Of a stretch of DNA of 64,000 nt, positions 1-64,000 are shown piece by piece. Position 1 is the first letter of the stretch; every line of letters starts with the position of its first letter. The notes below the pieces were generated by a model that did not search any database, was not told the origin of the DNA, and saw nothing but the letters and a program-made list of their open reading frames with translations. The translations under genes were made by a program, and so were the position numbers. Source of the stretch: Exaiptasia diaphana (taxonomy: Eukaryota > Cnidaria > Anthozoa > Actiniaria > Aiptasiidae); contig NW_018384495.1 of the NCBI RefSeq assembly GCF_001417965.1, positions 278,623-342,622 on the forward strand, read 5' to 3'.

Positions 1-394
1 AATGCAGATATACGAGAATATACGCATAACAAAATAGCAATTATTGCTCTTTTAATTTAAGCGTAAGTAAGTTATGCATTTCGATGAAGTCACTATAAAA
101 AGTTATAAATTTGATTTTGAACTGGACTTTCGGCAAGGCGGAGGATAAGAATAAGAAAGTAAGATACATTAAAGCAATCATAGTTCTCATTCATTTAGTA
201 CGCAAGAAAACACCTGCAAACATATTAACAACTTTATAGACATTTGTCGTCTTGGCCACCGGGAGGCGTCATCGTGTGGTAGCATATAAACAAACCAAAC
301 CATAAGGTCAAAATCTAATTTTTAACTATTATAGAAACAAGAAAAAAAACTTGAGTTTTTCATAAATGTTTTCTCTATAATTGATTTACAATAC

Positions 395-599
395 CTCGAA
401 AAAGTAGGTTCTTTTTCCTTGTAATTATGTAAGGAGCCAGAAATTCCGAATCTTTCCGCCATTTTTTAACTTCAAAAATATTTTTTGCCATATATGGCAA
501 AGCAGTTCGTAGCCAGTCCCTCACGTCCATTGAATGAGGCACAGGCAGCCCAAGTTGAATACTTGGGCAGAGCGCATCTCTTGTGATGCGCATATTTAT
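395..599 (-). CDS. Internal coding exon of an unrecognised gene leaving the window at the left
   Basis: This open stretch of about 68 codons is bounded by a pyrimidine-rich acceptor (TTTTCTAG, ending at 600) and a donor (GAG/GTATTG, starting at 394). It therefore looks like an internal exon rather than a chance ORF. The peptide reads INMRITRDALC, then a hydrophilic stretch with VKKWRKDSEF. I do not recognise it. It could follow the exon at 2015-2324, which ends in the matching phase, with the repeat exon at 709-1697 skipped. If the repeat exon is included through this acceptor, a stop follows almost at once, unless the weaker acceptor at CACAAG about 14 bases further in is used. The gene must continue to the left of the window, because the exon ends in a donor. 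Confidence 0.4.
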
Positions 600-708
600 C
601 TAGAAAAGAGAGAGCTACAATGAAAAAAATTCTAAATATTGGAGGATAATATCTTTATGGTCAATTCACAGAGAGGACGCAGAGAGCTGGAGTTAACCAA
701 AGACTTAC

Positions 709-1697
709 TTGAGAAGTTTGTAAAGGATGCATGAAGCCAGACAAGTCAGCCATATTGGCGGAAGTGCTGGACATGCATCACAACCAAGCCTTTTATGCAA
801 AGGCTGTTGTTTTGGTGGTGGATCATCATTATCATTTGATAGAAATTGATTATCTTTATCGTTTTGTTGGATTGGTAACAGATGTTGATTGATTGGTGGC
901 ACAAGAAATTCTGGCTGATGTTCATCATCATTTGTTGGAACCAAAGGTTTGCTGTTCTTTTTGGGCCAAGTCAGCAACACTGGTGGTATTGATGGCAGCT
1001 GACGCTCATCAGTATTTGATGGCAGTAAAGGTTTGTTTTCCTTCTCAGGCCAAGTCAGCATCAGTGTTGGGCTTGATGGAAGCTGTTCACCAGCATTTGA
1101 TGGCAGTAAAGGTTTCTTGTCCTTCTCAGGCCAAGTCAGCATCAATGATGGACTTGATAGAAGCTGTTCACCAGCATTTAATGGCAGCAAAGGCTTGTTT
1201 CCCTTCTCAGGCCAAGTCAGCATCAGTAATGGGCTTGGTGGAAGCTGTTCACCAGCATTTGATGGCAGCAAAGGCTTGTTTTCCTTCTCAGGCCCAGTCA
1301 GCATCAGTGTTGGGCTTGATGGAAGCTGTTCACCAGCATTTGATGGCAGTAAAGGTTTGCTGCTCTTCTCAGGCCCAGTCAGCATCAGTAATGGGCTTAA
1401 TGGAAGACATTCACCAGCATTTGATGGCAGCAAAGGTTTGTTTTCCTTCTCACGCCAAGTCAGCATCAGCGCTGGGCTTGATGGTTCACCAGCATTTGAT
1501 GGCAGTAAAGCATTGTCGCTGATATCTTCATCCCCAGTTAGCATCAATAGCTGTTGGGTTGATGAGAGTTGCCCATCAGTTGATGAAAACAGACGCAGAT
1601 CTGGTATATTATTTTTATGGCAGGGGAGGGGTGCTGGTCTCTCCCAAGGAGGGTTCAAGAAAAATGGTAGCCCACACCCCCTTGCATAGATTTCTTT
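709..1697 (-). CDS. Repeat-bearing coding exon with 27-residue tandem repeats
   Basis: This is a long open stretch ending in a good donor (CAA/GTAAGTC at 708). Its N-terminal part reads YARGCGLPFFLNPPWERP, followed by about seven to eight copies of a 27-residue unit. The unit has a hydrophobic LMLT core, then W or G, PEK, KPLLPSNAGEQLP and a Ser/Pro linker. The W/G choice at one position alternates between copies. After the repeats comes an Asn/Asp/Gln-rich tail ending LYKLLK. No known domain is recognised. The composition (Pro, Leu, Asn, Glu) suggests an extended low-complexity protein. The upstream acceptor is weak (ACTAG at 1698-1700), so the exon start is uncertain. The plus-strand ORFs over the same bases are explained by the repeat period, not by separate genes. 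Confidence 0.45.
914..1560. repeat. 81-bp coding minisatellite
   Basis: About seven to eight direct copies of an 81-bp unit are present. The landmark gttcaccagcatttgatggc recurs near 1085, 1166, 1247, 1328 and 1409, always 81 bp apart. It recurs once more near 1486 at a slightly shorter spacing, and there is a diverged copy near 1000. The period is a multiple of three, so the unit stays open in several frames on both strands at once. Copies differ mainly by single substitutions, so the array is fairly young. Confidence 0.9.
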
Positions 1698-2014
1698 CTA
1701 GTTTTGCTGTCAACTTCAGAACTGATAATGCTAGTTAACTTTGGTATTCTGATCTTCAAACAAGACCACTATTAATTTTATTGATATCATTCTCAGTTAG
1801 GAATCCTTCACAAAGTTTGAAAGGTTAGATACCTGTGATAATATTATCCCAAGTACAAATAAGATATACTTATCATAATTGCAAAAGCTTGTATTGCTGA
1901 TCAATTAAGATTTATTGAAAGGGCATGGTGACATTTCAAGAAAAGGATGGGAATATGAAGGTGACTCAAGCTGGGTTATCCAAGTTTAATTAAATTCTAT
2001 TTAATGATACCTAC

Positions 2015-2460
2015 CTTGCATTTTGGTGAATCTTTCAGAAGGTGAGCTGATGGCCGCAAAAGGATACACTTTTTTGAGACAAGTTTCTCATATTTTGCAA
2101 AAAATAATGGGAAAATGACTTCCATTTTTTTGACGTATGTGCATCCTAAATTCGTTATTCCACAGACTTTTGTGACACCATTATCGCTTGGTTCAAGAGA
2201 TGCTCCACCCAGGAGCATGCCATATCCATCAGGCAGGAAACCAACCACCAGCATACTTATTTTTTGGCCTTCTCTTCTTGTCACAGTGTAAATGTTTGTG
2301 GTTTTTGCTTTTCTTGACATTTTACTGAGTAATGAACCAATGGGAATTAGATAAAAACTACGCAGAATTTTCTTTGTCAATTATTTTCATAAAGAATGAT
2401 CTCTTACCAATAATGATGTGCCAGCAGAAGCAACGCTCGCAGGATAAGACAGCAAAACAT
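2015..2460 (-). CDS. First two coding exons of an unrecognised gene, possibly secreted
   Basis: Exon 1 (2408-2460) starts with ATG and ends in a strong donor (TTG/GTAAGAG). Exon 2 (2015-2324) starts after CTCAG and ends AAG/GTAGGT. The two join in frame across an 83-base intron to give a 121-codon N-terminus beginning MFCCLILRALLLLAHHYCK. This resembles a signal peptide. A soluble region follows with SMLVVGFLPDGYGMLLGG and CGITNLGCTYVKK. An inner ATG (MSRKAKTT) in exon 2 is an alternative, non-secreted start. No family is recognised. It probably continues into the exons at 709-1697 and/or 395-599 on the same strand, but the exact chain is not settled. Confidence 0.45.
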
Positions 2461-2539
2461 GAAAAGCACAAGGACTGTGAAGTAAACACCAAGTTATTGA
2501 ATGTATAAATCTTTCCAAAACGTTATTTGCGCACAAATC

Positions 2540-2920
2540 TTAAACGATACCTGCAAATATCGACGCGTGCGAAAATACCATACGAAATGATTTGTCTAGT
2601 CCTGTTTTATTTTGTTTCGTTTATTTCTTTTCCACGCCGCGCGATTATATCTTGTCCTTTTTTTCGCTGCGTGCCTAGATCCTATGGTTATTTTAACCGC
2701 GCGCTTTATAGATCTGATTCATTTTTGCCGCGCACAGTGAACAGTCTTCTACTAACTCTGCCACGAAATTACGCGCGACTTAAAGAAAAGAAAATCTATA
2801 GTGCCTTTCGCTTTTCGCCAAATAGCGAGTGTGGCCGTCTTTCTTTCAACTCTTGGTTCGTTTGATAAACACGTTAATATATATTCGTGCGCGAGCCTCG
2901 GGAATCCCGCGGGAATATAT
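2540..2920. promoter_or_regulatory. CpG-dense stretch, probable promoter region
   Basis: Compared with its AT-rich surroundings this stretch has many CG dinucleotides (acgcgtgcg, ccgcgcg, gccgcgc, gcgcgac, cgcgggaat). It lies directly upstream of the minus-strand gene that starts at 2460, so a promoter role is likely. Short ORFs that run through it on both strands have no recognisable products. One minus-strand ORF near 2954-3043 ends in a good donor (ATTG/GTGAGT) and could be an alternative first exon, but its phase does not fit the exon at 2015-2324. Confidence 0.35.
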
Positions 2921-3663
2921 CGAAGAAAAGCCTTTTTTTTTTCTGTACTCACCAATCTCGACATCGTAACGACCTTTGACTGGTTTAACAAGATTATTAG
3001 TCAATAAATTCATTTCTTCAATAAAAAAATCCATTTTGTACACGTGCCTGAACAGAGTTCAGGAAAGTAACACTGCTCAATATAGAGCTGTAATTACAAT
3101 TGTTACGTCGCACATTGACGAGTTAATTAGGCGTAATTAGAGCGCGCCAAAAGCATTGCAGGCGCACATATCAAAGCGAGGTATTTTATAGTGTTCGACT
3201 GGGCTTATGTGTAAATACATTTTTTTGACGAACGACCAAGCGAACAATTAAAAGCTAATGAGTCTACGACCGAAAACATACAGAAATGCTAGAGGTGTAT
3301 CAACCATGTTCATCTCTTTTCAGCTTTGCCTTCTCAATGAAAACAACAGGGATCCCACATACATAGCAAAGTCACATACGAGGAATTTTTAGTCTTTATT
3401 ATGCCTTGATTAATCTCAAGTTTAAGGGTACATTTTTCATAGCTATTTCATATTTTACATAACATTTATCTCTATACATATTTTGTCTCAATTTGTATAA
3501 AACACTTTCATGTTTATATCATTTTTAAAATTAAAATCTAAAATGTGTACAGTTTTTCTGTAGGATGGAATAATGTCCTAAGCGGACAGTCGTCGGAGTC
3601 ATGTTCAATAATTGATCTGTAAATCGATAATTTATCGGAGCAGTCCATTCGGTCGATATTAAT
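2921..3663. other. Gene-poor stretch between two minus-strand genes
   Basis: I see no credible coding exon apart from the doubtful candidate at 2954-3043. Near 3397 the plus strand reads tttatt, so the minus strand has AATAAA. This may be the polyadenylation signal of the LRRK gene whose stop codon is at 3664-3666. Confidence 0.4.
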
Positions 3664-6600
3664 TTAATGATCTTCCTCGGGAGAGCATCCCCTGTGTACT
3701 ACCACTGGAACTCGTCCACTCTTGGCTTCCATCCTTGCAAGAACGTTAGCAGGAACAGCTTCCCATACTAACATTGAACACTTGAACAAGGCTCGCCTAG
3801 CAGCGTCAACTGCATCACCGTCCACATAAAATATACTGTCTGATTTATTCCTGGAGGCCGACGAACTCTTTCTCCGGGACTTGTAACGAGATTGCTCCGC
3901 TTGGAATTTGGTTGACAGGTCATCAGGCACTTGGCGCACGCGCTCAGAGGTCAAAGGACATACCACTGGATCTCGCGTTCCCAGGCCATCCGCACGCAGA
4001 CTTTTACCAGTACTAAATACCAAGCACAGTTCAGTGCCACAAGGACCTGGACCAATGCACGTTGATAGTGTTCTTACTTCACCAAACGGGTGAAACCAGG
4101 TCAGAAGCTTTGGCTCGTCTGCTCTGAAGATAAGAATGTGTCCACCAGCCGTTCCTGCCCACATGGTATCCAACACTGGACTAATACAAAGAATACACGA
4201 ATCACTCTCGTGTAGCTTTCTACTGTGATCAATGGATTGGATTATTGGTAAACAGTCAATCTCGAAGATTATTTGTCTTTGAGCTGCACACCATTTTGTT
4301 AGGACAGACCTAAAATACATGAAAGGAAGTCAATATTTTGACCATTATATAGGGCAAGATCGCACATACAAGTATATATAACGATTATAGAAAGGTTTAT
4401 CCTTCTTTTCCGAGCACATTATATATTATCTTTATCCTGAGATAAATCGCTATCATTGTTCAGATCATTCCTTGTATAGGCATTACTATAAATTTCACAC
4501 AACCTAATCAACATTATTTACAGGTGTGGATTCAGGATTTTGACAGGGGGATCACCAGTAAGGAATTACATGCTACTCTAATAAAGTATGGTAGTAAAGT
4601 GCACCTATGACTAGGAAATCACTTCCCCCTCTAAATCCATTTACCTGCATGTGCTCCACACGTGTTGTTGATCAAAGATTGTTAGATTGGTAATCCTTGT
4701 TTGGTGTTTGTCTTCCATGCCAGTAGAACCTCCATACCACAACGATTCCATGTCAAAAGCCTCCATTTCAGCAGTCTTGGTAAAGTAAGTAAATATATAC
4801 TTACTAGACGACACCCACAGCTTCTCTTCCGTGGCAACCAGCGACAGGATGCAGTGTCGTTCCACGTTGATCAAATGGTCGTTTCTCTTCTTTTCTGGCT
4901 TCTTGAAATCTTTCTTCAAAATGCAACGTACACGACCCTCATTCATTCCAACATATATATACGAATCATCTGACGTCATACATGTAGCTTGTTCGTCTAA
5001 CGGAACGGAGCACACGTTATTGTAACGAGGTGAAGTCGAGTATGCCGATATGAAATGGACGGGTCCTCTAACTGCAATCAGCATTAGCTCGGCTACATGG
5101 TGAAGGGCTTGGATTTGAAGGGTATACTTGTGTTCGTGGTAGCTTTCTATTGCAAATGTATGCTTCAAATCGAGGTTATTGCAATCGAAGATGAAAATCT
5201 TATTGGATGATGGATCATCACATGCAATCCACAATTCCTTCCTTTCTGGAACCAGACAAGCATGACGCACAGACTGCTGGGAAGGGATATATTGCTTACC
5301 AAGGAGAGCTTGAAAGGCAGGCATTCGAACCTGCTGGGCAATTTGCACCGAATTGGGTCTTAGCGTTGGTTTGCTTAGCCAGCACTGAAGCATTAATTCA
5401 GACAGGGATGGAAGACCGTAGCGTGACAGGTGACATTTACTCCACTTCGGTCTTTCTCCTCGCACAACTGCTGCATTTATCATTGGCTCTGAGTCAAACT
5501 CTAAAAACGGCCGCTCACGAACAACCATTTGGAATAACAGGACAGCATAGGAATAAACATCAACTTTCATAGTGTACTCTTCTTTCTTTTCTGATAATTG
5601 TAGCATTTCTGGGGCTTTGGTTCCAAGCGTCCCTTTGACTGATATTAAGCCGGTAGACGTAGCAAAGTTGGCCGTTCCAAAGTCAATCAACTTGACATGA
5701 AGGTCATCTCTTTCATCAAGCGACCAGACCAAAATGTTCTCTGGCTTCAAATCTCGGTAAATGATATTCAAAGTATGAAGATACGACAAAGCATCAGCAA
5801 CTTGGTATGCAATGCGGAATAAAACAATTCGGTTAATAGCCATCGAACTGTACAACGAGTCTTGGAGATTTCCTTTTTCCGCTAGTTCTAGGACCAAACA
5901 CAGTGGTCGCAGGCACACCCCAATGATGCTGATAAGGTAAGGATGCTGCCTTACACGACGAAGGACGTTCAATTCCTTTCTAGCTTCGAAATAGTGTTTC
6001 ACAGGATCGGTTTCATCGTTTTGAACAAAGAATTTGATTGCAACTTGCTGATTACGGCACTTTCCTCGGACCACTTTTCCAAATCCTCCTGATCCAATCT
6101 GACTAGATTCACCTTCATCAAATTGAATTTCGTCTTTGGAAAGCAAAAGTTGAGGATCGACATCTTGCAGCATCACATCCGGAGCTACTAAGTGTAGACT
6201 AAGATCCGTTCCACTATGATTAGGACAAGGAATATTGTCTGCTTGAGCGCTTTGCAATTGACATTCCACAAACGAAAAACGATGGGGTTTGATGCCGTGT
6301 CGTTCACATAAGACACAAGGAATGTACTGCCTAACGCGTGGCCCAATACCATCACTTAACGACAGATCAGGGTACCACTCTTTAATGAGAGTGTCTATAT
6401 GATCAACTATATAGTTCAGAACTCTTCTTCCAACACGACTTGGAGTAACCTCGGTGACTATAAGCACACGGTCTTCAGATGGGTCCTTCATGGTGGATAT
6501 CGAAAAAAACAATCGTTCGTGATTAAGACATATTCCAGTTCGCCAGCAGAACAATGAACCACCATCAATTAAACTGCTAAGATCAGTTGGAATGTCTGAT

Positions 6601-9600
6601 AGATTACTAAAAACGAAATCTTTTCGAGCTCGACAGTTGGCTTCGTGAGTTGGTTCTTGAATCAAGGCTTGTCTTCCAAGATGAACGTCTTCTGGGACAA
6701 CTGTTGTTGGTGTTCGATCCTTCACAGCTGGTTTTTCCTTGTTATTTGAAGATTCGTCTCTTTCTAATAGAGTGTCACGACTTGGGACATAGTCTTCAGG
6801 CTCATTGAAAGAAGCAGTATCTAATTCCCGAGAATTCAACGAAACTTCTATTTTACTTTCTTTCTTGGATGAAGAATGTGTAGATGTGTCATCAACAGAT
6901 TTCTGTAGGAAGTCATCAGGTTGAAGTGAGTCCTCACTTTTCTTTTCGTGATCATTGATCTTGAGGTATTGTTCTATCGTAGGAAGTAGTTTACAAGAGT
7001 CTTCTGAGACTCTCCTCGTGCTTTGATTACATGATAAATACATATCAGATTCAATTTCGATTTCGCAGCTACTTTTCTGAGTTTCCTCTACTACCACCGA
7101 CTGATCGAGAGGTTGTTGGTTGATNACTTGAATCTGATTTTCATACTGTGCTTTTTTACTGCTACTTGAAGGTTTTCCTTGAAATTCAGAACTTATTGAG
7201 TGGCTTCCGACACTTTCGGATGATTCAGCTGACAAATTTCTTTCGAATACCAGGTTAGCTTTCAAGGGGGAGTTAGATGATGCATCAAGATTTGAGTGTG
7301 AACTTGAATGGCTGGAACCGCTGCCTTCAGAAGAGCGACTATAAGCTGTTTCGTTCCACAAGCCGCTTCTATTTGATAAAGAACTGGAATTATACTTCTT
7401 TTCGCCATTAAGTATTTCTGGCGATTGTTGGTTTAAAGATGATGATTGAGATGAGCTGATTGAGTTTTCTTTTGTGGAATGATCCTCAAAGCTTTCTGGC
7501 GAGACGCTAAAGGGCGCGGAACTTGTTCTCGACTTCGAGTTTCTTTTTCTTTCTTGTGGTTTTCTCTTATAATTCACTTCTCTTCCACGAACGAAGCGAG
7601 GGCGGTACAATCCATCCTTTAAACCAAGCCCCAACGCTTGCTCCCCGTCTTCATCAGTGCTGTAGCCGAAATCTGAATCACCTGACGACCCTTCCTGTCC
7701 AAACCACTGTCCATTGATGCGAACACCGTCATGTACATCGACCTCGTCTTCATCCACATATCGCCCAACATTCACATAACGAAATTCATCTTCTTCATTG
7801 TCTTCTTCGTCGTCAACATCAATATCTTCATTGAGGTAAGAAGCCTCCTCAGTTGGAGGTGAATTTTCATTGGGTGAATAACTCACTGCTTGGTCACCTT
7901 GCTCTGCAGAGAATTTGGAAGAGCTTTCATTGGACTTCGATTCAACATCAGAATCTTGCAAGCCAATGGCAACACTGTTAGAGCTTAAAGGACACTTGCA
8001 GCAGAAAGGATCAAGGAGGAATGGACTTAAATGGTCAATTTCGGGACCGCCTGGACTGTTGGGCCCTCTTTCATTGGAGCACCCAGATGACAGCATATCT
8101 TCTGTATAGTACAATAATCTAGCCATAAATCTGTCCCAAAAACCATATGGCATGAAAGGAAGAGAATGAATTCTCTTGATGGTAATGAATGGTAGTGATA
8201 GGTTAGTCGCTTCTGATGGCTTCTCTTCTGGCAACTTTGAAGGAACAAGAAGTCTGTTCTCATCAAGCGAACAAGCGATCTGAAAGCGGTTTAGCAGACG
8301 AACAAATTGTGCATAGTATTTAAGAGGAAAACGTTCATCTTTGAAAATGAACTCAAATTTGTCTTTGAAGAGTATTCCGTTGATGCCGTAAGGATTGGCT
8401 TCCTTTAGGGTAACTATACGAGCCATCAGATCACACAACCAAGATGGATCAATGAAGTAGTAGTCTTGTAAATCTTGGTTTGGATCGTCGTAATGCATCA
8501 CTATACCTAACACAAGAACAAGTTTTGTTTAGATACATTACTGGGGAGCTTAATTATGATAAAGTAGTGTTTTTCAGGTTGATAAAAAACCATCGTGAGA
8601 TGATCTTGTGAGGACATTCTTTGATGAAAGCTTAGGTATTGATTGTCGATTTATACTAATATCACGAATAATAAACATGGAATCCCTGTAAGTAGTTTGC
8701 TATTCAAGAACATCAAATACGTACCTCTTTCGTGTAAGAATTTTGTGACATCTCTGACGTCATTAGGATCCTCAACATCTGACCCATCATGTTTTATGGT
8801 ATCCGTGACTAATGCCTCGTACTCTGCTCGGCGAATAAAAGGAAGTTCGTTGGCTTTTTTGTAGTTGTCCCTTATTGTCTTCATGAGTTCTTCAATAAGC
8901 AGATAACTGTGAGGAATCAGCTCTCCCATCACTGACACCTATAAGGGAAAAAAGCCAAACGTTTAGGCAATCAAATGAGACTCCAAGAAAACCTCCAATA
9001 GTTTTATAATTCAATTTACCTCGCTTGTCCCATTGACTTTGAGCATCGCGGAAGCTGCATCATAAATAGCAATGCGCAATTCGTCGATACCTGAGGAAAA
9101 GAGTCATTCATTAATAAACAACGCTCAAACCAAGGGAGCACGGCAACGAAAATACAGGAAGAAAATATATATTGCCTCAAACTAACCAAGAGCAAGAGAT
9201 AAAAATTCATTGAAAACGGGGATCGATGAGGGAGAAGAATGGAAATGGAAGAAGGGATGAAAAGATGATAGACGTGGAAATTAAGGTTGAAGTGTGAACT
9301 CCTGGAAGAGAGCAAGTGAGTAAAGACATGAAAATTGAGAAAGATGATCTTAAAGAGACTAAAAGAAGAGGCAGTAAAATGACCTCCAGAAAAACAATTT
9401 CTATTACCTTCTCGTGAATCTATTGCACAGCTGACTTCTTTGATACCAATCACAAAAATACGTTGATATTTATCCTGTGATTTCAACTTCTCTGCATAAT
9501 CATGCATTCTTGTCAGGTAGTTTTCATCATACTTATCCTTGTCCTTTCTGATCTTATCCACGTGTGTTCCAACAATTATCAAGCATGTTCCAGGGGCACG

Positions 9601-12600
9601 CGATGAGATCGTGTCTAGCCACCCTTCCAGTTTGGCCACACCCTCTTCTCCTTCTTCTAAGTTCCAAACTAAAATGTACAAGGATAACGTGGAGAGAAAA
9701 CATTGATGTGTAGCGTAATAATCCTCCTGGCCACCAAAATCCCACATTCTGAACAGATATTCCTTGTGGAAGACGTCTTTTCTGATTCTAAACTCTTCCA
9801 TGGATATACCTGGAAGATAACACAAAATCTCTATCATGTGCTGCCATGGCAAGAAAAGCAGTAAGACACTTTCATGTCCCTCTTGTAATACATTTCCACT
9901 TGAAAAACTTGCCCAAATTAAATTCTCAATGCGGGAAGGGCAAACAAGTATGAATTAGCAGCAAAAATATTGAAAAGGCTTTCATATGCCTGAAAGTTTT
10001 GTGATGACTTTCTTCTTGGTCATCTTTAGTTACTACTGTATAATCTAATACAAGGCAAATGATGTTATACGACATCTTACCATTAGTAGCGCTGTTTAGG
10101 TTGTAAGTGTAATCATACATCAGCCTATGCATTAAGGTAGTCTTGCCCTGTGCTGCTCGGCCAACAAGCATCAGTTTCATGGAGTAGTACCCTTTCGCAT
10201 TGCGTAATTTTGCTCGGAGGTACATGATGGTTTTGGCTCCACTCTTTTTAATGTTTTCTGGTGGGTCTGTCACCTAAAAAGGCAATTCAAAATACAAATT
10301 TAGTTATATAAAGTTGTCCTATGGACATTTTGAACATATTGGATAGTGAGCAGTTACTTGACTAGAAAACGTGTTGAGGCATCTTTGTGTATCTCAAGCT
10401 TCATTCAAAACATACTTCTGATTCTGAACAATGACAGCAAATACACAAACACCATACCTGATCAAGGTTATCTAAATTCAGTGTTGATATATTGGTCAAC
10501 TTTCCCATCTGTACAGGTAGTTGAGTTAGTCTGCTATTACCAGATAAGTCCAAAGTCTCTAGAGTGAGAACCTCACAAACATGTGGTGGCACTTCATACA
10601 ACATATTTCTAGCAATATACAGATTTTTCAGCTTTGATCCAGTGATGTTCCTTGGCAGATCTTCAAGTTGGTTATCATTGACATATAGTGTTGTCAAAGA
10701 TGGAGACCAGTGACTTTTCTTTGGAAGTTCTGTCAGCTTGTTTTTGGATAAATTTAGAATCCTTAAACAATTCATTTTCAGTAAACCACTTGGAATTCTT
10801 TCAAGTTGGTTGTTTTCTAAGTTAAGGCGGCAAAGTTTATGCAGGTCAACTATATCTCTGGGAACAGAAGTCAACATATTGTGTGATAACTGCAACCTTT
10901 CCACCCATCTAATGCTTCTGAAAATTGATGGATCAAGTTCACGAAGAGCCAACTTTTTCCATTCTATTTCCCGCCTTTCTTGGTCACAGTTGGTTCCTAG
11001 TAGAAGGGCTTTAGTAGCTTCTTTATGTTTGTTGTGAAGCGAGAGCTGTAGGGGGACTGCAACACGGAGTAATTCTTTATCTTTCAAACATGTCCTTCAA
11101 TGAAATAAACATAGTTTAAAGATTATAGGTGCCATGTAAAATAGGAATAAAGCTCTGATAATGCGATTGTCCCTTTGCCTGCTAGTGTGTTGGCTTGTCA
11201 GCAATTGTGGTTTGCCTGAGCATCACACCCTGCCAGAGTGGTTTGTGGCAAGGATTGCTTTGTTATTAAATTAGTGGATTAAAAATAAATTGTTAATTAT
11301 TAGTCTCAAGTCAAATGGTTGGTCTGTTGTGAAATATATCTCAGTTTCTAAGAACTAATCAAACAAAATACCATAATGGCATGATTTTAATGCCCATGAC
11401 ATTAATCATACCTTATGTTCACAATATGACTGTGGCAATTTTTAGAAAATGGAAGCTGTTTCAAAGCAATGTCCTTTTGCTCCTGTTTCTGGTGACCATC
11501 CAACAAATATTGTAACATCTCCACATGTCCATTCTGTGCAGCATAACAAACAAGCAGCACAGATAATGCCTGAAGAAAACAAATTATACAATTATTGTTA
11601 TGATTGCATGGGAGAGCAGTGAATAAATCTTGGGTTAAACATTTGTAGGTACTAGATCTACATTCAAGCATGTAAAAATGTAGAAAGCTACTGTACACAT
11701 ATATAATTTACACATTTAAGACATTTTCACCTTACCTTAATGAAATTAAACTGCAAAGACATGACAATACAGTCATCAAACTTTAAAGACTCTTTGACAC
11801 CAGCCAAGATGATAGACTGCATGGCATCTACATGGCCCTTTTCAGAAGCTCTCTCTAAAGCCTCTTGCAAACATGTTGGGGAAATACTGTCTTTTTTCAA
11901 TGATCTTAAGATTTCGGTCAGCTGAGGGCTGTTTTCTTGAGCAAGTTTTAAAATTTCTACAAAAAAAAACATCACCAGTTCACGACTACAGCAGCCAATA
12001 GAGAATAGTGAAAATATGTGTGGAAGCCTTTTGTGCCACGAGGCATGAAGATGTTGGATAAATAGAAAAGATACTGGCACCAAATCTAAATTCATTCTCA
12101 CATTCAGACTTAGTATACTCCCTCCCGTAATCAACGATAAATCCTTCGTTATATGGGTCAGGATAAAATGGTCATGTGCAGGAGAGATGACACAGGGATG
12201 CCCTTGAACTCAAATCATTCATAAAAGGTTTATTTTTTCTTTGATATAATAAACATTCATACAATTACATACCAGCACTTTTCAATATCCTTGCTGTGTT
12301 TTTACACTTGTGAATCACTGCAGTTTCATAAGGAGTCTTCCCAAACTCATCGCGACAGGTTATGTCAGCTTTGTATTTGAGTAATTCCTTAACGCAATCC
12401 TCGTTATCCATTGATGCTGCCATATGCAGACACGTGTAAAAGCCATTTGCAGTTGCATTTGGATTGGCTCCATATAGCAATAGGAGTCTCACAATTGGAA
12501 CATGTCCTCTGTGTGTAGCTTCATGAAGAGGGGTATAACCAAGAAAACCGACACGTTCTTCTAACTGGTTTGCAAAGCTCAATGAATCCTTGAGGAACTT

Positions 12601-12678
12601 GCTGATCTCATTAACGGCGCCTCTGCCACAAAGGGCATGGAGAGTACCGGTGTTGTTGGAGTTTTTACTTAGACTCAT
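3664..12678 (-). CDS. LRRK-type ROCO protein kinase (ankyrin-LRR-Roc-COR-kinase-WD40-like)
   Basis: A ten-exon model closes in frame at 2269 residues: 12273-12678, 11736-11956, 11412-11569, 10458-11094, 10081-10273, 9408-9809, 9020-9090, 8725-8938, 4645-8506 and 3664-4309. Domains in order are ankyrin repeats (about 1-260), leucine-rich repeats (about 300-470), and Roc GTPase with Walker A GRAAQGKT (512-519), WDFGGQ near 561 and VGTHVDK. COR follows from about 700, broken by a low-complexity insert (about 900-1400). The kinase has GSGGFG, VAIK with Lys near 1591, YRDLKPEN near 1686 and DFG near 1708. A C-terminal WD40-like region ends the protein. LRRK proteins are large signalling kinases whose GTPase controls kinase output; in mammals they phosphorylate Rab proteins. 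Ankyrin plus LRR without an armadillo region favours the LRRK1-like or invertebrate LRRK groups over LRRK2. The kinase has DFG where human LRRK1 and LRRK2 have DYG. One base in the insert (7125) is ambiguous. Confidence 0.92.
6600..8110 (-). other. Low-complexity insert inside the COR domain of the LRRK gene
   Basis: Within the single 3.86-kb exon, the COR sequence runs to FWDRFMARLLYYTEDMLSSG and resumes at SLFCWRTGICLNHERLFFS. Between them lie about 500 residues rich in Ser, Asp, Glu and Asn. They include an acidic run (DVDDEEDNEEDEF), a basic stretch (RKPQERKRNSKSR) and long Ser clusters. No intron signals bound it, so it is translated with the flanks. It looks intrinsically disordered and is a candidate for regulatory phosphorylation; that is inference from composition. 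Confidence 0.75.
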
Positions 12679-12689
12679 TGCTCTGGAAT

Positions 12690-14104
12690 GTTAGAATTTT
12701 TTGTTCACAATCAATATGACTAAAAAGAAATTTTGATATTTAACAAAATGAATTCAGCTTTGTTGTCTAGATGTAATTGATGTTTTATAAGTCAATACTG
12801 TAGGTATAGTTCTCATTAATCTTTCAACATTTGTAAAATAGCTACTTATTTGACTCTTGAATTTAAAATGAGGACTATTACTTTGTGAGTACAAAATAAA
12901 TGCACAAGGAAATATTTGAAATAATTCATGAAATTTGTGTCTGACGCTCAACTTCTTTATTGATAGGTTTGCCTAGCATGTAAGATCAATAATACTCCAA
13001 CAGCCCCACAGCATGAACGAATGTACAGTGCAGTACATGAATAAAAGAAATTAAATTATTCTAAGGTCATAGCATTCTTTTTGCTTGCTACATCATTTAA
13101 TTTCTAGAGATAGCTATCTGCTAATATCAATAGTGTCGATGTGAAAGGAAAATGGAAAACAACCTGAAAGAAATAGCTGAGAGATATTTTGATTGGATGG
13201 AAATAAGCAAAACTAAAATAATCAAACATTTCAAACTCTCCTGATGGTTTACTCAATAACATCATTAAGAAACGATTCCTAATTTATTTGATTGCATAAA
13301 AATCTTGTGTACTTTACTTTCAGGTCATCGTTTCATGTTATTACATGTAAGATTAACTCTGAAGAAAAATGACCTTCAATCGAGCAACGTAGCAACACTC
13401 AACTGAATTGGTATCGATTGTGTAAGGTTACAAAAACAATGTTGAAATCACTATTTTTGTAGATATGGTGTACAAAAATGAAAGAAATATAGATAAAAAG
13501 ACCTGTAAAGCTCATCGACCCTTATAAATACTAAGAATATATGCAAGATTTCTCTTACCAAAGCAAGCACGCTCAAATCACTTTGCATGATGGCTGTCTG
13601 TACGTCATGTACGTCAAGAAATCAAAATTACACTCCTTCCTTGTACACGTTTGACTCTTTTCATCCCTTACTCATAGTTTCACTCAAGCTGTAGGAGATC
13701 TACCAAATACTTCTTCGCAATTTCCACAATTAAAAGATAAAAAGGCCTCTCATGAGATGATTTTAAGTGCAGCTAATATAGTCTTTTCCATGAAAACCGG
13801 ATACTCACTTGAAGTGCATGCCGGAGAGAGAACAAAACTACCGTGTGGGGGAGGGTATGGCAATATCATATTTATTCCTATTCTTACTTCTATGTTTTCA
13901 CAAGTTAGATAAAACTGAAAAACATCAATAATAATTGATTACAAGTTGACTTAAATTGCGCATATTGCTTGTCTATAAAGACCACAGAGCATCAAATATC
14001 ACAGGTCATGAATATATGGTATTTCCCCTCCCCCCAGAGGATTTGTGATCACGTGAAATTCCCGAAACCGGAAGTTTCTTGCAATAATACGGGCTTTCCC
14101 CGAA
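12690..14104. other. LRRK 5' intron and intergenic spacer
   Basis: This is AT-rich sequence with no convincing coding exon. It holds the probable first LRRK intron and the divergent promoter region between LRRK (minus) and the chitin-deacetylase-like gene (plus). No clear repeat was seen. Confidence 0.4.
13563..13630 (-). other. Probable 5' untranslated exon of the LRRK gene
   Basis: On the minus strand the sequence CTTTG/GTAAGAGA has its donor near 13562. It lies upstream of the LRRK start codon at 12678, which itself follows an acceptor-like TTCCAG a few bases before the ATG. This fits a 5' untranslated exon spliced to the first coding exon across an intron of about 0.9 kb. The transcription start is not visible; the right edge given is a guess. 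Confidence 0.4.
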
Positions 14105-14113
14105 TATATAAAT
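14105..14113 (+). promoter_or_regulatory. TATA box of the chitin-deacetylase-like gene
   Basis: The sequence tatataaat lies 62 bases upstream of the ATG at 14175. That is a suitable distance for a short 5' leader. It suggests a regulated, tissue-restricted promoter, unlike the TATA-less look of the housekeeping genes elsewhere in the window. Confidence 0.5.
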
Positions 14114-14174
14114 CCCCAGAATTAACTTTTGCAGACTTCTTGCCAGTAAGGTCAATCGTACGTGTAGAACTGTG

Positions 14175-16581
14175 ATGGCTGTCAATAGAGTGATCTTTAC
14201 AATTCTATTTTGCGTTGTCCATCTTTCACTCGAGAAAGAGTTCACGAACGAAGCAGAACCATGCTCATCAAGTAAATGCAAACCTCCGAACTGTAGATGT
14301 AGCGACAACATATCTCCTCCTGGCGGACTAGATGCAAAGGCAACCCCACAGATCATCATGATCACATTTGATGATGACCTGAACACGATAAATCACGCTC
14401 AGTACATGGAGGCCTTTGGTGAACTAACTAATCCCAATGGTTGCCCTGCAGTGGGTACATTCTTTATCTGCCATAACTACACAAGTTACTTCTTGGCCGA
14501 GTCGATGTATTCCATGGGTCACGAGTTGGCAGATCATACTGTTACCCATCAGACACCTGATGAGTATTGGCTTCATGCTTCGTACGATGAATGGAAAAAT
14601 GAAATCAACGGAGAAAGAGAAATTTTGCACAAGTGAGTGTGAATTTTACTGCCTGAAAATTTTTCATACCGGAACTTTGTGCCATGGACGCGTTGGGGCA
14701 TAACCGCGTTCTAGGCGTGGCACCTCAGTGTGGTGAACCGCGTGATAAAGTGTTTGTTTCAGAGAAAAAGAGGAAATAAAATCTCATTTACTTTTATTAT
14801 GTTGCTATTCTTAGTTGTGTTGAATGTTGATCACGCGATTTCCGACACAACAAGTGATAAACGTCTGCAAAGTGAGGATGCTGTTGCCTGAAGACTTTAT
14901 CATTGTTGGATCCGTGGTTTGAGTATAACTAAGATACTGAATAGGTTCACACAGTCACTTGTTTAATACATATCCAAAAGCACATGTAGTGAAATTACAC
15001 GCATGATTGCACATAGATAATTACGTAATCATCCGGGATATTACATTTCTCCCTTGTTTTAAAAGAATCAATGTTCATATCTAATAGTTCTTAAAATCAT
15101 CAAATGTCCCTTTTCTGGTATGCATANGTTCGGTTTCATGTTTAGGAATTTATATCTAGCATGATGCTTGTTACGTTTTGGCAGAAAATGCTCATTTAAT
15201 TTAGCTTTTAATTTGCCGTATTCGTCCATACCTTCTGTGGTTGGATTTGGTAGACTTTTCTCTAGACGTGCTATCTCTTTGCCGCCATAGATAATCAATG
15301 CATCTTTCTTGTCGACACTATTGGTTATCTTGAAGTATCTGAATTCACGTTCTATTCCTTCCAGCCATTCCTCCCATCGGTTACCTGTTGCTATCTGGTC
15401 CTCTCCTATTGCGAACGGGTTTGCTTTGAGATTCCTGGTGATCACTGTTATGTGTTGAGGATTGACCGCCGCTTGATCAATGTTTTCGTCTGGCATGTCG
15501 ATTCACTGTATTGTCGAGACTTCCGCTTTTCCTGACTTTCCTTACTCACTAAGCTGGGAGGAGTTGTCAGTAGTTTGATTCGTGGGTTTTCCTACCCCTC
15601 GTCGCCAATGTTGGATCCGTGGTTTGAGTATAACTAAGATACTGAATAGGTTCACACAGTCACTTGTTTAATACATATCCAAAAGCACATGTAGTGAAAT
15701 TACACGCATGATTGCACATAGATAATTACGTAATCATCCGGGATATTACAATCATTATCAGTATAGTTCTACTATGTTATCAGTCATAAAGTAGTGAAAT
15801 GCAAGCAAATCTAGATGTATATAGGACATCGATAAATGCAATATTGACGCGATTCTAATGATGAGTGTAAATTGAATTCTTTTTTAGGTTTGCTGGTGTC
15901 AACGTTACTTCTGTGTCTGGCTTTCGAGCACCATTCCTTGAGATTGCAGAAAACATGTATAAAGCGCTCCATCTTAACGGATTCACGTATGATCTTTCTT
16001 GGCCTACTGGAAAATACTACAATCCACCCATGTATCCCTACACTCTAGACTACAAGTCGACCCAGGACTGTCCTGTTGGTCAGTGTCCAGTTATGTCATA
16101 TCCTGGTCTTTGGGTAGTCCCAAATATTGACCTTATGAATGCTGATGGCTCGGTCTGCGGCTCTATGATGGATGCATNCGCACCAACAGGCAACGCAAGT
16201 GTATGGCTTGAAATCCTTACAAGGAATTTTAACTACCACTACAACGGAAACCGCGCACCATTCGGAATGCATGCTCACTCAGCCTGGTTCTCACAAGCCG
16301 CAGGTCATATGGAAGCAATGAAGAAGTTCTTGGCTCAAGTAACCGAAGGAAAGGACGATGTATGGATACTAACAGTGTCTCAAGTTATTCAATGGATGAA
16401 AGATCCTAAAGATATTGAAGCAGCGAAGACTTTTGCACCCTGGGGCTGTCCTCCTCGACCAAAACCTAGATGTACACAACCCAACTCCTGTCATTATACC
16501 ACACCCAAGGACTTTTACATGCCAACATGCACTGAATGTCCTAAACACTTTCCATCTCCTACTGACCCTGACGGAAACTAA
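14175..16581 (+). CDS. Secreted chitin-deacetylase-like protein (NodB-type polysaccharide deacetylase)
   Basis: Two exons (14175-14632 and 15888-16581) join as CAC AA/G TTT and give 383 residues. Residues 1-20 form a signal peptide (MAVNRVIFTILFCVVHLSLE). A short Cys-rich segment follows, then a NodB homology domain. Motif 1 is TFDDD (64-68) with the catalytic and metal Asp pair. Motif 2 is HTVTH (121-125), which supplies the metal-binding histidines. Motif 3 is GFRAPF (164-169), and a late HAHSAWF near 280 matches the last motif. The tail is Cys-rich and ends without a chitin-binding domain. The family removes acetyl groups from N-acetylglucosamine polymers such as chitin outside the cell. 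The metal ligands are intact, so activity is plausible. One codon contains an ambiguous base (16179). The only intron holds an LTR element. Confidence 0.88.
14904..15045 (-). repeat. LTR, left copy (3' LTR in element orientation)
   Basis: This 142-bp repeat runs from tgttggatcc to gatattaca on the plus strand. It is preceded by the target duplication atcat, and the element's purine tract lies just inside it. Confidence 0.9.
15068..15496 (-). pseudogene. gag-like capsid remnant of the LTR element
   Basis: This open stretch encodes a capsid-like peptide with the WEEWLEGIEREFRYFKI and KLKAKLNEHFLPKRNKHHAR patterns seen in Ty3/gypsy-type Gag proteins of invertebrates. It carries one ambiguous base. 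It is the only protein-coding trace in the element and is regarded as a fossil fragment. Confidence 0.65.
15609..15750 (-). repeat. LTR, right copy (5' LTR in element orientation)
   Basis: This 142-bp repeat matches the left copy along its full length by eye. It is followed by the target duplication atcat at 15751-15755, and the primer-binding-like site lies just inside it. Confidence 0.9.
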
Positions 16582-17292
16582 CAGCTAAGTTTTTGTCTTT
16601 ACTAACATCAGTTGGAACCGAATTTGATAAAAAATAGTTCTTCGCAACGCAAATCAACTCACTTCCTAGTTAAGCTTGCTTTAACAGTATGCGCTCGCTC
16701 GAAACGTACTGAACACTTATTGTAGTATATGTAGGACAGGTAACAAATTTGACACTTCGTTGTCTGAAGTTTCTTTGCCTTACTGACGGTTCAAATAGGT
16801 TACATGTCGTACCGATTTGAAAAAGGAAAAGATAAAATAGACTTAGGAGCATACTAAATACAATAACATAAGTACACAAGATGTACTGGTGAAAGCTGTT
16901 TAATAACAAAAATAGTACAAAAATATGATATAAAACAAACGTATATGTGTCATAAAATTGATAAAACATTGAAGATATAAACATTCTCTTTTGTTATCTT
17001 TCTTACTAAAAAAAGTTTGATATATAATACATTTTTGAAACGCTTGGATAATAAATTACATAAAAGTCTCTCTGTATACATTTATATATGTCTACAATCT
17101 TTCGTACCGATATACTATCATTATTTGTGCAAAAAACGAGTTGTGCACTCTTTCTGACAATTTATATTGACGCATTAAAAGACATGGCCGACCCATATTG
17201 CATCAATTGTGTTCATAAATTCACTTTCAGCAAGTTACATATTTTGCAATTATCTGTACATTTAATAAAAACAATGTATATCTCTCTCGTTA
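16582..17292. other. Convergent 3' spacer
   Basis: This AT-rich sequence separates two convergent genes, the chitin-deacetylase-like gene (plus) and the CH-SAM gene (minus). The short ORFs here have no recognisable products. It should contain both polyadenylation regions; aataaa occurs near 17049. Confidence 0.4.
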
Positions 17293-20200
17293 CTAAAATC
17301 GTAGTCTGTTTGCCTCTTCTACGATTCTGAGTCGTGGCCCAAGAGGGATACCAAGACTTTGAAGTCGTTCTTCGTTTAGATATGGAAGTTCAAGAATTCC
17401 TATCTGCTCTGCTCCAAATTTTGCCGCAAATCGCTGTATAAAGAATTAATTAAGATGAGTCGACCCTATACAAAGACCCCAGTTTGGCTAAAAAACTGGT
17501 TATAAGCGGTTTTGAAGCTAACTATGTAACAACAGAAGTGCTTACCTCATAGCCGAGCTTTTTTAAGAAGTTATCCAGTAAAGGAGGCTCACTGCCGAAG
17601 AATCTGTGAATAAAAGTGCAGGTTTCGTGTTAATATAATCATTTGAATCACTGGAGTTGTCATTAGCATCACTTTTTAATATCTGGTTGACTTACTTTCT
17701 TAGTTTATTCACCCTTTTCAAGTTCATGGCATAAAGATCTGATTGTTGTGCACCAGAAGCCTTGCTCATGTTCATGTCTTCCTGTAGAGTGCGCAATCGT
17801 TTGATTTCTTTTTTCAATTCATCCATGTCTTCGTTCACAGTTGCTTGTGATCGGAGTTCAGACGACAAATGCGCAACGCTTCTTGCTAATGTTACCACAT
17901 GGGATTCTAGTCGACCAAATCGTTTGTTTACAGCTCTGAAAAAAATTGAAAATAGTCAAAAATAAAATCAAAACAGACTTCTTTAATAATCTGGGGAAAA
18001 AACATACTTGATGTCCTTTGATCTTTGCTTCCTAAATGCAATGATACCAGCTAAAAAGTACAGAATCATAGGTTAGATATATCAAAGATACTCCTTTTCA
18101 AGATGATTGAAGGGTATTCAACTTTCCCGACATAGACGACCAGCACAACATTTTTTCAAAACACTTCAGTTATTCTCCCACCTGATTCAGTGCCCGAAAC
18201 GAAAAACCAGTAAATCTCCCCAACGCAGTAATGTATAATTAAGGAAAGTGTGACGAACCTTTCAATTCTTCGGTTTTTTGTTGGTTGACTACAGCATTCT
18301 TGTCGCTTGATTTCGATTTGCCTTCCTGCACGCCCTCATCCAGTAGACACAAAACGTCTGCATACATAGATTCAAGGGATTCGAGCTACGATTAAAGACA
18401 AACATCTCAATGAAAACATAAAATAACTAATGGAAACATAAGCCAAAATCAAAACTTCGACAATCAAAAAGTGAAATAGAAGAGGTCGATTCACATAGAC
18501 ACTGATAAACAGTTGAGTATTTATAGTCATCACTTATCGTTATAATAACAGTATATAATGTATTAGTATAAACATACTAATGGTCTATCACTCATACTGC
18601 GCTGTGATTGGCTACTCTACTAATGGTCTAATTTGTGATAGACCACTCGCGGGAAAATCAAAATAAATAAATAATAAATTATTTTAAGGATATTTCAATT
18701 TGTTTTCATTATTTGACCGATTAGTATGTTTATACTAAAACAATTAGACCTCTCGGCCTCGTGGACTACGAGCTAATAGCCCATTCGGCCTCGCGGACTC
18801 GGCCTCATGCGCTATTAGCTCGTAGTCCACTCGCGACCTCGAGGTCTAATTGTTAATTAGAACGTTTTTCAAGGTGATAAATACCAACCTGAGTCTTTAT
18901 GGCATCTAAATCATTGGCACTTCTATTTTTCCCTAAGATGAGTATTAATGCAATGATATTTAGTAGTCTTTCTCAATAATCAAGTCTGATGGCAATATGT
19001 CCTCTTACCAGCCTTGCCGCGATTTCTGCGTTTGGGTGTTGATGCTTCGTCGTCAATCCTAGATGACCGATTGTCAACCTTAAGCTTGTTTGAATAGCTA
19101 CGTACAGGCGTGGCCGTCCCTGAGGAATCAGAGGATAACGCAAAGGAGGCAATAGATGAACTGGGTGACAGGGCTGGTAACATGGGCGTGTCTGCAGGCG
19201 ATATGGACGTTGATGAGGCTGTTGTATCTCTAGTGTCCACTTCATTAGCAAGTCTGCTTGCTACTTGACGGAGGAAGTCAGAATGTGATGATGAACGCCT
19301 ATCAGACGGGCTTTGCTCGTTTAGTTTATCACTTCTTGTTCTTTGATTGCTTTGGCCAATAAAACCGGCTTGCTGAGTTTTTGGGAGTTCAGATGAGGAT
19401 ACTGTTGTTCTTGTGATGTGCATTGCGGGTCCTTTCGTGACAGACATCTTTCTTGATCTCTCGGCTGTGCCTCGGTCTGATGAGCCTGCTCGTGCGGTCT
19501 GCACCCGCCGAAGTGCAGGCGGGGTTGGTAGTTTTGTAATCCTTCTAAAAAGACAACAATTTAGGAAACAGATAAGTATTTAGGTGTTGAACTGGCAGTG
19601 TTTTTTTTTTTTACATTTCACCGATTTTTTTTCATCACTTACTTGTTTCGGCCTGTGAAACTATCCTTTCGGTCTTTAGTGGGAGATATGTTCCGCATTT
19701 TCTCTGAAGGGTGGCTTGGCTTTGTAAAACAAAAATCACAGTAAACAAATCACAATATAAAGTGCATCATATTGTGGATAATGCATGGACCATAACATAA
19801 TCCACAATAGATGGAATTCTCATAAATAGAGAGCTTACCATATAGCCAATGGCATCAAGTTCTCTCAATGCGTTACTTCTTCTTGCGTCGTAGTCAATCT
19901 CATCTTCTTCTTCATTATCTTCACTGAAACCGTCAACACCACCATCAAGAAGTGACTTTAATCTCTCCTCCACATCAAAGCTTTCATCTTGCTGTAAGTC
20001 AGATCTGCGTTGTGGTGGTGGGATCATCAATTCGTCATCAGTTTCCTGATAATGTAAACATAAATAATTAGCGATAATTATAAGAAAAGTTATGATATAG
20101 CGGATTTCGTATGAGTGGGAAACGGACGGTACTGTAGTGTGACCGTAATCGTACTGTAACCAAATTCTAGTGCCCTATTGGTTCACCAAAATTCGTGCAG

Positions 20201-23200
20201 GCCAGATCCGGTAACTGTGCGTTAACCGTGCGGTAACGGTGTCCCACTCATACGAAATCCGCTCTATACTATCTGGGAAAAACTTTTTGTTTTCTTTAGT
20301 TTTATTACCTCCTCAAGACCACCTGGGTTTGGTGTATTCAACAATGACCTGAGTCTTTCTTCAACAGATGGAGAGATGATATCAGGATCGCTCTCCTGTA
20401 ATTATGTTATAAATAATAATTAATAATAATAATTATGTAATAAAAGCGTTCTTTGCTGTTTTCCAATTGATTTTGGCTGCCTAATTCATAAACTATCAGA
20501 TATATCGACCAAATGATTAAATGGATGATTGGCCGAATAATTGAAAAAAATGAAATGGCAAACACTAATATATACCTGATAAAGTTTTGAGTTTGGTAGA
20601 TTAACATTTTTCCTAAGTTCATATCCACTTTGATAAGCAGTTTTCCTGTCAAGTTTGGTTGTCGACTAGATCAATAAAACAACATCATCATCATTAATCA
20701 TCGTCATCACAGTAACCCTAATGCTACAACTACTACAACAATCTTTAACCAACATTTAATCAACAACGTCATCATTATCAATGATACCAACCACAATGAC
20801 ATCATTAGGATGAAGCACTTTGTCGGAAGGAGAATGGGGATCAGCCATCATTCCTGGCATCTCAAGGCCCATGCCATTTGTGACACGGTTTGGAGAGTAC
20901 TCCTCTGAATGGTAGCCTGAACTGTTTCCATGTAATTTGTTAATATCACCATCATAGTCCTTCATATTGTGATTGACATGACCATTCATTAATCTGTTAC
21001 TTTGTTTTATTGAGTCTGAAGAATGTGGTCTTTTGGTGTCTGGCGTGCCTGCTCGGCTTACCTTTAAAGAAAATGAGGACAAATTAACTTGGCAATGCAG
21101 TAAAACAAGATGTAAAAATGATAATAATAAAAAATGGAAATTTCTTTTCCATTGACTGGAGTACATGCATCATAAAGAATGGAATATGTATTGTAGCATG
21201 TTTGTAAATAATTGACAGTTATTACTGGTATGCACATACAAAATAATTTAATTATTGAATGAGGAAAACAAAATCCTCTCACTACGCAGGAATAATTTCA
21301 ATATTCAATACCTCAAATTTCTTTTTCAGATTACCACAAAGAGATAAAATACTATTCAGATTTCCATCAATAAGATCTGCATTACAAGGTTAATAAAAAT
21401 TGATTACTATAACAAGATTATCAATACAGTTATTAAGTCAATCAGAATACAGCCACATTTTCAGAAATATAAACTTTATAAAAGATGTAGATGCGTAATT
21501 TGACAGATGGAATTATAAGAAACATGGGGGAGTGACAAATGAGATCCAGCCAAGATGTTCTGAGCAATTATAATCATATTTTCCTCAACCATTGTCATCG
21601 CTATTAACAAATGACTTTACAAATATGATGTCCTCACCTCCAACATAAATTCCTTGCAGGTTGATGCTTCTGTTTCCCATAAAACTCATACATAACTGAA
21701 GGTTTTCAAGCTTTTGTGCTCTAGTCACAGGCCGAGCATAAACACCAGGAATCTTCTCTCCAGCTATACAGTATCAAAAAGTTAGATATAATTTTGAAAA
21801 GCTGTTCAATATGGTTAAAACTACAATTAAGATGAGACAATAAACTAGTTTTGCAGTTTTCAATTTTGCTAGGTTATCTATATATACCCAAGCAATCATG
21901 GACATCTATTACGGCCAAGTAGAATAACATTCAGTATTTGTATTTCATAAAACTATGTTTTTTCAGTACTGATCTTATCAGATTGACCTTTGTTGGTATT
22001 TAGACTAAATTTTAAATTTGGTAGATTGATCAAGTTCAAGTTCCATAAAAAACATCCTACAAAAATATATAATATCCCACATTGATGAATAACAATACAG
22101 TCAATAACAAGTATTTTTCTAATCTGTGTACATTTACATGTGGCTGTTCGTTGATATGCCCATTTCAACATCTTCTATAAATACCCATCCTTGGACTTGT
22201 CCAAAAAGAAATAGCTTAAACTTAAATCAAATCAATGTTTTACATGGCTCTATAGGTATTTCAGCCTTGGTTATTGACAATTAGTGAATACCTCACCACT
22301 GTACATGGTTACTCTATAAACACGAATGGTTGTCAAAGTGTGATGCCTGCACTGATACTGTTTACAGTAAGGCAGTCTAGAAGATTAATTTGTCAGTAGA
22401 TAGGTGTTAAAATTACACACCACTAATTGAATAATCTAATTTGTACACATTTGAACTTAATGACAAGAAGCTGCTGACAAACAAAACTAAATGGACCAAC
22501 TTAATTTAGCCTAATATGGACACTTCAGAGATGTGACAGTCTGTCTTTCCTAGCTATAGAAAGTAACAGCTAGATTCTGAAGACAAATGTATATAATGAG
22601 CACTACAATTTGCTGGGCAGCCTGAGTAATAGCCCTAGAGTGATTAGGAAGTGCTTTTAAAATATGCTCCCTACTAATGACCTTATGACTGCTAAACAGG
22701 CTAATGTTAAGATTGGTGGAGGCTTGGCAAGCAGAAAAAAAATCATATTTATAACCTGATGTTTTTCAAGATATACAATGCATAGTTTCAGTATTTGAAA
22801 TACTAGTAAGTATAGACTAGATACAAATAAAAACTACAATTTATCCATAACTTAAGTATGCTTACTCATGACTATTGCACAGTATTAAGTCAAGGATTAG
22901 GCATAACCTCTCACTCATTATACATAAGGACATGCTGTCTTTTAGCCGAGAATTGATGTATACTCTATTATGCAAATAACAGTAGCTAATTACAGACCAG
23001 TATGAGTCATGGTTTGTTGTCAACAATAGGCACAGTATATGGTTGATTAACTTTGAACATTTTATGCCATGCCATTTTGAAGCAATTAATTTGTTTACTG
23101 TTGACCAACGACAGAGATATTTTCAACAAAACCTTACATCTTTATAAGATCCAAGTAGTAATTTTATAGCTATGTGGGCACCAATATTATTACCTCTGTT

Positions 23201-24410
23201 ATTTGTATAAATGTATTTATAACATAATGATTTTCTGACCTCAAACCTTGGGCAATTAAAAGCCATCACCTTAAAGTCAGCAATTTAATTAAATTGATAT
23301 TGAAAATATCTCGCAAATGAGACATTTTTTTGGAAAGTTTTAATATTCTGATTTGATTGCTTAAGTCGATTTAATTGTCTGGATCAGTGACCGTTCGAGA
23401 ACAAATCTGACCTTTTAAGGTAAACTTTGTAATCCTTAGAAGGATATAGCAAGAAAATACAAGCGTCAATTCGCAAATATAACAACTACCTCCCAATGGA
23501 TTAGTAATAAGGATAAAAGATTTTAACGCCGTTGAAGTGCCTCAACATCTGACTTAGCAACGGGGTGCATATAAACCGCGTCATTCTCAAGATTGCCTTA
23601 GTTGTTTATACTCACTAACCTAAAACTTCTAGAATATGGACTAAAGTTTGTCCATCTCCGATTGACTTGCGAATATCACTGATGACACGGAATCGTCCTC
23701 TCTTGAGCAAGTTATTCGCCCAATTTGTAAACTCCTGTGGTTTTGAAACAGAAGCAATATTTCACAACAAAGTACTTGAAGTTTTACAGGGGATATTAAT
23801 TTTTAATTTGCGTGAATAAGAGAGCAATCGGAACTTAGAAATTCTAGTTTTTTTGAACGAAAGACAAAACCATGATTGACTTGTAACGTGACGTTACGTT
23901 TTTCAATTCATTTCATCTTTCTACGGGATCAACGTCAATTAGTTTACAGTTAATTAATTAAAAGGTGAACCATATACAAACCTCACATTCTTGCAAGGCC
24001 CATTCTCCACTTACTGACACTTTGACAGGCGAATTTTTTGAAAGAAGCGTCCCGAAAGACGGCTCTCTTTCTTTTCTTCTCGTGAAAGCTTGTTTCGTAG
24101 CCCACGTTTGAGCAACTACATGACGGTTATCTTTTGAACTAGTAGCAGTATTTTGAGCCGCTGTGGCTGAGCCTAGAGAATTTGTAGGTTGAAGCTCAAT
24201 GCCATCATCCCAGCTAAGCTGAAAAACGGAAAACCACGCTTAAAGATCGACAAGGAAACGCAAGCCTCAAAGTCAAACATATGACAACATTCCAAGACCA
24301 CTAAAGAAATGTCTTCTGGAATTCGTACTTACAACAGGCTGTTGTCCTCCAACTCCTACACGGCCTTTGGGTTTCCTTGAATGTCCTAAAACGTACTTTG
24401 TTTCTGCCAT
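17293..24410 (-). CDS. CH-domain plus SAM-domain cytoskeletal protein (neuron-navigator-type CH)
   Basis: Seventeen exons close in frame at 846 residues: 24333-24410, 23982-24218, 23620-23734, 21638-21763, 21312-21376, 20792-21061, 20576-20665, 20309-20395, 19839-20045, 19643-19719, 19009-19544, 18889-18932, 18259-18385, 18008-18050, 17696-17935, 17546-17603 and 17293-17433. A calponin-homology domain (about 106-207) contains FTNWANNLL, DGQTLVHILEVL and INLQGIYVGDLIDGNLNSIL. This pattern is closest to the CH domain of neuron navigators. The long middle is Ser/Pro/Arg-rich, with two similar VEERLRSLL/VEERLKSLL acidic motifs. Then come a coiled coil (about 700-780, VNKRFGRLESHVVTLARSV onward) and a C-terminal SAM domain (FLKKLGYERFAAKFGAEQIG to LGIPLGPRLRIVEE). 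The CH domain suggests actin or microtubule binding, and SAM suggests self-association. No AAA module of the true navigators is present. An exact vertebrate orthologue was not identified. Confidence 0.8.
18564..18737. mobile_element. MITE-like foldback element A in an intron
   Basis: The ends TAGTATAAACATACTAATGG and its near-complement ttagtatgtttatacta form terminal inverted repeats of about 20 bp around an interior of about 130 bp. A second inner inverted pair (tggtctatcac and gtgatagacca) is present. It carries no coding capacity. It lies in the intron between exons 12 and 13 of the CH-SAM gene. Confidence 0.65.
18739..18854. mobile_element. CpG-rich palindromic element B in an intron
   Basis: Arms of about 45 bp (aacaattagacctc to gactacgagctaatagc, and gctattagctcgtagtc to gaggtctaattgtt) form a long hairpin with a loop of about 30 bp. 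It abuts element A directly. The CpG-rich make-up differs from the AT-rich intron around it, which suggests insertion as a unit. Confidence 0.7.
20099..20263. mobile_element. MITE-like element C in an intron
   Basis: A perfect 22-bp terminal inverted repeat (AGCGGATTTCGTATGAGTGG plus GA, and its complement) encloses about 120 bp containing further partly complementary sequence (gtaccgt/cggtaac types). It has no ORF. It sits in the intron between exons 8 and 9 of the CH-SAM gene. Confidence 0.75.
21764..23619 (-). other. Large intron of the CH-SAM gene
   Basis: This 1.86-kb AT-rich intron separates exons 3 and 4, which both encode the CH domain. No convincing coding exon, RNA gene or well-formed repeat was seen inside it. 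Confidence 0.5.
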
Positions 24411-24928
24411 AAGTCACTTTACCATTTCAAGTGTATTTTATAGTGCCTTTTACGCGTTAGCTTTGTCCCGTGTTGTTGACAATGACCCTCGTGAAAGATA
24501 TGGAGTCCGTGACTTGACATCTTGCTGAACAATGATTGGCTGATTGACAATCATCATACTAATTCAATTCTTTGATTTCAAAAATGCTCACTTTTATTTA
24601 GAAGATCAATCGAATCACTCTACGATGAAAATTATTCAGAAAGCTTTTCTTTTTAGTTAAAATAGTTTGCTTGCGTCAAAAATGAAAAAAATTGCAATTT
24701 ATATTTCACTTTTCATCATCTAGCGTGATGATTTTGCCCGCCGGGCCGAGATACTTGAACTTTAGCAACTTGTGCCAGAAAGTATTACGAAAAACTTTCA
24801 GAATGCCATCACGCCATGCAGAGAGTAAAGTCTGATCGATTCCACCAAACAAACTACAAGTCTCGCGCCTGGAGATTGGTGACAGTGCACATCCCCTTTC
24901 AGCGGCGGATGATCTAGCATTGAATGGG

Positions 24929-24959
<31 letters not shown>

Positions 24960-26244
24960 GGGGGTGCTTTTGTCAGTAATACACAGCTAAAAACTAAGTA
25001 TAGAAGATTTAATTGTTAGCTGCGTATTGTCTAGAGCAAGAAAATTATGCACAATTCGACCGGAAGCAAATTGACTTTTAAGATCGTTAAGCAGCATAGT
25101 GGCAGACACATATTGTGTATGCTACTCGTTTTCTAGATAAATGTACGACAGGAGTAGTATAAATAGCAGAAAAAAACTTGGGAGGAGACTCCTGGAAATC
25201 TCTAAATATATTTCCATAGTGTGCCTGAACGCTTTTCAACAAGGCAAGTTTTCGAGAAACAGTCGGTCATGCATTTGAAAAAAAGTGTGCAAAACTCAGC
25301 CTAGTAGTAGAACACTAGTACGAGAGCTCTTTTCTCGGGCGTCCGTTTAAAGTTTATAAATATATATAAAAAATAAAGTTAATATAGATAAAAATTTATT
25401 GCATAAAATCAATAAAAAAAAATTATTGCTTCGGAAAACTAATTTCATAAAAATTGAAGATGACTGCAAAAAAACACAAACAAACAAAAAAAAAGCAATG
25501 ATGGAAAGCCAATGCAATGATTCAAAATCAAAACACATCTGTGGTTTTCCGTTTTCTGCGAACTCTAGCACTGCAAACTTGAACGGTCATTTGCTGTTTT
25601 CTTGCTCTCGTTAATCAAAATTCAACTTCAATTGCAATGCTTTATTATTATTTGCTATAGTACTGTCAACAATGTGCAATTATTTCTTTGTAAGGGCTGA
25701 ATGCAAATATTACTAATACAATAATACTACAATGGTCTACTCAGTACAAGTCTACAATGACGTTTTTGCTGCGCCCCCTTTCTTGACTTAAATGGATAAA
25801 AAAGATATCGAGTATAATGATTTTGATTCATATTAAACGTTTAGATAGTTCGAAGCTAGTTCTATTACAAACTCATATATCCAGTCCTAATCCTGATTAG
25901 TTCCAGGGTATCCTGAGTTCATCCAGCGTTTACTCGTAAACACGTTCATAAAGCCAAATGGAAGCAGGCTAGTTCCAGGCGATAGGGTGGCTATATAAAA
26001 ATCAGTTATTAGTCAGTATTAGATTCTTTCTTATAGATTAATAATAGCCACACTCCTTTGTAACTTTCTGGATTCGCCGTAGTAGTTCCTATAAAAACTG
26101 CAACAAATCGAGATTAACACTGTTAACAACTTGGAGATCTCAGTTTCCACATCGGTAAGAGCTATTCCTAAGATAGTATCTAGATGCAGGCTAAACTGTT
26201 ATAAGATAAGTAATATATTGGTGTTCATGAGTCCTTCAGATATG
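24411..26244. other. Intergenic spacer with a TG/G simple repeat
   Basis: This is upstream sequence of the CH-SAM gene and downstream sequence of the GTPase gene. It has no convincing exon. The ORFs near 25347-25614 are A/T-rich and look like chance. The spacer contains a simple repeat at about 24931-24964. Confidence 0.5.
24931..24964 (+). repeat. (GT)n followed by a long poly-G tract
   Basis: A short gtgtgtgtgtgtg run passes into a run of about 23 guanines. Such a tract is prone to slippage and its exact length in an assembly is unreliable. Confidence 0.9.
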
Positions 26245-27888
26245 TTAGATATGTCGAGCAATGCTTTGCTCACTTTTTTGGCCATCAAAACTTGAGCCAA
26301 TTAGGTAACTGGTGACGGACTTCCAGCAATGAATGGCGCCAGCTTTGCACTTTTCCTTGAAGGACTTTTCATCCTTGATTTTCGTCAAAACCAGTGCTTG
26401 TTGACGGACTTCTTTCAAAGACTGTACTCGTCTAGTAAAGCCTTTTTTAGCTTCCATTTCCTCTGACTGAATCAACAGATCGATATACTGGACTTCAGAG
26501 AGTGGATTGGGTCTCAAGGCAATCTCTTCAAGGCGTGCAATGCTGTCTCTAGCGTTGGAGATGTTCGAGAACACGACATAGTACATGATCTCGAGTTCAT
26601 TTGTAAGGCCTGACATGATTTCTTCCTTTTGCGTCTTCTTGCTCTCTGCTTCTTTGTAGCGCTTTTTGATCTCATCTGAGGTCTTGGTCACTTGTACTTC
26701 GTACAACTCAAACCTGTATGGATTATTTTTGTGATTATTCCAGTAGCAACCTGAGGGACACACTTTACAGTAGCCTGAACTATTCATTGCACAGCAATCT
26801 TTCTTGTCTGCATCGTCTGCGTAAGCACAATCATCATGGCATGTCATGTTGCACCTCAGGCAATTGGTTGTATGTGTTCCCCGAGGTAAGTCTATTTTTC
26901 GCTGCCTGGTTTCTGTAATTTCGTAGGTGAAATCTTTGTTTGTCTCAATATCTTTCTCGTGAAGCTTCATGATGCGTTCTTCTTGATGCAGCTGATCTAC
27001 TTTAGACAAACCAAGTTGTATTTGCGTCTGAAGACCCTGAATGAGGCATTCGAGCTGTTCTCTTTCCTTGAGAACTTCTTTTGTCAATTGTAGGCTGACA
27101 CTCCGGACTTTACCAAATTCCTTAAAGAAATGCTGAAAGCTTTTCTCTCCCATTTTCCAGAACATTTCATTGAAAGAATCATCATCGTCGTCATCTGCAC
27201 CTTCGTCTGGAAGAAGTGCTGAATTATTGAACTTAAACACCTGCTGGTACTCAAAGCCTTGCGCCTTTATTGCGTCTAGTATCTGTGGCCTTTTTCCATC
27301 TGCAAATGTCACCATCATAAAAATGTTCTTGCCCATATCTTTGCCAAAAATGCTGAGGATGGAGTCAAAGATGTACTTCTGAGTCGGGGTAAGTCTGGCC
27401 AAAGATGATTGCACGACAAAGCCAATGCCATCCAGGTGATCGATGCCTTGTTTCCCTCCAAGGGAGAAGAACTCCTTTATCTGCTTAGTGATTTGTTTAT
27501 CTCTGTCGAGACCACTTGTGTCACCATAACCTGGTGTGTCGATGATAGTCAAAGTAAAGGGAAGCCCACAATGTTCTTTCCTCTTAGGAAATGTATATGC
27601 AGTAATTGAACTTGTTTGACTGTGAGCTTGCGACTTCTTTCCTTCATCAGTTATAAGTTTGTAGCGGTATTTATCCTTGTACTGGACACCCATGATAAAG
27701 TTGACAAAGCCATTGATCAGAGTACTCTTTCCCGAGCCTGTAGCTCCCAACAGCATTAATACCTTGCCATGCTTGGAGGGTTGAGTTGGGTCAACTTCAC
27801 CAACTGTAATCTTTCTAATATTGTAATCTTGGTTTTCGGTTGTTGTTTTAGTAGCTAGTCCTTTAATTCGGTGAGAGGATCCAGACAT
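26245..27888 (-). CDS. AIG1-like GTPase with Cys-rich module and coiled coils
   Basis: One uninterrupted coding exon encodes 547 residues. The ATG at 27888 (MSGSSHRIKG) was chosen because an acceptor-like TTTCAAG lies just upstream in the 5' leader. The GTPase domain has G1 GATGSGKST (48-56) and G3 DTPGYGDTSG near 108. It is followed by PTQKYIFDSILSIFGKDM and MMVTFADGKRP, typical of AIG1/GIMAP-like and septin-related GTPases. Next come an acidic run (ADDDDDD), coiled-coil sequence, and a Cys/His-rich module (CLRCNMTCHDDCAYADD through CCAMNSSGYCKVCPSGCYWNNH), which may bind metal. The C-terminal half is helical. Such proteins are expanded in fish and many invertebrates and are often suspected of immune roles, but a function for this one is not shown. 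A 5' untranslated exon probably ends near 28676 (AAAG/GTAAGC). Confidence 0.8.
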   Translation of the reverse strand: MSGSSHRIKGLATKTTTENQDYNIRKITVGEVDPTQPSKHGKVLMLLGATGSGKSTLINGFVNFIMGVQYKDKYRYKLITDEGKKSQAHSQTSSITAYTFPKRKEHCGLPFTLTIIDTPGYGDTSGLDRDKQITKQIKEFFSLGGKQGIDHLDGIGFVVQSSLARLTPTQKYIFDSILSIFGKDMGKNIFMMVTFADGKRPQILDAIKAQGFEYQQVFKFNNSALLPDEGADDDDDDSFNEMFWKMGEKSFQHFFKEFGKVRSVSLQLTKEVLKEREQLECLIQGLQTQIQLGLSKVDQLHQEERIMKLHEKDIETNKDFTYEITETRQRKIDLPRGTHTTNCLRCNMTCHDDCAYADDADKKDCCAMNSSGYCKVCPSGCYWNNHKNNPYRFELYEVQVTKTSDEIKKRYKEAESKKTQKEEIMSGLTNELEIMYYVVFSNISNARDSIARLEEIALRPNPLSEVQYIDLLIQSEEMEAKKGFTRRVQSLKEVRQQALVLTKIKDEKSFKEKCKAGAIHCWKSVTSYLIGSSFDGQKSEQSIARHI

Positions 27889-29070
27889 TTTGTCGACACT
27901 TTTCTCTTGAAATAAGAACAATATCAGTTATTCAAATATAGGATATACAAAACGTAATAATTAGTTTTGGTCTAGTTTAATGCACAGCAGTCAACAGCCC
28001 TCGGATCCTTCATTGCATAAAGACATTGGTCTGATGAGGACTAGAGTTAGACAGTGGGATGCAGGCATTTTTTCAAAAAATATCCCGTAGTCCCGTTCAA
28101 CTCAAAACTATCCTAATTTATTGGACGTTAAATGTTAATAGATCTATCCGATATCCTACTTTTTTATATCCCGTATCCCTACATGTTTTTTCTTAAAATC
28201 TCATATCCGAAAACCCCTATCAGGGCCTCACTGATCATTGAATTCCCGCGGGCCGAAAAATCGTAAAGGACCCGTAAACGTCTTGGCATGTCACGCGCAC
28301 AATGTTCAAATGGATTTCCGAGAAGTCCCTCGACATTGGTGATCACTGATAGAAACCGTAAAATGTATACATTGGATCGTCAGTTTAAGTATTTCTTAAA
28401 TGACAATATAGTAGGAAATCTACCTCGAAACCTTTAAAACATTGCCAAATGCAGGAAATTAGAAAAATGAAACTGAACCTGGAAAGCCGTAGTCGATGAG
28501 TGGGCGTTGTTCACTGTAGTGATTATAACAACATGACTTCTTGGTTCTGCCGACAAATGGGCGTATTGACGGGACTAATCTTTGACCAGGAATGTTTCCC
28601 ACTATAGATTGTAAGAGCATCTCCGTTATGGTAACAAAATATCTACTATTCAAGCGAATGCCTGTTGCTTACCTTTAAGCTCAGTAGATCTCGGAAGGTG
28701 AAATGACGCTCCTTCAGAGTAATGTTAATACTTAACTTGCTTTTTCTGCAATATCATTGGCTGCCGCACTGACTTTGACAGGTCCAAAAATAGAATAATG
28801 CTCTTACAACGTGTTCCTTGAATTCTCAGAAATCCTTGTTTAGTTAGTGTCTCAGTTGTCACGCTCTCACAGGAGATTCCTGAGCCCCCAGTGATTTTGT
28901 TCAGAGACTGTTTAATGACTATTGATACTTACTATAAAGAGAGTTCTAGTTACAATTACAACTGAACTATGATGTAGTGAAAAAGACATCTTTACATTGT
29001 GAAATATTATGAAATCGAAAAAGTTGATTAATAACAATGAAACATCTATAAACAATGTATTCCCGTTTTC
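27889..29070. other. 5' leader intron of the GTPase gene and spacer to the torsin-like gene
   Basis: A strong minus-strand donor (TTAAAG/GTAAGC near 28676) fits a 5' untranslated exon spliced to the acceptor just before 27905. Repeated atatccc/atcccgta motifs occur around 28080-28200 and may be a degenerate dispersed repeat. No other gene was recognised. Confidence 0.4.
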
Positions 29071-30993
29071 TTAGCCCATTGCTACATCAACTTTAGATGA
29101 AACCTTTTTACAGCCTGACACAGAAAATAGTTCCAAATCCTCTGGGATGTAAGTCATTTCATTAGCTATTTCTGTGACCATTGTTTCAAGTTCAATAAAG
29201 CCTTTGGATTTCAAATCTTTTTTCACACACTGCTTGACATGTGACCTCTCTAGGGGTAGAAAAGGGACGAAATGGTCTATCACTTCAGATGCGATCAGTT
29301 CTTGATACCACGCTGTAGGATTTGCATCTGCATATGAATGAAGTAAATGCTCAAGCTGGACAAGTTCTATGTCCTCTCTTGCAAGACCTTTCTTGTAATA
29401 TTGGAGTACATAGTTATTGATTGATTTGCCACCAGTATTTGAAAGAAACAAGAATATGACATTTTGAAAATCAAGGTTATTCTTGGCTCCTTTTGGGTCA
29501 AGAAATGGCTTTAATACAGTTACAACACCAGGAGGGATTTTATCCATCTCATCAAAGATAAACAGACCACCTTTATTGCACTTTGTTATGTTACCAAGAA
29601 TCCAATCGTGTAGCTGCTGTCGATACAAACCCACCTCAGAAACATGTGGGAAGTGCAAAGGAATGATAAACTTATAAACAAACTTACTATCCAACCCTTG
29701 TTTGAAGATGTGTTTAGCAATAAGCCCAGTGACAAAGTTTTTGCCTGTCCCAGTCCAACCATGAAGTGAAAGAACAAGTGGTTTGTTTTTGTTAGTAAAC
29801 TGACTATGACTTTTCAAAGATGACAATAATACTCTCATTGCAAGATGCTGTCCATAAAACTCTTGATTGAGATCACTCTCCAATCCTGTCAGATTGTGTC
29901 TGAACTCACTATCTAAGCACAAACCATGAGGATTGACATGAAGGTAAATAGCAGCAACTGCAACAGATACGATGAACACAAAAATTGTAAACACTGATGA
30001 AAGGTTAATTGGTTTTTCAGGCCTCTTGTCATGTGAAGTGTCTGGATTTTTGTTACTTTTTTCACTGGTACTGTTTCTGACAGAACTATTAATTTTGTCA
30101 TCATTGTCCTCGTCATCACTAAATGATATAAACTTAGGGCTTTTACTTTGCTTTCTAGGCTTCCTTTGAGTGACATTGTCATGATTGACAAGAGCTCTTG
30201 GCAAGGGATTTTCATCATCTATCTCTATAACCTCAGTATCATCCATGTGAGAAGCTTCACCAATCCAGCTCATTCCACAGTCTTCTTTTTCTTCCTCAGC
30301 TTCAGTCGAATATAATTTGGGTAACTTGTAAGAAGTTTTAGATCTTTGTTTACTTGGGTTGAATGCTGTATTTGAATCATAAAGAACAATGCTTAGATCA
30401 GGCTTTATTTTTGTATTAAAATTAGTTATGTTTTTATTTGATTGACCAAGCCTTGGAAAATATCGATTTTCTGGAGATTTGTGAAGTGATTGAAGCAAGC
30501 CTTGTTGGCGATTGTCTTGAAAGCCATCACTCATTATTGCAGGAGATGAATTCTGTCTGATGGGACTGAAAATGTGTCTTTTATCAGTACATTTACTAGC
30601 TTCCTTAGCTCTTCTTATTTCTTCTGCTCTGGTATTTCTAGTCAAGTCAACATGTTTCAATCCCACAGATCTCACAGGTCGGCCAATAAGAAGTGACTTA
30701 TTAGAACAAGTGACTTCATTAGTGCGACTGATTTCTGGTACCATATTATTTGGAAACATCGGAGCATCTAAAGTGAAGGTTTTGTTTGCAACTGTACTGG
30801 CTGCATTGTCTAAATTACAATCTGTTTCCATGGCTACATGGTTCTCTTCGTCTGAATTCAAACTGTGGTCAGAATCATCACTATTTGGACTCCAATTATT
30901 TCTTGGTTCTCTAAACCAGCCTAATCTAGCAGGACTTGAGCTGATAGCCGAAAAAGAGCGCTGGAAACCAATCTTCTTGCTTCGTGAAGACAT
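29071..30993 (-). CDS. Torsin-family AAA+ ATPase with long N-terminal region and membrane anchor
   Basis: A single coding exon encodes 640 residues. The ATG at 30993 (MSSRSKKIGFQRSF) follows an acceptor (GACCGCAG), so a 5' untranslated exon exists upstream. Residues 1-330 are hydrophilic and Ser/Asp/Lys-rich. One transmembrane segment (about 336-357, SSVFTIFVFIVSVAVAAIYL) precedes the torsin ATPase domain. That domain has Walker A GWTGTGKN (about 411-418), the torsin variant ending in Asn, Walker B LFIFDEMDK near 478, and the C-terminal GCK motif of torsins near SVSGCKKV. Torsins act in the lumen of the endoplasmic reticulum and nuclear envelope, where LAP1/LULL1-type cofactors activate them. 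The single anchor predicts a cytosolic or nuclear tail and a lumenal ATPase. This resembles torsin-4A more than signal-peptide torsins, but the tail is much longer than I expect. Confidence 0.85.
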   Translation of the reverse strand: MSSRSKKIGFQRSFSAISSSPARLGWFREPRNNWSPNSDDSDHSLNSDEENHVAMETDCNLDNAASTVANKTFTLDAPMFPNNMVPEISRTNEVTCSNKSLLIGRPVRSVGLKHVDLTRNTRAEEIRRAKEASKCTDKRHIFSPIRQNSSPAIMSDGFQDNRQQGLLQSLHKSPENRYFPRLGQSNKNITNFNTKIKPDLSIVLYDSNTAFNPSKQRSKTSYKLPKLYSTEAEEEKEDCGMSWIGEASHMDDTEVIEIDDENPLPRALVNHDNVTQRKPRKQSKSPKFISFSDDEDNDDKINSSVRNSTSEKSNKNPDTSHDKRPEKPINLSSVFTIFVFIVSVAVAAIYLHVNPHGLCLDSEFRHNLTGLESDLNQEFYGQHLAMRVLLSSLKSHSQFTNKNKPLVLSLHGWTGTGKNFVTGLIAKHIFKQGLDSKFVYKFIIPLHFPHVSEVGLYRQQLHDWILGNITKCNKGGLFIFDEMDKIPPGVVTVLKPFLDPKGAKNNLDFQNVIFLFLSNTGGKSINNYVLQYYKKGLAREDIELVQLEHLLHSYADANPTAWYQELIASEVIDHFVPFLPLERSHVKQCVKKDLKSKGFIELETMVTEIANEMTYIPEDLELFSVSGCKKVSSKVDVAMG

Positions 30994-31364
30994 ATTCTCG
31001 ACAGCCAACTGCGGTCAAAAGTATTCAAAACCAAAGCAAAGCCATCTTTGTGAAGGCATAAATCTTAAGTACATATAATATATAATAAACAAGACAATCT
31101 TCAACCGTATATGGTGAATTTGGAACAGTCTACACTCGCAATAACTTGAAATAAGAAGTTGTAGTGAAGTTCCTCACTCCCGCCATATTTATATTAGTAC
31201 CCAGTCCCCCCTCACAAAATACAACAGGTAACCCAACTTACAGAAATGCAAAACTGATTTCTGTATAAAGACTATAAAGCCCTAGATGGGGATAACCAAG
31301 AGATAATCATTTACAAAACTAGTGTAAAAATAATTCAAACTACTGATTTATTTTCTATACATTC

Positions 31365-32075
31365 TCAATGTAGTACATGTAAAGGTTTTAAGCTTGTTAT
31401 AACATGATTAGGATCAACAACACTATTATCCTCGAGTGTAAAATTAAAGAATCTGTCTATAACATATGCTTTCATTCCTATAGCTTTAGCTGCATTATAG
31501 TCCTTAACTACACTATCACCAACATGCAATGCTTGATATGCCTTAACTTCACCATGCTGAAGTGCCAGCTGAAATATCTTTGGAGACGGTTTGGCGACCT
31601 TGACTTCAGTTGAGCACAGCACGAAAGAAAAGTATTTCAAAACGTCCAGTCCTTGTAGTATAGCAGGTAATCTTTCGTCAAAGTTAGACACAACACCTAA
31701 CTTGTAGCCTGTATTCTTCAAAAGATCTAAAACTGGATGGACATCATCAAACAATTGCCAGTTTTCAGGGAGTCTAAAGTCTTGATAAAGAGAAGAAGCA
31801 ATATTGGAGATTAAGTCATCATCTTCACAGCCAGAATTCTTAAATGTTGTGTGAACAATTTTGTGCCAAAAACATTGAGTGCTGATATTATTTTGAACCC
31901 CAAAGTTTGGATATTTTTTGTAGTAGTTTTTGTAGATTTTTTTGTATTGTGAATCCAGTAACATAGGATTTATGCAAAGGCCATGCTGCTTTGCAGTCTT
32001 GCTGTATATTTGTCCAACACTACCACGAACTGTTAGTAAGGTATTAAAGGCATCTAGAGTAATAAGACGAATCAT
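31365..32075 (-). CDS. HDHD3: HDHD3-like haloacid-dehalogenase-superfamily protein
   Basis: A single exon encodes 236 residues, with ATG at 32075 and stop at 31365. The layout matches human HDHD3 closely, including IRLITLDAFNTL at the N-terminus, AKQHGL, a helical cap, LGVVSNFDERL (motif II), KPSPKIFQLAL (motif III Lys) and HVGDSVVKDYNAA (motif IV). Motif I reads DAFNT, so the second Asp of the usual DxDxT is absent. Human HDHD3 also departs at this position (DVKDT). Classical phosphatase activity is therefore doubtful, and the substrate is unknown. It lies downstream of DPY30 and upstream of the torsin-like gene on the same strand. Confidence 0.88.
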   Translation of the reverse strand: MIRLITLDAFNTLLTVRGSVGQIYSKTAKQHGLCINPMLLDSQYKKIYKNYYKKYPNFGVQNNISTQCFWHKIVHTTFKNSGCEDDDLISNIASSLYQDFRLPENWQLFDDVHPVLDLLKNTGYKLGVVSNFDERLPAILQGLDVLKYFSFVLCSTEVKVAKPSPKIFQLALQHGEVKAYQALHVGDSVVKDYNAAKAIGMKAYVIDRFFNFTLEDNSVVDPNHVITSLKPLHVLH

Positions 32076-32209
32076 TGAACCCTGTTATCCTACTCAACTT
32101 TCTATCCAACTACTAGTAAAGTCCACCATTTTTGTCATAAAATACACAGGAAGCCCAGTATTGCTAAGCTCATGAAAAGCTTTTGGTATATGAGGACATA
32201 ACTGTATAC

Positions 32210-32506
32210 AGCTATTTCAAAAAACGTTGTCGGGGAGAACGACGAACGGCGATTGTCGAAGAGAGATTGCACGACTGAAAGGGACTATGGTTACACTGTT
32301 TTGATAAACAAAATTTCACTTATTGGATTCACCTTACATAAAAAAGGAGACTAAAGGATCCAGTGTTTACCACAGACCATCTTACAGTACAATCAGTTGT
32401 TATTGCCTTTCAACTAGCAAAAGACCCATGGCTACTTTCGTTCGTGCAATCGCCNTTAGACCATTGACATTCGCCATTTTATCCGACAACCTTTTTTGAA
32501 ATAGCT
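32210..32506. mobile_element. MITE-like element upstream of the HDHD3-like gene
   Basis: Terminal inverted repeats of about 25 bp (agctatttcaaaaaacgttg on the left, its complement with one or two mismatches on the right) bound about 297 bp with no ORF. Internal partly inverted stretches (gacgaacggcgattg and caatcgcc) extend the symmetry. A clear target duplication was not resolved. One base is ambiguous. Confidence 0.65.
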
Positions 32507-33200
32507 ATATTTTCTGAGCTTTATACAAATAAAGTCTCTTCATAAATCGTTAACTGAAATCTTGCCCAGAAAAACTTTTTTTCTGGTAGTATACAGTTTG
32601 GGCTTCCAGTGCTTAATTTTGACATGGATAATAACGTAACCCAACGTACTACTATGTCAGAACTCTTATAATTAGAAAGATTCAACTCCATGTTGAAATA
32701 ATATTTATTGTTAAGAAAATAGCAATTTCTGCCAAATGTAAGTACAATGTTGCTCAATTGCTTTAAACTAAATAAAGACACAAATGGTGTAAAAATAGAC
32801 AATAAATTAATACAACTAAGCAGTAAGAGCTGCTTATTTTGCCTATTTTCTTAGAAAGCCCTATTTTTTCTGAGATGGGAGGGATGTACTCAAAAGAGTA
32901 GAGCCATTAAAACTACTATTTTGAATAGCAGCAATTCCTCTGCACTTTTGTGGCAATGTACAAATGTACTATATCCCAGTGATGGGATTTTTTAGGTGTT
33001 TTGTGTCTTCAATTAATATTTTCTTCCAACAATGATTACTCTTTTGAAACAATGAAACCACTGAAAATAGCTTAAAATCTAGATCACATGCAGACCTTAA
33101 CCCCTAGATATAAAGCTTTTTATTACAAAGAATGCTTATCAGTTAGCAAAAGTTTTTTCTGTATATATTGCTCATATGTACATAGTGTTTATAGCCAGTA

Positions 33201-34898
33201 TTATGAACTCTCTTCAAATTGAGCCTTGTTCTTCAAAAGGTAGGTTGCCAAGTACTCAATTGCATTGGGAGGTCTGAAATAAAACAGTATAATAGACACT
33301 GAGTTATTTATATAAACCAGGCAATGCTTGGAATCTGCTGGAAGCATTATAAGCAATATCCCATGTGTCATGGTTTAGGAGTCCTGGATTAGGAATGATA
33401 TTCCTCAATCTTGCTTCTGGTATCAAGATGCAAGTAAGACACTTCTACTGTTTTGTATTGATGACCTTCATCTTGTCTGGTTGTCTTAATATGTCAGTAT
33501 TGACTATTCTTAAAATTCCAGGATAAACAGGAATATAGCCTCGTTTCAGGTATAGAAAACACAGGGAATAGCCAAAAAATGTAAACATAAATTTGAGACT
33601 AAGACTTCTTGCACTGGAATTTTAAGAATAGTCAATAACTGTCAAGGTTTTGAGATTTTGCTCTCTCGCTCCTGAGTGTTGCCATTCAAGCAAGACACTA
33701 CTTAGCTTTCATTACTGATGCTAGGCACAATCACAAATGCATTTTAAAAACTTCTAAACAGTCCCACTACCATAGAAACTGCAGTCACTTCTACAATAAT
33801 ATTGCTGTAATTAATATTATCAATACCTTTCTTTGGCTAAAGTTGCAAGTCCTTGCAGTAGGATTGGTACTACAGTCTGGTCAAGATATGCCCTTGTTGG
33901 TAATGACTGCAAATCAACTTTAGGTTTGGTTGGTTTATCAACTTCTTCCTTTTCTTTCTCAATTACTTTCTAGAAAGATGAGATATAAAGCAGAACCTCT
34001 ATTATAAACTATCACCTTGCAATATTATAATCATTTCTCTGCTATACCAAGCACAAAAGGCCTCCAAACCATCACTTCAAACCATTATATTTCTTGACAC
34101 CACCTTTCCATGAAATGGTCACCCTTGGAACATTCAATTATGGCTATCATCTGAACAAAGGTGTTATAGGGGGTAAATAACTGAATTGGGACTTTTTAGA
34201 TACCACTTTTTTTTTCCCAATAATATCAGCTGTTAGGAGAATCTTTGCCATATTCCACTCTGAATAGAGAACTTTAAAAAGTGAAAGTGTCACTCATTCT
34301 ATTCTCCTTCCATCACATCTTTCATACTCTCAACAATGAACACAACAATACCAAAGCAACGTTTAATACCATTGTTAATACAGTCCCAAAAAGCGAGAGA
34401 GTTTGTTCATCAATGTGAATTTGAATAGTAATTTCATTGTACCTGTAAACTGTCTGTTAATCCAATTTCAGCATGAGGGGATGTTTCCATTGCCTATAAA
34501 GTTGACCATTTACAAACAATAAACTTCATATACAAATATATCTATAGCTTACAGTTCCTGTATATTAAGTATTGAATTTATTGTTGTTCCAAACTCTTGA
34601 TCATGACGCTTGTGAATTGATTTAGAAAGTCAAAACTGTCGACACACAAATCACGAATTATGAAAATGACATAAAAAGCCTGTGTCCAATGTGACAGCTA
34701 CAATATTTTCAGTTGTTACCTCAGGTTTACTTTGGTTATTTTCCTCCGTTGTTGGAGCTTGGGAAACCTGTTCAGGAACACCTAAAGTAAAATATACCAT
34801 TATACAAACAAACCAAAATTTCTAGACGTATCAAAAGGGTAGAGATGCCACTTTGTTTATCAGTTCATTGGACTTCACTTACTTTCTGAGTCCGCCAT
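33201..34898 (-). CDS. DPY30: DPY30, core subunit of SET1/MLL histone methyltransferase complexes
   Basis: Five exons (34883-34898, 34720-34781, 34443-34493, 33827-33969, 33201-33273) join in frame to 114 residues. The first exon encodes only MADSE plus one base. The N-terminal half is variable and acidic. The C-terminal Dpy-30 motif reads [20 protein letters not shown], then [20 protein letters not shown] and [14 protein letters not shown], nearly identical to the vertebrate protein. It forms the helical dimerisation and docking module that binds ASH2L and supports H3K4 methylation in the nucleus. The small exons make it easy to miss by ORF length. It is divergent from the SNX gene, with about 470 bp between the start codons. 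Confidence 0.95.
33492..33643. mobile_element. Small foldback element in a DPY30 intron
   Basis: A perfect 20-bp inverted repeat (TGACTATTCTTAAAATTCCA at 33501-33520 and its complement at 33615-33634) is extended outward by cagt/actg with one base of offset. It spans about 150 bp and has no coding content. It lies in the last intron of DPY30. Confidence 0.7.
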
Positions 34899-34964
34899 GT
34901 TTTTTGTTCTTTCTTTGGTTACCAAGCAAGAGAGCGCACTGCTCTATGGGTAATATTATGTTCT

Positions 34965-34999
34965 TTTGTTTTTGGCGCGAACGAGGCGCGAACCTAAAG
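34965..34999. promoter_or_regulatory. E2F-like sites in the DPY30/SNX divergent promoter
   Basis: The sequence tttttggcgcgaacgaggcg, continuing into gcgaa, holds one good match to the E2F consensus TTTSGCGC and a nearby second GCGCGAA. It lies 75-100 bases upstream of the DPY30 ATG. Such sites are common in promoters of growth- and chromatin-related genes. Binding is inferred from sequence only. Confidence 0.4.
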
Positions 35000-35368
35000 C
35001 TTATGAGCTTTGATACTTATTACGATGTTAATATTATAGTAACCTATTCCAAATTTCTTCAACACATTTATACTTTAAGCTATTTATTGCTATAAATTTA
35101 AAAATGGTTTCAATAATAAATAATTGAAAATAAAAGCGAAAGGTAATGAGAAAAAGAATGAGAATGCCAGTTTCTTTTCTCTATCACTTTTCTCTTTTCA
35201 TCTATTCGAAATCTCTTAAATCATGTGAAAAGTTTTTTTTTTAAATCTTATTTTAAAATAGGTTGATATATACTCTTATAGGGGGTAGGGTACGTCGTCA
35301 TAAATCATCCACTAGTCGTCACGTGATGCGAGCTAAGAGTGTAGAGTGCACGGTACGTGTGGACAACC

Positions 35369-38285
35369 ATGATGGTAAGTTTCGGCCTCTAACGATCCTA
35401 AAATACTACAATACACCAGAATATTACTTGAATAACCGAGATATATGTTAATTCATTGTAGGACGCAACGGATAGTCAAGATATGCTGGATGATGAGAAG
35501 GTAAAATACACAAATTGTGTCATTGAATTCGGTGTCTGTCAGTGAGATTGTTGGAGTACCTCTACTCTATCTTTACTTGTTTTCCTTTTACTTTCATAGC
35601 CACGAACATCTACCGTCGACCTTTCCACAGATTCTACGCTTGTAGTTGATATTTCAGATGCTCTTAGTGAGAGGGATCGTGTTAAATTCACTGTACATAC
35701 GAAGGTTTGTGCAAGGAGGGGAAGAATACTGTCATATGTACCTTACGTGTATAAAGCTGAAGCAACCCTCAGTAAGCTTAGGTCTTTTTTTGTAGACTAC
35801 TCTACCTGATTTCAAAGAGAGTGAGTTCAGCGTTGTAAGAGAGCACGAAGAATTTGTCTGGCTGCACGATCGCCTTGTGGATAATGATGAATATGCGGGC
35901 ATAATTGTGAGTACACGACATAGAATTGATTATAAAAGGCTGGTTCAAGAAATTTATTTACAAAAAGTCATTAGATTAACAGCTTGTAGAAAATGTAGTT
36001 CATCATTATTATTTGTTTTGCCATTAAACACTACATGTTTAGTCCTCTCTTTATGACTTGCTTGTCTTTCTTTTTAAAAATATTCAAAAATAATTTGTTC
36101 CCTGCTTTTCGTTTCCTGTTTTAGATCCCACCAGCACCACCCAAGCCAGATTTTGATGTTTCTCGTGAAAAACTTCAGAAGTTAGGAGAAGGTGAGATAT
36201 TGTTACTGCTGTTGCTACAGCTGTTAGTTATAACTTTATTGCTAAAATGTGGTAATCATCTTCAATTATCATATTTTAGGTGAAAACACCATGACGAAAG
36301 AAGAATTCCAGAAAATGAAGCAGGAACTTGAGGCGTAAGTATTAAGCTTTTGATCTTTGCAGTATAATGTAATAAAATATTTCCTGGAAATAATAAGAAA
36401 AGTAAATATTTATTTAATTCTAAAATAATATTATTTTAACTTATAGTGAGTACCTAGCAACATTCAAGAAGACTGTTGCCATGCATGAAGTTTTTCTAAC
36501 CCGAATTGCTTCACATCCAAGTTTGAGAAAAGACAGTAATTTCAAAGTGTTCCTTGAGTATAAAGGAGAGGTATACCTTGAAAATATAACCTGGTATATG
36601 ATACATCAAGAGGGGAAATCATTAATGAAGATAATTATAACTCTATTAAATCTCATTGAGTTTCTTTTGTACTATTATATGACTAATGAAGATTATTGCC
36701 TTTTGTAGTTGAATGTACGTGGTAAGAACAAGAAAGAAAAGTTGGGTGGACTTTTTAAAGGTTTGGCTAAAGGTGTTGATGAAGCACTACTGTCAAGTCA
36801 AAAGGTAATTTGCTGTTAAATGCTATTTTAAAATGGTACTGAGGCGCATCCATGGTATTGTTGTATGTTATATTTATAACTCCATAATTTTATTTGCAGG
36901 ATGTTGATGAATTTTTTGAAAGTGAAAAGAAATTTCTTGTTGAATACCACAACAAGTAAGAAGTCATATTGGCTTTATTACACATTTATTGTGATTGAAC
37001 CCTCACCATTTGTATTCATAAATCCCTTTAAAGATATATTTATTATACATGTAGTAGTATTTACCAATACAGATACCTAGAGTGGTTTGCATCTTTGGTA
37101 ATAATCCATGGATTCAGTGTTTGACAGTTTCTTATAGTCATTTCCATCAAAAGAAAAGTCTACTAATCTCTCTTAGACGGGTAACTGAATCACAGTGAAA
37201 GTCATTCACAATGATTAATGTTGAGATGAATGCAACACTATCTGGTATCATATTTGAGATCCTTATTCCCCTGTACATTGCATACATTACAAGTTGTTGT
37301 TGTTGGGTGTGTATCTGGTCTAAACTTTAGATTCTCTTTCTTCAAGACTAAAAGACTCTACACGTAAAGGAGATCACATGACAAGATGCCACAAGAATTG
37401 TGCCGACACATTCATAAAGATTTCTTCTGGTGTAGCGGCTATGGGAACCAGTGAATATGCAGGTCTTGATAAGTTCTTAAACAAGTCAGGAGACTACTTT
37501 GAAAGAGCTCGTAAACTGGAAGGAAGAGTTGCCTCTGATGAGGATTTAAAGCTTGTTGATTTGCTTCGCTATTACCTGAGAGACACAGAAGCCGCTAAAG
37601 ACCTTCTCTATCGCCGTGCAAAGTGCTTGTCTGAGTTTGAGGCTGCAAACAAGGCCTTGGATAAAGCAAGGGTCAAGAACAAGGAAGTTGCTGCAGTAAG
37701 TGTAGATAAAGCTCATTCTTTAATTGTCGTTTGTAGTATTATTTCTTAGTGGGATAAATTCAGCTTTTTGCAACATAGATATTTAGAATTGCAGCACATT
37801 TTATTATAGCATGACTCAAAAAGTATTTCCTATTCAAATGTAGGCTGAGAGTGCTCAACAACATGCTAGTGAAAAATTTGAACAAATGTCAGAAGTAGCA
37901 CGCCAAGAACTAACAGACTTCAAAACAAGAAGAGTCCAACATTTTAGAAAGAATCTGGTGAGAAATGTTGTCAAAACCAACTCAATTTGTCCATCTTTTT
38001 GTTTCCTTCTAATGTTTATTTTATATTTATTGTTCAAATGGTGTTGTTTTGATGTTGATTATTCTATCTTGTATTTCAGACTGAACTAGCAGAGTTAGAA
38101 TTAAAGCATGCAAAAGTAAGTAGTTTTACAAATATGTGCATTGGATTTTGTAGTGAAAACTGTGTGCTGCATCTCCAGACTTCTAAGAACGGTGGCTATA
38201 CATGTGCAAATTTGAATCTAATTTCTCTTTTTAGGCACATAGTCAACTGCTAAAGAACACACTGGCAGCACTAAAAGAATTGTAG
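35369..38285 (+). CDS. Sorting nexin of the SNX5/SNX6/SNX32 group
   Basis: Thirteen exons join to 402 residues: 35369-35374, 35462-35500, 35600-35704, 35796-35906, 36125-36191, 36280-36334, 36447-36570, 36709-36804, 36900-36955, 37347-37695, 37844-37957, 38080-38115 and 38235-38285. Human SNX6 has 406. The first coding exon is just ATGATG. The PX domain covers about residues 20-160 ([21 protein letters not shown] onward), with the extended helical insertion typical of SNX5/6 ([20 protein letters not shown]). The BAR domain fills the C-terminal half and ends [21 protein letters not shown]. These proteins pair with SNX1/2 to form the tubulating part of ESCPE-1/retromer on endosomes. The divergent neighbour is DPY30. 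Confidence 0.95.
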
Positions 38286-39486
38286 TTACACCAAATATTG
38301 TAATCATTATGAAATACAAACCATTATGTTAACATTAAACGGAAATCTTGCTCTAAAAGTACCAGTAAATAGCCTTTAAAACGTCTTCTAAGTTCAGTGT
38401 TTACAATGAGCACATATCCTCTCTTAATTTTTGGACTTCAAAAGCATTAATGCTGTTGCAAAATAACTACCAACAAACATTTTTGCTTCTACCATCAAAA
38501 ATAACCATGTCTCAAAAACAAGGTATTTTTCACTTATTGTAATACATATACTGGACCGCATTTTTTATGATTTTTTTTCTGCCAAACATCTTACAATGTT
38601 TTAGTAAGTTACTTGATTTTCAAAAGAATTTTCGTGGGTATCCTGTGATTGTGTACATCTAGCGTACATTTTATGTAGTTTTGACATTGCGACTCATTTT
38701 AGTCTGTTATAAGTTAATAATTTGTCAATTGATCACCTTAAATGAAAATAAATGTATAGTAAAATAGGAATGCATAATAAAGATCTATAAGTTTGGATAC
38801 ATGGGGTTTTTGTTGCTCTTTAGTTCTGTTGCAAATATTCAACTGAAGGGAACTGTTGACACCATGTCTTGTGAGCTTCACAAGTTTTTCAAAATACTAT
38901 GCCTAAACCATGGGTTCAAGTCCCAGGCTTGAAAGGCTGTATCCCAAATTGGTGGGTTTCTACCATTTGGCAATTTCACATCGCACAAGTAATAGAAGAC
39001 AAGTAATGTATAAATTTTTTTTGGATGCGCGCTAAAAATTGGAGTCAATAAAAAAGAATTGCTCTCAAACGTAGCTGCTGTTGCGCACCGAAGTGGGCCG
39101 GAAGTGACGAAGTTACTGGAAGTCAATCGACTTCCGTGTCAATCTGCCAGACACATTGTTGACAAAACCGCAGGATCATCGGTAATTCCTTGAAGCAAAT
39201 CGTGCTTTATTTAATACTATTTACAACTTTAGATGGGGATGGTTACAAAATATTTTTCAGTTCTTAACATCAATATTCGCCTTTATTGAAAATAAAAGTT
39301 TCTCTTTCCCTTTCCGTGTACAACAATTGTACTGGTTGTCAACGTTAACAAAATCTACGTCACGAAAAGTTTTAATAATGTACACAGTCTTTCTTCCTAG
39401 TAAACATTGAAATGAATACAAAGGATTTGAGTTAATTTAAAGCTTGCCGTTAGGGAACTGTCATGCTTAAGAAGTTTTGAAGCCTG
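38286..39486. other. Convergent 3' spacer
   Basis: This lies between the SNX gene (plus) and the DUF1444-like gene (minus). Possible SNX polyadenylation signals (aataaa) occur near 38747 and 38776. No convincing exon was seen. Confidence 0.5.
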
Positions 39487-40548
39487 TTACTTTTGTCTCT
39501 TCAGCTTCAGTGGCTTAAGTCTTAGTCTGATTTTCCTCACTTCATCAAGACTTTGTGGAACATTCTGTTCCTGAGCGTATATTTTGGGTGCGTATTCGTG
39601 GAATCTATTTTTGGAAAAGCGAAGTGGTTTGATGTCAAAATGTTGTGGATCCTTGGAAAACTGAAGAGCTATTTCTCCAATTATACACAATTGTGTATCA
39701 CTCTTGGCTCCTCCGACCAGGCAAATATCTCCAGATGGAGCAACAACAACAGGATCACCATCCTCGATTTCCAGACCGTCAAGAAATTGTGGCAGTAGGA
39801 TGACAGATGCTGATACCGAGCCAAGGTTGTCCAAGTAGTACACACCAGCTTTGCTTCGCTTCCACAGTCGAGTTCCCCGGTTCTCCAGTCGATGCTCTAA
39901 GTTTCTGATGGCCACGTCTTTCAGCACTTTCTCAGAGATATTCCAAGCCTCAAGATAGCTGCGTAGAATGTACTGCAAAGATCCTTCTTCATTGACGATA
40001 GCCAAGGTGTATCCTAGAGAGGTCATTGGCAGTGTCATCACGGGAAAGAACAGTAGCTCGGGTGTCTTCTTGGGGTCGATCTTCTTCAACATATCTTTGG
40101 TTGACGCTTCCCAGCTCTTGGGCTTCAGGACGGGAAGAATTCGTGGTCTGGCAACTGCGAAGTCTGGGATTTTCTCCAGATCGATATTGATTCTGGTGGA
40201 TTTGAGCATACGTTGCTGGGAAATCGCATCTGTTGCTGTAGCGGTGTTGCTTTTGGATGTTGTTGTAGCAATTGGTGCAGAAGATGTCTTGGATGCTGCC
40301 TTTGTTGCAGTTCCCTTGAGCTCCACACTTCGTTTGTCAATACTCGTTTTACTTGTGCTACTCTTTGAAGTTGTTTTCACCTCTTTCTTCTTGCCAGCTG
40401 CTTCATGACCAGGTTTGTTCAAGCCCTTCAAATTGACCCCGAAAACGTTGGCAATGTTTTGCTTTGGATCCTGTTTATCAGAAGACAAACTTTTCGTTTT
40501 AAAAGAAGACGACGACGTCCTGAAAGAAGAGCTGCTGTATCGTGACAT
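39487..40548 (-). CDS. DUF1444 (YtpQ/UPF0354)-like protein with Ser/Thr/Lys-rich N-terminus
   Basis: A single exon encodes 353 residues; the first true ATG is at 40548 (MSRYSSSSFRTSSSS). Residues 1-120 are low complexity (Ser, Thr, Lys, Ala). The C-terminal 210 residues have the order of features I associate with bacterial DUF1444 proteins. These are a FFPVM segment, LGYTLAIVNEEGSLQYILRS, an AWNISEKVLKDVAIRNLEHRL helix, VYYLDNLGSVSASVILLPQF, and GDPVVVAPSGDICLVGGA, then a helix and a DIKPLRFSKN strand. The family's function is unknown. No well-known human counterpart comes to mind. The absence of introns among intron-rich neighbours could mean retroposition or old transfer. The family call is by pattern memory and needs a profile search. 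Confidence 0.6.
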   Translation of the reverse strand: MSRYSSSSFRTSSSSFKTKSLSSDKQDPKQNIANVFGVNLKGLNKPGHEAAGKKKEVKTTSKSSTSKTSIDKRSVELKGTATKAASKTSSAPIATTTSKSNTATATDAISQQRMLKSTRINIDLEKIPDFAVARPRILPVLKPKSWEASTKDMLKKIDPKKTPELLFFPVMTLPMTSLGYTLAIVNEEGSLQYILRSYLEAWNISEKVLKDVAIRNLEHRLENRGTRLWKRSKAGVYYLDNLGSVSASVILLPQFLDGLEIEDGDPVVVAPSGDICLVGGAKSDTQLCIIGEIALQFSKDPQHFDIKPLRFSKNRFHEYAPKIYAQEQNVPQSLDEVRKIRLRLKPLKLKRQK

Positions 40549-41608
40549 GACGCGTTTATTCAAACTCAAAGTTGTATCAACTTTCCAGAAATTCGTATTC
40601 GCTGTTAGGATGAATGATCACTACACACCAAAGCTGCTACGTCCGTCAATATTTCTGTAAGACTGAGACGACAGCACCACAACTTCAACATACAACACAG
40701 CTGACGAATTCGACGGGACAGTGCAGTATTCAAAATACGATCTGTTCTGCTCTGTCAAACCTTTTGTATCAAATAGCTAGAATATTTTAGGTCGGTTCGA
40801 TCTACAAACAAGGACCGGGATATATTACAGTGACCTAGATTGGATTACGCTTGATGGGATGTTGACTGATCGCTTGTAAAATTCTGGACATGTTAGGAAT
40901 GACATATTGATATTTATCTTGATTGAATCTTTTGTGTCGATAAGTGAATGTTATTTAGTGTTTATTGCTTATTGTTCAATCCGATCACATTAAATCCACA
41001 CAAAAACAACCTTTATGCATGCTTGATTACAGATTATAATATCTCTCACCCTAATCATTCCCATACATCCTGCTCGGCACAAACTACGCTACAAGATCAG
41101 ATTCTGGATTTTCAACCAATCTATATCTGCTCTTATGCAATCTTCACAATAACCCACAATTATAGTTATATCTTTGAAAATTTGATGAATTTTACCGCCT
41201 GAGTCAATGATATCAAATTCTCAAAAACGTATGACCAGAAACTGTCCAAATTCATCGATACAATGATGACGTTTACTGTCTGAAAGGCTGACGGTAAATA
41301 ATGACCCCCAATCCAACCTTTCATCCATATATACTAACATATCTGATGCGTCTATTTTTAAACACTGCAAACTGTCAAACTTACTGAAAAGTAAAATGTG
41401 AAATGAAATGAGATGGGAAAATATGAGCGCAAGTTTCCATCGATTCTATTTTGCATAAAAAAACTTGTGAGGACAAGCAAAAACACCAAATAATCGAGCA
41501 GTTATTATTTCATTTATTATCTTCAAAGAGCAGAAAGACTTATAAACTATTTACACGAGGAACTTGAACTTTTTTCACCTTAAAATACTGATAAGAACCC
41601 ATGAAGGT
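40549..41608. other. Spacer between the DUF1444-like gene and the symplekin 3' end
   Basis: This is the promoter region of the DUF1444-like gene plus AT-rich spacer. No convincing exon was seen. The plus strand reads tttatt near 41513, giving a minus-strand AATAAA suited to symplekin polyadenylation. Confidence 0.45.
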
Positions 41609-44600
41609 CTATTTTACGTGCAGGGTATCTGATTCAGTGTCTTCAATCTCTCCTTCACTTTCACTCCCTTCTTCTGTGTGCTCTCTTTTGGAATGTGGAG
41701 ACCCGGATCGAGATCTGCGAGATCTTTTACGATCCTTGCGCCTTTCCTTCGAGCTCGATCGGGATCTCTTTGGTGAAGACGGGATTTCTTCGGTTTTTGA
41801 TTCAGTCTCTTGTTTTGGGTCAACTTGCTCCTTATCAGCTTGATCTGTTTCAGTTTTCTTTTCTTTGTCCAGAATTTGAAGGACTGAACGTGGAATATGC
41901 GCACGCTGAGAATACAATGATAGTTTTTTTTTTTAAATCATCCCTTGTCGCCGTGAAGACGAATTTTTAGCCTGCTAAGAAAAGATTTTATCTAATACCT
42001 GATGTGGAGTGAAAGACTGGACGTGATTGACAACATTATCACGAAGTTCAGGGCATATCTAAACAAGAAAACCATAGTGTTGAATACAATGGCAGTTCTT
42101 TAATCAATAGCCGACTTAAGATATTTTGGTTCAGTGACCATGCACAAAAGAATTGCAGACGAGGCTCCGGGGAAATAATGAATAAATCAAGATTATCCAT
42201 TGATAATTTTATTTTTTTTAATATTGCAAAGAGTTATTTTGAAGTGCACGCTTCAAAATGACCAATCAAAGAGCGTATAATATCGTTTTATTCTTTATTT
42301 CCCCGGAGCCTCGTCTGCAATTCTTTTGTGCATGGTCACTGAACCAAAATATCTAAAGTCGGCTATTAATATTCAATCAATCGTGTATATGAAAAGAGAT
42401 CAATAAACATTATTGTCACCAAAGCTATCGCTATCATCATATCACGATTCTTGAAAGAATCTCATCTTTACAAGTTACAACATAATTATCAATGTTATCA
42501 TTGTTGTTGCTCAATCAACCTCCCCCAAATCATCACAATCATGATTCCTGTCATTATCATCAAGATAATCATCATCATTACACAGCTTATCCATCAACAT
42601 TGCATAAAATAGATCACCTCGAAAGCACTTTCAAGTTGTCGCGGTGGAAGCTGAAGTAAAACTGAGAAAGACTGCGGTTTGGTCATCTGAAAAGGCATAA
42701 AAAACACGCATAAAACATCTATTTGTCTATAATGAATAAACCACATGATCTCTTCATACCTGACAGCATTTGACGAAACCTTGCCAGACTTTAGGCTGCT
42801 TCCACACCTGTTTTAAAAGACAAAAATGATCAGAAATGCCCTGCAGTGAGCCTTGAATGGGTTTTCATCTTTTCTACAGCTAATTAACGGCAAAAAGGAA
42901 CAGCAACACAAGTAGATTTTTGTACGCCAATAGTAAATTGTACCTGCTTTGTGATGAGCTTTGATAACAAACTCATGACGAATCCGATAAGTCTTGGGCA
43001 AATACTAAGCGACTGGATTACCTGTGTAATATACAACATGAATGTGACAAACAGAAGTAAACGAAGAAAATGGGAGGAGTAGGTGAGTGAGTGAGTGAAA
43101 TAATGAACATTTCGTACCGTTCTCATGAACAATGTTGGGAGAGGATTGATTTCCATCAGCTGCTGAAGGACGATAGCCAGTACTTCTTGTGTATAAATAG
43201 TTTTCTCGTCAAAACAGAACCTGATGGCTGAGTAAAGTTGCAAAAACGTTAAACAAACAAATAAGAACAAAAATGGAGAGCACAGTAATTGGAAACCTTC
43301 AATCGCAAGGACACAAAAATGGACAAATTACACAAATTTTGGTCGACTTTTGGTCAAAACAATAAAATAACTAAATTAGATGTAAAATTATTGAATCAAA
43401 TAAATGAAGAATACTGCGGGGAGAGTAAATACTGCAAAAAATTATCTAAAAACATAGTAGAGTAAATAATAAGATTCATTTAATTTGAACACAACAGCAA
43501 ACAAAAAACAGAACCTACCCTTCATAACAGAACGTATGTCTCCTTTAGACTCAAGAGTGTTGGCTTTCTTTGAAGGTTCAATCATATGGAGAGCAACTAA
43601 CAGTTCTGATGGACTAAGAGGACTGGTGCCTGACACTTTTCCCTCACCTACAGACACAACGACTTTGAATTAAGACCAACAATATGCTCTGATTTATTAT
43701 CACAAAATGGCCATCTTTCCTGACGATCATTGTCATCATATTGAACTTCAATCATCATCAGCATCAACATGCATCATCAGTTTGCATTTTCTCACTAAAG
43801 AGTTAACGTTAATTCAACTTTGCCGGCGTGATTCGTTATCTCAAGCTATCTCATAATTAGCTCCCATTTATCGACATCACGTCACCACCATCACAGTCAT
43901 CATCATCATCATCCAAGTCAAAATTATCATTAACACAGCCCACTTATTACACTCAACCTCATCTTACTCATCATCATTATCTTACTCATCCTCATCCTCA
44001 TCATCACCATCATCATCCTTCCGCTTTAAATCTGTTTTATCATGAAAGTTGTCACTTACTATGAAAACATCCCAACAGTCTATTAAACACTTCTTTCACG
44101 ACGCTTGGTGATTGTTTTATGAGTTTAGGCAATACAGCAATGATTTCCTGTTTTTCAAGTCCTGTCAGTACAGGGATCAGGAATCGTACATCGGCAACGC
44201 GCTTATGATAAAGATCTTTAACTCGTTTGACGAGATCAGGTGATGGAGCAGCTGGGGACGGAGATAAAATTTTAGAAAAATTGAGTTAAAGGATGGATGA
44301 GAAATGGCATCAATTGACAACTATGTTGTCCAGTCAGAGAAAATTGAATGATAAAACAGTACAAAATATTGGCATTTCACACGAACAAGCATTGGTGGTG
44401 CATTAATGAATGAAGTACAAGAAAACCCTCAGACATACATGTACTATAACCTACATGTACTATAACCTACCTTTATCTGTGATAATGTTTAATATTCTGG
44501 CGATAAGTGTTTCAGATCCAGTAGGACAGCTCTCTACCAACTGCAGTAACTCAGGAGAAGCCATTCCAATAGCACGGACCTGTCAATCAAACAAAAGGTG

Positions 44601-47600
44601 ATTTCTGTTTTCTACAGATTTGGAAGGCATAGATATCCTTCACAGAGGGCTTGTACTGCCATCCAATGGCAAAGCGATCTAATCATTATTTGTTTGTTTA
44701 TTTTGAAGATTTACTTACTGGTGTTTCAAGATGGCGAAGTATGATTCTTTTAATCATTTGAGATGACGCAGTATAGATAATTGCCAACCTTTTAATATTT
44801 CATATAAGATTTCATCAGTTTGTCATGATTCGTGCAAATATAATAGCAATAAACATATAAAATGGCTCACAAAGGAGCAAATAAAGATTAATATTGGATA
44901 CTTACTGATGAAATAGTTTGTGATTTTGAGGTAATAATGCTAGATATAAATATAAACAAGTTTTTATGCTTTCATCTGTCCACTCTGCATGGAGAGAAGA
45001 TAAAAGAAACGTTGTCAATCAGAATGATAAACTTGAACACAAATAAAAAGTTAGGTTATGCCAAACACAAGCTTTATACAACAAAGAGTGATTTTATAAA
45101 ATGAAAAGTTAGTACCCTTTGGTTCTTCATCTGGCTCTGAAGGTTGCTTTTCTTGTATTAGTAATTCCAATGAGGACAATGCAAATGTCTGAAGACAAAC
45201 AAAAAAAAACCTAAATAATTATCTGACAGAAGTCATGTTGACAGAAGTCTTGCTTAATTACAAAACTCCTAAAAACTCCTACATTTTCTTTCAACATCAA
45301 TAATATTTCTTCCACAGATTTTGATTCTCGTGATCTTATTTTAATAATATTTTCTTCCCCATATCCTACCTCAATATCCAGAGCAAGATCAGGTCGAGTA
45401 TGTAGCTTTTTAGCAGAGTGGATGGCCTGCACACGGACCTGTTCCTTCTCGTTAGTAGTCAGCTCAAGTAATGTTTGTAAGTGTTCATGTTGGGAAGCTG
45501 GTCGCTTGAGGATTAAATCTCTTAATGTTGCAAAACCAACATGGAGGGTTTCCTACAAAAACAAAGTAAAAATAAAACAAACTTATGAATATCTTAAAGC
45601 ATAGTTTGGAACTCAGTGTGCTAGTATGTCGTATGTTTAAAAATCAGGACAAGGTCGAAGAATACTTACTATATTTTCACAATGTAGCTTTACCATTTCC
45701 ATAACTCTTTCAGTGACAAGGGGAGCCTCAAGGACAACACGTGTAAACAACCTGAAATACAAACAAAACCTGTTAATAAATGGCTGTTCTCTTCAGCTTG
45801 GAATTTTGGGAAGAACACAGGGAGACCAAGACACCAAATTCTTACTTGTCCTTTGGATCCATGCGGTGTTGCAATCCTTCTAATATTGTACACAAGCAGT
45901 GGTCATATGACATCATATCTACTGGAAAACCTTCCTCCATCTTAACCTCCTGCATCAAATACTCCTGATACAGCCATGTGTGTATCAAGTCATAGTGGGC
46001 TCTGGGGTCTTCTTGGATATAATTGTGAAGTTCTGCACAATAGAAATTGTCATGATAATGAGCTTTTTTAATGCCAAAAAGAGGCAGGTATTACAAGAAA
46101 CGATGTTGCACGACAAAAAGGAAGGGCACTAACAAACATAGCATGCCAAAACACACAAACATACAACCTTTTCCATACAACACAAATAAGCAAGAATCTA
46201 AATGAGAATCAGCAAGTTTATCATTGACCAGTCAGCAATCTGAATTTTATATTTTGAATTGTACCTTGTCTAGCAGGGTCTTCACACTGAATGGCCAATC
46301 CAACAAGAAGTTTAATTCTTTCCTGACATGGGAAAAAACACATTCCAATATTATTAGCAATGGTCTTTACAGTAAGCATAGTTGTTGCCATATTTCTAAG
46401 TAAGTAAAGTGACCACATACCTGAGTAACTCCACTCCTAGTTGCACTGTCTACAAAATGCAAAGTACGTTGCTAAGAAATCTCAATCAGATTGAATTCAT
46501 AACTTAAATGAGAGGACTTACTTTCAGCTTTGATAATCCTATCAATGGTGCTCATAAGCATGTTCTGTTGTTCTGTGTGATTCATGTCTTTTGTGACCTC
46601 GGCTAATTTAAAGGCTTTAATCCTACGCATTCGCTGGAAATAACAAGATTTATTTGCTAAAGTCAAACACTTTGTTTTGAAACAGCCATGTTTCACTTTT
46701 TTCCTTGACATGTTATCCATCTTAAACAACGACATCACAGTTCAAAACGAAAAACACTGTTTATGGATCAATAAATAAACAACTTACCAAAGGAGGGATT
46801 GGAGCTTCTTTATGTTGAAAAGTCTGAAAAAAATAAAGAAACCAGTTCATGTTTTGTTGTTATTTGAGCTTTATTCAATAAATCACTCTTACTTTTTTGC
46901 CTTCTGGTTTTACTTTGTCTTTTGAAACATCAATTTGTCCACCTAAAATATGAGAAAGTTAATAACATTGATAGGATGAATCGATGGACAAAAGTTTGAT
47001 GGACAGACAGACTGACAAATATGTACATGGATGTGGCTGCCTAGATACAACAAGAAATTAAAACTGTGGATTCATTCTAAAATACTCACTCAGGATTCTT
47101 TGTAATGCTGAATCTTTTTTCTCCTTAAATACAATGGAAATATTTCTTAATTCACACAAAAACAATCAAGTTTTATTTGAGAGTATTTATCTCACCCCTG
47201 AAAACTCTGCATCGGCATCAGCAGACCAACTTGAACCAATCACAGGAATAGACTGGTTGGATTCATTTTGACCTTTTAACCGTACACGGGGGTCTTGTGC
47301 CTGTCAAACATAAGGCAAAGAATGTTATTTATGGTGTCATATCTAGGGGAGGAGTTTTGGGGTTTGCAACTCCTCTATAAAAGTAAGTTTGATATTTCAC
47401 CTCCAATTTATGCACAATTTAAACATTAAATATACTTACAATGTGCATCACCACTGAGAGATCTACCTCCTAAATAGTACTACGTCCTCAATGAAAAAGC
47501 TCGCCATGAGACTTTCACCTTACCTTCTTGAGTGCATCCATTCTTTCAAAGCCAACACCAACACCAGCAGCAGTCATTTGAGATGCAAGCAGTCTTGCTA

Positions 47601-50600
47601 AGTGAGCTACCTGAGCTTGGCCACCAGCAGCAGCAATAGGAGTGTATGTATCGCTAAAGTTTGTTGGGATATGATCAGGAAGTGACAGCATGCTTATCAG
47701 AACAAGATTGGTGACATTATCTTTGTCAAGTAAAGGAATGAGGTCTTGTGCAGTCACGTCAATCGCCTCTGCCGTAGACATTGATATCACGTCTGGATCA
47801 TCAGCCTTTCAAAATAAACAGTACAACAATAAGAATGAGAATAAGAAAAGATAAACATTGAAAAGAAGATGGAAAAAAGGGAAATAAATGAGAATGTTGT
47901 GAGAAAATTGAATAGAAAAATTTGAAGAAAGATGTCAAAAAAGTAGCTACCGGAGAAGGAAAAACTGAGGAGATGATGGAAATGAGAAAGGAAAGTAAAA
48001 AAACAGCAGAAAGAAACAGAAAGGATGTGAGAATGAATAAGACAAAATAAAGATTGATTTACATCAGTCAACTTGGATTTCTTGTTCCCTGATGAAGCTT
48101 CATTTTCTGCCCTAAAAGACATGATAACATAATCATGTCAAAACCAAGCTACTGGAAAAGTTATCTATAAGTTGTCAAGCTAAACGTTTTAAGCAAATAC
48201 AGAACTGTAATGGCAGGAACCATGTAACCCTACCTCCTTTTCATTGACTCTGAAGTAGTTTTAGGCATGTTTTTTTGGAGCTATTTATAATAAGCAAGGA
48301 AAAAGTTAATAATATTGTGAATTTAATTTTGTAGATTATTTTATTTTGTTTACCTCTGTCTGTGAAGCTCCAAGGTCAGTTAGCAAGGTGGTAATTTGAG
48401 GAAGAAATTCAACTAGTGTGTGAAAGAAAAATCAATAACCAACACATACTATTAAAATATTAATATGATAAATAATGATAATTGAAAATTTTAACCAAAC
48501 TCATCCTGAAGGCAACGTCATGACCAATAATTCAAACTTTAGTGTGAGGAGGAGAATATTGAAGGGTGGAGAGAAATATTGAACACCACTAGAATGAATG
48601 ATTTGTTTTTTTTTTGTTTTTTTTTTGCAAGATATATAATGAATTCCACGAGTACTCACTTGAACATGGATGTCTTAAAAGATTCATTAGATGTAGCTGA
48701 AAATAAAAGAATGATCCATTGCAAATTTGATTGACTCAAAACAACAATAGACTGTTTTTTCCTAACAAAGTTCATCAAAATCTTACCTTAAGGTTTTTCC
48801 TGACACTACTAACTTGTGATTTTGACAATGAAGTAGGGAGATTTGCTAAGAAAAAAAAAAACAGATTTGTTATTCAATCTGCTAACCTGCCTCAGAAAAT
48901 GAAATGGCAAATGGACACAAAACTGGAAATGAGAGTAGCAGCGCATATGAAGATGAATTTCTTTTCAACAACACTAATAATTTTGATGATGAAACACTCA
49001 AGATTAAACTAGTAGCTAGTCAACTTATCACTTAATAATCAGCTTACTTTGTGTTTTGATAATAACAATATTATTACTAGTTTACTTACCATGTAATGAT
49101 TCAAAAGTTTGTACAACAGTTGACATAAAAATTGGACGCTGTCGAGCAATATTTGATAGAGTACCCAAACATGCCATTAAGTTTACACTGAAATACAATA
49201 GCAATTTTAATTAATGAAGAATAAATATCATTAGAGCATTTTGAAAAGAGCAATGATTGTGTTTAGTGACACAACTTGTCTTTTTAAAAAATGTTTGTAC
49301 AATACTGCATCACTGTTTACTTGTTGCTCTAGAGATTGCAGGCTCTGGACTTCAATATAAATGTACAGAATATATACATAACTTTACCTTGATATTGTTG
49401 GTGATGCTATCAAAGTCAGCAAAGCTTCTAGTGTTGTACCACCTTCTTCTCTTAGCTCTGCCATTCTGACAAGAGGATGGTTTCGTGGAATGACATCAAG
49501 AGAAATGTCTGTTTCACCTTTCTTTGTAGACTCAGAATCCTAACAATATCAAAATGGTTTAATATAATCACACTTTTACATCACTTTACAAAATATTAAA
49601 ACCATAAAAAGTTGTTATAGGAAGCATTAGGGACCGGTGGACGTGTGGATGTGATTTTTTCCCTTTTTTTCAATTTCTATATGCAACCTATCTTTTCTAC
49701 TCCCTTCCTTTCAGTATTCCTTTCTCTCTATCCCTCCAACCCTCTTCAAAACATTTCTAGCTAGTTTGATTGCATACTTGTGTTTTGTTAGACTGAACAA
49801 GAACAAGCATCTCCATAAACTTTATGGCATGTGTTCGAATTCTGCAACACAAAATGGCACATTCATCAGCAAAGTTTTAAGAGCCACTTCGCGCAAAAAT
49901 CAGACATATCTTGGCAAGGCTCGAAAAATCAAATCTATTCATATTTTGTATATTTATAAGGTATGATTAGGTAACAATCGCTGTGTAATTGGTTTTTGAA
50001 AATATTTCATTTTTCGCAAGAAAATCGCTAAACAATGTCACATACTGGGCCTATGCGTGACAAATGTTTGATGGCTAAAAATAGCACTCGAAATAGCCAA
50101 ACTTTCTACCGAGCTTGTGTGAAATGNAAAATAGTAATTTCAAAAATTTAAATTGTGGCTTTNTAAGTAACTCTTTCTTATTTATTTCGTTGATTTTCAG
50201 AGCATTTAATTAAAAAGAAAATTTTCTAGAACTCTAAGTGTTTGCATATGTAGTNGTATATGCAAATTAGCACCTAGAAAAAAAGATTATTTTTTCTATG
50301 TGCAAGTATTTTGTTTGNAATGAAATTCGGCGTGATAACTAAGCAAGGCATGAGCTTTACAAANAAATAATAATAAGTCTGGGCAAATCACTTTCAGGTG
50401 CGTAGGAATGACTTATTCCAGTCAAAATTATCAGCGTAAACACATGTTTTGTCAGTTGTATTAACCCAACAATTTTCAAAGGATATAAACACCTAATCAA
50501 CATTAAACGTATGTTATTGAAAGAAAAAGGGTTAAGCATATTTTCTTTGAACATTTTAGGCAATGTAAATGAATTTCGGTTGTNTAAAACATTTGGTGTT

Positions 50601-52923
50601 TCAACGGATTATTATCGCCAGAAGTATTCATTTCTATGCAACTGAGAGTGATTTGCCCAGACTAATTTTTATGTATTTGAAAAGCTCATCTCTTGTTTAG
50701 TAATCACTACGAATTTTATTGCAAACAAAATACTTGCACGTTTAAAAAATGACCGTTTTGTAAAGATACTAATTTGCATATAAAAATACATATGCGAATA
50801 TTTCGAGTTCCAGAAAATTTTCCTTTTAATTAAATGGTCTGAAAATCACTGAAATAAATATCAAAGAGTTAGCGAGAAAGCTGCAATTTAAATTTTTAAA
50901 ATAGCTATTTTAGTTNTTACATGAACTCGGTATAAAGTTTGGCTATTTNGAGAGCTATTTTTAGCAATCAAGCATCTGTCACGCAAAGGCCCAGTATGTG
51001 ACATGAATTCGCGATTTTCTTGCGAAAAATGAAATATTTTCAAAAACCAATTACACAGCGATTGTTACCTAATCATACCTTATCAATATACAAAATATGA
51101 ACAGATTTGATTTTTCGAGCCTTGCCAAAAAAATTCAGTTTTGTCTGGTTTTTGCGCGAAGCGACTCTTAATTTCTTATGAGAAGATTTAGTACTTTTGC
51201 ATCAGCCTTACCCATCATTATCAGAGTCCAACATTGAAATGATCTGATTCTTAATCTCTGTAAGGACCTATAATAAATAATGAAAATATTGTATCATATT
51301 ACTTTTAAGTTCAGAAAAATAGCAATAAATTCTAAGGCCATGGTTGTGGTGAAGAAAAACAGTCATGCAAATAACTGTAATGATGTCAATTGTCAATTGT
51401 TTTAAATGTGTACCTCCCACATGTTTTCAAGCTCTTCTGATATTACTCTTTTCTTGCATATATACTGTAAACAAAGATGCATTGTACATCTATTTATTTT
51501 TTCAAAGAATGCATTAATTTTCCAGAGAATTTCCAGGTCTATTTTTTTTAAAAATCTCATGTACAGTAAGTATATCATGACAAAGCATATTACCGGTAGA
51601 TAATTTCTTTTTACCTGCAAAGCATACTTGTACAATTGTGTAAAACATAACATGACTCTCTTTTGAACTGCAACATTTTCATCATTCAACATAAACACAA
51701 GGTTTCCCAAAACTTTCCCAAGAAGTTCAACATCCTTTTTGCTGAAAAAAGAGGCAATAGTTAATATTTATACCATTNATCCATAGTGTTTACCAATTCT
51801 TTCATCATTCTCTCACCAAGCTTCTTCAACGAAACCAACTACAAACTTTCTGACATCAGCAGACTTGTCTTGTTGAAATACCAAAATTTCCTGGAATTAC
51901 AGAGAACAATTTATTATAATATCATAATTATTATGTCATATTTTAAGCACTACTTCTAAAAACTAGAAGATGCTTGTGTTTTATGCTGGTCTTACACATA
52001 CAGACTGAATCTCAATATTGTTGATAGATAGTGATAGAAACTACTTACATCTAAAAAGTTGTCTAGAAGAGATGGGTCTTTTTGCACAATAAATTCCTGG
52101 ACCTGTTGATAAAAGAAAGACTCGCGATAATGAATTGATAGTTGTACTCATTCAGTGCTGCATGGATGTACTGTCAGAGCATACTCCATGAATAATAACA
52201 ATCAAGATAGAAAGATCAACATTTCAAGCAATCATATACATGTTAGGAAAGATGAGATACATGTACAGTGAGGTGGCTGAAGGGACTTGCTTGTGAAGCA
52301 TGCTACATGCTTCACATTTAGTGAAACTGGAGTTGAAATACTCTTGGTTGGTTGTATGTATCTAGTGTTGCAATAGATATTGACCATTACATGGCCATGT
52401 TTCACTAATGCATAACTTACTTGTTTCAAACAATTCAGTTTCCCTTCTTTCTCAAGTTGTGCTTGATTCAAGAGATCAATAACCTGAAACAATTTTAAAG
52501 CGTGATCATCTTTACATGTTTACATGTACTGTAAGCTTATGTACAAACCTATTATAAAGAGATTGCACAAAATGTTGAGAGGTGAAGTACACTGGTACAT
52601 TGTAAAACACTTAGTTTACAGATTAAATCCCTCACACACACTTTAGTCATTCTGGACATACTATGAAAAACACCGAGTGACAAGAATGATGTTCAAAACA
52701 AAACTTTTCTAGCATGGAACTTTTGATCGCGTGGTACTGTCAAACATGAGATTTCAAATAACACACTTAGCCACCTTACCTTATCTGTTGTTGAATCCTC
52801 GGTTGTAACTTCAACAGGAACATCTGTCGTTTCTGCCTCTCCTGTTTCTTCATGGCTGAAGAACTGTGAAGCCTCAGAAAGCCGGGTTAGATTTTTCACT
52901 TCGCCACGAACTCCAGCCGCCAT
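41609..52923 (-). CDS. SYMPK: Symplekin, scaffold of mRNA 3'-end processing
   Basis: About 38 short exons run from the ATG at 52923 (exon 52780-52923, including ASQFFSHEE as in vertebrates) to the stop at 41609. Recognisable exons include [10 protein letters not shown] (near 52424-52485) and the HEAT-repeat N-terminus. A conserved middle exon (near 47522-47807) reads [20 protein letters not shown] and [14 protein letters not shown]. Later exons carry [18 protein letters not shown] (near 44905-44985), [17 protein letters not shown] (near 44061-44252), [10 protein letters not shown] (near 43526-43648) and QSFTPHQ (near 42000-42058). The last exon is basic and Ser/Arg-rich and ends SDTLHVK. Symplekin holds together CPSF, CstF and histone pre-mRNA cleavage factors in the nucleus and, through its N-terminus, supports the Ssu72 phosphatase. 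A large foldback element occupies one intron. Confidence 0.95.
42106..42367. mobile_element. MITE-like foldback element in a symplekin intron
   Basis: Arms of about 75 bp (aatagccgacttaagatatt onward through cagacgaggctccggggaaa, and the complementary copy at about 42293-42367) enclose about 105 bp. The arms match with only a few differences, so the element is a strong hairpin. No ORF is present. Confidence 0.8.
43860..44015 (+). repeat. CAT/ATC-rich microsatellite in a symplekin intron
   Basis: Imperfect runs of cat/atc trinucleotides (atcatcatcatcatcc, catcatcaccatcatcatcc) lie between exons. Similar atcat-rich sequence also occurs at 42430-42600. They are non-coding. Confidence 0.7.
49881..51167. 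mobile_element. 1.29-kb foldback element with TTAA target sites in a symplekin intron
   Basis: The left end (gagccacttcgcgcaaaaat) and right end (complement with small differences, ending gcgcgaagcgactc) start arms of about 515 bp. The arms can be followed inward to gtctgggcaaatcactttca at 50376-50395 and its partner at about 50645-50662, leaving a loop of about 250 bp. TTAA flanks both ends (49877-49880 and 51168-51171), as for piggyBac-type insertions. No transposase ORF is present. At least five ambiguous bases lie inside, perhaps because the two arms, or allelic copies, confused assembly. Confidence 0.8.
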
Positions 52924-53112
52924 TTTGAATTCGGCGAGGATTAATTTTGGTGACAGGTAACATGAAGGTTCTACCTTACAATTGGCCAGCGGTAAACTAT
53001 TTCAAAGATGGCGACCAAGGTTTTTGGTCAAATGAAACACTGACAAATCGTCGGTTTTAGCGATGCAGCATAACTTCAATCCGTGAAATACTTTCTGAAA
53101 TTTAGCACAAAC
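52924..53112. promoter_or_regulatory. Shared divergent promoter of symplekin and ARL2
   Basis: Only 189 bases separate the two start codons, which point away from each other. No TATA box is evident. This fits a bidirectional housekeeping promoter. Confidence 0.65.
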
Positions 53113-54498
53113 ATGGGGCTTCTTACTATTTTAAAGAAAATGAAGCAAAAGGAAAAAGAAGTCCGTATTTTGATGCTGTATCCTTTGACCATAAATTTTC
53201 ACCACACAACTGTAGCTATAAACAAACAGTGTACAAATATTTATGGAAAGCTCATTATTAGACAGAAAACTAAATGGCACAAAAAAAGGAGAGAAGAGTT
53301 ATTTTGTATCCAGTTTAAATTGTATCCAGAAATTACTATAACCTAAAGTTCCCCTATAGTTATACAAGAGCTTTACTTATACTACAAGTAACTAAATGAT
53401 GTTCAATATGAATATCCTTGACTTTGATATCAGAGGACTAGACAATGCTGGTAAAACTACCATTCTTAAGAAATTCAATGGTGAAGATATCAACACTATT
53501 GAACCAACATTAGGATTTAATATCAAAACTTTGGAACACAGGGAGTAAGTCTTAATAAATATCATTATTATTATATGTAACTAAGACTGTTCTTTGATTA
53601 ATTTGATGTTGTTGACATTAATGTTCCAGGTTTAAATTAAACATTTGGGATGTTGGTGGTCAAAGGTCTTTACGCTCTTACTGGCGTAATTATTTTGAGA
53701 GTACAGATGGTCTTATATGGGTTGTAGACAGTGCCGATAAACGAAGGCTAACGGACTGTCAAACTGAATTGAGTGGTCTGCTAAAGGAAGAGGTATCAAT
53801 GTCTTCCTTATGAACTGTTATTGTTGTCAACATTGATTTTGCATCAGACATCATAAGATTAATTATATATTATATGTTCTTTTATGTCAAGCACTTTCTT
53901 TCTTTCTTATCCAAAAATTCACATAAATATAACTAAGAGTCTTGAACAGTCTGGTTAACAAAGGAAGCCCACAACATTATTTGTTTTGTAGAGACTAGCA
54001 GGAGCTACTCTACTTGTGTTTGCCAATAAACAAGACTTGCCTGGAGCATTATCAGCAGAAGAAATCAGACAGGTAGGTGGAACACTTTAGCTTGTCATAC
54101 CCTACCCCCAGACAACTCATTTTGTCTCCTTCAGGCTTCCATTACACTTCCTGACATAATGTAAATGCTTATATTGAATGTTAGGGACTAGGCACAAAAC
54201 TTGTTATGCCACAGGAATCCCATGAAAATGTTTAGTCCCATCTGCGGCATTCATTTAATGCTGGTGTCTATGCAGGGTGTGTCTAAACACGTAAAAACAG
54301 CTGACTATTTTAGGTTGGAGTTGTATCTTTGACTTATTATCCCTTGTTCATTATAATTTCCAGGCTCTTAACCTCGACTCAATCAAGAGTCATCATTGGC
54401 AGATACAATGGTGTAGTGCAGTAACAGGAGAAAAGCTTCTTGATGGCATTGATTGGTTGATATCAGACATTGCATCTCGAATATTTACTATGGATTAG
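53113..54498 (+). CDS. ARL2: ARL2, ADP-ribosylation-factor-like small GTPase
   Basis: Five exons (53113-53177, 53434-53544, 53630-53792, 53992-54072, 54364-54498) join to exactly 184 residues, the length of human ARL2. It begins [20 protein letters not shown]. The G1 motif is GLDNAGKT, G3 is [21 protein letters not shown]4 is [10 protein letters not shown] and the end reads SSRIFT-like (ASRIFTMD). The GTPase binds tubulin cofactor D and PDE6D/UNC119-type carriers, and takes part in tubulin folding and release of lipidated cargo. Gly2 is retained, although ARL2 is generally described as little myristoylated. An aataaa at 54612 is a plausible polyadenylation signal. Confidence 0.97.
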
Positions 54499-55125
54499 AA
54501 TACAAGTAATGATCTCACAAACTGGGCAATGGCCAGACACTGAACCATGCTGCAAAGAGCCTATATTTCTTTTCAGACTATATATAAAAACTATGTGAAA
54601 ATACATTAACAATAAACCATACATGTATATATTTCTGGATGTCTAAAAAATTGATTGTTAAAATGTAAATTTTTGACTATATAAATTCAATTTAATTGTA
54701 AACTATTAGGAACTATTATCTATGTATTAAATCTAACTAGAATTCATTGACCTCAAACTCTACAAGTAATAATATGACTGTATCAAAACTTTGTCAGTTT
54801 GTATTAAAAATGACTGCACTCTCAAATGTTTGTAACACAGATACCCAAACTCAACTTCACAATGTTCTTGGCTCCCTTTGTTACAAATAATGACTTCATA
54901 GAGTGAACGCACTTAATCTGTGCAACTGTACAAAATCTAAGTAGTACTAATTTGTACTAAAAGTGGACCTGAAGCAAGACGGTATTGAATGCTTCATTTG
55001 TATCAATTCAATTTCGTTTGCGTACCGCATGCACGATTTACTACATACAACTATATAGAACTATTTAGTTTGTACAGTTGCACGGAACTCTAGAAATCAC
55101 AATAGTGTCCTGTACTGTTATTAGT
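54499..55125. other. Convergent 3' spacer
   Basis: This lies between ARL2 (plus) and the acyl-CoA synthetase (minus). It has an AATAAA near 54612 and AT-rich sequence; no gene was seen. Confidence 0.5.
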
Positions 55126-58100
55126 TTATAGTTTGTGTTTCAATGACTTCAACTTCTTTTTCTCTTGTTCTCTCAACTGGCGTCTTAAAATCTTTCCACT
55201 GGGATTCTTAGGAATGCTTTCCACGAATTCCACTCCACCCCTAAGTTTCTTGTGAGGTGCTACCTTCTTAGAAACAAATCCTATGATATCTTGTTCTGTC
55301 AACTTAGCTTTAGTGACCACAAATGCCTTGGGGAGTTCGCCAGCTTCTTCATTTGGTATCCCTATTACTGCTGCATCTGTTATTTGAGGATGTGAGAGGA
55401 GAATGTCTTCTATCTGTGCTGGGGGGACCTATTTAAGACAAGGAATTAAAGAAGAAATGCATAAGCACTTTTCTTTTAGGGCTTAGACCTCGACACATCC
55501 TCAAGAGAGTTCTTAAAATGTGCTTTTTTTTAGACAGTTGGTCTGCATAATAAGGCCATCCAAGTCTTCATTTAAAAGTACTAATATTATAAGAGATGAA
55601 CATTATACCTGAAATCCTTTATATTTTATAAGCTCTTTGACTCGGTCTACAATAAAGAAATGTTCATCTTCATCATAATGACCAATGTCACCAGTATGGA
55701 GCCAGCCATCTTGGTCAATGGTTGTCATGGTTGCATCACGTTTGTTGTGATATCCTACAGAGTATTGAATGTAAAGAAAACTAGCAAATGTTGGGCAATT
55801 TTTCCTGAAATTGTTGGTGCAGACAAGGGGGCTTTTTTCAGGAGCAAGCTACCTCGAGTACTTGCCTTTACAGCAGAAACCGTTGCATCGCGACTTCAAT
55901 GTTCAAAGGAAATAGTTGGGATTTAGGTTTTTGTGCAACTTGTGGGCGGAGCTTGATACCAATCAGCCAATGATTGAACGAGTTTTCGAAAGCTCCGCCC
56001 CTCAGATTGAAAGAAAGAACAAAATCCAGACAAACTTCAAAACAAAGAGGTCACGATGCAACAATTTCCGCTGTAATAAATGGGGGAGGGGAGCTATCAA
56101 GAGGATATTCAGCCCCCAACAAGAGGTGTAGTGACATTTGGAATCACTTCTTCTGGTGGAAACTAGAGTTGAGCACTTCTGGCTTGAGAAAATGACTTTG
56201 ACTTGATATAGTACCTTTCATGATATTTGGTCCTCTAACACAGATCTCTCCATCTTGTCCAGGACCAAGTAGAGCTCCAGTCTCAAGGTTAATCACCTGC
56301 ATATAAATCACAGCAAATCAAGCTTTATACATTCGTCCTACTGATGTTATACCTCATGTTTGAATCTGAGTCTAAATAGCTACATGAATTCATATATGAC
56401 AAGTTATGAGCACCTTGGCTTCTATGTTTGGCAGTAGCATTCCAACAGAACCTATTTTGACTTTATCAGGAGGTTGTGTCATCAAGGAAGGGGATGTTTC
56501 TGTCATTCCATAACCTGGAAAGAGAATTCATTATTCCATTTTAGTGCACAACATTTTCGGTATCAAATCACAACTCTGATTGAAACTGATATATTGAATT
56601 CAGTGATTTAGACTAAAACTATTTGTTGTGTGTAATGTTATATCAGTCTAACCTTGACGGATAAATTTTACTTTTGGAAACCGTCTCTTCANTTGCATAT
56701 TGGCATCCTCTCCAAGTGGAGCCGCACCACACAAAATAGCCTCCACATGTTTTAAGTCATACTTAAGAACAATAGGATGTTTTGCAAGGAAAACTGCAAT
56801 TGGTGGCACAATAGTAAGAGTCGATATCTATATAGAGAATGAAAAGAAAAGCAATTACATTTGGAAAGTGTACTTCAGGAAACTGTTATCATTGTGGCCT
56901 ATACTGAGCTTCAAAGTAAGGCGTTGCAAGACTAATTGCACGTTCACACTAACTTTAGTTTTGTTATAAAATTAAAGCACAAGCCTTTGTCTGAACGAGT
57001 CCGATATTTCAGCAATTGTGATCTTCCCTGCCAAAAGGGATTTTAAATCCAAGCCCCTTTCTTTTTAAGCACCAAGCTTGCAAGCCTTGGGGAATTTTAA
57101 GCTACAATGTATCCCCGTGATTTCTGAGACACCATTCTATCCCCCTTATATTAAATTTGACTATTTTAATTTTATGTTGCATGGATATATTGTTTGCACT
57201 CTACCAGATAGTAAACTGTATGAAAAACAGTAATTCATACAATAATTTAATATGATCACACCTTATAATCCTGTATAGCCTTTAAAAATGAAGCAGGTTC
57301 AAAACCATTGATACACACAACATTATATCCAAAAAACAATCCTGCACCAAGCATTACACCAAGACCATAGCTATGAAAGAAGGGCATTAAACCAAGCATC
57401 ACTCTGGTCTGTATAACAGTTAGGCCACCCTGAGAAATCTGGTACTTATGAGCTATTAAATTGAAATGAGTTAGCATGACTCCTTTCGGGTGACCAGTGG
57501 TGCCACTGGAATAGGGTAGATAGAGAACCTCTTCTCTCCAGTTTCTTGGTTCATAGAACTGAAACAATGATCCATTATCACCAAATATCAAAGTGGACAT
57601 TGACATGAAGCCATCAGCCTCACCAAGGGTATAGAGACTTTTTATGTTGAGTTTTGAAGCTGCTTCTTTGACTTTTTGGCTTAATTGAGGAATCGTCACA
57701 ACGTGTGTTGCTTCAGAATCTCTCAGTTGATAAACAAATTCATCTACAGTGTACGAAGGATTCAGTGTTGTGACTATTACTCCTACAGACGTGGCACCAT
57801 ACACAATGATAGGATACTCTGGGACGTTGGGAAGTATAAGTGCAATGGTTTCCCTTGGTTTAAGACCAGCACGTAGTAAACCAGATCCACATTTCTTTAT
57901 GAGTGAGATTAGTTGCCTGTAGGTGTATGACCTGTTTGACTTACTGTCGACCTACATGCAAAAAAACACACATTATAATATTAGATATGGTGGGTAAATG
58001 TGAGGAGAATGTCTTTCTGTTCAAAATTATGGAAAAAATATAAATGTGAATACCAGCTGCCAACCTTAAAACAATATTTCCTATTTTGTTGGCCTAAAAA

Positions 58101-58705
58101 AATTATGCAATTTAACACCCCCACCCTACTACCCTGGTTCCAGAGGTTTGACATTTTATCTCTTCTCTTGTTTTTGTTGACGTGAAGCCCGTAAGGGCGA
58201 GCGAAAATTACGGGCTCGAATACGCGGCTTTGCGCCAACAAAAAAATCTGAATCTCTGGAACCAGGGTACCCCACCTCCTCCCCCTCCAATTACTTCTAA
58301 TCGTTGACCGGATTTATCCTCGACGATTGCGGATTGCATAATTAAGAAAATGCAATTCTGGGTCAATTCTGAAATGAACACCCTTGTCTACTACTTCCGC
58401 AGACACCACAAGGCTTTCAATTTGCATAAGACTTAAAAAGGACCGTATCTTGTTCGTAATGGTACAAGCTTTGTAAATTGCAAATTGAGTCGTCGTGACC
58501 GTGTTGCTCAATTCACATTGACCTCACATTAGATATTATGAAGTCTTAAAAGACTTTAAAAAGACATAACAAATTTCTCCAAACGATCGACACTTACTAT
58601 TGCAGTATTGTTCCCATATTCCTCAAATTTCTTGAGCATAAAGCGAGGAAAAGATTTCTCATCTTCTGGAATCACCACCGAGGATTTGCTCCGTACAATC
58701 GCCAT
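55126..58705 (-). CDS. 4-coumarate-CoA-ligase/luciferase-like acyl-CoA synthetase
   Basis: Seven exons (58598-58705, 57262-57951, 56653-56827, 56414-56514, 56215-56296, 55754-55609, 55126-55428) join in frame to 534 residues, a normal length for this family. Motifs in order are the P-loop-like [16 protein letters not shown], a conserved [31 protein letters not shown], the hinge [14 protein letters not shown], and the C-terminal [11 protein letters not shown] with the catalytic Lys. The enzyme should activate a carboxylic acid with ATP to an acyl-adenylate and then a CoA thioester. The substrate cannot be read from sequence. The C-terminus is KHKL, not the usual SKL-type peroxisome signal, so peroxisomal targeting is uncertain. 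One ambiguous base lies near 56692. Confidence 0.9.
55867..56076. mobile_element. Foldback element in an acyl-CoA synthetase intron
   Basis: Terminal inverted sequences of about 27 bp (tttacagcagaaaccgttgc onward and the matching gcaacaatttccgctgtaa) and an inner pair (gggcggagctt and aagctccgccc) make a hairpin of about 210 bp. The short ORFs crossing it are not genes. Confidence 0.6.
58130..58269. mobile_element. 140-bp MITE-like element in the first acyl-CoA synthetase intron
   Basis: It begins taccctggttccagag and ends with the exact complement, ctctggaaccagggta. Inside are a second inverted pair (agcccgtaa and ttacgggct) and CpG-rich sequence unlike the AT-rich intron. It has no ORF. 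Confidence 0.75.
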
Positions 58706-60366
58706 GTTGCTTTAGTCTATAGACCCGGGATGGAACTTGAGATGTTTATCAAGCATAAATCACGGTTAAACACACGTGACCAACTGTGACGAAACACCCA
58801 CGAAATCTTCAAAATGATGACTTTGTCCAACATGAGTATTTTTGGTGGAAAAATGAGAGAGAAAGTACGAGCTGAGTATTTTTAATTTGCAAAAAGGTTG
58901 ATGAATAAATGCGATTCAAATAAAACTGAAAATTGAATATGAGAAAAAATGAACAAATGGACAAAAACAATTTCAAGTTCAGTTTGAGACACAATTAGAT
59001 ATCACTTCCACTTTTCAAAAAATCGAGAAACCAATAGCAAAAAAGTTTGGCAAGCTTAAAAACGTTCTGGGAACAAGAGTTTCTAAGGAAATGGATAACT
59101 TCGGCTCTCCTTGAAAAATAAGAAATAAGGACTGTGCAATAATTACCAGGAGGGGGGGCCGTAAAACCAGAGGGGGGAGGGGCGTTACATAAAATTGATG
59201 GCAAAATAGGGGGAGGGTCAAAGTAATTTTAACAGAAGGGGGGCTTAAGTTTCATTCAAAATTTTCATAATTTTTGATGTCTCTCAAAATGCTGGAAATC
59301 GCATTTCCAAGAGTTATTTTTTTCAAATTTTTCAAATTTGTTTTTTAAAAATTTCTGGCGGAGGACCAGACTCCTTTAATACTCCCGCCTTTGGCGTTCG
59401 TTAGCCTCCAGATCCAAAATATATGTCGCGGTCCATGACATGTGCATAAAAAGTCCAGTTTTTTATTGATACATTGAAATTTTTTCCATTTCTTGAGATA
59501 TTCCCCCCTTGGATTTTTTAGTACAACGCAAATAGAAATCCGTCACTTAAATTCTAATTTGTGCATCTGCATCTGTAACACTTCAATTACGTAGTTACCA
59601 TACTACACCCCAACTGCACCCAAGATTGCGTGACGTCTTTCCGCTTCTATGACGTCATTCTAAACAGAGTAAATTAACCCAGTAGCTTTTTTTTTTTTAA
59701 CGACAGAAAATATGAAAACTGCTTGAATGGGAGCTAGGCTATCTTTTCTTGTTCAAAAGCGTTTATATTTTTTTATGGACTGCACTAAAAACATGAGAGG
59801 AAAGAAATGAAGCCGTGATATGCTGGTTGTGTGACAAAACACGCGTGACTCTTGAGGGGAATTTGATACACCTCACTCTACGTGTGTTTGGTGTTCTCAT
59901 CTGGAGCAAGCTGAATGAGGAAAAACCGTCGCGTGTATTTTCAGGGTTTTTAAACTCGGAATATTTCTACATTGGCTACAGAGAGTAGTCTCGTGATTTG
60001 TTAATGACAGAATAAGGCCTTATTTGTCTATGATTGAACGCAACTGGTCATTTGGAACATTGTTTGTAGGCCTAAAATTCGAGGTTTGTTAGTCAACTGT
60101 TTGCCTTCGTTTCTTTCATTGGTAAAAGGGGAAATCTGCGTGACCTAAGACATCAGTAAGCTGACTTCAAACAAGAAAATCTCAAACTGTGTTGATGCCC
60201 AGTTAACAGCTAACAAAGTATACTTTGAACTTGCATTTCAACACGATCCTGTGATCAAACTTTACTAAAGATTGATTCTCATCAATTATTGATAGACTAT
60301 ATCGTGGCCATGGATAAAATTGGAAAGTTCAAAGTACCATAATTCTCAGTGTCTTTTACTTCCAGA
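58706..60366. other. Divergent spacer and ITPK 5' leader intron
   Basis: This separates the acyl-CoA synthetase (minus) from the inositol-trisphosphate 3-kinase (plus). An acceptor (tttacttccag) ends at about 60365, just before the ITPK ATG at 60370, so part of this region is a 5' intron. A G-rich patch at 59150-59240, followed by an ATTT-rich stretch and cctttggcgttcg near 59390, looks like a degenerate dispersed repeat. Confidence 0.4.
59140..59420. repeat. Probable degenerate dispersed repeat
   Basis: Runs such as aggaggggggg-type and gaggggggagggg, then aatgctggaaatcgcatttcc and tttctggcggaggaccagactcc, differ in composition from the surroundings. They resemble high-copy repeats I associate with cnidarian genomes. 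No clear termini or target duplication were found, so the class is not assigned. Confidence 0.3.
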
Positions 60367-60369
60367 GAT

Positions 60370-63300
60370 ATGAATGAAAATTGTATCGAAGCGTTGTTCA
60401 TGAAATCTCGGCAAAGCTTTTACTACGACATGGCCTACGATAGTCAATCCGATATGTTCACATCTTTGGAAATGTTCAGTTCATGTGATGCAAATAATCC
60501 AACTTCGCCAACTAGCATACATCAAGTCAATTGTACTGGGACCCCAATTTATTCGTCGCTGAACCAAGTAGCTCCTCCCTCCGTGTACAACACTAACTTG
60601 GCTTCCATAATAACATCAAAATCAACATCGGACTGCATTACCTCGAAACAAGATAAAACTACAAAAGCATTAGATTTAAACAGAACTAGTGTCAAATTGT
60701 GCGGTGTAGGTACTAGTAACAATTCATGTTTGGACGATGTAGACAACCGCACTGATTCTACAAATGTGAACCTGCATGAACAAATATATCGTGATCAATA
60801 TACGTTACGACGTAGTGGCTTGAGAGAGCCCCCAATAGTTGTAATCACGCCTGCTTCAGCTCTAGATAGTGAATCCGAGATGGACACGAGAGATCCAAAT
60901 GCGCACAATGAAAACGGAGAATTTATAGACGGCGGATGCTTGAACGACGGCATCGATAGCTGCTCCTTGTCGAGTGCATGTTCAGAGGATCGTTCAGAGG
61001 ATGATATACCGACAGATGACGATCCATCTGAGAGCGACAGTGCGCAACAACCGGATGAAAAAATACGAAAGGTAAAACTTTGCACATCCGTTACTAACTC
61101 TCGGCATTTTGTTGTTCTTTTGTGCAGTAATATTTCAAAGATGGCGGTTTTTTGTTTGTTGTGGTTAAACTATTCAGAGAAATTTCAGTGACTTCTTAGC
61201 CTAGGTTAATGATTATTTTAAAACAAGTCGTAGAAAAGACTGTTTATTATTGATTCCAACAGAATTCAAGCTTTGTCATTAGACAGTCTGTCATGAAATT
61301 TTCAAAATAGCCTTTCCTCTACCTTTTCATGGTGATGAAAGATCTATCGAGCATTTCGTTTACTCACTGTTTAGGGGTCTGTTTGCCCAAGGCGAAAGAA
61401 AAGCTTTCTTTATTTGAGTTCTGTGTTTATCTCACAGCCAATTTGTTTTTATTTTTTGTGGTTTTCAAGCGCAATAATGAGATTTTATCGCACTACGGAG
61501 AAGCTGGCAGATAAATCGTTACATAGGTCCATAACATTGTTGGCAGTTAGAGAAAGGCAATTTATCCTATACAATGTACACATCGAAATTATTCTGTTCC
61601 TTTTGATGTACCAGAAAAGGCTTATTGTAATTTATCCATTTTGCACCAGTTCGCTATTGATAGAATAGCTTTGTTTGAGTAATAAAAGCCGCAGTTCAGC
61701 ATGTTTCAGATTGATTATTGTTACTAAATGTTTTTTCATTTTTTCTCGGATGCTTATACTCCTTGATATCAATGATCAAGATAATTTTAGAAAATTAATT
61801 CGAGATTTACTGTAAAAGAAAACGAATACTTTTGAGGGTGAATGTAATTTGCCTTTCTTGAATCGTTTTGAAGGAAAAGCTTTATATAATTACATAGAGT
61901 TCAAAATTACAGTCTTGTTTATGCTCACTCTCACCATACATACTTTTCCTCAAATTGCTCATTACATGGTTTCCATGGCAACATTTACGTCATGAAAGCC
62001 TAAATTTCACTTTGTAATATCTGTGTCTTCTCAGACATCAACCAGTAATTGGAAAAAAATCCGACGTGTCATTCACTGGTCACCTTTTGTCCAAAACTTC
62101 AAGAGAAAATATCCTTGGGTTCAACTCGCAGGTCATCAAGGTGAGACAAATCGAACCATATTGAATCTAGAACAAAACAGATGTTTACTACATGTTGTGC
62201 AATGAAAGGGCAGGATATAGGCAACCAAATGTGCAAATGAATTCTTTTTTTAAAACACTGTTTCACTTGTTAAAAAAATAATGATCGCATCCAACAGCTG
62301 TGTGACTAACATAATTTTTGTGCATGTAATTAAAACTTATAAATAGTTTTTTTTTAACTAAAGCAGTATAGCCTCTGGGTTGCTATCATCTTTTGAATTC
62401 TTATTGCAATGGCTTGGCATACATAATATTGACTTTATGGGTAGTTATCATAAATTACTAATCAAAGTACAAATAAACTGAACAATACCGATCAATTATG
62501 ATTCTATTCATACTGGTATATCAAAATACTAGGGGAAAATAACGTTTTGTGGAGTTATTATCATGCAAACAAGAGTTTTTGTTCATAGAAGTAGTGCTGG
62601 ACAGCTGTTCCCATATAATTCAGTAATATGATCTATTTTAAACAGCTAGTTTGTAATATGATGCAAGTATTGAAGGCAAGTGCCATACTTCAGACTCTAA
62701 CATATTCTCTTTCATAACTTAAACATGTTTAGGTATGATTTTACTTGCCATCACAAATAAGACAAAGAAATTTCAACAAGTTTTTTTTTTTTTTTAAATA
62801 AAGTTTTGTATATTCACTTGTTATTAGAGCTATGTAACGTATTATTATTATATTTTAGCCATGTCATTTTGTATAATATACAATATTATTGTGCCAAGGG
62901 TAAGGCATGAACTATGTGGCCACCTTCACCAGGTGCAAAGTCTATCAAGCTGAGGCTGCCATACCTTGAGATTAATGCACACCCATTGTAACCTCCAATT
63001 TGATTGTTTGTTGTTGTTGTTGTTGTTTTGCAATATGGCCGACCAAAAAAAGGTGAACAGAGACCACTGATATTTCACTGATTATTTGTGCACAAATATT
63101 CACGCCCTATTTTCAAATGACTTCAAATTTCATAAAAAAATCATAATAAGATATTTGCAAATTTCATGAAAAAATGGGAGATTTTACGTTGCAATCTTGA
63201 GGCCTGGTGATACAATTCAAAGAGACTCTAATCTTATTAAGAGGGGTTGAAATCCCTGCTTTTNNAGTACTTCACTNTCTTTGACAGGCANTCTTTTGTG

Positions 63301-64000
63301 TTATGCCTAACAGTATTAAATGCTGACACAAGTGAGCTGCTGCATTGGAAGCTTGTACAGCTATATTAATCAATCTATTGTTGACATGACAGATACAAAT
63401 GACAGACTAAATTAATCAATGCAAACAATGTCACTAACTTTTGAAGTGTTGTAAACATTACTTTGTGGTAAAAATAATTGGAAATTTTGTTTGCTTAAAT
63501 AATTTTGTGAAATATCTAAGATCCTTATATTAATCATATAGAGNTGATATGAAGAAAGAATTTGCCTTTCAATGTGCTTCCAAGAATGATAAGTGCATGC
63601 ATGAATGGCTATTTCAATCATTTGAACATAGTTTACAGATTTTATCAGCTTTAATATTCAATACGTGTTTCACTGTTTAATTNTTTTCTCTTAAGAATGA
63701 TAATTATATAACTGAAAATGTGATTAAAAATATAGTAAATTTTAGACCATTGCCAGATGCTTCTACGCAAAGCCACCCTTTTGTTTGCAGTCTTATACTG
63801 TCACCTCTTCATGACAAACAGTTGTCTTTGCAAAAACTCCCAAGCTGTCTCACAGCTGACACTTTCTTGTGCCCTTTTCTATGTATTATATATAGGGTAT
63901 AATACACATTGTAGTGACATTTATGACTCCTATTTCTACACTACAGGTAGTTTTAAAGCTGGTGAAGATGGAAACATATTAAAAAAGACATCGGAAAAGG
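60370..64000 (+). CDS. Inositol-trisphosphate 3-kinase, 5' part (runs off the right edge)
   Basis: Three exons are visible: 60370-61071, 62035-62140 and 63947 onward. The first encodes 234 residues of Ser/Asp-rich regulatory sequence (start [20 protein letters not shown]) ending in an acidic [14 protein letters not shown] stretch. The second encodes [33 protein letters not shown]. The third begins [14 protein letters not shown]. The [14 protein letters not shown] and YPWVQLAGH patterns match the start of the catalytic domain of animal ITPKA/B/C. These enzymes convert Ins(1,4,5)P3 to Ins(1,3,4,5)P4 in calcium signalling, and the basic stretch before the kinase lies where vertebrate enzymes bind calmodulin. 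The catalytic core lies beyond the window. An upstream acceptor implies a 5' untranslated exon. Confidence 0.9.
62141..63946 (+). other. Intron of the inositol-trisphosphate 3-kinase gene
   Basis: This 1.8-kb AT-rich intron contains a (gtt)n run near 63005-63030, a long T run near 62780, and several ambiguous bases at 63264-63682. No convincing exon was seen. Confidence 0.5.

Follow-up and report, generated by a model that had tools for sequence, protein, structure and literature searches.

An animal protein related to the bacterial DUF1444 (YtpQ/CgoN) superfamily

A single-exon gene in animal DNA encodes a 353-residue protein of the DUF1444 superfamily (39487..40548, minus strand, of the window, that is, of the whole 64-kb stretch of DNA analysed). 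It is nearly certain that residues ~127-321 of this protein share ancestry with the central and C-terminal domains found in bacterial members of that superfamily. The family has so far been described from bacteria only, and what is new is a wide bacterial superfamily around CgoN together with one animal member.

Relationship to bacterial DUF1444 proteins

Key evidence for the relationship comes from profile comparisons. In a Pfam search PF07285 was the top match (E=0.0056, 16.7 bits; residues 129-299 on profile positions 79-234), but its gathering cut-off of 23.8 bits was reached neither by the full-length protein nor by the domain alone (17.7 bits). The YtpQ equivalog model of NCBIfam, PRK13668, matched at E=7e-4, and hhalign aligned residues 134-311 of the animal protein to a two-sequence YtpQ profile (E=5.5e-5) and the protein to a two-sequence Variovorax/Burkholderia profile (E=1.5e-9, probability 96%). 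An HMM of 27 bacterial sequences scored the animal protein at 64.2 bits (E=1.2e-17 at Z=20000), whereas the highest score among 20,000 shuffled versions of the animal domain was 7.6 bits; there is a mild circularity in that nine of the 27 sequences were chosen using a profile that contained the animal row. A 17-sequence Burkholderiales HMM, all but one of whose members were found without the animal row, gave 44 bits (E=1.4e-11) as against 6.6 bits for the best of 20,000 shuffles; the founding sequence of this set is the best plasmid match of the animal protein, which cannot explain 44 bits. A two-sequence YtpQ HMM did not separate the animal protein (8.1 bits) from shuffles (13.1 bits). The tie to YtpQ proper is carried by the curated Pfam and NCBIfam models, by hhalign and by intermediate sequences.

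Such intermediates were found among bacteria. A tblastn search of plasmids returned one weak match, a Variovorax hypothetical protein (E=0.1), which belongs to a coherent Burkholderiales family from 14 genomes (33% to a Burkholderia protein, E=3e-45). The intermediate type L024 directly matches both the Variovorax protein (7e-7) and Listeria YtpQ (1e-4), and thus the Burkholderiales family and YtpQ are themselves related. The best direct single-sequence match of the animal protein was to L051, from a Burkholderiales genome (E=2.6e-7, 29% over residues 128-283, 33 bits). The YtpQ starter query was approximate and was used only to locate database records (70% to an Anoxybacillus DUF1444 protein), and these records were used in everything that followed. 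Pattern scans with the animal protein in the viral collection and in 85k prokaryote genomes found no relative, and neither a PHROGs search nor a search of viral contigs with two bacterial alignments gave a match.

YtpQ (CgoN, UPF0354; PF07285, Bacillota) and the animal protein are alike in segment order, in the fold of the central and C-terminal domains and in a common run of motifs, I-x-P-V-[IL]-[KR], A-x-x-N-[LV], A-S-x-x-[IL]-L and G-x-x-[VM]-[VL]-[VA]-x-P-x-x-D. Unlike YtpQ, the animal protein, besides its host and its score below the Pfam cut-off, has no N-terminal domain, has lost a near-invariant Asp and a Tyr-Asp pair, and carries an added 118-residue basic low-complexity extension. 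Profile similarity is highest to the Burkholderiales DUF1444-like proteins (Variovorax P0002, Caenimonas L005, Pandoraea L007, Burkholderia L016; the hhalign value of 1.5e-9), which share with the animal protein the ARPR[IL]LP[VI]L start and a GDPV-x-x-AP segment and are its nearest rows in trees, but which possess the N-domain plus a further domain of ~130 aa at the C-terminus and retain GDYYDA-R and APNR. The short or lipoprotein-like relatives from Pseudomonadota (L051, L035, L032, L043) show likeness in ILPVIKTRMWLTAAT versus ILPVLKPKSWEAST, whereas several of them have a signal-like start, and the Asp is retained in them, as for the most part is P-A-R-[DEN]. The animal protein is closer to the soluble Burkholderiales types than to Bacillus YtpQ.

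The sequence-only reading had held that the C-terminal ~210 residues follow the segment order of YtpQ, which is borne out for ~195-210 residues by PF07285, PRK13668, hhalign and the 27-sequence HMM. The profile check that it proposed succeeded with the YtpQ model and fell short with PF07285. The relationship to DUF1444 (YtpQ) stands by profiles and, separately, by fold; the family name is slightly too narrow. Its likeness to Bacillus YtpQ also stands as a relationship, although the nearest bacterial relatives found are DUF1444-like proteins of Burkholderiales.

Among the Pseudomonadota genomes sampled for breadth, superfamily members were found in 9 of 398 across the phylum, 9 of 385 in one class and 8 of 369 in another, a sparse but wide distribution (~2%). 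The bacterial superfamily of which DUF1444/YtpQ forms a single branch is large and for the most part unannotated (L022-L051 are examples), and its architectures include secreted, N-domain-less and C-terminally extended forms. Many of the wider-family relatives have signal-like N-termini, and some of ~200 aa have no N-domain (L026, L027). DUF5688 (PF18941) weakly matches 5 of 14 members (best E=4e-4) and may belong to the superfamily too. The order thioredoxin-ytpQ-ytpR is conserved in Anoxybacillus (L003, plasmid) and Listeria (L004), and an IscB gene lies directly upstream of the plasmid copy in Anoxybacillus.

Domain architecture and predicted fold

The DUF1444-like module (residues 127-321; 39586..40170, minus strand) corresponds to the central and C-terminal domains of YtpQ, as judged by profiles and by a model with a fold match. 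It is preceded by an extension (residues 1-118; 40195..40548, minus strand) that gave no YtpQ N-domain match and that had been called Ser/Thr/Lys-rich, a description confirmed by its composition (25 S, 18 K and 16 T; 22 K/R versus 7 D/E). A basic tail with the LRLKPLKLKRQK end follows (residues 322-353; 39490..39585, minus strand), which is not alignable to the bacterial rows. Two side matches, Pfam T2SSC (E=0.037, residues 11-116) and NCBIfam GltC, fall in the low-complexity N-terminus and were attributed to composition.

The YtpQ N-domain is missing from the animal ORF. In YtpQ this domain spans residues 1-78, and its proposed role is closure of the ligand site (PMC10965808). The first matched profile position in the animal protein is 79-86 (Pfam, NCBIfam), and thus the match begins where the N-domain ends; none of the other ORFs of at least 20 aa in the window matches the profiles. 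This reading applies to the ORF as read, an upstream exon being strictly possible.

Three columns, Asp, Asn and Pro, are invariant over 13 bacterial rows from seven subfamilies. The animal protein keeps the latter two (Asn216, Pro271) and has Asn186 in place of the Asp, which is likewise absent from the bacterial relative L046. Gly273 occupies a position that is Arg in six of the seven bacterial subfamilies, YtpQ having Gln there, and Val-Ser (245-246) stands where most bacterial rows have an aromatic residue and an acid (Tyr/Phe-Asp/Glu pair). Ala213 and the A-S-x-x-L-L segment are also kept. A catalytic part for the conserved Asp and Arg is at most putative in the bacterial members.

Residues 115-353 were modelled from an alignment limited to the animal and Burkholderiales rows, with no YtpQ sequence. 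The model was of middling confidence (pLDDT 61, pTM 0.57), a 5-column gap misplaced in its alignment just before the Asp having probably lowered the pLDDT. Its only significant match in the viral library BFVD was A0A2H4PQY3 (139 aa, E=1.9e-4, probability 1.00). In the record of Staphylococcus phage UPMK_1, MG543995, the C-terminal half of YtpQ is annotated as an ORF of 139 aa; A0A2H4PQY3, equated with it by length and kind, is almost certainly a piece of YtpQ from a staphylococcus. Neither the animal model nor that of the Caenimonas protein had a significant fold match in the PDB, and the CgoN authors likewise reported none (PMC10965808); searching the PDB by sequence with the animal protein and profiles gave no match. 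The structure comparison suggested from the sequence thus found a probable YtpQ fragment in BFVD and nothing significant in the PDB. Helices and strands follow one another in the Caenimonas model (pLDDT 68.5) as they do in the animal model over the common region, which is weak support because the two models share alignment rows. A PDB match to apolipoprotein A-II (E=0.04) fell outside the animal domain and was set aside as chance. Phage records that carry ytpQ are few (MG543995.1, OR844993.1, OR847356.1 and related ones), some being contigs of 3.4 kb, and probably represent host DNA filed as phage.

Genomic setting and origin

The ORF runs from an ATG at 40548 to a TAA at 39487-39489 (353 codons), without an internal stop or ambiguous base, and its frame is the best of six by the codon usage of the neighbour genes. 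An AATAAA polyadenylation-type signal, a consensus match, lies ~200 bases past the stop codon (39282..39287, minus strand). The gene runs convergently to a sorting nexin 5/6-like gene (exon at 37324..37746, plus strand; E=3e-34 to a sorting nexin-5 chain), and a symplekin exon lies upstream on the same strand as the gene (45214..45552, minus strand; E=4e-8 to a symplekin chain); the stretch that spans all three (32456-50126) contains no ambiguous bases. Other neighbours in the window include a Roc-COR kinase with LRRs, a torsin and an AMP-binding enzyme. In light of these animal-type families, it was concluded that the locus is part of an animal nuclear genome; a gene neighbourhood test for CgoN (ytpP/ytpR or heme genes) found animal neighbours only.

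The gene had been described as single-exon among intron-rich neighbours. It is indeed a single exon, but the neighbours are not all intron-rich, since the torsin-like (29074-31014, minus strand), HAD (31368-32084) and AIG1-like (26248-27927) genes are also long uninterrupted ORFs. Because several neighbours look single-exon too, intronlessness is a weak argument for transfer.

Several other features of the window were recorded. The torsin AAA domain at 29074-31014 is part of a 647-codon single-exon frame with an N-terminal extension of ~360 residues, a length unusual for a torsin; the extension holds a hydrophobic membrane-like segment, and a LAP1-like fusion is possible. Within a 330-codon ORF (708-1697, minus strand), positions 919-1510 comprise 7.3 copies of an 81-base unit that encodes 27-residue repeats of the type SPLLMLTGPEKENKPLLPSNAGEQLP. 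Just downstream of the animal gene, the region 38881-39138 contains an exact tRNA B-box-like GGGTTCAAGTCCC at 38912 and might be a tRNA-derived SINE remnant; ARAGORN and Rfam call nothing there. A putative Gag-like retroelement fragment (15071-15502, minus strand), read by eye alone, adjoins a chitin-deacetylase-like gene.

The gene is old, to judge from its sequence divergence (at most 29% identity found), its long branch and its native codon use. Trees place the animal row beside a Burkholderiales group (support 91/86 then 88/86), but this position was not used as donor evidence because the animal branch is long. Recent horizontal transfer from a bacterium, or contamination by one, would agree with the single exon and the bacterial family, but the best identity found is 29%, the pattern scan of 85k prokaryote genomes gave no relative, the synonymous codon bias of the gene (0.045) falls within the range of its neighbours (0.023-0.155), and the gene is contiguous with those for sorting nexin and symplekin; such an event is highly improbable, and divergence and codon usage rule it out within the sampling used. 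An accidental alignment of a lineage-specific protein, to which the sub-threshold Pfam score might point, is scarcely conceivable given 64 bits to a bacterial-only profile versus 7.6 for the best shuffle, the hhalign result and a separate fold match. Of the two origins offered by the sequence-only reading, an old bacterial acquisition and a little-noticed eukaryotic branch, the prokaryote-only collections searched favour neither. Vertical inheritance, broad in animals or eukaryotes and possibly from the mitochondrial ancestor, is a serious possibility that we nonetheless lean against: the divergence is as deep as that between bacterial subfamilies, codon use is native, and a score below the Pfam cut-off explains why no domain name was attached, but the literature found naming DUF1444, UPF0354 or PF07285 concerns bacteria, and the tree does not firmly group the animal row with any lineage.

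Function and significance

In Priestia megaterium, CgoN uses FAD for the six-electron oxidation of coproporphyrinogen III; the proposed ligand site is a cleft that separates its N-domain from the remaining two domains (PMC10965808). With the N-domain and the most conserved charged residues absent, this reaction is unlikely in the animal protein, although the existence of N-domain-less bacterial relatives implies that absence of the domain need not mean loss of activity. The preferred explanation, which as a whole we hold with about even confidence, is that the gene would have entered, or been already in, the animal lineage long ago and been reshaped since. Its product would have dropped the FAD-dependent coproporphyrinogen oxidation and would be a compact folded binding module, a role assigned by elimination, wherein flexible basic N- and C-terminal arms would tether the module to a partner (protein, nucleic acid or membrane).

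The main functional alternative is a working CgoN-like flavoenzyme, directed to mitochondria by its Ser/Arg-rich start (MSRYSSSSFRTSSSSFKTKS) and using FAD to oxidise a porphyrinogen or other reduced substrate. Membership of the superfamily of CgoN, an FAD-using coproporphyrinogen III oxidase (PMC10965808), is in keeping with such an enzyme, as are the first 25 residues (5 K/R, 1 D/E), with a mildly amphipathic stretch of maximum hydrophobic moment 0.45. That moment is modest, however, and the N-domain, the near-invariant Asp and the conserved Arg are gone; furthermore, the signal-like starts of many wider-family bacterial relatives indicate that heme synthesis is probably a specialisation of the Bacillota branch. 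Animals also possess their own CPOX and PPOX. A flavoenzyme of this kind is thus unlikely. A further reading, in which the protein stands for a eukaryotic branch of the YtpQ/CgoN fold not described before, serving animals in a role of its own that may be mitochondrial and tied to flavin or porphyrin, is rather improbable.

The CgoN family has been described as almost exclusively confined to Bacillaceae and without significant homology to other protein classes (PMC10965808). With the wider superfamily and its animal member, the residues and domains of YtpQ become comparable across very distant relatives, and natural variants that lack the N-domain or the Asp and Arg allow testing of the parts that CgoN activity needs. 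The animal protein, which we prefer to read as an old, reshaped binding module, provides a named target for asking how animals use a bacterial-type domain.
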